From Streptomyces sp. NBC_00557 (GTDB lineage: Bacteria; Actinomycetota; Actinomycetes; Streptomycetales; Streptomycetaceae): a stretch of DNA of 64,000 nucleotides. Shown here piece by piece: positions 1 to 64,000 of this stretch (position 1 is its first letter; each line of letters opens with the position of its first letter). The stretch is taken from NCBI RefSeq assembly GCF_036345995.1, contig NZ_CP107797.1, positions 62,001 through 126,000 on the forward strand, given 5' to 3'. The notes beneath the pieces were generated by a model that searched no databases, was not told the DNA's origin, and was given only the letters and a program-made list of their open reading frames with translations. The position numbers were made by a program, and so were the translations under genes.

Positions 1-875
1 CGGACGCGGGAGCGGGCCGCCAGGATTCCGCCGGCCACGGCTCCCGCCATCTGCGCTGCCAGGACGGTGCCCCACGCCCCCCGCCCGAAGGTGCCGTCGG
101 CGACGACCGGCCCGAGCACCTGCACGCCGCCCGCGACCACCGCATTGACCACCATGAACTGCAGGACCACCAGCCAGACCCAGGAACGTGAGGTGAACTC
201 CCGCCAGCCCTCGCGCAGTTCGTGGAAGGGCCGGGCCGGCCCGGCGGCGCCCTCCGCGTTCGCGGGGGCGGTGCGCACGCCGAGGAAGCACAGGGCCGCG
301 CCGCAGAACGCCACCGCGTTGCCCGCGAGCCCCCAGCCGGGTCCGAGTACGGCGGCCACCACGCCGGCCAGCGAGGAACCGGCGATCGCGCCGAGGTTGG
401 TGCCCATCCGCATGACGGCGTTGGCGGGCCGGATCAGCTCGGCGGGCACCGTCTGCGGAGTGAGCGCGGCGGACGCCGGCAGGGACAGCGCGGCGAGCGC
501 CCCGTTGAAGGCGCTGAGCAGCACCAGCAGCGGGATCGACGCGGCGTGCAGCAGTACGCTCACGGCGATCGCGGCCTGGACACCGGCGGCTGCCAGCGCC
601 GACCCCTGGAGCACCAGCGTGCGCCGCACCCGGTCGGCGACCACCCCGCCGACCAGCAGCAGCGCCACGTTGGCGAGCGAGCGCGCGCCGACCACCAGGC
701 CCAGGTCGGTGGTGGATCCGGTCGCGTCCAGGACGGCGAAGGCTAGGGCCACCGGAGCCATGGCGTTGGCGAAGTACACCAGCAGCCGGCCGGCCGCCAG
801 CCGCCGGAAGGGGCGGTGCGCGAGCGGCGCCCACGAGCTGCCCCGAGCCGGGTCCCCGGCCGGCGTCCGCGTCAT
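1..875 (-). CDS. MFS drug exporter, C-terminus outside window
   Basis: The frame is open from an ATG at 875 to the left edge, so about 290 N-terminal residues are visible and the C-terminus is missing. The translation is a chain of hydrophobic helices (first near residues 25-55) with an Arg-rich loop, VADRVRR, after the second helix, as in major facilitator superfamily exporters of the DHA3/enterobactin-exporter type. An AAAGGA ribosome site lies 8 nt before the start. The gene begins 33 nt after the stop of the caspase-like gene and probably ends the NRPS operon. The likely role is export of, or self-resistance to, the peptide product. The substrate is not evident from sequence. Confidence 0.85.
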   Translation of the reverse strand, partial: MTRTPAGDPARGSSWAPLAHRPFRRLAAGRLLVYFANAMAPVALAFAVLDATGSTTDLGLVVGARSLANVALLLVGGVVADRVRRTLVLQGSALAAAGVQAAIAVSVLLHAASIPLLVLLSAFNGALAALSLPASAALTPQTVPAELIRPANAVMRMGTNLGAIAGSSLAGVVAAVLGPGWGLAGNAVAFCGAALCFLGVRTAPANAEGAAGPARPFHELREGWREFTSRSWVWLVVLQFMVVNAVVAGGVQVLGPVVADGTFGRGAWGTVLAAQMAGAVAGGILAARSRV

Positions 876-908
876 CGTCGTCGTCCTTTCTTCGCCGCCC
901 CCGTACGG

Positions 909-2723
909 TCAGCGGGCCCGGTCCGCCGGAAGCAGTGTGAAGTGCACCCGGGACACCGAGATGCCGAGGTCCTGTACGGCGTACGGGCAGAAGTAGTAGG
1001 CCTGCGGGATGGCATCGCGGGACGGTGTGATCGTGAACTCGGCGTGCACCCGCTCGCCGGCACGCTCCGCCCGCACCCGGCGCAGCACCGGGCCGACCTT
1101 CGCGTCGAGGTACACCGGCAGCACGATGCCCAGGTTCACCGTCCCGGCGCGGCGCGCCACGGCCTCGACCACCACGTGGAGGGTACCGCCGGCCGCCACC
1201 TGATCCGCCGCCTTAATCGTCAACTCGGCCGACGCGATGAGGGAGTTGGCGACATCGCCACAGCGCGGGCAGACCACCTGCACGGTGTCGGTGACCACCG
1301 GCACCCGGCCGCGGCGCCGGTAGGCACGCAGCGGGCGGCCGCAGGCGCACGGGGTGTCCAGGGCCACGGGCGCGTCGGCCACGCTGCGCTCGCCGAAGTA
1401 GGTCGGGAACTGCAGGACGGGGTCGTCGTGGTGCTTGGCGAAGCGGTGGGCGAGGGCCAGGTCGAGGGACGTGGCCTCCTTGGCGACGGCGGCGAGCGCC
1501 TCCTCGGCCTCCGGGGTGTTCACCACCGTACGCACCACGTCGTGCAGCAGGGTGTCCGACAGCGCCCGCAGCCGGGGCCGCAACGGGTGGTCCGGGCCGA
1601 GCAGGCCGCTGTCCAGCAGGCCGGACAGCCGCGCGCCGAGGGTGTGCAGGGGCAGCGGCTCATGCTGCGGAGACCTGCTGCCGGTGAGGTCCCGGTCCAG
1701 GGCCGAGGAGCGCAGGCCGGCCTGTACGAACGCCGGATACGGATTGATGTCCCGCAGCCGCTCGTTGACCGCCTCCACCGTGCCGGCCGCGAGCCAGGCC
1801 AGGTTCTCCGGGCGCTGGCCGTCGCAGGCGGTGAGGGTGGCCACCACCGTCTGCGCCGGTCCGTCCAGGGCGTTCAGCAGGATCAGGTACTTCGGGTCGT
1901 ACATGGCGTGTCCGGCGAGCGCGCCGCTGAAGCAGTTCGCCAGCACCAGTTCGGCCGCCCGGATCGCGCGGGCCGGGATGAGCTTGTCCATGGGCTTGGT
2001 GCAGCCGAGACCATAGGCGCATTTCGGGCCGGGGGCACCGGGGAGGGCCGGCACGGGGCTCGCCCCGCACAGCGTGAACAGGCCCAGGTTGAGCTGGTCG
2101 TCCTTGCCGTTGCCGTGGAACAGCACCCGGCCCCACACCCGGCCCAGCGCCAGTTCCGCCACGTCGACGCGGCGTACGTCCTCCACGCCGCACCACACGT
2201 CCGCGCCCGGCGCCGGCGCTGCCGCGTCGAGCTCGGAGACAACGCCCACCGCGGCGCCCGCCGTGACCCGGGCGTACTGCTTGGCCACCACCCAGCTCAG
2301 GCTGTGCACGTCCCGGCCGGTCAGCAGGAACAGCGGCCGGGACGAGGAGTGGGCGGCCTCGACGACCGGTTGCACCTCGTCGCCGCGCAGGCGGCCGTAG
2401 GTGCCGGCGAGCAGCACGGAGCCGTCCCCGGGCAGCGCCGCCGGGTCGGTCACCCAGTGGCGGGCCAGCGGGGTGAGCAGGGCGCGCAGCGCCTCCGGCA
2501 ACTCGTCGGCGCCGAACAGGACGCCGGTGTCCGCGGGTTCCGGGCTGCGCCGGCCGGCGTAGACCTGCTCGGCGAGCGCGATGCCGTCCAGCAGGTCGCC
2601 ACGGCCACCGGTCCACACCGGCAGCGGACCGTCGCCTGCCGCGTCCGCCGCCACGGCCGCCGTGTAGTCGTCGAGCGCGCTGTGCGGGGCGAAGAGCGGC
2701 CCCGGCGCCACGGAGGCGTTCAC
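909..2723 (-). CDS. Caspase/CHAT-like putative cysteine protease with zinc ribbon
   Basis: 604 aa, GTG start overlapping the ATP-grasp stop by 4 nt (GTGA). I do not recognise a named family. Seen directly: FHGNGKDD with His203-Gly204, then about 60 residues later ANCFSGAL with Cys264. This spacing and pattern resembles the His-Gly and Cys catalytic dyad of clan CD peptidases (caspase, CHAT, gingipain). Cys235 and Cys241 lie between. A CxC (459, 461) and CPRC (485, 488) quartet looks like a zinc ribbon, and a beta-rich C-terminal segment follows. No signal peptide is apparent, so it is probably cytoplasmic. In this operon it could process a peptide precursor such as the IDWP repeat protein, but that role is inference. 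It could also be a non-proteolytic scaffold. Confidence 0.6.
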   Translation of the reverse strand: MNASVAPGPLFAPHSALDDYTAAVAADAAGDGPLPVWTGGRGDLLDGIALAEQVYAGRRSPEPADTGVLFGADELPEALRALLTPLARHWVTDPAALPGDGSVLLAGTYGRLRGDEVQPVVEAAHSSSRPLFLLTGRDVHSLSWVVAKQYARVTAGAAVGVVSELDAAAPAPGADVWCGVEDVRRVDVAELALGRVWGRVLFHGNGKDDQLNLGLFTLCGASPVPALPGAPGPKCAYGLGCTKPMDKLIPARAIRAAELVLANCFSGALAGHAMYDPKYLILLNALDGPAQTVVATLTACDGQRPENLAWLAAGTVEAVNERLRDINPYPAFVQAGLRSSALDRDLTGSRSPQHEPLPLHTLGARLSGLLDSGLLGPDHPLRPRLRALSDTLLHDVVRTVVNTPEAEEALAAVAKEATSLDLALAHRFAKHHDDPVLQFPTYFGERSVADAPVALDTPCACGRPLRAYRRRGRVPVVTDTVQVVCPRCGDVANSLIASAELTIKAADQVAAGGTLHVVVEAVARRAGTVNLGIVLPVYLDAKVGPVLRRVRAERAGERVHAEFTITPSRDAIPQAYYFCPYAVQDLGISVSRVHFTLLPADRAR

Positions 2724-3961
2724 GACTCGTCCACCTTCAGCTCGAAGTGGCGCAGCACGGTGTGCATCCGCTCCTCCACCTCGTCGGCGGTGGCGCCCTC
2801 GACGTGCACATAGCCGGTCGAGGCGTGCGAGGCGCGCGGCGGGTCGAGGACGTCGCCCGGCGCGGCGGTCAGGCGGGCACCGATCACACCGGGCAGCCGG
2901 AGCAGTTCCTCCTCGGAGCTGATGTGGACGACGCGGCCGGGCGCGGTGGGCAGCAGCAGGTCGCCGACGGCACGGTCGAGGGTGTACTCGGGCACCGGCA
3001 CCCGGTCGAGGTAGGTGTCGAGGATGACGTGCAGGAAGTCGAACCCGTAGGCGAGGCCGTGGTTCATCGGCACCTCGCAGCCGCTGAGCCGGGCCGCGAC
3101 CTCGCTCATCACGAACTCGCCGTCGTCGGTGAGGAAGAACTCGCCGTGCAGATAGCCGTAGGGGATGCCGAGGCCGTCGGTGAGCCGCTGCGCCAGCGCG
3201 CGGGCGTCGACCGGGATCTCCTCGCCGGGCGCGTAGGTGATGTTGGCGTTGATCTTGCCGTCGAGGACCTCAAGGATCGGCACCGGGTTCTTCGACAGGT
3301 AGGCGTCCAGCACGACGCCGCGGGCGATCACCGCGCACAGCTGGAACTCCCGGCCCTTGATGTACTCCTCGGCCATCCAGTCGAGGTCCGGGTCGAGCGG
3401 CGGTACGCCTGCCAGGTCCTCCGCGGAGTCGAGGCGGTAGGTGCCGATGCAGGAATCGGAGTCGACGGGCTTGAGGATCACCGGCCAGCCGTGCTCGTCA
3501 CCGAACGCGACGACGTCCTGAAGGGCGCGCACGGGGCGGTAGGCGGCGTGCGGGATGCCGAGTTCGGCGTACCGGTCCTTCATCGTCATCTTGTTGCGCA
3601 CCCAGCCGACCTGTTCCTCGCTCAGGTGCGGCAGGTCCACCAGGGCGGCGAAGCGCTGGGCGGCGGCCTGCAGCGCCTCGTTGGGGTTGCAGAAGTGGGT
3701 CGGCCGGGGCAGGCCCCTGGTGCCCTTCATCCAGCGCAGGTAGCGGGCCGCCTCGTCCTCCAGGGGCGCGGAGGTGTTCAGGGTGAACGTCGGCACGTGC
3801 GCGGTGCGGGCGATGTACTCCTCGGTCAGCTGCACGGTGTCGAAGCGCAGCAGGACGACGTCGACGTCGTCGCGGGCGAGGACGTGGTCGGTGAAGGTGG
3901 CCCGGCGGCTCTCGACGAGCAGGACGGCGGGGCGGGCGGCGGGGGTGCCGGTGGCGTGCAT
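2720..3961 (-). CDS. ATP-grasp carboxylate-amine ligase
   Basis: 413 aa from ATG 3961, chosen because GGAG lies 6 nt upstream; a TTG 12 nt earlier is possible. The central part is an ATP-grasp fold: VILKPVDSDSCIG for the ATP-binding lysine and loop, EEYIKGREFQL, and the metal-binding stretch HGEFFLTDDGEFVMSEVAARLSG. Enzymes of this group form acyl-phosphates and join a carboxylate to an amine, often making dipeptides or capping peptides. It lies between the oxygenase and the caspase-like gene and is translationally coupled to the latter. The likely job is to form an amide or peptide bond in the NRPS-associated product, possibly replacing the dead condensation domain. The substrates cannot be read from sequence. 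Confidence 0.85.
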   Translation of the reverse strand: MHATGTPAARPAVLLVESRRATFTDHVLARDDVDVVLLRFDTVQLTEEYIARTAHVPTFTLNTSAPLEDEAARYLRWMKGTRGLPRPTHFCNPNEALQAAAQRFAALVDLPHLSEEQVGWVRNKMTMKDRYAELGIPHAAYRPVRALQDVVAFGDEHGWPVILKPVDSDSCIGTYRLDSAEDLAGVPPLDPDLDWMAEEYIKGREFQLCAVIARGVVLDAYLSKNPVPILEVLDGKINANITYAPGEEIPVDARALAQRLTDGLGIPYGYLHGEFFLTDDGEFVMSEVAARLSGCEVPMNHGLAYGFDFLHVILDTYLDRVPVPEYTLDRAVGDLLLPTAPGRVVHISSEEELLRLPGVIGARLTAAPGDVLDPPRASHASTGYVHVEGATADEVEERMHTVLRHFELKVDES

Positions 3962-3994
3962 GGTCGTCTCCAAGTCTGCTGTTGACAGCGGGAT

Positions 3995-4972
3995 TCAGCC
4001 GATGACCCGGGTGGATCCGTCGAGCCGGCCGGGGCGGGTGCGGCGCAGGTCGCGGACGAGGTTGACCCGCTTCAGCCAGCGGTCGCCGCCGTCGAACCCG
4101 GCGCGGAAGGAGCGCCGGCCGTGCACCACGTTGCGGTTGTCGACGAAGCAGATCCCGCCGGTGGGGACGACCACGTCGGTGAGGTTGGCGTCGAGGTGGG
4201 CGATGACGTGGGCGAGGGCCTCGGCGGCCTCCGCATCGCCGTCCCGGGCGCGGAAGAAGTCCCGGTCGATGCGGAGTACCGGCTGGTCCGGATGGCCCTC
4301 CAGGACGGGCACCGGTTCGGGGACGAAGGCGCCCTCGGCGAACTCGTGCGCGGAGTCGGGCAGGGCCACGAAACGCGGCTGCGACAGCACCGCGCGGATC
4401 CGGGCGGGCAGCCGGTGCACATCGACGTGGGCGACGGTCGTCGGCACCCGGCGTTCGTTGCGCAGCGCGAACAGACCCACCCAGTCCGCCCGGTACGGCG
4501 AGAAGGCGTCCTCGGTGTGCCAGGCCAGCTCCAGCTCGCTGGAGGCGGAGATCAGGCTCTTCTCGAAACCCTTGCTCGGCAGGATGTCGGTCACCAGCCG
4601 CCCGTCCTGCTGCGTGGCCCAGCCGGTGACGTCGCCCAGCAGCGCCGCGTACAGCACGAGCAGCACGCCGTGGACCTGGCTCGCCTCGGTGTTCGCCTCC
4701 CGCCAGTGGCCGGGGGTGGCGCCGAGCGCCGCCTGGTCGACGAGGTTGCCGCGGACCAGCGTGACATGGGTGGTCTCGTCGCGGCGTGCGGAGTTCAGGT
4801 GGCGGCGCACGGCCGGCGGCAGTTCGTGCGCGAGGACCGGCGCCTCGTCCAGGAACCGGGCGTCGTCCGCGGCCTTGTACTCCTTCAGGCAGGCCGCGGC
4901 CAGCGCGTGCGCCGCGCGGGCCTCGCGGGGGGTGAGGTCCAGGACGTGGTGGCGGTCGTCGGTGGCGGTCAT
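3995..4972 (-). CDS. Fe(II)/2-oxoglutarate oxygenase, clavaminate synthase/AsnO-like
   Basis: 325 aa; ATG with GGAGG 5 nt upstream. TauD/TfdA fold. The iron ligands are visible as WHTED (His152, Glu154) and VVHGRRSF (His284). The HxE form instead of HxD, followed by an Arg-containing RWLKRVNLVRD (2-oxoglutarate binding, near Arg302), is typical of the clavaminate synthase, AsnO and VioC group, which hydroxylates free or carrier-bound amino acids, usually at the beta carbon. It follows the NRPS by 64 nt and precedes the ATP-grasp gene by 33 nt. The likely role is hydroxylation of the amino acid building block. Whether the substrate is free or PCP-bound is unknown. Confidence 0.85.
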   Translation of the reverse strand: MTATDDRHHVLDLTPREARAAHALAAACLKEYKAADDARFLDEAPVLAHELPPAVRRHLNSARRDETTHVTLVRGNLVDQAALGATPGHWREANTEASQVHGVLLVLYAALLGDVTGWATQQDGRLVTDILPSKGFEKSLISASSELELAWHTEDAFSPYRADWVGLFALRNERRVPTTVAHVDVHRLPARIRAVLSQPRFVALPDSAHEFAEGAFVPEPVPVLEGHPDQPVLRIDRDFFRARDGDAEAAEALAHVIAHLDANLTDVVVPTGGICFVDNRNVVHGRRSFRAGFDGGDRWLKRVNLVRDLRRTRPGRLDGSTRVIG

Positions 4973-5036
4973 GGGATCCTCCGGGAGAACGCGTCGTCGG
5001 TGGCTTGTGGGGGTGCTCGCGGGAACGGCCGCCGGC

Positions 5037-8000
5037 CTAGAAGGGGTCGCCGAGGTGGTCGTTGATGTGGTCGAGGCACAGCTCGTAGATGTCCTCGGCG
5101 TGGGTCTCGTACCAGCCCTCGGGGACGACGGCCGTCGCGGGCCACAGGGCACGGTGGCCGGTGGCGTCGGCGACGACGACGAAGGTGGCGAACTCGTCGG
5201 CGAAGGGGTCGTCGTGGGCCGGGCCGTCCAGCACCCGCAGGTTGCCGTCCTCGTCCAGGCGGGCGGCGCGGCCGGTGCGCCACATGCGGGCGGTGGTGCC
5301 GTCGGGGCCGCCGAAGGGGTCGGGCAGGAACCGTTCACCGCTGGCCCCGGGCGCCCCGGCGTAGCCCTGCGCGACGCCCGCGCCCGCGATGTACAGGGAC
5401 CCGGTCTCGCCCGGGGCCACCGGCCGCAGCAGCGGGTCGAGGAGGTAGGCGCGGTAGCCGGGGGCGGGCCGGGCCGGGGTGCCGGGCGCCTGCTGCACGA
5501 CGAGCCTGCCCTCGGCCCAGCCGCCGCTGACGGTCAGTTCGGCGCCCTCGGTCCGGGCGAGCGACACCAGCGCGCACAGCACGTCGTCGGAACCGCCCAG
5601 CACCACCCGGGCCGCCTGCTGGCGCAGCCAGCCCAGCACCTCGTGCGGCACGTCCTGGCTGAGCGAGCCGTCCGGCACGTGCACGCGGGCGCCGCAGGCC
5701 AGGGCGCTCAGCAGCCCGATCGCCGCGTCCCCGTCCGGGTAGCCGCGCACCAGCCAAGCCGCGTCGGCGGGTGCGGCCAGCGTCGCCGCGGTGACCGCCT
5801 CGCTGCCCACCGCGACCGTGCCGTCCTCGCCGGGCACCAGCAGCAGCGGGTCACCGGCGCGCAGCGGCCGGGACCGGTCGGCGTCGGTCACCGGCCAGTG
5901 CCCGGCCGGCGGCAGCCGGTCGGCGGCGCCGTCCTGGACCAGCCGGGCCGCGCCCGGCACGGCGGGCAGCAGCAGGTCGGCGGTCTCGTCGAGCAGCAGC
6001 ACCGCCGGGCGCAGTGACTCGGCGAGGTCCAGCGACGGGTCGGCCGGCAGCAGCGCGGCACCCGTCTTCGCCACGGCGAGCGCGGCCACCGCGAAACCGG
6101 CCGGCGAGGACAGGGCGGTGAGCACGCAACCGCCGGGGCCCGCCTTGTGCTCGATGAGGGCGTGCGCCAAGAGGTCGGAACGGGCGTCGAGTTCGGCGTA
6201 GGTGAGGCCGGTCAGCGCGAGCGCCTCGGGGGCCCGCGCCACCTGGGCCGCGAACAGCGCGGCCACGTCCTGCTCCGCGAGCCGCACCTGCGCACCCGCC
6301 CACACCCCGCTGCCGGCGGCCGGGCCGCCGGGCAGCAGCCGCAGCCGGCTGAGCCGGGTCGCGGGCGCCTCGAGGGCCGACCGCAGTACGGCGGTGAGCT
6401 GGCCGGTGAGGGAGGCGGCGGCCGTCTCGCCGACCGTCTCGTGCCGGAAGACGGCGGAGACGGTGATGCCTGCCGGGGCGCCCGCGGGGCTCTGCCGCTC
6501 CGTCAGCGTCAGCCCCAGGTCGGCGGCCGGGGCCGGCGGCGTGCAGTGCTCGGCCTGCACGGACAGCCCGGCCGCCTCGAACCGGCCCGCGCAACTCTGG
6601 AGCACGGTCAGCGCGACCCCGCCGGGCAGCGCCGCCAGGGCCGCCTCGCCGTCCCGGTAGGCGGCCAGGTCCCGTTCGCGGACCCGGCGCAGCAGCTCGG
6701 TGAAGGCAGGGTCGCCGGAGGTGTCCACCGTGAGGGCCAGGATCCGGCCGTAGGGGCCGACGGCCTCGCGCAGCCCGGCGGTGTCCCGGGCGGGGACCGG
6801 GGCGGCCACGGTGACCTCGCCGGATGCGCCGAGCCGGGTCAGCAGGGCGGCGAGCGCGGCGTGCACCACCATGAACAGGGTGGTGCCGTGCTCGGCGGCG
6901 AACCGGGTGAGCCGGGCGTGCAGTTCCTCGTCCAGCTGGGTCTCCAGGGCGCCGTGGCAGGCGTGGCCGGCCTGCGGCGTGCTGCCCGGCAGCGGGGTGG
7001 CCGGGACGTCCCCGAAGACGGTGCGGGGGGCCGCGTCCAGCCCGGCGGGGGAACGGTGCGGGGTGTCACCGGTGGCCCGCGCCCCGTAGGCCCGGGCGAG
7101 TTCGGCGGCCAGCGGCAGGTGGGACCACTGGTCGACGGAGGCGGCGGGCAGGGCCAGTTCCAGCAGGTGGTCGTCGGCGGCGAGGGCGCGCAGCCGGGTG
7201 CCGGCCGAGCCGAGCCGGGAGTTGCGCAGCGCCTCGTGGCGCCGGCCGAGGTCCTCAAGGGCCGCCTGCAGGGCGCGGGTGTCCAGCGCACCGCGCAGCC
7301 GCAGCGAGAACTGCGCGCTGTCGCCGGCCGTGGCGCCCGGCCCGGTCGCCACGGCGGGGGCGTCGCCGACGAGCGCGGCGAACGCGGCCGGGGTCGGCGC
7401 CTCGTACAGTGCCCGGCTGCCCGGGTCGGCGCCCAGCGTCTCGCGGGCCCTGGACAGCAGCCGGGCCGCCGCCAGGGAGTGGCCGCCGATGCGGAAGAAG
7501 TCGGAGTCGGCGTGCACCTTGTGCCGGGGCAGGCCCACCACCTCGGCGAACAGGTCACGGACGATCTCCTGGATCGGCGTGCCGGGCTCGGTGCCGGGAC
7601 CCTCGGCGGTGAAGGCCGGGGCAGGCAGGGCCTTGCGGTCCACCTTGCCGTTGGCGTTCAGCGGCAGGGCGTCCAGGGTCATCAGCGCGGACGGGATCAT
7701 GTAGTCCGGCAGGCGCTCCTGGAGGTGGGTGCGCAGGGCGACTTCCAGGTCGACGGTGCGCTCGAAGGCGGTCGGGGTGTTGGCACAGCCCGCCGCGTCG
7801 ACGACGGGTGCCGCGTACACGCCGGTGAGCGGGCCGGCGGGGATCTGCTCGGGGTCGAGGAAGACGATGTCGAGGAGTTCGGGGCTCTCGCCCCAGGTGG
7901 GCAGGGCCCGGTAGCCGAGGCGTTCGGCGGCCTCGCACAGCGCCTCCGGGTCGGGGGCGGGCGCGTCCTGCGGCGCGAGGTCGAGGCTCTCGCGGGGGTC

Positions 8001-10334
8001 GTAGAGGGACTGCATGGCGGCGTACTCGTCGTGCACCCGGCGGTTGGGCAGCGCGGCCAGGCGCAGCACCGCGGGCCGCCGCGCGCTCAGCCGGTCCTCG
8101 ACCTCGGCGGCGCTGGAGACCTGCTCCCCCCAGCGGACGGCGGGCGCGGCGGTGAGGTCGGCGACGGGTTCGGCCGTGGAGAGCACCGCCTCGTAGCGGT
8201 AGCGGGTCAGCTCGTTGTGGTGGATGCCGCGCTTGGCACGCACGTCGACCGCCCGCACGGCGGGCAGCTCCCGGGCGAGGGTGTCGAACAGGGCGGGGGA
8301 GAGCAGCAGTTCGGTCTCCCGGTCGACCTGCTGGTCGATGGTGCGGCGCAGCGCCTCGCGGTCGCCCTGGGCGGCGCCGGGCCGGGCCAGCGCGATGCCG
8401 GTCTGGAAGCAGCGGGCGAGGTCGAGGTTGCGCAGGTCGCCGAGGAGCATCGAGCCGCCCGGGGCGAGCAGCGGCAGGGCCCGCTCGATGACGGTGCGCA
8501 GGTAGGCGGGTCCGGGGAAGTACTGGATCACCGAGTTGACGACGATCGCGTCGAAGCGGCCGGCGGACAGGCCGCCGGTGTCCTCGGCGCCCCGGCAGTC
8601 GAGCCGGACCTTCTCCTTCAGGACCGGGTCGGCCTCCACCTGCGCGGTGAGCGCATCGATGACAGCGGGGGAGAAGTCGGTGGCCCAGTACTCGTGGACC
8701 TCCTCGTCGCGGGCGAGGTGGGCCATCAGCAGTCCGGTGCCCACCCCGATCTCCAGCACCCGGCGGCGCGGCAGCTCGCGGATCCGGTCGAGGGTGGCGT
8801 CCTGCCACTCCCGCATGTGCTCCAGCGGGATCGGCAGGGCGTCGTAACTGCTGTTCCAGCCGGTGAAGTTGTCGCCCAGTCCGGCGGCAGCGGCGTCGTC
8901 GTAGAGCGCCTCGTAGATCTCCTTCCACTCGGTGATCTGCGCGTTCTCCTCGGCGGCCGCCGCGGCCTCGGCGGCCGGGACGACGTGTGCGACCAGGCGC
9001 TTGTCCCCGTCCTCGCCCTCGTGCAGGGACACCGCGGCGGCGGACACGGCCGGGTGGGCGGTCAGTACCGACTCGATCTCGCCGAGTTCGATACGGAAGC
9101 CGCGCAGCTTGATCTGGTCGTCCGCCCGGCCGACGAACTCCAGCGCGCCGTCCTCGCCCAGCCGCACCAGGTCGCCGGTGCGGTACAGCGCGCCGCCGGT
9201 GCCGGTGAAGCGGTCCGCGACGAAACGCTGCGCGGTCAGTTCGGGCCGGTGCAGATAGCCGGTGGCCACGCCCGGCCCGCCGAGCAGGAGTTCACCGGTG
9301 CCGCCCGGGGCGACCGGGGTGTCGTCGGCGTCGACGACGACGGCCGTGGTGGCGCCGATCGGGCGGCCGATCGGGATCGTACGGTCGCCCTCGGCGGGTT
9401 CGGCGACCTGGTGCCAGGTGGCGAAGGTGGTGGTCTCGGTCGGCCCGTACACGTGCAGCAGCCGCTCGGGCGCGCCGGCCGCGAACACCTCGCGCACCCG
9501 GCGCGGGTCGCAGGCCTCGCCGCCGAACAGGACGGTGCGAAGCGGCGCGAAGGCGGCCGGCCGCTCCCGTGCGAGCAGGTTGAACAGGGCGGTCGTCAGG
9601 AAGATCACGGAGATGCCGTGGGCGCGGACCGCGTCCTGGAAGCGGCCCGGGTCGGTGACGGTGTCCTTGGCGAGGCCGACCAGCCGGGCGCCCGCGGTGA
9701 GTGTCGTCCACACCTCGAAGGTGACCGCGTCGAAGGCCGGGTTGGCGGCCTGGGCCACCACGTCGGCGGGGGTCAGCCGCAGGTAGTCGGTGGACTGTAC
9801 GAAGTCGAGCACGGCCCGGTGCGGTACGACGACGCCCTTGGGGGTGCCGGTGGTGCCGGAGGTGTAGCAGACGTAGACGGCGTCGTCCGCTCCGGCCGTC
9901 TCCTCGGGCAGCGCGCCGGAGCGCCGGGCGATCTCGGGGGCCTCGGCGTCCAGGGCGACGACCACGGCGTCCAGGCCGGCGTAGTCCGCGGCGTCCGCGC
10001 CCTCGGTCAGCACCGCGGCGGCCGCGCTGTCGCGCGCGATCAGCCGGCGCCGTTCGGCCGGGTTGGCCGGGTCGACCGGGACGTAGGCGGCGCCGGCCCG
10101 CACGATGCCGAGGAACGCGGTGACCATCTCCGGGCCCGGCCGCAGCGAGGTCAGCACGCGGTCGCCGTGGCCGATGCCGCGGGCGCGCAGGTGAGCGGCG
10201 AGGCGGTTGGCCGCGCGGCTCAGCTCCCGGTAGGTGAGGCGGCCGCCGCGGCCGTCGGTGTGCTCGGGGTAGTCGACCGCGATCGCGTCGGGCCGCTCGT
10301 GGACCTGCTGCTCGATGAGGCCGGAGATGGACAT
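5037..10334 (-). CDS. NRPS: A-(MT)-PCP-C(inactive)-A(degenerate)-MbtH
   Basis: 1765 aa, ATG 10334 with AAGGAG 9 nt upstream, TAG stop. Domain 1 (about 1-465) is a complete adenylation domain (YTSGTTGTPKGV, YRTGDL, RGFRIELGEIE). It is interrupted after core A8 by a SAM methyltransferase (about 467-750, LEIGVGTGL), probably an N-methyltransferase. A10 follows (NGKVDRKALP, about 896) and then a PCP (GGHSLAAARL, about 944). The next 300 residues look like a condensation domain, but HHxxxDG reads PAASVDQ, so the catalytic His is absent. A second A-like domain (about 1358-1690) lacks A3, and TGD has become TGR. The last 58 residues are an MbtH-like domain (HRALWPA, VVPEGW, ELCLDHI). My reading of the specificity residues is DAFFLGVTFK, close to Ile-type codes. 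It probably loads and N-methylates one branched amino acid. Confidence 0.9.
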   Translation of the reverse strand: MSISGLIEQQVHERPDAIAVDYPEHTDGRGGRLTYRELSRAANRLAAHLRARGIGHGDRVLTSLRPGPEMVTAFLGIVRAGAAYVPVDPANPAERRRLIARDSAAAAVLTEGADAADYAGLDAVVVALDAEAPEIARRSGALPEETAGADDAVYVCYTSGTTGTPKGVVVPHRAVLDFVQSTDYLRLTPADVVAQAANPAFDAVTFEVWTTLTAGARLVGLAKDTVTDPGRFQDAVRAHGISVIFLTTALFNLLARERPAAFAPLRTVLFGGEACDPRRVREVFAAGAPERLLHVYGPTETTTFATWHQVAEPAEGDRTIPIGRPIGATTAVVVDADDTPVAPGGTGELLLGGPGVATGYLHRPELTAQRFVADRFTGTGGALYRTGDLVRLGEDGALEFVGRADDQIKLRGFRIELGEIESVLTAHPAVSAAAVSLHEGEDGDKRLVAHVVPAAEAAAAAEENAQITEWKEIYEALYDDAAAAGLGDNFTGWNSSYDALPIPLEHMREWQDATLDRIRELPRRRVLEIGVGTGLLMAHLARDEEVHEYWATDFSPAVIDALTAQVEADPVLKEKVRLDCRGAEDTGGLSAGRFDAIVVNSVIQYFPGPAYLRTVIERALPLLAPGGSMLLGDLRNLDLARCFQTGIALARPGAAQGDREALRRTIDQQVDRETELLLSPALFDTLARELPAVRAVDVRAKRGIHHNELTRYRYEAVLSTAEPVADLTAAPAVRWGEQVSSAAEVEDRLSARRPAVLRLAALPNRRVHDEYAAMQSLYDPRESLDLAPQDAPAPDPEALCEAAERLGYRALPTWGESPELLDIVFLDPEQIPAGPLTGVYAAPVVDAAGCANTPTAFERTVDLEVALRTHLQERLPDYMIPSALMTLDALPLNANGKVDRKALPAPAFTAEGPGTEPGTPIQEIVRDLFAEVVGLPRHKVHADSDFFRIGGHSLAAARLLSRARETLGADPGSRALYEAPTPAAFAALVGDAPAVATGPGATAGDSAQFSLRLRGALDTRALQAALEDLGRRHEALRNSRLGSAGTRLRALAADDHLLELALPAASVDQWSHLPLAAELARAYGARATGDTPHRSPAGLDAAPRTVFGDVPATPLPGSTPQAGHACHGALETQLDEELHARLTRFAAEHGTTLFMVVHAALAALLTRLGASGEVTVAAPVPARDTAGLREAVGPYGRILALTVDTSGDPAFTELLRRVRERDLAAYRDGEAALAALPGGVALTVLQSCAGRFEAAGLSVQAEHCTPPAPAADLGLTLTERQSPAGAPAGITVSAVFRHETVGETAAASLTGQLTAVLRSALEAPATRLSRLRLLPGGPAAGSGVWAGAQVRLAEQDVAALFAAQVARAPEALALTGLTYAELDARSDLLAHALIEHKAGPGGCVLTALSSPAGFAVAALAVAKTGAALLPADPSLDLAESLRPAVLLLDETADLLLPAVPGAARLVQDGAADRLPPAGHWPVTDADRSRPLRAGDPLLLVPGEDGTVAVGSEAVTAATLAAPADAAWLVRGYPDGDAAIGLLSALACGARVHVPDGSLSQDVPHEVLGWLRQQAARVVLGGSDDVLCALVSLARTEGAELTVSGGWAEGRLVVQQAPGTPARPAPGYRAYLLDPLLRPVAPGETGSLYIAGAGVAQGYAGAPGASGERFLPDPFGGPDGTTARMWRTGRAARLDEDGNLRVLDGPAHDDPFADEFATFVVVADATGHRALWPATAVVPEGWYETHAEDIYELCLDHINDHLGDPF

Positions 10335-10364
10335 CAGCACTCGCTCCTTACGACAGCGCCTTCC

Positions 10365-10500
10365 GGCTTGGCAAAACGTTGCCTGAATGCTGGCAATGCC
10401 GTCTTGAAGGGGTGTCTCGGAACGGTCGAGCTGTGCTGGAGTCGCAGGTGGCGGAGGTGAATTGTTGCCAGGACGAGGGGCGAGGAGTTGCCAACGGGGT
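10365..10500. promoter_or_regulatory. Array of TTGCCAA-type half-sites upstream of NRPS
   Basis: TTGGCAA at 10368-10374, TTGCC at 10379-10383 and CTGGCAA at 10390-10396 lie exactly 11 bp apart, 34-62 bp upstream of the NRPS start. TTGCCA at 10465-10470 and TTGCCAA at 10488-10494 lie further upstream, 23 bp apart. The helical phasing and match to the 14.0-14.35 kb arrays suggest cooperative binding sites of a cluster regulator, perhaps the adjacent LuxR protein or a SARP-type protein encoded elsewhere. Confidence 0.6.
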
Positions 10501-10521
10501 CCGGGTGCCCGGCATGCGAAA

Positions 10522-10565
10522 AGCGGCTGTGGCGCGGAGGAGAGGTCCTCCGCGCCACAGCCGCT
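10522..10565 (-). terminator. Strong intrinsic terminator after luxR
   Basis: A perfect 20-bp stem (10522-10541 with 10546-10565) with a 4-nt loop lies 36 nt beyond the luxR stop. On the minus strand it is followed by a short T-run (CTTTTCGC). It would end luxR transcription before the NRPS promoter region. Confidence 0.85.
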
Positions 10566-10600
10566 CGGGCGAAAGGCAGGCGGCCGGGGCCGCCCGGTGG

Positions 10601-13483
10601 TCAGCCGTGCACGGGCGCGGCGGAGGCCGGCCGCGCGGGCAGCTCCGCCCGGCCCGAGACACCCAGCTTGCGGTAGACGCGCGTCAGATGCTGCTCGACC
10701 GTGCTGACCGTCACCCCGAGCCGGGCCGCGACACCACGGTTGGTCAGCCCCTCCGCCGCCAGCGCCGCCACCCGCCGCTCGGCGTCGGTCAGCGGCACGT
10801 CGCCGGTGGTGAGCACGGCGGCCGGACGGCCGGAGCCGGGCACCAGCTCCTCCCGCAGACCCACCGCACCCATCTGCTGGGCCAGGTTCCACGCGGCCCG
10901 CACGGTGGCTGCCCCCTGCGAGGGGCGGTCGTCGGCGTGCAGGGCGTGTCCTAGGTCGGCCAGGGAGCGGGCGGTCTCCAGCCGGTCGCCCGAGCGCCGC
11001 AGCAGTTCGACGGACTCGCGCAGCAGGGCGGTGCGCCGACCGGGGGCACCCGTCGCGGCCAGCAGACGCAGCGAGATCCCCCGCACCCACGGGTGTGTCG
11101 CGTCCGGCAGGGCGAGCTGCTCCTCGGCCAGCGCCCGGGCCCGCCCGAGCCGGCCCGTCCGCAGCAGCGCCTGCGCCGCGTCCGTGCGCCACGCCAGCAG
11201 GGCCGGCCGGTCCGCGCGCCACGACTGCAGCACCCGGCCCGCCTTGCGGAAGTCGGCGAGCGCGAGGTGCGGCTGCCCCAGGGACAACTGGTGCAGCCCG
11301 CGGGCCCGCAGATAGCGCAGGCCGTACAGGCTCGTCAGCGCCTGACGGGTCACCGGGTACCGGACGTGCCGGGCCGCCTCGTCGTGGCGGCCGAGCGCGA
11401 CGCAGGCCTGGACGAGCACGGCGGCCGGGCCGTAGTGGAACGTCCCGCCACCGGTCGTCGGCAGCGCGTCGAACGCCGCCGTCGCGTGCTCACGGGCTCC
11501 GGAGGCGTCCCCCACCCGCAGCAGAGCCTCCGCGTGCAGGTCCGCGCAGACGGCGCGCCAGCCGGGTGCTCCGCTCCGTTCCGCCTGGGCGAGCAGCCGT
11601 CCGCTCGCGACGACCGCCCGCTCGGGCCGGTCCGAACACAACAGCGCGCGCACGGCGTTGACGAGCGGGGCGAAGGCGGCGTCCGTCAGCGGCACCGTCC
11701 GCAGCAGCGTCTCGCAGTCGGCGGACCGGATGTCGAGCAGCGCTTCGAGGGGCGAACCGGGGGCACGGCCCTCGGCACCCGGGCCGCCCGTCCGGTGCAG
11801 CAGGGCGGCGGCCTCCGGGACCCGGCCCTGGGCGAGCAGCATCGCGGCGGGTGCCGAGGGGTCCCAGCCGGCCGGGCGCGCCGAACGGGGCCCCGTGACC
11901 AGCGCGGTCAGCCGCTGCTCCGCCGCCTCCGGATGCCGGCGCGCGGCCAGCTGCGCGAACCGCAGCGCGACACCGGCACGCTCGGCCTCGTCGGGGCAGA
12001 CGTGGTGCGCGAGGACGAGGAGACGCTCGGCGTCTTCGGCGGCATGGGACACGTCGGGGACTTCCGCGGTCCGGGGACGGCCGGCGACGGCACGGACGAA
12101 GGGGGCGTCCGCAGGAGGGAAATCGGCCGGGCAGGGGATGTGGGCGGTGGTCTGCGGGGTGCGGGGGGCGTCCGGCAGGGCTTCGTTCCGCAGGGTGGTG
12201 CGAGGGATCGCGAGGATGGCGATCTGGGGGAGGCCGGTGGGCCGGCGGGTGCTCCGGGGCGCGGGGAGGGCCTCGGCCGGGTGGGTGGCCCGGGTCGGGT
12301 GCGCGAGGGACGGGCGCGGCGCCAGCAGGGCCTCCGCCGTCCGGACGAGCAGGGTGAAGTCCTCGGGACCCACGGGGACGCGTACGCCGTCCGACTGCGG
12401 GGCGAGCAGGTGGTCGGCCACCACCCCGGCCGGCGCACCCGCCGCGCTCAGTGCCCGGGCGGCCATCCGGTGCAGGTCCACGCGGACGCGCGGGGAGGTC
12501 TCGGCGAGCACGGCGGCGGCGACGGACGGGTGCCGGAACCGGAGGCCGTCGAGCACCCCGCAGGCACGCAGCGCGTCCGGCGCGCCGCCGGTGCCCCGGG
12601 ACCGCGGTGGGCGATCGGTGCCGAGGAGGTCCAGCATGCGGTCGACCAGCGGCTCGGTGGCGTGGCCGGCCAGCGTCGCCACCGCGCGGGCGACCGCCCG
12701 GCCGCCCGGTCCGCTGCGGTGCACGCAGGCGAGGACGGCGTCGGCGAACGGGCCGTCGGGTGTCGGCCCCCCGGGCGGTACGGCGGCGCTGACGCCGTCC
12801 TCCTGGAGCAGGGCACGCAGCAGGAGCGGGTTTCCTCCGGTGACGGAGTGCAGTTCGCCGGGAGTACGGCCGGGGCGGCCCGGGGCCGGCCACCGCAGGG
12901 GCGGGGTCGCGGCGGCCTGTGCCGTCTCCTGCGGGGTGAGCAGGCCGAGCCGGATGCGGCGGACGTACGGCAGCCGGAGCAACTCCGGTGTGAAAAGCGG
13001 CTCCTGAGCGGGGTCGGCGTAGGCGGCGACGGTGGCGACCACCAGCACCGGGGCCGGGCGGAGGTGCCGTACCAGGTGGCGCAGACAGTGCAGGGACTGC
13101 GGGTCGGTGTGCTGGACGTCGTCCAGGCACAGCACCACCGGCCCGTCGAGGGCGAGGCCGCACAACTCCGTGCGGAACGCCCGCATCGCCTCCTCCGACG
13201 GCACGGCGTCGTCGGCTCCGGTGCGGGCGAGGGCGAACGCCGGGCCGCTGCAGACCAGTTGGCGCAGCACGCCGAGGGGTACCCGGCGCTCCTGCTCGGT
13301 GGCGGCGGCGGTGAGGACCAGCGCGCCGGCCGCTGCGGCCCGTTCGGACACGGCGTCCAGGAGGTGGCTCTTGCCGCAGCCGGCCGGGCCCTCGATCAGT
13401 ACCGCCCGGGAACGCCCCACCGCGCAGGTGGTGAGGACCGTCTGCAGAGCACCGGCCACCGATGTTCTTTCCGCCTCCGTCAT
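10601..13483 (-). CDS. LuxR-family LAL transcriptional regulator
   Basis: 960 aa, the usual size for large ATP-binding LuxR regulators. The N-terminus carries a Walker A motif (GPAGCGKSH, residues 32-40) and a Walker B-like LCLDDVQ near residue 115. The middle is a long helical, Ala/Arg-rich region. The C-terminus is a LuxR helix-turn-helix (LTDAERRVAALAAEGLTNR ... VSTVEQHLTRVYRKLGVSGR, about 890-945). Such proteins are pathway-specific activators in Streptomyces clusters. It lies between the NRPS operon and the IDWP peptide gene, and phased TTGCCAA arrays flank this block, so it is the prime local candidate to control them. Control of the PKS genes is also possible. The middle part is rich in Pro/Arg and less conserved. 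Confidence 0.9.
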   Translation of the reverse strand: MTEAERTSVAGALQTVLTTCAVGRSRAVLIEGPAGCGKSHLLDAVSERAAAAGALVLTAAATEQERRVPLGVLRQLVCSGPAFALARTGADDAVPSEEAMRAFRTELCGLALDGPVVLCLDDVQHTDPQSLHCLRHLVRHLRPAPVLVVATVAAYADPAQEPLFTPELLRLPYVRRIRLGLLTPQETAQAAATPPLRWPAPGRPGRTPGELHSVTGGNPLLLRALLQEDGVSAAVPPGGPTPDGPFADAVLACVHRSGPGGRAVARAVATLAGHATEPLVDRMLDLLGTDRPPRSRGTGGAPDALRACGVLDGLRFRHPSVAAAVLAETSPRVRVDLHRMAARALSAAGAPAGVVADHLLAPQSDGVRVPVGPEDFTLLVRTAEALLAPRPSLAHPTRATHPAEALPAPRSTRRPTGLPQIAILAIPRTTLRNEALPDAPRTPQTTAHIPCPADFPPADAPFVRAVAGRPRTAEVPDVSHAAEDAERLLVLAHHVCPDEAERAGVALRFAQLAARRHPEAAEQRLTALVTGPRSARPAGWDPSAPAAMLLAQGRVPEAAALLHRTGGPGAEGRAPGSPLEALLDIRSADCETLLRTVPLTDAAFAPLVNAVRALLCSDRPERAVVASGRLLAQAERSGAPGWRAVCADLHAEALLRVGDASGAREHATAAFDALPTTGGGTFHYGPAAVLVQACVALGRHDEAARHVRYPVTRQALTSLYGLRYLRARGLHQLSLGQPHLALADFRKAGRVLQSWRADRPALLAWRTDAAQALLRTGRLGRARALAEEQLALPDATHPWVRGISLRLLAATGAPGRRTALLRESVELLRRSGDRLETARSLADLGHALHADDRPSQGAATVRAAWNLAQQMGAVGLREELVPGSGRPAAVLTTGDVPLTDAERRVAALAAEGLTNRGVAARLGVTVSTVEQHLTRVYRKLGVSGRAELPARPASAAPVHG

Positions 13484-13534
13484 GAATCCGCCCCTTCACC
13501 GCGGCCGCGCTGGTCCGGGTCAGGATCGAAGCCG

Positions 13535-13551
13535 CACCTCTAAGAGAGGTG
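13535..13551. promoter_or_regulatory. Small inverted repeat in luxR leader
   Basis: CACCTCT-AAG-AGAGGTG, a perfect 7-bp inverted repeat with a 3-nt centre, lies 52-68 nt upstream of the luxR ATG. It could be an operator or a leader hairpin. No other copy was noticed. Confidence 0.35.
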
Positions 13552-13591
13552 GAGCGGGGACGGAGGTGACACCGGCTCGCGGAACGCCGAA

Positions 13592-13623
13592 GCCCCCGCG
13601 GCGGCACGGCGGCCGGCGGGGGC
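13592..13623 (-). terminator. Weak candidate terminator after IDWP peptide gene
   Basis: GCCCCCGC (13592-13599) pairs with GCGGGGGC (13616-13623) across a GC-rich 16-nt loop, 32 nt beyond the stop of the repeat peptide gene. There is no T-run, so it may be only a GC-rich chance stem. Confidence 0.3.
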
Positions 13624-13654
13624 GTCACGGGACGGGCGCCAAGGCCCTGGCCTG

Positions 13655-13972
13655 TCAGACGGAGGCGGTCTTCGGCCAGTCGATGGCGGGCTTGGCGGTG
13701 GCGGCGGCGGTGGGGGCGACGGGCCAGTCGATGCTCGGGCGGGCGGCGGCGGTCGTGGCGGAGGCGGTCTTCGGCCAGTCGATGCCCGTGTTGGCGGCGG
13801 CGGCGGTGGTAGCGGGGGCGACGGGCCAGTCGATGCTCGGGCGGGCGGCGGCGGTCGTGGCCGGGGCGGCCGGCCAGTCGATGCCGGTGGCGGCCGTGGC
13901 GACACCCGCGGTGGAGAAGGCGGCGGCGGCGACGGCGGCGGCGACGGTGGCGATCCGGGCGATGCGGTTCAT
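13655..13972 (-). CDS. Secreted repeat peptide with five IDWP motifs, possible multi-core precursor
   Basis: 105 aa; ATG 13972 chosen for GAGGAG 6 nt upstream and a good signal peptide. Residues 1-28 form a Sec-type signal: Arg residues, then a long Ala/Val hydrophobic stretch ending AGVATAA. The rest is five repeats of 16-17 residues, each containing Ile-Asp-Trp-Pro followed by AAP, VAP, KTA, VAP and KTA, joined by Ala/Thr-rich linkers (ATTAAARP type). The protein stops 4 residues after the last KTA. I know of no named family. The layout resembles either a small secreted structural protein or a ribosomal precursor with repeated cores. An ATP-grasp ligase and a protease-like protein in the same region favour the second idea, but a Sec signal on a modified-peptide precursor would be unusual. 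Confidence 0.75.
   Translation of the reverse strand: MNRIARIATVAAAVAAAAFSTAGVATAATGIDWPAAPATTAAARPSIDWPVAPATTAAAANTGIDWPKTASATTAAARPSIDWPVAPTAAATAKPAIDWPKTASV
13674..13883. repeat. Tandem coding repeat, five copies of 48/51 bp
   Basis: GGCCAGTCGATG (encoding Ile-Asp-Trp-Pro on the minus strand) starts at 13674, 13722, 13773, 13824 and 13872, a spacing of 48, 51, 51 and 48 bp. The codons of the motif are identical in all five copies. Units 2 and 4 also share a long identical flank, which points to duplication of a two-unit block. The linkers vary more than the core. Confidence 0.9.
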
Positions 13973-14002
13973 GGCGGGCTCCTCGGTGTCAATTCCGTGT
14001 TC

Positions 14003-14040
14003 GTTGCTTGGCAACCTCTTGCCAAGAAGATTGGCAAGAG
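14003..14040. promoter_or_regulatory. Inverted TTGCCAA/TTGGCAA operator upstream of IDWP peptide gene
   Basis: TTGGCAA at 14008, TTGCCAA at 14019 and TTGGCAA at 14031 (spacing 11 and 12 bp). CTCTTGCCAA (14016-14025) and TTGGCAAGAG (14031-14040) form a perfect 10-bp inverted repeat with a 5-bp centre, and GTTGC-TTG-GCAAC lies next to it. It sits 36-68 bp upstream of the repeat peptide ATG, the same distance as the array upstream of the NRPS. Confidence 0.65.
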
Positions 14041-14043
14041 GAT

Positions 14044-14065
14044 CTCGGGAATTGCTCGGGAATTG
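14044..14065. repeat. Perfect tandem 11-bp repeat in the divergent promoter region
   Basis: CTCGGGAATTG is present twice back to back (14044-14054, 14055-14065). The 11-bp period matches that of the neighbouring half-sites, so it may be part of the same promoter or regulator-binding region. Confidence 0.55.
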
Positions 14066-14126
14066 GTCGATTTCTGCTCAAGATGGCCGCCAGAAACGCC
14101 CCAAGAGGCCCGCCTCGACAGGTTAG

Positions 14127-14351
14127 TTGCCACCAAAAATGTGCTCTGAGCTGCCGATTCGTCGCGTCTTGGCAGAACTGGAGACGCTCTGGCAACGCTT
14201 GGCAATTCCTCGTGAAGCAAGCCGGAAACGGCCCCGGTTTCCTTGCCTGCCGGCCCCCGACTTGAGTCGCGCCTGAGCCGATGCCCCCCGATGTTGCCAA
14301 CTCCCTCCGCGTGCAGGCAAGGTGTTGCCAACCATTCGGCAATAAATTGCC
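14127..14351. promoter_or_regulatory. Further phased TTGCCAA half-sites upstream of class V gene
   Basis: TTGCC at 14127, TTGGCA at 14169, CTGGCAA at 14189, TTGGCAA at 14199, TTGCCAA at 14294, AGGCAA at 14315, TTGCCAA at 14325, and GGCAA-TAAA-TTGCC at 14338-14351. Many are 10-12 bp apart. The last group ends 26 bp before the GTG of the plus-strand aminotransferase-like gene. Apart from these sites and those at 14003-14065, the intergenic stretch 13973-14376 holds no gene I can support. It is noticeably richer in A+T than its surroundings. Confidence 0.6.
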
Positions 14352-14376
14352 TCAGTCACGGGGGGAGGCCCCGGAA

Positions 14377-15603
14377 GTGAACGCGACGTCTCACGGTGAC
14401 CGAAGGGTCCACCTGAACACGGCCGGTGTGGGCCGCATGTCCGCCGCCGTACGCGCGGTCCTCACCGAATGGACGCGCCACGAGGACCGGTACGGGCCGT
14501 ACGAGCTGGAGGAGCGCCTGGAAGACGTCCTCCACCGGGAGATCCACGAGCGACTGGCCGTGCTGCTGGGCGCACCGCCCGGCGACACCGTCCTGTGCAC
14601 CGGCGCCGCCGACGCCTTCGCCGCGCTTGTGTCGCGGCTGCCGCTCGGCCACCGCGACCGCGTCTGGACGACTCCCTACGAGTCGGCCGCCAACCTCACC
14701 GCCCTCTTCGCCCTGCGCGACCGCACCCGCTGCCGGCTGGACGTCGTACCGCTGCGCGGCGACGGCGACCTGGACCTGGAGTGGATGGCACAGCACATCG
14801 GCGACGACGTCGCCCTGGTGTGCGTTCCGTACGTGCCCTCGGGCTGCGGCATCATCAACCCCGTCGAGGAGGTGGGGCGGATCCTCGCCCCGTACCGGGG
14901 CCTGTACGCCGTCGACGCCTCGTACGCCGTCGGCCAGCTCCCCGTGGACGTCACCCGCATCGGCTGCCAGCTGCTCACCGGGGACGGCTGGAGGTTCCTG
15001 CGGGGCCCGCAGTCCGTCGGATTCGCCTATGCGGCACCACAGCTGCGGCAGGCCCTGGCGCCGTACGGCGTCGTACCCCTGCTTCCCCCGGACGGCGCGC
15101 GCGTCGCCGCGCTGAACACGGCCCTGGCCGAGCACGCCGCGGCGGCCCCGTACCAGGACCTCGGCCCCGCCCTGCGCGCCGCCGTGGAGCAGGCACCCGG
15201 CACCGAACTGATCGCCCCCGGGCGGGCCCAGTCCGCCATGCTCGCCTTCCGGCACGCCGAAGTGCCCGCCGCACTCCTGCGCCGGCGCCTCGCCGAGCGC
15301 GGCGTCGTGGTCTGGAAGACCGTGGGACAGCAGACGCCGCTGTTCCTGCCCGCACGCGGGGTCACCACGGCCCTGCGCGCCTCGGTGCACGGCGACAACA
15401 GCGTGCAGGACGTGGACCGGTTCGCCGTGGCCCTGCGGGAGGTCGTCGAGCGGGAGCGGAGCCATGGGCCGGCCCGTCCTCGTCCGCCGCGTCCGCTGGC
15501 GGCCGTACCGGACCGGCCGGGCCGGGACACCTTCCCGGCGCGCACCGGGGCACCCCGCCCGCGTCGCGCCGCCCGGCACCTGACGCTGGTCCCGGTGTCC
15601 TGA
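14377..15603 (+). CDS. Class V aminotransferase-fold protein lacking the PLP lysine
   Basis: 408 aa, the only plus-strand gene. GTG 14377 was chosen because GGGGAGG lies 8 nt upstream and the upstream frame has non-coding character. The fold is the cysteine desulfurase/EgtE type: LNTAGVGRMS near the N-terminus, TTPYESAANL, and VDASYAVGQLPVDV with Asp180 for the pyridine nitrogen. At the Schiff-base site, where relatives read GRKFLRGP, this protein reads GWRFLRGP, so the catalytic lysine is Arg206 (codon AGG, one base from AAG Lys). It may be a non-PLP or pseudo-enzyme, or bind PLP without an internal aldimine. The last 50 residues are Arg/Pro-rich. It diverges from the IDWP peptide gene and shares its regulatory array. 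Its function is unknown. Confidence 0.8.
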   Translation: MNATSHGDRRVHLNTAGVGRMSAAVRAVLTEWTRHEDRYGPYELEERLEDVLHREIHERLAVLLGAPPGDTVLCTGAADAFAALVSRLPLGHRDRVWTTPYESAANLTALFALRDRTRCRLDVVPLRGDGDLDLEWMAQHIGDDVALVCVPYVPSGCGIINPVEEVGRILAPYRGLYAVDASYAVGQLPVDVTRIGCQLLTGDGWRFLRGPQSVGFAYAAPQLRQALAPYGVVPLLPPDGARVAALNTALAEHAAAAPYQDLGPALRAAVEQAPGTELIAPGRAQSAMLAFRHAEVPAALLRRRLAERGVVVWKTVGQQTPLFLPARGVTTALRASVHGDNSVQDVDRFAVALREVVERERSHGPARPRPPRPLAAVPDRPGRDTFPARTGAPRPRRAARHLTLVPVS

Positions 15604-15624
15604 GCGCAGGCCGCACCAGGACAT

Positions 15625-15669
15625 GCGAAACCCAGGTCACGGACGGGGGATGGCGTGACCTGGGTTCGC
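15625..15669. terminator. Bidirectional terminator between convergent genes
   Basis: GCGAAACCCAGGTCACG (15625-15641) pairs with CGTGACCTGGGTTCGC (15654-15669) with one bulged A and a 12-nt loop. It lies between the end of the plus-strand aminotransferase-like gene and the end of the minus-strand thioesterase gene. It probably also marks the border between the peptide cluster and the macrolactam cluster. Confidence 0.8.
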
Positions 15670-15716
15670 GGTTCGGGGGGCCGGGGGAGGGGCTGACCGC
15701 TCCTCCCCCGGTGGTC

Positions 15717-16466
15717 TCACCTCATGTGGTCCCGCAGGGCGGCGATCACCTCGGCGGCCTGGTTGTTGAGGTAGAAGTGGCCGCCGGGGAACACCCGGAG
15801 GTCGAAGGGGCCCGAGGTGTGGTGGCCCCACGCGCGCGCCTCGTCGAGGGTGACCTGCGGGTCGTCGTCCCCGGTGAGGGCGAGGACCGGGCAGGACAGC
15901 CTCGGCCCCTCCGTCCAGCGGTAGGTCTCCGCGGCCCGGTAGTCGGCGCGCACGGCCGGCAGGATCATGCGCAGGATCTCGGGGTCGCCGAGGACCTGGG
16001 TGTCGGTGCCGCTGAGCCGGGTGATGTCCGCGATCAGCCCGTCGTCGTCCTTCAGGTGCACCCGCTCGTCCCGTGTGGTGGACGGCGCGCGCCGGCCCGA
16101 GGCGAACAGCCCGTGCAGCACGGTGCCGCGCTCCTCCAGACGGGAGGCCACCTCGAACGCCAGCGACGCTCCCATGCTGTGCCCGAAGAACGTCACGGGC
16201 CGGTCGCACCACGGGCGGATCTCGTCCACCAGCGCGTCGGCGAGCCCGGCAATGCTGTCGACGCACGGTTCGTGGCGCCGGTCCTGCCGGCCCGGGTACT
16301 GGATCGCCAGCACGTCGACGTGCGGCGAGAGGGTGCGGGAGACCGGGAAGTAGAAGGAGGCCGAGCCGCCCGCGTGCGGGAAGCACACCAGGCGGTGCCC
16401 GGCCTTCGGGGCGGGATGGAAGCGCCGTATCCACGCGCCGGTCTCGACAGTCGTCTCCGTGGTCAC
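15717..16466 (-). CDS. Type II (editing) thioesterase
   Basis: 249 aa, GTG start with GGGGG 6 nt upstream. Alpha/beta hydrolase of the RifR/TEII family: LVCFPHAGGSASFY near residue 30, the nucleophile motif FFGHSMGASLAFE near residue 95, the acid in LTGDDDPQV and the His in FPGGHFYLNN. Stand-alone thioesterases of this type act in the cytoplasm and remove wrongly primed or stalled acyl groups from carrier proteins. It lies 115 nt beyond the lone KS gene in the PKS operon and most likely serves the macrolactam PKS. Confidence 0.9.
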   Translation of the reverse strand: MTTETTVETGAWIRRFHPAPKAGHRLVCFPHAGGSASFYFPVSRTLSPHVDVLAIQYPGRQDRRHEPCVDSIAGLADALVDEIRPWCDRPVTFFGHSMGASLAFEVASRLEERGTVLHGLFASGRRAPSTTRDERVHLKDDDGLIADITRLSGTDTQVLGDPEILRMILPAVRADYRAAETYRWTEGPRLSCPVLALTGDDDPQVTLDEARAWGHHTSGPFDLRVFPGGHFYLNNQAAEVIAALRDHMR

Positions 16467-16581
16467 GTCAGGCCCCCATCTGCGGCGGTGCGGCGGTTCG
16501 GTCCATGAGAGGTACTCCTGTACTCCTGTGCTGCGATGGCTCCCAGCCGGCGGGCTGCGCGGCCGGCGGTCCTACGGCGTG

Positions 16582-17925
16582 TCAGGCGGGCGCTTCCTCG
16601 AGGATCACGTGGGCATTGGTCCCGCTGATCCCGAAGGAGGAGACCGCGCCCCGGCGCGGTGTGCCGGACTTCGGCCACGGCTGCGCCTCGGTGAGCAGCC
16701 GTACGTGCCCGGCCTCCCAGTCGACCTGCGGCGTCGGCTCGTCGACCCCGAGTGTCCGGGGCAGCAGCTCGTGCCGCAGCGCGAGGACCATCTTGATGAC
16801 GGACGCCACCCCGGCGGCGGCCTGGGTGTGGCCCAGGTTGGACTTCACCGAACCGAGCCACAGTGGCCGGCCGGCGGGCCTGCCGCGCCCGTAGGTGGCG
16901 AGCAGTGCCTGTGCCTCGATCGGGTCGCCGAGCCTGGTCGCCGTACCGTGCGCGTCGACCGCGTCAACCTCGGCGGGCGTCAGGCCGGCGCTGTCCAGCG
17001 CCTGCCGGATCACCCGCTGCTGTGCGGGTCCGTTGGGCGCGGTCAGGCCGCTCGAGGCACCGTCCTGGTTGAGGGCGGAGGAACGGATCACGGCCAGGAT
17101 GCGCCGCCCGTTGCGCTCGGCGTCCGACAGCCGCTCCAGCAGGATCATGCCGCTTCCCTCACCCCAGCCGGTGCCGTCCGCCGCGGCCGCGAACGAACGG
17201 CAGCGGCCGTCGCGGGACAGTCCGCGCTGCTTGGTGAAGTACTGGAAGGTCTCCGGCGTGACCATCACCGTCACCCCGCCCGCCAGCGCGAGGGAGCACT
17301 CGCCGGACCGCAGCGCCTGGCTCGCCAGGTGCAGCGCGACCAGGGAGGAGGAGCACGCCGTGTCGACGGTCACCGCCGGCCCCTCCAGGCCGAGGGTGAA
17401 CGCGATCCGGCCGCTGATCAGGCTGCCACCGGTGCTGGCGCCCTCGTACTCGTGGTACATCAGCCCCGTGAACACCCCCGTCCTGCTGCCCTTGAGGGAG
17501 AGCGGGTCGATCCGGGCGTTCTCGATGGTCTCCCAGGCGGTCTCCAGCAGCAGCCGCTGCTGCGGGTCCATCTCGAGCGCCTCGCGGGGCGAGATGCCGA
17601 ACAGTTCCGCGTCGAAGCCGGCCGCGTCGGCCAGGAACGCCCCGTGGCGGGTGATGCTCTTGCCGGGTGCGCCGTGCTCGGGGTCGTAGAGGCCCTCGAC
17701 GTCCCAGCCCCGGTCGGTGGGGAAGGCGGTGACGCCGTCACGTTCCTCGACGAGCATCCGCCACAGGTCGTCGGGGCACTCCACCTCGCCGGCGAACCGG
17801 CAGGCCATGCCCACGATCGCGATCGGCTCGGCCTGGAGGCGGGAGAGCCGGTCGTTCTCCTTGCGCAGCCGTTCGTTCTCCATGAGGGAGGCGCGCAGCG
17901 CCTCCACGATCTCGTTGGTGTCCAC
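16582..17925 (-). CDS. Stand-alone modular-type ketosynthase with N-terminal docking coil
   Basis: 447 aa. GTG 17925, just after the PKS stop (20-nt gap, GGGGGAAGG site), starts a typical docking coiled coil ([18 protein letters not shown]). A full type I KS follows: [23 protein letters not shown] with Cys191, [10 protein letters not shown] and [10 protein letters not shown]. The protein then ends at [10 protein letters not shown], exactly at the KS/linker border, with no AT, reductive domain or ACP. The preceding PKS ends in a matching C-terminal docking helix. It may be the KS half of a split module whose AT...ACP part is on another gene, a remnant of a truncated PKS, or a catalyst acting in trans. 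The catalytic residues look intact. Confidence 0.85.
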
Positions 17926-17945
17926 GTGGCTCGGTGCCTTCCCCC

Positions 17946-34025
<16,080 letters not shown>

Positions 34026-34075
34026 CTGCACACTCCACCTGATCACTGTTGCCACAGCCAGAAATTGGGAATAAC

Positions 34076-34091
34076 CCGGGAAAGGTCCCGG
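34076..34091 (-). promoter_or_regulatory. Small hairpin in the PKS leader
   Basis: CCGGGA-AAGG-TCCCGG, a 6-bp stem with a 4-nt loop, 51-66 nt upstream of the PKS ATG. It may be a leader hairpin or a weak terminator for the starter-unit operon. There is no clear T-run. Confidence 0.3.
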
Positions 34092-34098
34092 ATTTGTG

Positions 34099-34143
34099 AC
34101 TCTAGGTCGGGGCGCGGGACGGCCACACCCCTATCCACCCCTA
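34099..34143 (-). promoter_or_regulatory. PKS promoter with two direct TAGGGGTG boxes
   Basis: CACCCCTA occurs at 34126-34133 and 34136-34143, a 10-bp period, which reads TAGGGGTG twice on the minus strand. A possible -10 (TAGAGT on the minus strand, 34104-34099) follows 24 bp from the proximal box. The ATG is about 100 bp downstream. The same arrangement precedes the starter ligase gene at 38.88 kb, which supports a shared activator site. Confidence 0.6.
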
Positions 34144-34152
34144 CCGGACCCA

Positions 34153-35493
34153 CTAACCCGGCAGGAGCTGCGGCCCGGCCTTGTCGCCGATTTCCAGTGC
34201 CGCCTCGTCGTAGATCCGCCGGACATGGAAGAGATCCTTGAGCAGATCGGCCGAACCGATCTTCTTCGCCGTTCCTTGTTCCGCTATTCCGTGCAGCGGG
34301 AGCCGGCCGATGTCGGCCCACCGCAATCGGCCGTCGGAGCCGATATAGCTGCGCGCCCGGCCCGCGTTGTCGGGATGCACGCAGTACGGCACGTCGAGGT
34401 AGCCGCGCCGGAACGCGGTGAGCAGCGCCCGCCCGATGTCGTCGTCCAGGTCCAGCACCGCGTCGACCAGCGCGCGGGCCTCGGCGTACGTCGGCGAGTC
34501 GCCCTCCGCGCCGGCGGCGCCGTACGGCAGGGGCTGGGCCCGGCGGGCCACCGCCTCGGCGTACTCCAGCGCCAGCACGTTCTCGGCGACGGTCGGGATG
34601 CGGCGCGCCTCGGCGACCGTCTTCACGATCAGCCGGTGCGCTCCGGTGGTCACGGCCAGCCGCGCGGCCTGGCCCAGCAGGTGGTGCGCACCGCGGTAGG
34701 TCTCCGGATACACGCCCATGTAGGCGTAGATGACGATGTGCCAGTTGTCCGTGGGCAGCAGCTCGCGGCACAGCCGGCGCAGCGCTCCCACGGCCTCCCG
34801 GTCCTGGCCCATGTCGGTCTGCTGGGCGTAGCTCAGCGACAGCGAGCGGATGCCGTGCTGGGCGAAGAACATCGCCTCCAGGAAGCTGATGGCCACCAGT
34901 TGGGAAGGCGGGCACAGCTGTCCCATCATGCAGCCGCCGAACGTCTCCAGGTGCGGCTCGATGCCCGACTCGCGCAGCCGCGTGTACAGCTCGCAGCAGG
35001 CCTCCCAGTTGCGCACGCCGTCGGTGAGAGGGGTACGGCCGTAGGGCAGGCAGTAGGAGACGGGGCCGCCCTCCGTCGCATTGAGCCGGAGCCGCAGCAG
35101 CGCCCAGAAGATGTCGATCGGCGTCGCGGAGCCGTGCCGGACCTGCACCGGGAAACCCGCGTCCCGCACGCCCGCGAGCACCGCCTCGGTGGTGGCCGGC
35201 GGATGGTTCACTACCGGGTAGCCGTTGAGCTTGATGCCCTCGCGCAGCGCCTCCTCGACCGCGTTCAGCTCGCCGACCCGGGTGTAACTGTCCAGCGTCA
35301 GGGTGCCCACCGTGGTGGCGTCCGCCGCCTTGGTGGCCAGCAGCCCCTCGCGCATCAGCGCGGGATCGCCGAACCCCATGCGGGGCTGCACCACCAGGCG
35401 CCCCTCGGCGCCCGCCGCGCGCACGAACGCGCCGAAGTCCACGGGCCGCTGCTCGGCCGCCCGGCGGCGGGGGAACGGATGCAGGCCGCTCAC
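34153..35493 (-). CDS. Glutamate mutase large (epsilon-like) subunit
   Basis: 446 aa; GTG 35493 overlaps the small-subunit stop by 4 nt (GTGA). The sequence follows the methylaspartate mutase E family: VVQPRMGFGDPALMREGL near the start, TVGTLTLDSYTRVGE, GYPVVNHPP, VRHGSATP, TFGGCMMGQLCPPSQLVAIS and YAQQTDMGQD. With the adjacent B12-binding subunit it converts L-glutamate to (2S,3S)-3-methylaspartate by adenosylcobalamin radical chemistry in the cytoplasm. In vicenistatin-type clusters this makes the precursor of the 3-amino-2-methylpropionate starter. It is the last gene of the starter operon, followed by the PKS promoter. Confidence 0.9.
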   Translation of the reverse strand: MSGLHPFPRRRAAEQRPVDFGAFVRAAGAEGRLVVQPRMGFGDPALMREGLLATKAADATTVGTLTLDSYTRVGELNAVEEALREGIKLNGYPVVNHPPATTEAVLAGVRDAGFPVQVRHGSATPIDIFWALLRLRLNATEGGPVSYCLPYGRTPLTDGVRNWEACCELYTRLRESGIEPHLETFGGCMMGQLCPPSQLVAISFLEAMFFAQHGIRSLSLSYAQQTDMGQDREAVGALRRLCRELLPTDNWHIVIYAYMGVYPETYRGAHHLLGQAARLAVTTGAHRLIVKTVAEARRIPTVAENVLALEYAEAVARRAQPLPYGAAGAEGDSPTYAEARALVDAVLDLDDDIGRALLTAFRRGYLDVPYCVHPDNAGRARSYIGSDGRLRWADIGRLPLHGIAEQGTAKKIGSADLLKDLFHVRRIYDEAALEIGDKAGPQLLPG

Positions 35494-35990
35494 AGGGCCA
35501 CCCGGCCGGCGTCGTCGAGGCTGCGGTCGTGCGGCGGCAGGGCGGCGAGGAAGCCGCGGAACGCGCCGACCGGGTCCTGGCCGTCCTCGAAGACGGCGTC
35601 GAAGCCGGCCGCCACCAGCTCGTCCGCCCGGGCGGACGCCTCGGCGTCGTCGGTGCCGAGTTTGCCGCCGATCACGATCGGGGTGGCGGCCAGGGGCGTG
35701 AGCGCCCGGAGCCGGCCGATCACCCTGAGGCCGTCCTGGTAGCCGTGCCCGTTGACACTGCTGATGACGACCATGTCCGGTTCGAGCGCGTGGCACTCGC
35801 TGACCAGGAGCTCGTCGGGCACGCACGGGCCGAGGTTGACCACGGTGTATCCGCACTCCTCGATGAGCAGTTGCAGGAACACCAGGTTCCAGGTGTGCGA
35901 GTCGGAGGAGACCGACGTGACGATGACGGTGCCCTTCGGCTCGGCGGGACCGGCCTCCCGGCCCTCCTCGGGCAGGCGCACCGCGCTCAC
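35490..35990 (-). CDS. Glutamate mutase small, B12-binding subunit
   Basis: 166 aa; GTG 35990 overlaps the decarboxylase stop (GTGA). Rossmann-like cobalamin-binding domain: VTSVSSDSHTWNLVFLQ carries the Asp-x-His of the DxHxxG motif, VVISSVNGHG is the middle loop and IVIGGKLGTDD the GG motif. The residue at the Gly position of DxHxxG is Asn (DSHTWN). His is kept, so base-off cobalamin binding is expected. It works with the large subunit encoded just downstream to turn glutamate into 3-methylaspartate. The Arg/Glu-rich first 18 residues are not part of the core fold. Confidence 0.9.
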   Translation of the reverse strand: MSAVRLPEEGREAGPAEPKGTVIVTSVSSDSHTWNLVFLQLLIEECGYTVVNLGPCVPDELLVSECHALEPDMVVISSVNGHGYQDGLRVIGRLRALTPLAATPIVIGGKLGTDDAEASARADELVAAGFDAVFEDGQDPVGAFRGFLAALPPHDRSLDDAGRVAL

Positions 35991-37234
35991 CGCGGGCCCC
36001 TCTCCACCGGAGTGCGCGCGTGCTCGATCCGGGTGGCCGAGACGACCCGGCCGCCGGACACCGCGACCTCCACGGGCGCCGGGCGGCCCAGGAACATCAG
36101 CAGGCTCGACGTGGGGCCGTAGGCGCCGGTGTTGGGGATGGCCAGCAGGTCGCCGGGGCGCAGGTTCGCGGGCAGCTCGATCTGCCGGCCCAGCACGTCG
36201 CCCGGTGTGCACAGCGGCCCGACCAGGCTCGCCTTCTCCGTCTCGGCGTCCGTCGGGACGTGCACGGTGACCGGCATGAGCCGGCCGAGCCCGGACATGC
36301 CGCCGAAGGTGTTGATGCCCGCGTCGGCGATCACGAACTTCTTGCCGCGGCTGACCTTGACGTTGGTGACCCGGGTGACCAGGGTGCCGCTGTCGCCGGC
36401 CAGGTAGCGGCCGGACTCCACCGCCAGACGAGGGGTGCCCTCCCTCCAGCGCGGGAAGTGCACGTCCAGCGCCGCCGCCAGCTCGTCCCGCAGCTTGGGA
36501 TAGGCGTCCCGGCCGCCCTGCTGGGCGTACGGCACGGAGAAGCCGCCGCCGATGTCCAGCAGCCGCAGCTCCACTCCCAGGTCCTCCTGGATCGCCGCGG
36601 CCACTGCGATGGTGTGCGTCAGCTCACCGATCAGGGCGTCCTCGTCGCGGGCGTTGGACTGCGAGAACAGGTGCAGTCCGGCCAGCCGGGTGCCCGGGAC
36701 CGAGCGCAGCTGCGGCGCCAGTCCGGCGACGGTCTCACTGTCGATGCCGAACTGGGTGGGCGCCCCGGTCATCCGGATGCTGGTGGTGGCACTCGCCGTG
36801 GCGCTGTTGATGCGCAGCAGGCAGTCGACGACCGTGCGGTGCGCGAGGGCCGCCTCCCCGATGTGCTGCAGGTCGCTCAGGGACTCCGCGGAGAAGGTGC
36901 CGACGCCCTGGCCGACGGCCTCGGACAGCTCGCCGGGGGTCTTCCCGGGGCCTGTGTAGAGGATGTCGTGGCCGCGGTATCCGGCCTCCAGGGCCGCCGC
37001 CAGCTCACCGGTCGAGCTGATCTCGGCCCTGCACGTCGGCCCCTCGCCGGTGCGCAGGGCGCGGACCAGGTCGACGTGCGGGTTGGCCTTGAAGGCGTAG
37101 AACACCTCGAAGCCCTCGGGCAGCCAGGCGAACAGGTCGCGGCGGGCAGCCCGGGCCCGGTCCAGGTCGTACACGTACAGCGGGGTGCCGAACCGGCGGG
37201 CCAGCTTGGTGGGGTCTGTGGACTGGTCGGTCAT
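35987..37234 (-). CDS. PLP fold-III decarboxylase for the 3-methylaspartyl starter (VinO-like)
   Basis: 415 aa, ATG 37234 overlapping the ligase stop (ATGA). It belongs to the alanine racemase-fold decarboxylases (ornithine/diaminopimelate type): Lys49 in FYAFKANPH, GLHLFSQSN, DIGGGFSVPY, ESGRYLAGD and the CTPGD loop that completes the active site. In the vicenistatin pathway the homologue VinO decarboxylates 3-methylaspartyl bound to a free ACP to give 3-aminoisobutyryl-ACP. The operon with mutase and ligase makes the same role very likely here. The free ACP itself is not in this window. Confidence 0.88.
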   Translation of the reverse strand: MTDQSTDPTKLARRFGTPLYVYDLDRARAARRDLFAWLPEGFEVFYAFKANPHVDLVRALRTGEGPTCRAEISSTGELAAALEAGYRGHDILYTGPGKTPGELSEAVGQGVGTFSAESLSDLQHIGEAALAHRTVVDCLLRINSATASATTSIRMTGAPTQFGIDSETVAGLAPQLRSVPGTRLAGLHLFSQSNARDEDALIGELTHTIAVAAAIQEDLGVELRLLDIGGGFSVPYAQQGGRDAYPKLRDELAAALDVHFPRWREGTPRLAVESGRYLAGDSGTLVTRVTNVKVSRGKKFVIADAGINTFGGMSGLGRLMPVTVHVPTDAETEKASLVGPLCTPGDVLGRQIELPANLRPGDLLAIPNTGAYGPTSSLLMFLGRPAPVEVAVSGGRVVSATRIEHARTPVERGPR

Positions 37235-38784
37235 TCTCCGCTCCCGTCGAGCATCAGGGCCAGCTCCTTGCGCGCGTTCTTGCCGTGCTGGGTGAGCGGG
37301 AAGTCGCTGAGGACGCGGCAGATCGCCGGCACCTTGGCGGGTTCCAGGCGACGGGTCAGTTCCTTCAGGACGGTGCGCGGCGGCAGGTCGCTCTCCACGA
37401 ACAGCGCCAGGTCGTGCTTGTCGTTCGGCGGAAGCGCGGCGGCCGCCCGCACCCCGGGGATGTCCATGGCGGCGCCCTCGATCTCGAGGGTGCTCATGCG
37501 GAAGCCCTTGCGCTTGAACATGTCGTCGCGGCGCCCCTCGAAGTACAGGTAGCCGTCGGCGTCGAGGCTGCCGTAGTCGCCGGTGTGCAGCCGCAGCTCA
37601 CCGGTCCCCGGGTCCCTGCGGAACGCCTTGGCGGTGAGTTCGGGGCTCTTCCAGTAGCCCGGCATGACGTGCGGGCCCACGGCGACGATCTCGCCCGTCT
37701 CACCGGTGGGCACAGGCCGGCCGTCCGCGTCCAGGATCAGCACCCGGGTGCCGGGCAGCGGGAGGCCGACCGCGCCGGGGCGTTCGGTGTCCTCCTCCGG
37801 CGGCATCACGGTGATGCGCTTGGCCTCCGTCTGGCCGTACTGGCGCACCACCCGGACCCCGGGGAAGTGCCGGCGCAGCGCGTCGATGGTGGCCTGCGGC
37901 AGCGCGGCCCCGGTGTTGGTGAACAGCCGCACCGGCGCCTGCGGTTCGTCGCTGCGTCCGGCCAGGGTGACGATCATCGAGGCCAGCGAGGGCACCAGCG
38001 GGACGACGGTGGCACCGGTCTCCCGCATCCGGCGCAGCAGCACCAGGTCGGAGTCGCGGTCGGCGAGGACGATCTCGCAGCGCGCGATGCAGGTCATCAG
38101 GACCTTGTACAGGCCGTAGTCCCAGGACATCGGGAAGCGGCAGAAGACCACGTCGTCGGGGCGGTAGCCGAGGGCCTCGACCAGCGCCCGGGAGGCGAAG
38201 GTCACCTGGGCGTGCGGGCAGACGACCGCCTTGGGCGCGGCCGTGGAGCCGGAGGTGTAGATCAGCGTGGCCACGTCCTCGGGGCCCACCTCCTCGGCGT
38301 CCGCGCCGGCGCCCCGGGCCCGCAGCTCCTCCACCTGCGGCCACAGGTCGGCCAGGAGATGAACGGAGCCGGTGATCTCCGCGAGGTTGTCACCGCTCGC
38401 GGCGTCGCCGATGACCAGCTCCGGCTCGGCGTTGGCGACGACATGGCGCAGGTGGTAGCTCTTCATCGCCGGGTTCAGCGGCACGAAGACCGCGCCCGCC
38501 CGGGAGGCGCCGTAGAACATGGCCGCCAGTTCGCGGGTGGTGGGCAGCTGCAGCACGACCCGGTCGCCGCGGCCGACTCCCCGCTCACGCAGCCAGGCCG
38601 CGAACGCCACGCCGTACTCGGCCAGTTCACGGTAGGTCCAGCTTCCGGTGGCGTCCCGGATCGCGGGGGCGTGCGGTGCCTCGGCGGCGGCCTCGTCGAG
38701 GAGGCCGTGCACGAGTGTGCTCCGGGCCGCCGGCCCGGAATGCGTTCCGGATTCTTCCAGTGACGAATACGAGTGGCTGACCAA
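37231..38784 (-). CDS. Acyl-adenylating ligase for 3-methylaspartate (VinN-like)
   Basis: 517 aa with TTG 38784 as start. Upstream in-frame codons to ATG 38880 are AT-rich at third positions and overlap a likely promoter, so they are probably untranslated. GTG 38712 is another option. Stand-alone ANL adenylation enzyme: IYTSGSTAAPKAV, YGQTEAK, LHTGDYGSLDADGY, KRKGFRM and the C-terminal lysine in QHGKNARKEL. By comparison with VinN it would activate 3-methylaspartate at the beta-carboxyl and load it on a discrete ACP. It heads a four-gene, translationally coupled starter operon with decarboxylase and mutase. Confidence 0.85.
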   Translation of the reverse strand: MVSHSYSSLEESGTHSGPAARSTLVHGLLDEAAAEAPHAPAIRDATGSWTYRELAEYGVAFAAWLRERGVGRGDRVVLQLPTTRELAAMFYGASRAGAVFVPLNPAMKSYHLRHVVANAEPELVIGDAASGDNLAEITGSVHLLADLWPQVEELRARGAGADAEEVGPEDVATLIYTSGSTAAPKAVVCPHAQVTFASRALVEALGYRPDDVVFCRFPMSWDYGLYKVLMTCIARCEIVLADRDSDLVLLRRMRETGATVVPLVPSLASMIVTLAGRSDEPQAPVRLFTNTGAALPQATIDALRRHFPGVRVVRQYGQTEAKRITVMPPEEDTERPGAVGLPLPGTRVLILDADGRPVPTGETGEIVAVGPHVMPGYWKSPELTAKAFRRDPGTGELRLHTGDYGSLDADGYLYFEGRRDDMFKRKGFRMSTLEIEGAAMDIPGVRAAAALPPNDKHDLALFVESDLPPRTVLKELTRRLEPAKVPAICRVLSDFPLTQHGKNARKELALMLDGSGE

Positions 38785-38852
38785 CGTCGCACCCCGCTTT
38801 GAGTTGTGGCTCGGTTCGCCGAAATCCGCTTTCGTCGAGAACCTCGTTGGCC

Positions 38853-38897
38853 ACGGTATGGGGGGTGCGTCGGCGGTCAAACCCCTAGCTCCCCCTA
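38853..38897 (-). promoter_or_regulatory. Starter-operon promoter with TAGGGG-N4-TAGGGG
   Basis: CCCCTA at 38882-38887 and 38892-38897 (10-bp period) reads TAGGGG twice on the minus strand. A possible -10 (CATACC or TACCGT, 38860-38853) follows at the same offset as in the PKS promoter at 34.1 kb. The TTG start is about 100 bp downstream, again the same distance. It is probably a binding site for a common activator. Confidence 0.6.
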
Positions 38898-38991
38898 TCC
38901 GGTCCGCCCGGCCCCGGACGGAACAGAATTCGAGGGGAATTCCGGCAGACCTGCCGCACTGTTTCAGGAACGCCTCGTGGCGCGCCTCGAA

Positions 38992-40239
38992 TCATTCTCG
39001 AGAGCGGCTCGAACGGGCGTCGTGCAAAGCCGCCGAATAATCCTCGAGATCGATGTTCTCCGCGGCCCGCACGGACAGCCGCGAGAAGTATCCGGCCAGC
39101 ACGGGCAGTTGCAGGACCCGGTAGGCCAGGTTCCGGCCGCGGATCCCGCGCGCGGTGGCGGGGGCGAGCATGCGGCCCGCGCTGTCGGCGTTCTTCTGGC
39201 AGCCCAGGGCGTAGGCGCGGATCCGCTCCTCGTACGCGGCAAGGGCACCGCGGTGGTGGCCGGCACGCATCGCCAGTTCCCCGGCGAGCACGTACGCGCA
39301 CACGAGGGCGAGGCCGGTGCCCAGACCACCCATGGTCGCCCCGTAGCCCGCGTCGCCGAGCAGCACGACCCGGCCCTCGGAGAACCGGTCGACGCGGACC
39401 TGGGCCATGGCGTCGAAGTACACGTCGTCGGCCTCCTGAAGCGCCTTCAGGGCCCGCGGCACCTCCCAGCCCAGCCCGGCGTAGCGCTCGGCGAGGAGCG
39501 CGCGCTGCCGGTCGCCGCCGAGCCGCGCGTGCCCGGGGTCCGGCTCGGCGAACACCATGGTGACCAGGCACGTGGCCGGGTCCCCGCCGTAGTGACCCAG
39601 GCACAGGGCGCGGCCGGGGGCGTTGAACCACTGCGCGCAGCGGTCCAGACCGAGGTGGTTCGGGGCGTCGTAGACAGCGACGTAGTGGCCGAGGAAACGC
39701 AGGTGGTGCGGCTCGTCGCCGAACACCAGGCGGCGCACGTTCGAGTGCAGCCCGTCCGCGCCCACCACCAGGTCGAAGGTGCGGGGCGCGCCGTGTTCGA
39801 AGGTGACGTGCACCGCGTCCGGGGTCTGTTCCAGGACGGCGATGGAGTCCCCGAAGACGTACTCGGCACGGTCCCGGGTGTGCTCGTAGAGGATCTCGGA
39901 GAGGTCGCCGCGGAAGATCTCCACGTCGCCGCTCATGAACTCCGACGACAGCCTGGCCTGTTCCCGCCCGTCGGGGCCGAGGAAGCACTGGGCGCCCATG
40001 TGCGTCTGCCGGGCCCGCACCTCCTCCCACAGGCCCATCCGCCGCAGCACCGTGCGGTGCGCGGAGCCCCGCAGGTCGACGGCGAAACCGCCCCGGCGCA
40101 ACGCCGGGGCCTTCTCCACGAGCGTCACGGAACAGCCGTACGCGGTCAGCCAGTACGCGAGGGCCGGACCGGCGACGCTGGTACCGGAGATCAGGACACT
40201 CCGGCCGCGCAGGGCGTCGGTGGCGGCTTCTTCGCGCAT
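38992..40239 (-). CDS. FAD-dependent monooxygenase
   Basis: 415 aa; ATG 40239 has a very good GGAGGAA site 6 nt upstream, so longer starts were rejected. Class A flavoprotein monooxygenase of the TetX/PHBH type: the GxGxxG-equivalent reads ISGTSVAGPALAYWL, then VVGADGLHSNVRR for the DG motif, and VLLGDAGYGATMGGLGTGLAL for the GD motif. Such enzymes use NAD(P)H and O2 to hydroxylate or epoxidise small molecules in the cytoplasm. It is monocistronic, between mftE and the starter operon, and is a candidate for post-PKS oxidation of the macrolactam. A link with the mycofactocin genes is not indicated by family. Confidence 0.88.
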   Translation of the reverse strand: MREEAATDALRGRSVLISGTSVAGPALAYWLTAYGCSVTLVEKAPALRRGGFAVDLRGSAHRTVLRRMGLWEEVRARQTHMGAQCFLGPDGREQARLSSEFMSGDVEIFRGDLSEILYEHTRDRAEYVFGDSIAVLEQTPDAVHVTFEHGAPRTFDLVVGADGLHSNVRRLVFGDEPHHLRFLGHYVAVYDAPNHLGLDRCAQWFNAPGRALCLGHYGGDPATCLVTMVFAEPDPGHARLGGDRQRALLAERYAGLGWEVPRALKALQEADDVYFDAMAQVRVDRFSEGRVVLLGDAGYGATMGGLGTGLALVCAYVLAGELAMRAGHHRGALAAYEERIRAYALGCQKNADSAGRMLAPATARGIRGRNLAYRVLQLPVLAGYFSRLSVRAAENIDLEDYSAALHDARSSRSRE

Positions 40240-40444
40240 GCTGCTTCCTCCGTGAACGGGTGCGGCCCGGAACACCTCCTGCCGATTGTGTCCCAGTACC
40301 GGCGGGGCAACCGTCACGCTGCGCCGGGGACGGCCGGATACGGCTCCTCGGTCCCGGCGGCTCCCCCGCTCCCGGCGCCCCGCCCGTGTTGCGGGAACGG
40401 GACTGCGGGGAGGACGCCCGTGTGAGACCCGTGGAACGCCCGGT

Positions 40445-41203
40445 TCACCGGTCCGGCCGAATTCTGTCTCCGGACTCGCCGCCGTCCTGCCGGGCGGTGC
40501 GGGACGCGGAGGAGCAGACGGGATGCCAGCGGGTGCTGGCCGTCAGGAGATCGGCGGCCCAGCCGTCCAGGCGGCGGCGCCCGAGATCCGCCCGTGCCCC
40601 CCTGGGGTCGCCGAGCACCCCGTTCGGGGTGACCCCGCGCAACCCCACGCGCAGCAGCGCGGGCAGCAGGGCCGGCAGCGGCCGCCTGTCGCCTTCTTCG
40701 GCCCGTTCGCGGCGTACCGTGCCGGGCCGAAGGACCAGCATGGCCGAGGTCTCGGCCCGCCCGGCGTGACTGTCGGCCGGATCCCCTTCCGGTTCCCAGA
40801 AGTACGCCCGGCGTCCCTCCGCGCGCAGCCGCGCCACCGCCCGGCGCACAGGTACGGCATTGCCTCCGTGCGCCGAGACGAACGCGACGGCCGCGAACGC
40901 GTCGGCGGAGCGGCCCAGTTCGGTCAGCAGCAGTTCGGTGGCCTGCCGCCCGATCGACAAGGTGCCGGGGAACCCGGCGTGTTCCCCGCTGGAGCCGTAG
41001 GACACCGGCGGTGCCAGCACCACCCAGGGCCGGGCCGCCGCCAGCCGCTCCGCCAGCGCGAGCGCGATGTCCGTGTCCACCGTGAAGGGCAGGTGCGGCC
41101 CGTGCTGCTCGGTGGACCCCACCGGCACGACCAGGACGCTCCGGTCCGCCGTGGCGGCGATCTCCGGCCACGTCGCCTCCGCCAGCCTGCGCGGCTTCGG
41201 CAT
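40445..41203 (-). CDS. mftE: Mycofactocin precursor peptidase MftE (creatininase family)
   Basis: 252 aa, ATG 41203 with GGAAGG upstream. Creatininase-fold metallopeptidase: VPVGSTEQHGPHLPF supplies Glu and His metal ligands, with VDTDIAL, GSSGEHAGFPGT and FVSAHGGNA following. In mycofactocin biosynthesis MftE cuts the MftC-modified MftA and frees the Val-Tyr-derived piece (AHDP). It follows mftF after a 228-nt gap in which I see no gene. The C-terminal 40 residues are polar and Arg-rich and probably disordered. Confidence 0.9.
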   Translation of the reverse strand: MPKPRRLAEATWPEIAATADRSVLVVPVGSTEQHGPHLPFTVDTDIALALAERLAAARPWVVLAPPVSYGSSGEHAGFPGTLSIGRQATELLLTELGRSADAFAAVAFVSAHGGNAVPVRRAVARLRAEGRRAYFWEPEGDPADSHAGRAETSAMLVLRPGTVRRERAEEGDRRPLPALLPALLRVGLRGVTPNGVLGDPRGARADLGRRRLDGWAADLLTASTRWHPVCSSASRTARQDGGESGDRIRPDR

Positions 41204-41431
41204 CCGCCCCCCACCTTCCGTTTGCGAAGTCCGTATGTCGTTGTGTCGCGCGGGGCTTGGCACGGCCTGCACGTCGTCCTGTTCGCGTGGGCCTGGCATC
41301 GGCCTGCCCCCTCCGCGGGTCCGGCTCCGGCGTTCCGTTTGACGCCGTGCCGGCATGGCCCGTGCCCGGCCCCGTCGCCAGCCGCGTGACCCGTGCGAGG
41401 TGCCGGGCCGCGGGCATCCGGCCCACCCGGA

Positions 41432-42838
41432 TCAGGCCCGTCGCACCCCGTCCCGCCCCGGCCACTCCTGTGCGTCCGGAAGCAGTGGGGCCAGGGTGCG
41501 GTGCCGCAGGGCGCCCCACCAGACACCGGCGCCGTAGGCGAGGTCGTCGGCGATACGGGCCGGGAGCCACTGGTGCAGCGGCAGCGCGGGGCGCCCTGCG
41601 CGCCAGTCGGCCACATGGCGGCCCCAGGCGGCGGCCAGCAGCAGCCGCCCGTGCCGGGAGGCGGCCAGGGCCGGCACCGCCACCGGCCACCACGAGCGGG
41701 TGACCGCGTCCGCGAACATCCGGCCCGCACCCCAGTGGCCGCGCAGCGCCAGCGCCACCGACTCCTCGGCCGGTACGCCCACCCCGCGCAGTCTGCGCGG
41801 CAGCAGCGACGCGGTGATCAAGGCCGTGGCGGAGGCGGCGGCCGGCCGGCCCGCGGCCACGGCGCCCCAGCACGCCAGCGTCCAGGGCGACACCCGCACC
41901 GGCGCCGCCGCGGCACCGTGCCGCAGCGCGAGCGGCGCGGCCGACGTCCCGTAGTCGAAGCGCTGCCGCGCCCACGCCGACCACCGGGACCGCGGCGCGT
42001 GCCACACCTGGGCGGCCGGCTCGTAGCGCACGAGCTGCCCCTGGCCGGCCAGCCGCCACACCAGGTCGACGTCCTCGCCGAAGCGCAGGGTCTCGTCGAA
42101 CCCGCCGAGCGCGCGCAGCGCCGCGACCCGGACGACGAGGGCGGCGGTCGGCACGTAACTCACCCGGCTGCCGGGCCGCACGAGGGACGGCAGCGGCCCG
42201 AGGTCGATGGGGGAGCGGTCCTGCTCGTACCGGTCCAGCGCGCTGTCACCCGGCCGGCTGCGCACGCGCGGTGCCACCGCGGCCACCCGCGGATCGGCGA
42301 AGTGCGGCAACAGGGCCGCCAGCCAGCCCGGTTCGGGCACCACGTCCGCATCCAGGAAGGCGACCAGCTCCGTGTCCGCCAGCCGCCAGCCGCTGTTGCG
42401 CGCGGCGGCCGGACCGCGCGCGGCCGGATGCCGCACGGTGGCGCCGGGCAGCGGCACCGCGCTGCCGTCGTCCACCACCACGGTGGCGGCGAGTTCCGTC
42501 AGCCGTGCCAGTGTCGCCGTCACCCCGGGCCGGTCGCGGACCGGGATCACGGCGGTGACGTCGGCCTCGGTGAACGGGCCCGCGGTGTAACGGGGATGGA
42601 CCAGTCCGGCGGACACCAGCTGCTGAGCCAGCCGCCGGAGTCCGGGCGCACCGGACACCGCCTGACCGTCGAGCCAGCCGTCGACCAGCCGGGCGCCGGC
42701 CGCGCTCAGCCGCAGTACCCGGTAGGGCGAACCGCCGAGCAGCGTACGGCCGCCGTCCAGCCGGCTGAGGGAGACATCCGGGTCCAGACGCAGCAGGGCC
42801 GTCTCCGGCGTCGTCGCAGCCGCGCTCGGTGTGCTCAT
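41432..42838 (-). CDS. mftF: Mycofactocin glycosyltransferase MftF
   Basis: 468 aa, ATG overlaps the SDR stop (ATGA). A GT2 family catalytic domain occupies roughly residues 85-320: VTAVIPVRDRPG, TVVVDDGS, NSGWRLADTELVAFLDADVVPEPGW (DxD-type Asp pair) and FGEDVDLVWRL. An N-terminal PqqD-like segment (LLRLDPDVSLSRLDGGRTLLGG, about residues 14-80) precedes it, and hydrophobic segments follow. MftF attaches beta-1,4-linked glucose units to premycofactocin. Position and architecture match mycofactocin loci. Confidence 0.9.
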   Translation of the reverse strand: MSTPSAAATTPETALLRLDPDVSLSRLDGGRTLLGGSPYRVLRLSAAGARLVDGWLDGQAVSGAPGLRRLAQQLVSAGLVHPRYTAGPFTEADVTAVIPVRDRPGVTATLARLTELAATVVVDDGSAVPLPGATVRHPAARGPAAARNSGWRLADTELVAFLDADVVPEPGWLAALLPHFADPRVAAVAPRVRSRPGDSALDRYEQDRSPIDLGPLPSLVRPGSRVSYVPTAALVVRVAALRALGGFDETLRFGEDVDLVWRLAGQGQLVRYEPAAQVWHAPRSRWSAWARQRFDYGTSAAPLALRHGAAAAPVRVSPWTLACWGAVAAGRPAAASATALITASLLPRRLRGVGVPAEESVALALRGHWGAGRMFADAVTRSWWPVAVPALAASRHGRLLLAAAWGRHVADWRAGRPALPLHQWLPARIADDLAYGAGVWWGALRHRTLAPLLPDAQEWPGRDGVRRA

Positions 42839-43641
42839 GGCAGGAAACCTCCGTCGGCGTGGACGACCGTGCCCGTGATGGCGGACGCCTGCGCGCCGCA
42901 CAGCCAGCAGACCGCCGCCGCGACCTCCGCCGGCTCCAGCAGCCGCTGAAGCAGCTGGTGCCCGGCGAACTCGGCGGTGTCCGGCAGCCCGTACAGGTCG
43001 GCGCTGGCCTGGAGCATGGGGGTGCGGGTGGAGCCGGGGGAGACGGCGGTGGCGGTCACGCCGGTGCCGCGCAGGTCGGCGGCCAGACCCCGGATCAGGC
43101 CCACCACCGCGTGCTTGGCCGCGTTGTACCCGGCCAGATGCCACAGCCCGTGGTGGGCGGCCGCCGAGGCGAGCGCCACGAACCGGCCCGAGCGCGGCCC
43201 GGGCGCGGCCAGCAGCCGGGGTACGGCGGCGCGGGCCAGGTTGGCCACCCCGCGCACCCCGATGTCGAACAGGGCGTCCCACTCGGCGTCGGTGGTCTCC
43301 CACAGCGGCCGGCCCCCGGCCATCACCGCCGCCGCGGCCACGGCCGCGTGCAGCTGCCCGGAGTGCCGGTACGCCAGCTCGACCGCCGCGTCGAGGGCCG
43401 CCTGGTCGCGTACGTCGGCGACCACCGGCAGCACCGCGTCCGGCCACCGGTCCGCCAGCGCCGACAACTCCGTCTCGGTGCCCAGCCGATAGCCGACGCC
43501 GGGCAGGTCGCGGCACACGTCCACGGCCACGACCAGCCAGCCGTCCGCGGCCAGCCGTTCCACCACGGCCGCGCCGATCCCGCGGGCGGCGCCGGTCACG
43601 ACGGCCGTGCGCCGCCCGGCGGACCCGGGTGTGCCCTCCAT
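42835..43641 (-). CDS. Mycofactocin-coupled short-chain dehydrogenase
   Basis: 268 aa; ATG with GGGAGG 7 nt upstream. Classical SDR: VTGAARGIGAAVV for NAD binding, Ser in LASAAAH, and YNAAK catalytic pair. After the second strand (VAVDVC) there is an extra stretch of about 25 residues (RDLPGVGYRLGTETELSAL). Insertions here are a mark of SDRs that hold NAD(H) tightly and use mycofactocin as the external electron carrier. It sits between the ETF beta gene and mftF. The substrate (an alcohol or carbonyl) is unknown. A macrolactam or its precursor is possible, as is a general alcohol. Confidence 0.88.
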   Translation of the reverse strand: MEGTPGSAGRRTAVVTGAARGIGAAVVERLAADGWLVVAVDVCRDLPGVGYRLGTETELSALADRWPDAVLPVVADVRDQAALDAAVELAYRHSGQLHAAVAAAAVMAGGRPLWETTDAEWDALFDIGVRGVANLARAAVPRLLAAPGPRSGRFVALASAAAHHGLWHLAGYNAAKHAVVGLIRGLAADLRGTGVTATAVSPGSTRTPMLQASADLYGLPDTAEFAGHQLLQRLLEPAEVAAAVCWLCGAQASAITGTVVHADGGFLP

Positions 43642-43663
43642 CGCGGTCCTCCCTTCGTGGGCT

Positions 43664-44533
43664 TCAGGCCTCTCGCACCGGGGCGTGCACGCCGTGCTCC
43701 CGCAGCTCGGCGAGCAGCAGCTCGGCGGCCTCCTCGGGAGAGCCTGGGATCACCACGCGGGGCGGGGTCCGGGGCGGGGCCAGGGCACCGGTGAGCGCCA
43801 GGAGCCGTTGCCGGGTGCCGCCCTCGGGGGCGGACAGCGCCCTGGGACGGGGACGGTAGGGGCGAGGCCGGCCCGCCCGCACCGCGGCGCCCTCCCGCGC
43901 GCCCGCCCGCACCACGGCGATCTCCGCCCGGCGTGCGGCGAGGGCCGTGGCGAGGGGCGCGCGACGCGGCCGTACGGTCCCGGGCTCCACCGAGCACACC
44001 GCCGGCAGCGGAACCCGCAACTCCTCGGCGCGGCCCCCGTCCAGGCGGCGCACCGCGCGCAGCGACGCCCCGGCGGCACCCTGCTCACCGACCGTCAGCT
44101 CCGTGAGCCCCAATGCCTGAGCGGCACCCGACAGGTGGGCCAGCAGTGCCGGGGTGGCGCCGGTGCCGCGGTCCAGTGAGCGGTCCCCGCACACCACCAC
44201 CTGCGGCAGCGGGCCCCGCGCGGTGAGCCCGGCCAGCAGGCTGTGCGCGGTCGCCGCCTCGTCGCCGTCCGGGCCGTCGACGCGCAGCGCCTCGTCGGCA
44301 CCGGCGGCCAGGGCCTCCCGCAGCATCTCCTCGGCGCCCACGGGTCCCACGGTCACGGCCAGGCAGCGGCCGCCGAGCCGCTCGGCGAGCCGCAGCGCGT
44401 GTTCCAGCGCACACCGGTCGGCGGGGGAGGCCCCGGCCGCGTACGGGGCGCTCGGCGCGGTGCCGGTCAGTGGATGCGCGAAGGCGCGCGAATCCGTCCA
44501 GCGCAGGGCCGCGGCCACCAGCACGTCGCTCAC
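43664..44533 (-). CDS. Electron transfer flavoprotein beta subunit, mycofactocin-associated
   Basis: 289 aa; GTG 44533 overlaps the ferredoxin stop (GTGA). The sequence keeps the ETF-beta plan: AALRWTDS at the start, an ALEHALRLAERLGGRCLAVTVGP segment, DEALRV, VVCGDRSLDRGTGATPALLA and the PLPAVCSVEPGT motif. The C-terminal half is more divergent and Arg/Pro-rich. It pairs with the alpha subunit encoded three genes upstream to carry electrons from flavin dehydrogenases to the FixC/FixX-like acceptor. This gene set recurs beside mycofactocin genes. Confidence 0.85.
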   Translation of the reverse strand: MSDVLVAAALRWTDSRAFAHPLTGTAPSAPYAAGASPADRCALEHALRLAERLGGRCLAVTVGPVGAEEMLREALAAGADEALRVDGPDGDEAATAHSLLAGLTARGPLPQVVVCGDRSLDRGTGATPALLAHLSGAAQALGLTELTVGEQGAAGASLRAVRRLDGGRAEELRVPLPAVCSVEPGTVRPRRAPLATALAARRAEIAVVRAGAREGAAVRAGRPRPYRPRPRALSAPEGGTRQRLLALTGALAPPRTPPRVVIPGSPEEAAELLLAELREHGVHAPVREA

Positions 44534-44841
44534 CCCTGCCGGAAGGCGACCCCGTGGCCGCCCTCGGGATAGGACCAGGTGAGCGCGCCGGGCGCGTCGC
44601 ACACCTGGTAGCAGGTGCCGCACTCGAAGCACTGCTCGTAGTTGAAGAGGATGCCGCCGTCGTCCGTCGGCACGAACAGCGCGGCGGGGCAGGCGTGCAC
44701 ACAGGCGCGGACCTCGCAGGAGCGGCACACGTCGGTGTCCACCGTGATGTGCGCCCGCTCGGCGACACGGAAGTCCACCGTGGCCATGCGGTCCTCGAAG
44801 GACACTGCGGGCCGCTGGCCTTGGGGGCTGGTCTGGGTCAT
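44530..44841 (-). CDS. FixX-like ferredoxin
   Basis: 103 aa; ATG overlaps the FixC-like stop (ATGA). Two iron-sulphur motifs are visible: CRSCEVRACVHACPAAL and CFECGTCYQVCD. Family members bind one or two 4Fe-4S clusters and pass electrons between the FixC-type flavoprotein and the membrane quinone pool. The small size, position and motifs match FixX of ETF:quinone oxidoreductase systems. Confidence 0.9.
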   Translation of the reverse strand: MTQTSPQGQRPAVSFEDRMATVDFRVAERAHITVDTDVCRSCEVRACVHACPAALFVPTDDGGILFNYEQCFECGTCYQVCDAPGALTWSYPEGGHGVAFRQG

Positions 44842-46169
44842 CGGAAGGACCTCGCTGAGGTGAACGCGTCGGACAGCAGATGCCGCAGGCGCACACCGCG
44901 CCGGCGGGCCGCGTCCGACACCAGCCGGCGCAGACCCGGTTTGGGGCGCGGGTTGTCCACGGTGAAGAACCCCTGGGCCACGTCGCACAGCAGCCCCGGG
45001 TACGACCGCTGCACCCGGTCGGAGAAGACCAGTCCCGGCACCCGGCGCAGCCTGCGGTGGTCGGCCAGCACGAAGGACTCCTCCAGCAGACGGCGGTAAC
45101 CGGCCAGCCCGGTACGGGAGGTGTCGCCCGCCGCGATCGCCTCGGCGGCGGCCCGGCCGGCGTACATGCCCGCGCCGAGCGCGTAGTTGACGCCCTCCAG
45201 CCAGACACCCGCGGCCAGGCACATGGCCCCCGCGTCCCCGGCCACGAGCATGCCGTCGGTGACGAGTTCGGGCATGGTGTCGTAGCCGCCCTCCGGGATC
45301 AGGTGCGCGGAGTACTCCTTCAGCTCGGCGCCGCGCAGCAGCGGGGCGATCGCCGGGTGCTCCTTCAGCCCGGCCAGCACCGCCTCCGGCCGTACGCCGG
45401 ACGCGGTGAGCCCGGTGAGCGACAGCACCACGCCGACGCTGACCGACTCCAGGTTCGTGTAGAGGAAGCCACCGCCGGGGATGCCGCCGGTGCCGCCGAG
45501 GATCTCGATGTCCTGGCCGTGCCGCCCGCTCAGCCCGAACCGTTCCTCGACGACCTCGCGCGGCAGGGCGAGGGTCTCCTTCACGCCCAGCGAGGTGTGC
45601 TCGGCCTGCTTGCCGGACACCTTCGCGAAAAGCCCCGCCTCCTTGGCGAGGAAGGAGTTGACGCCGTCGCAGGCGATGACGACCCGGCCGGTCAGGTCGC
45701 CGCCCGGCCGGTCGGTGCGCACTCCGGTGACCTTCCCCGCGGTGTCGCGCAGCAGCCCGGTGGCCGTGGTGGACGGCACCAGCACGGCGCCCGCCTCCTC
45801 GGCGAGCCGGGCGAGCCAGCCGTCCAGCTCGGCACGGAAGGCGGTGGCCCCGTTGTACGGGGGGCGGCCCCAGTCCTCGGCGCGGAAGTCGACGGTGAGC
45901 GCCTGGCTGCCGGTGAGCAGCATGGTGGAGCGCCGGGTGACCCAGCGCTGCACCGGCATGTGCTCCCACCAGCCCGGCACCAGCTCGTCCAGGATCCGGC
46001 CGTAGACCACGCCGCCGTACACGTTCTTGGCGCCCGGGTAGGGACCGCGCTCCAGCAGCGCCACCGACAGCCCGGCGCGCGCCGCCTCCAGCGCGGCCGC
46101 CGACCCGGCGGGGCCCGCGCCGACCACGACGACGTCGAAGGCGGGCGCCGGATTCGTCTCAGGCGGCAT
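44838..46169 (-). CDS. FixC-like ETF:quinone oxidoreductase flavoprotein
   Basis: 443 aa, ATG 46169, 11-nt overlap with the alpha subunit gene. FAD-binding N-terminus VVVVGAGPAGSAAALEAAR, an Arg/Glu loop (LLERGPYPGAK), and a second FAD contact, LVAGDAGAMCLAAGVWLEGVNYALGAG region. It belongs to the geranylgeranyl reductase/FixC family. With ETF and the ferredoxin encoded next to it, it should deliver electrons from mycofactocin-linked dehydrogenation to the respiratory chain at the membrane. No transmembrane helix is evident, so it would be peripheral. Confidence 0.9.
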   Translation of the reverse strand: MPPETNPAPAFDVVVVGAGPAGSAAALEAARAGLSVALLERGPYPGAKNVYGGVVYGRILDELVPGWWEHMPVQRWVTRRSTMLLTGSQALTVDFRAEDWGRPPYNGATAFRAELDGWLARLAEEAGAVLVPSTTATGLLRDTAGKVTGVRTDRPGGDLTGRVVIACDGVNSFLAKEAGLFAKVSGKQAEHTSLGVKETLALPREVVEERFGLSGRHGQDIEILGGTGGIPGGGFLYTNLESVSVGVVLSLTGLTASGVRPEAVLAGLKEHPAIAPLLRGAELKEYSAHLIPEGGYDTMPELVTDGMLVAGDAGAMCLAAGVWLEGVNYALGAGMYAGRAAAEAIAAGDTSRTGLAGYRRLLEESFVLADHRRLRRVPGLVFSDRVQRSYPGLLCDVAQGFFTVDNPRPKPGLRRLVSDAARRRGVRLRHLLSDAFTSARSFR

Positions 46170-47088
46170 CGCCCACCTCCCTCAGCCTGCGGGTCAGCGC
46201 GGCGAGCACGGCGGGCGCGTCGGCCACGATGCCCAGGTCGGCCATGGCGGTCATCGGGCAGTACGGGTCGGTGTTCACGCTCACCACATGGCGCGGCGCG
46301 CCGAGCCCGCCGGTGTGGTGCGGGGCGCCGGAGACACCGAACGCGACGTACAGGTCGGGGTCGACGGTGACGCCGGTGGTGCCGATCTGCCGGGCGTACT
46401 CCAGCCAGCCCGCGTCGGTGACCACGCGGGTGCCGCCCACCGCCATGTCCAGGGCGGCACCGGCCTCGGCGAGCAGCGCCACGGCCTCGGGACCGCCCAG
46501 CCCGCCGCCCGCACCGAGCACCCGGCGGGCGGCGGCCAGATCACCGGCGTCGGCCGAGGTGTCGAGGTCGGCCACGTGCACCGCGTCGGGGACGGCGGGC
46601 GCGGGGGCGGACAGGGTGAGTTCGCCGGTCTCCACAGGGCCCGGCACGGGCACCGCGCCGCGCACCCCGGGCTCCAGGGTGGCCACGAAGGGGCCGTCCA
46701 CGGTCAGTTCGACCAGTGCGCTGCCGCCCAGGCGCAGCACGTCGGCGCCGTGCGGAAGCACCTCGAGGGCGCTGGCGAGGAGCGGCCGCCCCAGCTCGGC
46801 GGCGAGGCGCGGCGCGAGGTCCCGGCCGTCCGGGGAGGCAGGCAGGATCACGATGCGCACGGCGGCGAGCAGCGGCGCGAGTGCGACGGACAGGGCGGCG
46901 GGCGAGGTCCCGCTGTCGGCCGTCCACACCCGCCGGGCCGCGACCAGCTCCCGGGCCCCGGCGGCGGCCCGCGAACCGGCCACCAGCGCGTGTCCGTCCG
47001 CCTCGGCCACGGCCTCGTCCGCGCCCAGCGGAAGCACCCCGTCCCGTACGACGAGCACGGCGACCCGCTCGGGCAGGCGGGCGCTCAC
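46159..47088 (-). CDS. Electron transfer flavoprotein alpha subunit, mycofactocin-associated
   Basis: 309 aa, GTG overlapping the FadH/OYE stop (GTGA). The C-terminal 120 residues are the FAD-binding part of ETF-alpha: LGAGGGLGGPEAVALL, GGTRVVTDAGW, QIGTTGVTVDPDLYVAFGVSG, HHTGGLG and VNTDPYCPMTAMADLGIV. The N-terminal half is a divergent Rossmann domain. It acts as a heterodimer with the beta subunit encoded three genes downstream. Confidence 0.9.
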   Translation of the reverse strand: MSARLPERVAVLVVRDGVLPLGADEAVAEADGHALVAGSRAAAGARELVAARRVWTADSGTSPAALSVALAPLLAAVRIVILPASPDGRDLAPRLAAELGRPLLASALEVLPHGADVLRLGGSALVELTVDGPFVATLEPGVRGAVPVPGPVETGELTLSAPAPAVPDAVHVADLDTSADAGDLAAARRVLGAGGGLGGPEAVALLAEAGAALDMAVGGTRVVTDAGWLEYARQIGTTGVTVDPDLYVAFGVSGAPHHTGGLGAPRHVVSVNTDPYCPMTAMADLGIVADAPAVLAALTRRLREVGDAA

Positions 47089-49052
47089 AGGGCCGCCCCC
47101 ACCCGGTGCCCCTCGACGACCGCGGCGTGTGCGCGGCGCGGGGTCAGGCAGTCACCGGCCCGGTGGACCGGGAACGGCGCGTCCGTCAGCGCGTGCCACA
47201 GGGCGTCCTCCGGCGCCTGGTGCACGGCGCACACCACCCAGTCGTAGCGTTCCCGCGCCGTGGTGTTCGTGGTGTGCGTGAGGATGTCCAGCTCCACTTC
47301 CCCGTCCCCCTGCCCGCCCGGCCGGGCTCCCGTCACCACCTGGTCGGTGGCGTGTGCGATGCCCTTGGCGTGGGCGCGCACGCCGTACGTCTCCAGGTCG
47401 AGCGTGACGCCCAGGTCCTGCCCCACGACCATCCCGGGCGTGCTGATCCGCACCCTGCAACCCCGGTCGGCCAGCAGCTCGGCCGTGGAGGTGGCCTGGT
47501 GGAAGCCGAGTTCGTCGACGACCAGGACCCGCTGTCCGGCCTGCGGCGCCGCCCGGCCCTCCAGCACGTCCCGCACATCCACGATCCGCTCCAGGCCGCC
47601 CGCCCAGTAGGGGGGTTGGGGCCGCGCACCGGTGGCGAGGACGACCGCGTCCGGCGCCTCGGCGCGCAGTGATTCGGCCGTGGCCTCCACCCCCGTGCGG
47701 ATGTCCACGCCATGGCGCAGGCACTCGGCGAGCAGGTTGCGCACCACGTCCAGGAACTCCGCCCGGCTCGGCGCGGTCGCCGCCGTGGCGACCTGGCCGC
47801 CGGTGGCCGGCGCCCGCTCGTACAGCGTCACCCGGTGCCCGCGCTGCGCGGCGGTCGCCGCCGCCTGCAGCCCGGCCGGGCCGCCGCCGACCACCAGCAC
47901 CCGGCGCGGCCTCGGGCCCGGCGCGGGCAGCGGCACCGCCTCGCGGCCCGCCCGGGGGTTCTCGATGCAGCCCAGCCAGCGGTTCAGGCCCATGCGGCCC
48001 ACGCACTCCTGGTTGCAGGACAGACAGGTGCGGATGTGCGGGGTGTGCCCGGCGCGGGCCTTGGCGGCGAAGTCCGGGTCGGCGATCTGGCCGCGCACCA
48101 CGCCGACCAGGTCGCAGTGGCCCTCGGCGAGGGCCCGTTCGGCCTGCACCGGGTCCTTGATCCGGCCCACGCCGATCACCGGCAGTCGCACGGCCGAGCG
48201 GATGGCGTTGGAGACGAACAGGGCGTAGCCGGGCGGCACCGACATCGACGCCTCGATCATGTACAGGGTCGAGGTGGCCACGCCGATCGAGGTGTTGATG
48301 TAGTCGACCTTGCCGGTGGCCTCCACCAGCCGGGCCGTGGCGACGGCCTCCTCGATGGTGGTGCCGCCGTCCAGCAGCTCGTCGCCGCACAGCCGCACCC
48401 CCAGCACCCGGTCGGGCCCGATGGCCTCGCGCACCGCGTCGACGATCTCCGTCAGGATCCGCACCCGGTGCTCCAGCGGGCCGCCGTAGGCGTCGGTGCG
48501 CAGGTTGGTGGCGGGGGAGAGGAAGCCGCGCACGATCGAGGAGTGCGAGCACTGCAGTTCGACGCCGTCGAAGCCGCCCTCCGCGCAGTGCCCGGCGACC
48601 GTGCCGTACCCGGCGACGATCTCGGCGATCTCCGCGGTGGTGACCTCCTTGGGCACCTCCCGGAACAGCGGGTCGGGCACCGGCGACGGTGCCCACACCG
48701 GCAGCCGCGAGTACATCGAGGACGCCTGGCCGCCGTTGTGGTTCAGCTGGGCGAGGATCGGGGTGCCGTGCGCGTGGACGGCCTCGGTGATGCGCCGGTA
48801 CCCGGCCACCGCCTCCGGCCGGAAGCCGTGGATGAGCTTCTCGTACGGCCAGTCGGTGGCGTGGGTGGAGTGCTCCTCGGTGATGATCAGCCCGGCCCCG
48901 CCGGCCGCCCGCGCCGCGTAGTACGCCGCGTGCTGCTCACTGGGCAGGCCGTCCTCGGCGTAGTTCGTCAGATGCGCGGAGAACACGATCCGGTTGGCGA
49001 GCGTCAGAGGGCCCAGCCGGAGCGGGGAGAACAGCAGCTTCACGGCGCTCAC
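47085..49052 (-). CDS. Mycofactocin system FadH/OYE-type oxidoreductase 1
   Basis: 655 aa from GTG 49052, chosen for GGAGGT 8 nt upstream and the GTGA overlap with the preceding gene. Three parts as in 2,4-dienoyl-CoA reductase: an OYE-like TIM barrel with FMN (about 1-350; LGPLTLANRIVFSAH, ILAQLNHNGGQ), a 4Fe-4S cluster motif (CLSCNQECVGRMGLNRWLGC), and an NAD(P)/FAD part (VLVVGGGPAGLQAA, about 390-655). It is probably a flavin reductase acting on enones, dienes or a mycofactocin intermediate. Two such paralogues are typical of some mycofactocin loci. Confidence 0.88.
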   Translation of the reverse strand: MSAVKLLFSPLRLGPLTLANRIVFSAHLTNYAEDGLPSEQHAAYYAARAAGGAGLIITEEHSTHATDWPYEKLIHGFRPEAVAGYRRITEAVHAHGTPILAQLNHNGGQASSMYSRLPVWAPSPVPDPLFREVPKEVTTAEIAEIVAGYGTVAGHCAEGGFDGVELQCSHSSIVRGFLSPATNLRTDAYGGPLEHRVRILTEIVDAVREAIGPDRVLGVRLCGDELLDGGTTIEEAVATARLVEATGKVDYINTSIGVATSTLYMIEASMSVPPGYALFVSNAIRSAVRLPVIGVGRIKDPVQAERALAEGHCDLVGVVRGQIADPDFAAKARAGHTPHIRTCLSCNQECVGRMGLNRWLGCIENPRAGREAVPLPAPGPRPRRVLVVGGGPAGLQAAATAAQRGHRVTLYERAPATGGQVATAATAPSRAEFLDVVRNLLAECLRHGVDIRTGVEATAESLRAEAPDAVVLATGARPQPPYWAGGLERIVDVRDVLEGRAAPQAGQRVLVVDELGFHQATSTAELLADRGCRVRISTPGMVVGQDLGVTLDLETYGVRAHAKGIAHATDQVVTGARPGGQGDGEVELDILTHTTNTTARERYDWVVCAVHQAPEDALWHALTDAPFPVHRAGDCLTPRRAHAAVVEGHRVGAAL

Positions 49053-51040
49053 CGCGACGCACCTCCTTCGCCGCCGTGCAGCGCCAGCGCCGCGCGGCGG
49101 CCCTCCAGCAGGGCCTCGTGCACCGTGCGCGGTGCCACCCGGTCGCCCGCCGGCACGGCGCCGGCCGGGGCGGTGAGCGAGGTGTCGGGCAGCCGGTGGC
49201 CGCAGTGCACCACGGCCGCGCACGCCACCTTGTGCTGCTCGCCGGTGACGGAGTCCTCCACCAGCGCGGCGTCCGCGAGCACCGCCCGCAGCACGGCCCG
49301 CCGCAGCAGGCTCACCCCGGCGCGTGCCAGCCGCGCGTGCGCGTCGGCGAGGTCACCGGTCAGGGCGAGCTGTGTCCCGGCCACCTGGTCCGGGGTGACC
49401 AGCGCGGTCTCACGGCCCTCGGCGGCCAGCCGGTCGGCGAGGGCGACGCCGGTCGCGTCGCCCACGGGATCGTGGACGAGCACCGGTCCGTCGGGCAGCG
49501 CCGCACGGCCCGCGAGGAGGTCGGCCGCCTCCAGCACGGTGCCGCCGTCGACGTCGTAGCGGCGCGGACCGGGACGCGAGCCGGTGGCCAGCACCACCCG
49601 GCGCCCGGTCAGGTCCCGTGCCGCCGCCTCGGTGCCGGTCCGCACGACGACGCCGAGCCGCCGTACCTCCGACTCCAGCCAGTCCAGCAGCGGCGCCCAG
49701 CGCCCGCCCGCCACCCGCAGCATCCCGCCGAGCCGCTCGGTGCGCTCCACCAGTTCCACGGGGTGCCCGTGGGCGGCCAGCACCCGCGCGGCCTCCAGGC
49801 CGGCGGGGCCGCCGCCGACCACGAGGACGGCATGGCCGGACGCCCCGGGAGGCGCACCGTCGGGCCTCCCGGGGGCGTCCGTCTCCCGCGCCGCGGCGGC
49901 CACGGACCCCGGCTCCCGCCTCAGGGGGGTGTCCGGCGGGTCCTCGGTCTCATGGCCGCTGCGGGGGTCCACGGCGCACGAGACCACCGGGTTGCGGTTG
50001 TCCCGTACGCGGCACTTCTGGTTGCACAGCACACACGGCCGCACCCGCTCGGGGCGTCCCGCGCGCACCAGCGCGACCAGCTGCGGATCGGCGATCTGGG
50101 CGCGGGTCATCTCCACCAGGTCGGCGATCCCGTCGTCCAGCGCGCGCTGGGCCAGGTCCGGGCCGGTGACCGAACCCTGCAGCACCACGGGGACCGCCCC
50201 GGCGACCGTCGAGCGCACGCCGGCGCACAGCGCGCTGTTGAAACCCGGCGGGGTGTGGAAGTCGGGGCGGGTGGCGGCGGTGGACATCGCCGAACCCCGC
50301 ACCACCACCAGGTAGTCGAGCAGCGGCGCCAGCTCACGGGCGAAGCCCTCGGCGTGCTCGGGCGTGATACCGGCCCACGGTGCCAGCTCGTCGCAGGACA
50401 GCCGCAGCCCCACCAGCCGTCCTGCGCCCACCGCCTCGCGCACGGCCCCGAGCACCTGGCGGACCAGCAGCAGCCGGTCGGTGCCGTAGGCGTCCTGGCG
50501 CTGGTTGGTCAGGCCGGACAGGAACTGGCGCAGCAGGCTGTACTGGCCGGCGTCGACCTCCACCCCGTGCAGCCCCGATTCCACCGCCAGCCGTGCCGCC
50601 GACGCGAACCCGGCGCGCAGCCCGTCCAGTTCGGCCTCCTCCACCTCCATCGGCAGTTCCCGGCTCACCACGTCGGCGACCCGGGACGGCGCCCACAGCG
50701 CCGACTGGTGGTAGGCGGAGGAGCCCTGGGAGCCGGCGTGGCCGAGGGAGGCCACCACCAGCGTTCCGTACGGTGCGCACGCGGCCGCGGTGGCCGCCCA
50801 GCCGGGGCCGCAGTCCGCGGCCAGCGGGGCCCGCTCGTACGGCCAGTCGGAGACGTGCACGCTCGCCGTCTCGGTGACGACGACACCTGCACCGCCGGCC
50901 GCGCGCCGCGCGTAGTAGGCGGCGTGCCGGTCCGACAACGCCCGGCGGCGGGCCAGATTGGTCTCGTGCGGCCCGAACACCACCCGGCTCGGGGCGGTGT
51001 ACGGGCCCAGGGTGACGGGCTCGGTCAGACGCATGGTCAC
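49049..51040 (-). CDS. Mycofactocin system FadH/OYE-type oxidoreductase 2
   Basis: 663 aa, ATG overlaps the mftC stop (ATGA). Same plan as its neighbour: TIM barrel (LGPYTAPSRVVFGPHETN, VASLGHAGSQ), cysteine motif (CVLCNQKCRVRDNRNPVVSC) and a C-terminal FAD/NAD(P) domain (LVVGGGPAGLEAARVL). The linker around residues 360-395 is a long polar insertion. Against paralogue 1 the active-site regions differ (ECDAG-type stretch, HETN for HLTN), so the substrates may differ. It is transcribed between mftC and paralogue 1. Confidence 0.88.
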   Translation of the reverse strand: MTMRLTEPVTLGPYTAPSRVVFGPHETNLARRRALSDRHAAYYARRAAGGAGVVVTETASVHVSDWPYERAPLAADCGPGWAATAAACAPYGTLVVASLGHAGSQGSSAYHQSALWAPSRVADVVSRELPMEVEEAELDGLRAGFASAARLAVESGLHGVEVDAGQYSLLRQFLSGLTNQRQDAYGTDRLLLVRQVLGAVREAVGAGRLVGLRLSCDELAPWAGITPEHAEGFARELAPLLDYLVVVRGSAMSTAATRPDFHTPPGFNSALCAGVRSTVAGAVPVVLQGSVTGPDLAQRALDDGIADLVEMTRAQIADPQLVALVRAGRPERVRPCVLCNQKCRVRDNRNPVVSCAVDPRSGHETEDPPDTPLRREPGSVAAAARETDAPGRPDGAPPGASGHAVLVVGGGPAGLEAARVLAAHGHPVELVERTERLGGMLRVAGGRWAPLLDWLESEVRRLGVVVRTGTEAAARDLTGRRVVLATGSRPGPRRYDVDGGTVLEAADLLAGRAALPDGPVLVHDPVGDATGVALADRLAAEGRETALVTPDQVAGTQLALTGDLADAHARLARAGVSLLRRAVLRAVLADAALVEDSVTGEQHKVACAAVVHCGHRLPDTSLTAPAGAVPAGDRVAPRTVHEALLEGRRAALALHGGEGGASR

Positions 51041-52251
51041 GCGGCCCCCGGGCTCCCGGGCGCGAACCCGGCCAGCGGGCTGGTGTCACAGGCCCGGTCC
51101 GGCACCCCGGCGGCGGCCGGGCGGCGCCCGATGGTCACCGGGACCGGGCCGGACCGCGGACGGGAGCGGTGCGAGTGGTCGCCGCTCGGGCGCGGTGCCG
51201 TCCCCGCGCCGACCACGGCCAGCGCCCGCTCCCCGTTGCCCTTCACGCACTCCGGGTCCGGGCCGTCCAGCGGCAGCCCGGTGAAGAACTTCGCGGCCAT
51301 GCAGCCGCCGCGGCAGGCGTCGTACGCCGGGCAGGCCGTGCACGCGCCGCCGGTCTGCGGGGAGCGCAGCTCGGCGAACAGCTCCGACTCGCGCCACACG
51401 GCGGAAAAGCCGCCCGGGGAGCGGACGTTGCCGGCGAGGAAGGTGTCGTGGATGGCGAACGGGCAGGCGTACACGTCGCCGACGGGGTCGATCAGGCAGA
51501 CCACCCGGCCCGCCCCGCACAGGTTCAGACCCGGCAGCGGCTGTGCGCCGAGGGCGTTGAGGTGGAAGAAGGAGTCGCCGGTGAGCACGTCCTCCCCGTG
51601 CGCCAGCAGCCACTCGTACAGCGCGCGCTGCTGGCCGGCCGTCGGGTGCAGCTCGTCCCACACGTCGGCGCCGCGCCCGGAGGGCCGCAGCCGGGTGATG
51701 CGCAGCTGGGCGCCGTGGGCGTCGGCGATGGCCTTGAAGTCGTCGAGCTGGCCGGCGTTGTGCCGGGTCACCACCACGCTCAGCTTGAAGTCGCGCATGC
51801 CGGCGTCGGCGAGGTGGCGCATCGCGGCCATCGCGGTGTCGTACGAACCCGGCCCGCGCACCGCGTCGTTGACCTCGGCCGTCGCCCCGTCCAGGGAGAT
51901 CTGCACGTCGACGTAGTCGCTGGCGGCAAGCCGGCGGGCCCGCTCGGGCGTGATGCGCACGCCGTTGGTGGAGAACTTCACCCCGACGTGGTGGTCGGTG
52001 GCGTACTCGACCAGCTCCCAGAAGTCGGGGCGCACGGTCGGCTCGCCGCCGCCGATGTTGACGTAGAAGACCTGCATGCGCTCCAGCTCGTCGATCACGG
52101 CCTTGCACTCGGCCGTGGTCAGCTCCCCGGGGTCGCGCCGGCCCGAGGAGGACAGGCAGTGCACACACGCCAGGTTGCAGGCGTAGGTCAGCTCCCAGGT
52201 CAGGCAGATGGGGGCGTCCAGGCCGCTCTCGAAGTGGTCGACGAGCTTCAT
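51037..52251 (-). CDS. mftC: Mycofactocin maturase MftC (radical SAM/SPASM)
   Basis: 404 aa; ATG 52251 overlaps the mftB stop (ATGA). Radical SAM cluster motif C-x3-C-x2-C in TYACNLACVHC (Cys25, 29, 32), then YVNIGGGEPTVRP for SAM binding. The C-terminal SPASM region has CGAGRVVCLIDPVGDVYACPF-type and CTACPAYDACRGGC cysteines for extra Fe-S clusters. MftC oxidatively decarboxylates the C-terminal Tyr of MftA and then joins Val and Tyr into a lactam. A 60-residue polar tail follows the SPASM part. Confidence 0.95.
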   Translation of the reverse strand: MKLVDHFESGLDAPICLTWELTYACNLACVHCLSSSGRRDPGELTTAECKAVIDELERMQVFYVNIGGGEPTVRPDFWELVEYATDHHVGVKFSTNGVRITPERARRLAASDYVDVQISLDGATAEVNDAVRGPGSYDTAMAAMRHLADAGMRDFKLSVVVTRHNAGQLDDFKAIADAHGAQLRITRLRPSGRGADVWDELHPTAGQQRALYEWLLAHGEDVLTGDSFFHLNALGAQPLPGLNLCGAGRVVCLIDPVGDVYACPFAIHDTFLAGNVRSPGGFSAVWRESELFAELRSPQTGGACTACPAYDACRGGCMAAKFFTGLPLDGPDPECVKGNGERALAVVGAGTAPRPSGDHSHRSRPRSGPVPVTIGRRPAAAGVPDRACDTSPLAGFAPGSPGAA

Positions 52252-52550
52252 GCTGCTTCCTCCAGCAGGTCGCAGGCCGGCTCCTCGGGCCGGGGCTCGA
52301 TCACGCCGCCCGCGGCGAGGGAGGCGAGAGCGCCGAGGTGGGCGGCGCGTTCGGCGGCGGGCACCCCGGCCGCGTCGAGCGCCGTGTGGACGTCCGGGTG
52401 GCCGGCCAGCGACCGTACGACCGCCACCAGCCGGGGTGTCTTCAGGAAGCACAGCCGGCGGGTGCCGAAGTGGTAGGCGAGCGCCCCGAAGGGCTCGGGG
52501 CGCAGCGCCACGCTCGGTGAGCACCGGTAGGGGCGCTCGGGGGTGAACAC
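52248..52550 (-). CDS. mftB: Mycofactocin precursor-binding chaperone MftB
   Basis: 100 aa; GTG 52550 with GGAGG 8 nt upstream. PqqD-like RiPP recognition element: SVALRPEPFGALAYHFGTRRLCFLKTPRLVAVV is the typical strand-strand-helix core, followed by helices to the C-terminus. MftB binds MftA and presents it to MftC. The start lies 15 nt after the mftA stop. Confidence 0.93.
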   Translation of the reverse strand: MFTPERPYRCSPSVALRPEPFGALAYHFGTRRLCFLKTPRLVAVVRSLAGHPDVHTALDAAGVPAAERAAHLGALASLAAGGVIEPRPEEPACDLLEEAA

Positions 52551-52565
52551 GGGGGCGGCCTCCGG

Positions 52566-52685
52566 TCAGTAGACGCCGCACATGCCGTCGATGGAGACCT
52601 CTTCGACGAGCAGTTCCTCGGCGTACTCGGCGTCCGCCGCGATCCCGGGTGCCTCCTCGGTCCGGGGCGTCTCCTCGGCGTCCAT
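52566..52685 (-). CDS. mftA: Mycofactocin precursor peptide MftA
   Basis: 39 aa; ATG 52685 with GAAGGAGGG upstream. A longer in-frame start would remove this ribosome site and was rejected. The C-terminus reads SIDGMCGVY: the IDGMCGVY tail with Val-Tyr at the very end is the hallmark of MftA, and these two residues become the cofactor core. The leader is acidic (DAEYAEELLVEEV), as expected for binding to MftB. First gene of the mycofactocin operon. Confidence 0.96.
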   Translation of the reverse strand: MDAEETPRTEEAPGIAADAEYAEELLVEEVSIDGMCGVY

Positions 52686-52750
52686 GGCGGTCCCTCCTTC
52701 GAACGATGCCGTGCGCATCCGTCCTGGAAGATGCTCTCGGACACCGACGA

Positions 52751-52783
52751 AAAGGACCACCCCTAACAAATTAGGGGTGGTCC
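52751..52783 (-). terminator. Perfect 13-bp hairpin with T-run; possible operator too
   Basis: GGACCACCCCTAA (52754-52766) and TTAGGGGTGGTCC (52771-52783) pair perfectly around CAAA. On the minus strand TTTTCG follows, so it should end transcription of the TetR gene (stop 52816). It also lies 69-98 bp upstream of mftA and contains the TAGGGG box seen at both PKS-side promoters, so it could serve as a binding site as well. Confidence 0.75.
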
Positions 52784-52815
52784 GGTGAGCCCATCGCGGA
52801 GGGTTCTGCCTTTTC

Positions 52816-53412
52816 TCAGTCGGAAAGTTCCCTGTCCCGCGTTCCCGTCATGATCGCGAGCAGCGCATAGGAAAGGTCCGGGCCGGTGGGAGCGGATTCC
52901 GGGTCGATCAGCCACTGGGCCATGACTCCGGTGAGCAGCGCCTGGAAAAAGGAGCCGACCGCGCGCACGGTCCGCTCGTCGCTCTCTTCCTCCAGCTGCG
53001 CCAGGAGAGCCTCGCCCATGCCGACCCGGGCCTCCTGGAGACCATCGGCGAGCGCCTCCCGGATTTCGGGGGAATGCTCGATCTGGGTGAGTGCCTCGAA
53101 ATTGACGGACCAGAGCCGGCGGTGTCCGGAGAACAGCTCGATCACCTTGGTCCAGACCGCCTCGAACTGCTCGCGCGGGGATGCCGGTGACTCGTCGTCG
53201 TAGGCCATGGACTTTTCCAGCGCCTCGCCCCATTCGGCGTTGGCGCGGATCAGGGCCTCGTTGAGAAGTGCTTCCTTCGAGCCGTAGTGGTAGCCGATGG
53301 AGGCGAGGTTCGCGCCTGACGCGGCGACGATGTCACGGGCTGTCGTGCGGGCATAGCCTTTCTCGGTCAGGCACTGCTTCGCACCTTCGAGTAGAGCGTC
53401 GCGATGTCCCAT
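52816..53412 (-). CDS. TetR-family regulator, probable MftR
   Basis: 198 aa, ATG 53412. The N-terminal TetR helix-turn-helix is clear (TTARDIVAASGANLASIGYHYGSKEALL region, residues 22-50); the ligand domain is helical. It stands directly upstream of mftA, where MftR lies in mycofactocin loci; MftR repressors respond to acyl-CoAs in mycobacteria. A near-perfect inverted repeat 24 bp upstream of the ATG fits autoregulation. It could also control the adjacent PKS and amidase genes. Assignment as MftR rests mainly on position. Confidence 0.75.
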   Translation of the reverse strand: MGHRDALLEGAKQCLTEKGYARTTARDIVAASGANLASIGYHYGSKEALLNEALIRANAEWGEALEKSMAYDDESPASPREQFEAVWTKVIELFSGHRRLWSVNFEALTQIEHSPEIREALADGLQEARVGMGEALLAQLEEESDERTVRAVGSFFQALLTGVMAQWLIDPESAPTGPDLSYALLAIMTGTRDRELSD

Positions 53413-53435
53413 TCCAAGACCTTACCACATTTCTC

Positions 53436-53460
53436 ATACGATTGTATAATTCAAGCGTAT
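53436..53460. promoter_or_regulatory. TetR operator upstream of the regulator gene
   Basis: ATACGATTG-N7-CAAGCGTAT, 8 of 9 positions symmetric, in an AT-rich gap of 69 bp between the amidase stop and the TetR ATG. The centre contains TATAAT. Size and position are typical of an autoregulatory TetR operator. Confidence 0.7.
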
Positions 53461-53481
53461 TAGACGCCTGTACAAATCGGA

Positions 53482-54384
53482 TCAGCGGGGCAGGCCCCTC
53501 AGGTACTCGATCATCGTCGCGATGAACCGCTCCGGTTCCTCCAGGTGCGGCAGGTGACTCGACTCCTCGAAGATCTCCCACCGCGCGTCCGGGATCAGTT
53601 CCGCGTACGGCCGCACCGTCTCCGGGGTCGCCTCGTCGTACCGGCCGGACAGGACCAGCGTGGGCACCTCGATGTCCGGCAGACAGTCCTCCACCCCCCA
53701 GTCCCTGAGCGTGCCGATCACATGGAACTCGCTGGGCCCGTTCATCGTCCGGTACACGGTCGGATCGTTGGTGATCTCGTAGAACGACGCCTGGTAGTCG
53801 CGCGGCCAGGGCTTGAGACGGCACACGTGCTTCTCGTAGAAGACGCGCATCGCCTCGTGGTACTCCTCGCTGTCCGTCGTCCCCGCGGCCTCGTGACGCA
53901 GCAGGACCTCGTTGACACCGGGGGGCAGCTGGGCCCGCAGCACGGCCATCTCCCGCAGCCACAGCGGATACGAGGCGGGGGCGTTGGCGATCACCAGTCC
54001 CCGCAGCCCCGCCGGCCGTGCGGCGGCGTGCCGGGCGACGAGCAGCCCGCCCCAGGACTGCCCGAACAGCACGTAGTTGTCGGCGACGCCGAGCCGGTGC
54101 AGCAGGTTGTCCAGCTCGTCCAGGAACAGCTGCGGGGTCCAGAAGTCCTCGCCCTTGTCCGGCAGGTGGGTGGAGCCGCCGTTGCCCAGCTGGTCGTAGA
54201 GCACCACCGGCCAGCCCACTGCCGCGAAGACCTCCATCCCGCGCAGGTAGTCGTGAGTGCTGCCCGGCCCCCCGTGCACCACCACGAGCGCGGGCAGCGG
54301 CGAACCGGGATCCCCGCTGATGCGGTACCAGGTCTTGAAGTCGCCGAAGGGAACGGTTCCCTTGACAATGGAAGCCACAGACAT
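53482..54384 (-). CDS. Prolyl-aminopeptidase-like amidase (VinJ-like)
   Basis: 300 aa; ATG 54384 with GAGG 8 nt upstream, 13 nt after the PKS stop. Alpha/beta hydrolase of peptidase family S33: oxyanion motif VVVHGGPGST, nucleophile GQSWGG, acid in SGRYDEATPETV, and His in EESSHLPHLEEPERF. In vicenistatin-type pathways VinJ removes the N-terminal alanyl group that protects the beta-amino starter, on the finished polyketide chain, so that the amine can cyclise. Being the next gene after the terminal PKS-TE fits that timing exactly. Confidence 0.88.
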   Translation of the reverse strand: MSVASIVKGTVPFGDFKTWYRISGDPGSPLPALVVVHGGPGSTHDYLRGMEVFAAVGWPVVLYDQLGNGGSTHLPDKGEDFWTPQLFLDELDNLLHRLGVADNYVLFGQSWGGLLVARHAAARPAGLRGLVIANAPASYPLWLREMAVLRAQLPPGVNEVLLRHEAAGTTDSEEYHEAMRVFYEKHVCRLKPWPRDYQASFYEITNDPTVYRTMNGPSEFHVIGTLRDWGVEDCLPDIEVPTLVLSGRYDEATPETVRPYAELIPDARWEIFEESSHLPHLEEPERFIATMIEYLRGLPR

Positions 54385-54397
54385 GTCGGACACCTCG

Positions 54398-60385
<5,988 letters not shown>

Positions 60386-60395
60386 CGCTGCTGTC

Positions 60396-63300
60396 CTATT
60401 CACGGATCGAGTCGACATCGAGTCCGAGCGTGGTGTTGATGAATTCGAACACGTCGTCGGCACTGGCGGACTCGAGCGTGGCCTGAGCGGACCCGGCGCC
60501 CTCGTCATCGCCCTTCGTCAGCCGGCCGGCCAGGGCGTGCAGCCGGGCGACGACACGTGAGCCCTCGATCTGCTCGGCCGTCAGCCCGGCGAGGTACTCG
60601 CCGAACCGGTCCAGTTCCTCGTCGACCGAAGCACCGCCGCCGTCCTGCGGGCACAGCTGCGAGAGCAGGTAGTCGGCGAGGGCACGCGGGGTGGTGTAGT
60701 CGAAGACCAGTGTCGTGGGCAGCTTGCGGCCGGCGGCCGTGCTCAGCCGGGAACGCAGGTCCACGGCGGACACCGAGTCGAAGCCCAGATCCTGGAAGGA
60801 CCGGCTCGGCTCGACCGCCGAGCCGTCCTCGTGGCCCAGGATCGCGGCCACGTGCGTGCGTACCACGTAGAGCACGGCCGCGGCCTGCTCGGGGGCCGTC
60901 ATCCCCGCCAGCCACGTGGCCAGTTCCTGCCCGCCGTCACCTGCGGTCGGCTCGTCCGGCGCGCTCTCCGCCGCTTCCGGCAGCGCGTTCAGCAGGGGCC
61001 GCGGCCGGGCCAGGGTGTAGGTGGGCGCGAACTTCGCCCAGTCGAGGTCGGCGACCACGACATGGGACTCGCCGTGCTCCAGGATCCGGTGCAGCGCGGC
61101 CAGCGCCGGCCGCGGCGGCATCGCCGGTGCGCCGATGCGCCGCGACGCGGCCGCGATCTCCGGGGTGACCATGCCACCCTCCCAGGAGCCCCAGGCGATC
61201 GAGGTGGCCGCGCGGCCGCGCGCACGCCGGCGCCGGGCCAGCGCGTCCAGGTAGGCGTTGGCGCTCGCGTACGCCGTCTGTCCGGCGCCGCCCCACACCG
61301 CAGCGCCGGAGGAGAACAGCAGGAACCTCTCCAGCGGCCGGTCGCCGAGCAGTTCGTCCAGGTGCGCCGCGCCCGCGACCTTCGCGGTACCGACCCGGGC
61401 GAACTCCTCCAGCGACAGCTCGGCCAGCGGCACCGGGCGCTGCGCGGCACCGGCCGCGTGCACGACGGCGGTCAGGTCCTCCAGCCCGTCCAGCAGCGCG
61501 GCCAGTTCCGCTCGGTCGGCGACGTCACAGGCGGCCACGGTCACCCGGGCGCCGAGCGCGGTCAGTTCGGCCGTCAGCTCGGGCACCCCGGGCGCGTCGG
61601 CGCCCCGCCGGCTGGTGAGCACGAGATGCTCGGCGCCGTCCGCAGCCAGCATCCGGGCCACATGGGCGCCGAGGCCGCCGGTGCCGCCCGTGATCAGCGT
61701 GGTGCCGTGCGGCCGCCAGGGCCGGGCGGGTTCGCGGTCGCCCAGAGGGGCCCGCTCCATACGGCGGCCGTAGGCGCCCTGCGGGCGCAGGGCGACCTGG
61801 TCCTCGCCGCCGACGGCGGACACGACCGCGTACAGCGCGTCGAGGACCGTGGCGTCCACCCGGTCCGGGAGGTCCACCAGGCCGCCCCAGGTGTCCGGGT
61901 GGTCGAGCGACAGCCCGATGCCCAGCCCCCACAGCGAGGCGGCGAGCGGTTCGTCCACCGTCTCGGAGTCGTCCACGGCCACGGCACCGGCCGTCGCGCA
62001 CCACAAGGGGGCGATGACGCCCGCGTCGCCCAGCGCCTGCACCAGCAGCACGGTCGCCGCGGTGCCGCGGGACAGCTCCGGGTACCCCGCGTGCGGCGCG
62101 CGGTCCAGGCCGAGCAGCGACAGGACCCCGGTGGCGCCGGACGCCTCCCTGCCGAGCCGTTCGGCCAGGACGGCGCGGTCCTCCGTGCCGTCCGTCTCGA
62201 TCACGGTGACGTGCCCGGCACGCTCCCGGACGCCCTCGACGACCGCGTTCACCGTCGCGTCGCCCGACCGCGCGGCCGGCACGACGAGCAGCCAGGTCGC
62301 GGCGGCCCCGGCCGGAGCCTGCGGGGCGGCGACGGGATGCCAGGTGACCCGGTAACGCCACGAGTCGGTCAGTACCCGGTCGCGGTGGGCCCGGCGCAGC
62401 TCGCCCAGCGCGGGCAGCACCTCGCCCAGGGACTCGGCGGACACACCCAGCCGTTCGGCGAGCACCTCCGGATCGGCGTCCCGGTCAAGGGCCTCCCAGA
62501 AGCCCGCGTCCAGCGGATCCGCCCCGGCGCCGCCCCTGGCGGTCGGCTGCCACAGGTACCAGCGGTGCTGGAACGCGTACGTCGGCAGCTCCACCCGCCG
62601 GGCGCCGGCGAAGAACGCCGCCCAGCCCACCGGAATCCCGCGCACATGCGCGGCGGCGAGCGCGCTCACCGTCTCCTGCGGCTCCGGACGACCGCGGCGC
62701 AGCAGCGGCACGAACGCCCCCTCCCGGCCGTCCCGGAGGCACTCCGGTCCCGTCGCCGACAGCGCCGCGTCCGGACCCAGCTCGAGGAAGGTGGTCACGC
62801 CCCGGGACTCCAGCCACCGCACCCCGTCCAGGAAGCGCACCGGTTCCCGCACGTGCCGCACCCAGTACTCCGGCGAGCACAGCTGCTCGGCGGTGGCCAG
62901 TTCGCCCGTGACGTTCGAGACCACGGCGAGCGTGGGCGGCGCGTACGACAGACCGCGGGCGACCTCGGCGAAGCCGGCCAGCATCGGCTCCATCAGCGGG
63001 GAGTGGAAGGCGTGGGAGACGCTCAGGCGCTTGGTGCGGCGGCCCAGCGCGCGCAGCTGTTCGGCGGTCGCCAGGGCGGCCTCCTCGGTGCCGGAGACCA
63101 CCACAGAGGCGGGCCCGTTCACCGCGGCGATGCCCACCTCGCCGGTGAGCAGCGGCAGCACCTCCTCCTCGGAGGCCTCGACGGCGATCATCGCACCGCC
63201 CGCGGGCAGCGCCTGCATCAGCCGGCCGCGCGCCGCCACCAGCGCGGCCGCGTCGGCGAGCGAGAACACCCCGGCGACGTGTGCGGCGGCTATCTCGCCG

Positions 63301-64000
63301 ATGGAGTGCCCGGCGAGATAGCCGGGCCGCACGCCCCAGGACTCCAGCAGCCGGTAGAGCGCCACCTCCACGGCGAACAAGGCGGGCTGGGTGTACTCGG
63401 TGCGGTTCAGCGGCTCGGTGTCCTCGCCCCACATCACCTCGCGCAGCGGCCGGTCGAGATGCCGGTCCAGCTCGGCCACCGCCGCGTCCAGAGCCTGGGC
63501 GAACACCGGGTGGGCGGCGTGCAGTTCCCGGCCCATGCCCAGGCGCTGCGCCCCCTGCCCGGTGAACAGGAACGCGCCGACGGCGTCGCCACGCGCCACC
63601 CCCCGCACGACGTTCGCGGCAGGGTCTCCCGCGGCCACCGCGGCCAGGCCGCGCAGCACCTGCTCCCGGTCGGCACCGGTCACCACCGCCCGGTGCTCCA
63701 GCGCCGCCCGGGTGGTGGCCAGGGAGAAGCCGAGGTCCCGCAGGTCCGCCCCGGGTATCTCCCCGAGATGGGCGGCGAGCCGCGCGGCCTGCGCCCGCAG
63801 CGCCTCCTCGGTCTTGCCGGAGACCAACAGCGGCAGGCTTCCGCCGTCGTGCGCCGTACGCCCGGCCGGCTCCTCCTCGGCCTCCGCCTCGGGCGCCTGC
63901 TCGATGATCACGTGCGCGTTGGTGCCGCTGAGACCGAACGAGGAGACGCCCGCGCGCCGCGGGTGCCCGCCGTCCGGCCAGGGCGTGTCCTCGGCCAGCA
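60396..64000 (-). CDS. Type I PKS, module KS-AT-KR-ACP, N-terminus outside window
   Basis: The frame is open to the right edge. The first residues seen are the C-terminal end of a KS ([18 protein letters not shown]). AT spans about 63.59-62.75 kb (GHSIGE, HAFH: malonyl-type), KR 61.72-61.11 kb, ACP 60.89-60.67 kb ([10 protein letters not shown]), and a C-terminal docking segment ([16 protein letters not shown]) ends at 60.40 kb. There is no DH. The KR lacks the LDD motif and has Trp before the catalytic region (AAVWGGAGQ), the A-type pattern, so a hydroxyl of the corresponding configuration should remain. The stop is 10 nt before the next PKS start. More modules may lie upstream. Confidence 0.92.

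Follow-up and report, generated by a model that had tools for sequence, protein, structure and literature searches.

A mycofactocin operon without mftD embedded in a β-amino-acid macrolactam gene cluster and its recurrence in related clusters

Here we report that a 64,000-nucleotide stretch of Streptomyces sp. NBC_00557 DNA (hereafter referred to as the window) carries a mycofactocin (mft) operon inside a type I polyketide synthase (PKS) cluster for a predicted macrolactam. Five related but distinct clusters also carry an mft operon, and the operon is therefore very likely built into the biosynthesis of a macrolactam group rather than present by accident. It lacks mftD, a point absent from the initial annotation of this DNA, and encodes two FadH/OYE family oxidoreductases (OYE1 and OYE2) together with ETF and FixC/FixX-like proteins. 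On balance, we favour the reading that the operon belongs functionally to a subfamily of β-amino-acid macrolactam clusters, in which it would provide the cluster's own mycofactocin through an OYE/ETF route for tailoring by a TIGR03971-type short-chain dehydrogenase (SDR).

Gene content of the operon and its host cluster

Gene calls were judged by NCBIfam curated cut-offs, and the profile matches in the window give the gene order mftA-mftB-mftC-OYE1-OYE2-etfA-fixC-fixX-etfB-SDR-mftF-mftE (Table 1). MftA, which ends in IDGMCGVY with the C-terminal VY core, and MftB, MftC, MftE and MftF all exceed their curated cut-offs, confirming the identities first proposed for these five genes. The mftA gene begins with an ATG at 52685, with AGGAGG as the ribosome-binding site 5′ of the start. 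The OYE, ETF and SDR assignments likewise passed their cut-offs, whereas the FixC- and FixX-like proteins matched below theirs. Of the interval originally delimited as the operon (40445..53412), the part from mftE to mftA holds, whereas its far end belongs to a TetR-family regulator that has no TIGR03968 (MftR) match at E ≤ 0.001. An open reading frame (ORF) at 51086-52168 was rejected as mftC, as it has no family match and lies in the wrong frame, and the ORF L003:12156-13358 gave no family match in the profile search.

Table 1 Features of the mft operon and the surrounding cluster (window coordinates; bit scores are given against cut-offs where noted)
Feature	Position	Strand	Evidence
Type I PKS, several modules	17946..34055	-	KS/AT/DH/KR/ACP motifs
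Glutamate (methylaspartate) mutase E subunit	34153..35436 (start approximate)	-	PF06368, 271.7 bits
Glutamate mutase S subunit, B12-binding	35490..35990 (start approximate)	-	PF02310
VinO-like PLP decarboxylase	35987..37234	-	80-91% identical in five other glutamate-mutase clusters
VinN-like adenylation enzyme	37231..38880	-	78-86% identical in five other glutamate-mutase clusters
FAD-dependent monooxygenase of the glutamate-mutase group	38992..40317	-	PF01494
mftE, creatininase-type peptidase	40445..41356	-	TIGR03964, 252 bits vs 172
mftF, glycosyltransferase	41432..42796 (start approximate)	-	TIGR03965, 451 bits vs 280
Operon SDR, mycofactocin-coupled	42835..43641	-	TIGR04504, 393 bits vs 250
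etfB, mycofactocin-associated ETF beta	43664..44518 (start inferred)	-	TIGR04503, about 341-344 bits vs 200
fixX-like ferredoxin	44530..44787 (start inferred)	-	FixX model, 51.9 bits, under cut-off 166
fixC-like ETF:quinone oxidoreductase-type flavoprotein	44838..46169	-	FixC-type subfamily models, E 2e-93 and 3e-88, under cut-off
etfA, mycofactocin-associated ETF alpha	46159..47088	-	NF038209, 399 bits vs 240
OYE2, mycofactocin-system FadH/OYE family oxidoreductase 2	47085..49043 (start inferred from HMM edge)	-	TIGR03997, 988 bits vs 793
OYE1, mycofactocin-system FadH/OYE family oxidoreductase 1	49049..51040	-	TIGR03996, 823.6 bits vs 627.9
mftC, radical SAM maturase, 404 aa	51037..52251	-	TIGR03962, 652.5 bits vs 265
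mftB, peptide chaperone	52248..52550	-	TIGR03967, 106 bits vs 33
mftA, mycofactocin precursor, 39 aa	52566..52685	-	TIGR03969, 50.7 bits vs curated cut-off 25
TetR-family regulator	52816..53412	-	TetR_N; SAT1 has an 86% identical copy in the equivalent position
Proline-iminopeptidase-family hydrolase, VinJ-like	53482..54390	-	TIGR01250; 70-89% identity across the eight other macrolactam clusters in the comparison
Type I PKS module with thioesterase	54398..60508	-	KS, AT, DH, KR, TE motifs
Type I PKS, continues beyond the window edge	60396..63998	-	AT, KR motifs; further ketosynthase matches past the edge

The operon is flanked by the β-amino-acid starter genes on one side and the thioesterase-bearing PKS module on the other, and is thus truly embedded in the PKS cluster, as first noticed. 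A motif scan confirmed a modular type I PKS with a thioesterase. The 3-Amp-type starter set comprises glutamate mutase, decarboxylase and VinN-, VinK-, VinM- and VinJ-like genes, of which the VinK- and VinM-like ones, for starter loading, are encoded beyond the window; the role of VinJ-type hydrolases is the removal of a protecting amino acid. Judged from its genes, this is a β-amino-acid-starter macrolactam cluster of the 3-Amp type, with the product class being a prediction. The monooxygenase of the glutamate-mutase group is 81% identical to its counterpart in SAT1, 63% in S. yangpuensis and 43% in the mft-less NBC_01266. The operon and the PKS cluster reside on a 343-kb replicon, which is probably a Streptomyces plasmid.

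Recurrence of the operon and candidate tailoring enzymes

Comparison of related clusters, as the initial annotation had proposed, revealed conserved co-location: the operon type occurs in six distinct macrolactam clusters, those of the window, SAT1, S. yangpuensis CM253, NBC_00334, Kitasatospora sp. Root107 (G394) and G531, with S. lavendulae CP077967, which gave the same match values as CM253, counted once with it. G531 belongs to the same genus as Root107 but to another species. The OYE2 gene of the SAT1 cluster reads as frameshifted. The window, SAT1 and S. yangpuensis clusters have glutamate mutase as the starter type, and the other three carry a starter gene annotated as lysine 2,3-aminomutase, which we read as a glutamate 2,3-aminomutase of the 3-aminobutyrate type. 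Because these two starter types share the operon, a role of the cofactor in starter-unit (precursor) supply, raised earlier beside tailoring, is disfavoured.

Another early suggestion was chance insertion, which would here involve a mobile mft cassette entering the PKS cluster. The odd place of the operon in the window and SAT1, with starter genes on one side and a PKS module on the other, and the plasmid location of several of the mft-bearing macrolactam clusters fit such an event. However, seven distinct ETF-type mft loci were found in Streptomycetaceae and six of them lie within macrolactam clusters, in differing arrangements and in one case on an 8.2-Mb contig. Moreover, trees of the core (PIP+VinK+VinM), mft, FMO2 and SDR proteins recover the same grouping among the six clusters, with four tips after the collapse of pairs and hence a one-in-three chance agreement per tree; one branch of the core tree has a support of 58, and the placement of the Root107 mft branch relative to Kutzneria has low support (UFBoot 54). 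With the operon type carried by six distinct clusters of two starter types, chance insertion is very unlikely. A cluster with the same PKS and product but no mft genes was not found; the three mft-less macrolactam plasmids compared, with starter genes 72–85% identical to those of the window, are other clusters.

The operon might alternatively support the host or the plasmid, in alcohol or lipid catabolism, redox balance or self-protection, and merely travel with the macrolactam genes. The remaining Streptomycetaceae ETF-type locus, in NBC_00564 with a near-identical copy in G266, lies among genes annotated as catabolic, and mycofactocin serves alcohol metabolism elsewhere, according to the accessible text of PMC11778925. 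By contrast, there are six distinct co-locations involving two macrolactam types, mftR is missing only in the macrolactam clusters (absent from 6/6, present in 13/13 non-macrolactam OYE1 loci), and one SDR is their conserved company. We regard a host- or plasmid-supporting role as unlikely.

That SDR is a second mycofactocin-coupled enzyme, encoded 28 kb past the window (C2:154072-154917; TIGR03971, 337.7 bits vs 300). It is present in all six clusters, at 64–90% identity to the window strain's own, and no close relative was found in the three mft-less macrolactam plasmids, each searched whole (best E 1e-12, 30%). Relatives at 61–62% identity in the near-identical NBC_00564 and G266, mft genomes with no ketosynthase nearby, indicate that it is not exclusive to macrolactam clusters.

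The SDR inside the operon had originally been named as the tailoring dehydrogenase. It passes mycofactocin-coupled SDR models and is present in the window, SAT1, NBC_00334, Root107 and G531 clusters. Yet it is 71–77% identical in six of the 11 genome-contig OYE1 loci without a nearby ketosynthase (L011, L012, L015, L017, L022 and L031), and none was found in the S. yangpuensis macrolactam cluster. It therefore looks like an operon gene more than a macrolactam gene, and we consider its assignment as the tailoring dehydrogenase improbable. The TIGR03971 SDR, rather than the operon SDR, is the likeliest candidate for a mycofactocin-dependent tailoring enzyme, as predicted from these comparisons.

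A flavin monooxygenase gene, FMO2 (C2:135879-137270), was considered as a strict marker of these clusters and downgraded. In a plasmid search, the four mft-macrolactam records were the top four of 126, but matches at 48–49% follow directly behind (among the best 15 of the 126). FMO2 is weak as evidence because similar enzymes, at 42–49% among the matches listed, occur in other Streptomyces plasmids; the comparison in the mft-less plasmids covered selected stretches.

The missing MftD and a candidate OYE–ETF route

Profile searches of the window operon found no mftD, mftR or MftG gene, and mftD was found neither in the examined stretches of the six macrolactam clusters nor in four plasmid records searched whole. 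MftD catalyses the oxidative deamination of AHDP. Of 120 genomes sampled from the family, 53 were MftC-positive; MftD was present in all 33 of these without mft-EtfA and missing in 11 of the 20 with it (Fisher p 2.2e-6 vs 0/33), the other nine carrying both. This anti-correlation suggests that OYE1/OYE2–EtfAB–FixCX can replace MftD. Kitasatospora sp. Root107 has a single MftC above the cut-off genome-wide, sited in its macrolactam cluster, and no MftD above the cut-off was found in that genome. In a set of 15 genomes, ten had ETF/Fix genes, four had OYE1 without ETF and one had a cut contig. The window strain itself also encodes MftD, in a separate, canonical mft locus on its chromosome, so for this strain the copy on the plasmid is not indispensable.

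Without mftD, the operon could conceivably yield a non-canonical product, such as AHDP or its glycoside left unoxidised, rather than a redox cofactor. However, the pathway is kept without MftD above the cut-off in 11 of the 53 MftC-positive genomes, and the available text of PMC11162802 describes mftD-less, TIGR03997-bearing clusters in Saccharopolyspora and cites work in which S. erythraea makes methylated mycofactocin. A non-canonical product thus appears quite improbable. TIGR03966 (MftD) is found in most but not all mft species (Haft 2011, PMC3023750, in the part available), so a missing mftD is compatible with membership of the wider mft system.

Both oxidoreductases align with trimethylamine/histamine dehydrogenase and FadH, and the alignment spans the FMN barrel, the cysteines of the [4Fe-4S] cluster and the part that binds the nucleotide. 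Catalysis by FadH, a 2,4-dienoyl-CoA reductase, uses a Tyr and His pair. At the Tyr column, OYE1 has Ser or Ala (20/20) and OYE2 has Ser (17/17); at the His column, OYE1 has Ala or Pro (n = 20) and OYE2 has Ala (n = 17). Both catalytic residues are replaced in every sequence, which does not fit a FadH-type function. Trimethylamine dehydrogenase (TMADH) features an active-site His and Tyr, [4Fe-4S] cysteines and an ETF partner. OYE2 keeps all four [4Fe-4S] cysteines (17/17) and the TMADH His in 13/17, with Gln in the four loci without ETF genes, and has Gln at the TMADH Tyr column. OYE1 has Gln, Val or Pro at the TMADH His column and has lost one cysteine in 8/20. In the window operon, the ETF genes are adjacent to OYE1 and OYE2. 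A TIGR03996 search of the own genus returned 2 of 392 genomes above the cut-off; matches below it are uninformative, since every one of the 392 carries OYE homologues.

From gene content we infer the cofactor made, the substrate, the tailored position, the direction of electron flow and each enzymatic step, as follows. MftA, MftB, MftC and MftE would make the AHDP core, which OYE1/OYE2 may, in place of MftD, oxidise to the redox-active form while EtfAB and FixCX take up the electrons. In addition or alternatively, the same chain could re-oxidise reduced mycofactocin and deliver electrons to the quinone pool. MftF would glycosylate the cofactor, which would accept electrons from the cluster-encoded nicotinoprotein TIGR03971 SDR as this enzyme oxidises a macrolactam hydroxyl in a post-PKS tailoring step, with FMO2 perhaps acting before it. 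No product of the six mft-bearing clusters is known to us, so no tailored position can be named. We advance only tentatively the combined proposal that the cluster bundles the operon to permit its tailoring oxidation in any host and that an MftD-independent route, from an amine-dehydrogenase-like OYE1/OYE2 pair through EtfAB and FixCX to the quinone pool, replaces MftD and probably MftG.

If true, this would clearly exemplify a secondary-metabolite cluster carrying a peptide-derived redox cofactor pathway, and would place mycofactocin in antibiotic-type biosynthesis. It would also open mycofactocin-dependent enzymes of non-mycobacteria to testing by gene deletion, with Kitasatospora sp. Root107 as the foremost system, and provide a testable answer to how mycofactocin forms without MftD and what substitutes for MftG in genomes lacking it.

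Comparison with known systems

The mycobacterial mft operon has the layout mftR-A-B-C-D-E-F-G. The window operon resembles it in MftA, MftB, MftC, MftE and MftF, all above cut-offs and with the same type of MftA terminus (IDGMCGVY), but differs in lacking MftD, MftG and MftR, in having OYE1, OYE2, EtfAB and FixCX, and in sitting inside a PKS cluster. MftG is absent from roughly 25% of MftC genomes, and its substitute is left open in the accessible text of PMC11778925.

The host cluster resembles vicenistatin/sceliphrolactam-type clusters, whose starter is 3-amino-2-methylpropionate, in its glutamate mutase, VinN-, VinO-, VinK-, VinM- and VinJ-like genes and modular PKS (available parts of PMC5785472 and PMC10662134). 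The sceliphrolactam gene table, as given in those parts, shows no mft genes; its entries include two P450s as well as a ferredoxin and a thioredoxin. A title and abstract search of one open-access collection found no report of mft genes in a macrolactam cluster.

The Saccharopolyspora mft clusters (BGCFlow, PMC11162802) share with the window operon MftA, MftB and MftC, a TIGR03997 oxidoreductase and the missing mftD. The absence of mftD beside an OYE gene is thus already known from that genus, for which the available sections of the report propose neither a replacement mechanism nor a polyketide link.

The operon and its replicon

The window occupies positions 62001-126000 of the smaller contig (C2, 342,739 bases) of an assembly whose larger contig (C1) spans 8.68 Mb. 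C2 is probably a giant plasmid; its final 20 kb matched Streptomyces plasmids only piecemeal. Profile scans bore out every gene that the initial annotation had named in placing a mycofactocin operon within a macrolactam polyketide synthase (PKS) cluster. The minus-strand genes run TetR, mftA, mftB, mftC, OYE1, OYE2, etfA, fixC, fixX, etfB, SDR, mftF and mftE; neither mftD nor mftR was detected in the operon by these scans, and both absences had gone unremarked. Beyond mftE lie an FAD monooxygenase gene, VinN-like and VinO-like genes, the glutamate mutase genes and a large PKS, and the other flank carries a VinJ-like hydrolase and a thioesterase (TE)-bearing PKS. Loci L006 and L009, outside the window, contain further PKS genes together with a P450, another flavin monooxygenase, and VinK-like and VinM-like genes. 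SARP-like and LuxR-like genes also occur on this plasmid (L005).

Features and their positions (L, fetched locus; C1 and C2, contigs of the window's genome)
Feature	Record	Position	Contents or remarks
NRPS-type genes	window	2720-13483	Adenylation with methyltransferase domain, condensation, MbtH, TauD-like oxygenase, ATP-grasp protein with L-amino-acid-ligase C-terminal domain, LuxR-type AAA regulator; NRPS at the corresponding place in SAT1
Flavin monooxygenase FMO2	C2	135879-137270	
Second mycofactocin-coupled SDR	C2	154072-154917	Adjoins VinK; TIGR03971, 338 against a cut-off of 300 bits
Chromosomal mft locus	L003 (C1)	10088-17677 (C1 about 8.302-8.310 Mb)	mftB, mftC, mftD, mftE, SDR, mftF
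SAT1 OYE2	L091 (NZ_CP016083.1)	about 24.7-26.7 kb	No listed CDS; extracted frame breaks
Block neighbouring macrolactam genes, S. yangpuensis	L092	about 29-38 kb	Condensation-domain protein, aromatase/cyclase, acyl-CoA dehydrogenase, acyltransferase, PPTase, PqqD-family protein
Same block, NBC_01343	L127/L161		
Same block, NBC_01006	L128/L163		

Distribution and history among macrolactam clusters

The operon matched seven records in a plasmid search. SAT1 carries the same cluster as the window, and in S. yangpuensis CM253 the operon lies in a different macrolactam cluster of the glutamate-mutase type; the unannotated S. lavendulae CP077967 gave hit values identical to those of CM253, and the pair was counted as one. 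NBC_00334 holds a macrolactam cluster of another type, with a gene annotated as lysine 2,3-aminomutase, an aminotransferase and VinJ-, VinK- and VinM-like genes; its 2,3-aminomutase and Vin-like genes ruled out a first impression of a macrolide cluster. The remaining matches were NBC_00564, in which the operon lies amid genes annotated as catabolic, NBC_00080 with a canonical operon, and a Tsukamurella record matching only in mftC. Among the best 80 of 585 genome loci with MftC, OYE1 occurs in 12, and only that of Kitasatospora sp. Root107, a 2,3-aminomutase-type macrolactam cluster, has a ketosynthase in the fetched stretch. Within the Root107 genus (70 genomes), the mycofactocin-associated EtfA exceeded its cut-off in two, Root107 and G531, and the G531 locus is likewise a 2,3-aminomutase-type macrolactam cluster. 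In the window's genus, OYE1 did so in 2 of 392 genomes: the window's own and G266, which is nearly identical to NBC_00564 and gave no ketosynthase match within the 55 kb fetched. Conserved co-location, which the initial annotation had put forward as a check, thus holds for six of the seven distinct Streptomycetaceae loci of this operon type found. No prior description of mycofactocin in a macrolactam cluster was found in the open-access literature searched.

A VinJ-like protein of at least 73% identity occurs in seven Streptomycetaceae plasmid records (next best record, 56%). MftC, present in 11 of 72,556 records overall (E <= 1e-60), occurs in four of the seven (SAT1, S. yangpuensis, S. lavendulae and NBC_00334) and was not found by the same search in the macrolactam plasmids NBC_01266, NBC_01343 or NBC_01006, the starter genes of which are 72–85% identical to those of the window. 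In a concatenated core tree, the cluster of the window groups more closely with that of NBC_01266 than with that of S. yangpuensis, which bears mft, so the presence of mft does not simply track cluster relatedness, although the VinJ-like hydrolase alone points the opposite way (74% for NBC_01266, 78% for S. yangpuensis). PqqD-family and SARP genes also occur in SAT1, NBC_00334 and NBC_01266.

A tree of MftC, OYE1, FixC and EtfA groups the window's operon with those of SAT1, S. yangpuensis and NBC_00334 with full support; Root107 falls close to this group on a weakly supported branch. The core, mft, FMO2 and SDR trees concur on the arrangement window plus SAT1 / S. yangpuensis / NBC_00334 plus (Root107, G531), certain branches having support of only 58–85. 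The NBC_00564/G266 pair lies among the macrolactam branches in the unrooted mft and SDR trees. With few tips, these trees are only suggestive of an old co-inheritance with losses.

An MftR-like gene, defined as a match of 39% or more to the NBC_00080 MftR, was found at 11 of the 12 OYE1-bearing loci on genome contigs (best 80 of 585; the exception is Root107) and is present in NBC_00564 and G266. It is present in none of the six macrolactam operons (window, SAT1, S. yangpuensis, NBC_00334, Root107 and G531), the sole weak match in G531 being 58 kb away. We infer that the operon was captured by the cluster's own regulation.

The TIGR03971 SDR, a candidate tailoring enzyme, occurs in all six mft-bearing clusters; identity to the C2 copy is 90% in SAT1, where the gene is on a different plasmid record, 68% in S. 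yangpuensis, Root107 and G531, and 64–65% in NBC_00334. No close relative was found in the whole records of the three mft-less plasmids, one giving no match and the other two nothing closer than SDRs at 30% identity (E 1e-11 and 1e-12). Since it also occurs in NBC_00564 and G266 (61–62%), this SDR may be tied to the operon type rather than to macrolactams alone. FMO2 is likewise present in all six clusters (49–88% identity to that of SAT1), and FMO2-like enzymes are common elsewhere. The operon's own SDR has 71–77% identity in six OYE1 loci without a nearby ketosynthase and is missing from the S. yangpuensis cluster. In SAT1, VinK, VinM and the TIGR03971 SDR are found on a different plasmid record (NZ_CP016082.1), close to its end, as if the two records were one molecule divided by assembly.

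Relationship of the ETF-type operon to MftD

Because the window's own chromosome already has a canonical mft locus, with an mftD scoring 714 bits against a cut-off of 471, the plasmid operon represents a second, different system. An NDMA-dependent methanol dehydrogenase gene (TIGR04266) adjoins the chromosomal locus, a MadB-like ATPase scoring under the cut-off lies nearby, and similar layouts occur in L049, L061, L085 and L087.

Among the best 80 of 585 loci, 57 have mftD, 12 have OYE1, none has both, and 11 have neither within the fetched stretch; mftG occurs in 21, none with OYE1. Fifteen whole genomes were searched: in ten the mft locus includes ETF/Fix genes, in four it has OYE1 without ETF genes, and in one the contig is cut. 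Eight of them, all with ETF/Fix genes, gave no MftD above the cut-off; the window's genome, G397, the four ETF-less genomes and the cut-contig genome did. Across 120 genomes sampled evenly from the family of Amycolatopsis sp. GM8, with MftD scored on the best 14 candidates per genome, MftC, EtfA and MftD exceeded their cut-offs in 53, 20 and 42 genomes, respectively, EtfA and MftD always together with MftC. MftD was present in 33 of 33 MftC-positive genomes lacking EtfA, whereas it was present in 9 and absent from 11 of the 20 with EtfA (Fisher p 2.2e-6, with neither kinship nor genome completeness taken into account). Seven of these nine (G477, G447, G464, G429, G397, G491 and G422) have a single MftC beside etfA and MftD elsewhere, and G449 and G479 have two MftC each. 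This pattern fits replacement of MftD, not strict exclusion.

Comparison with known flavoenzymes

Trimethylamine dehydrogenase (TMADH)-like enzymes oxidise amines and pass the electrons to ETF. Since the MftD step is a deamination of AHDP to premycofactocin (PMC11778925), we propose that OYE1/OYE2-EtfAB-FixCX could stand in for MftD, and perhaps for MftG as well; the cluster's TIGR03971 SDR would then use the cofactor. The BGCFlow report (PMC11162802) describes Saccharopolyspora as missing mftD with TIGR03997 present, and cites S. erythraea as a mycofactocin producer. The ETF proteins are already "mycofactocin-associated" in NCBI naming.

The best solved relatives of OYE1 and OYE2 are NCR, histamine dehydrogenase, FadH, TMADH and the FMN-domain protein 6l6j. 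The Tyr/His pair of FadH is gone in 20 of 20 OYE1 and 17 of 17 OYE2 sequences (two loci, L014/L142 and L096/L131, are counted twice, and SAT1 and L024, with broken extracted frames, are omitted for OYE2). Compared with TMADH, OYE2 has Gln in place of the Tyr; in 8 of 20 OYE1 sequences one of the [4Fe-4S] cysteines is missing, and OYE1 has no histidine at the TMADH His position. These residue differences speak against simply likening the two enzymes to TMADH. The TMADH histidine is kept in 13 of 17 OYE2 sequences, and the four with Gln instead are exactly those of L012, L067, L070 and L076, in which OYE1 and OYE2 occur with no ETF/Fix genes within the fetched stretch and the genomes of which have MftD.
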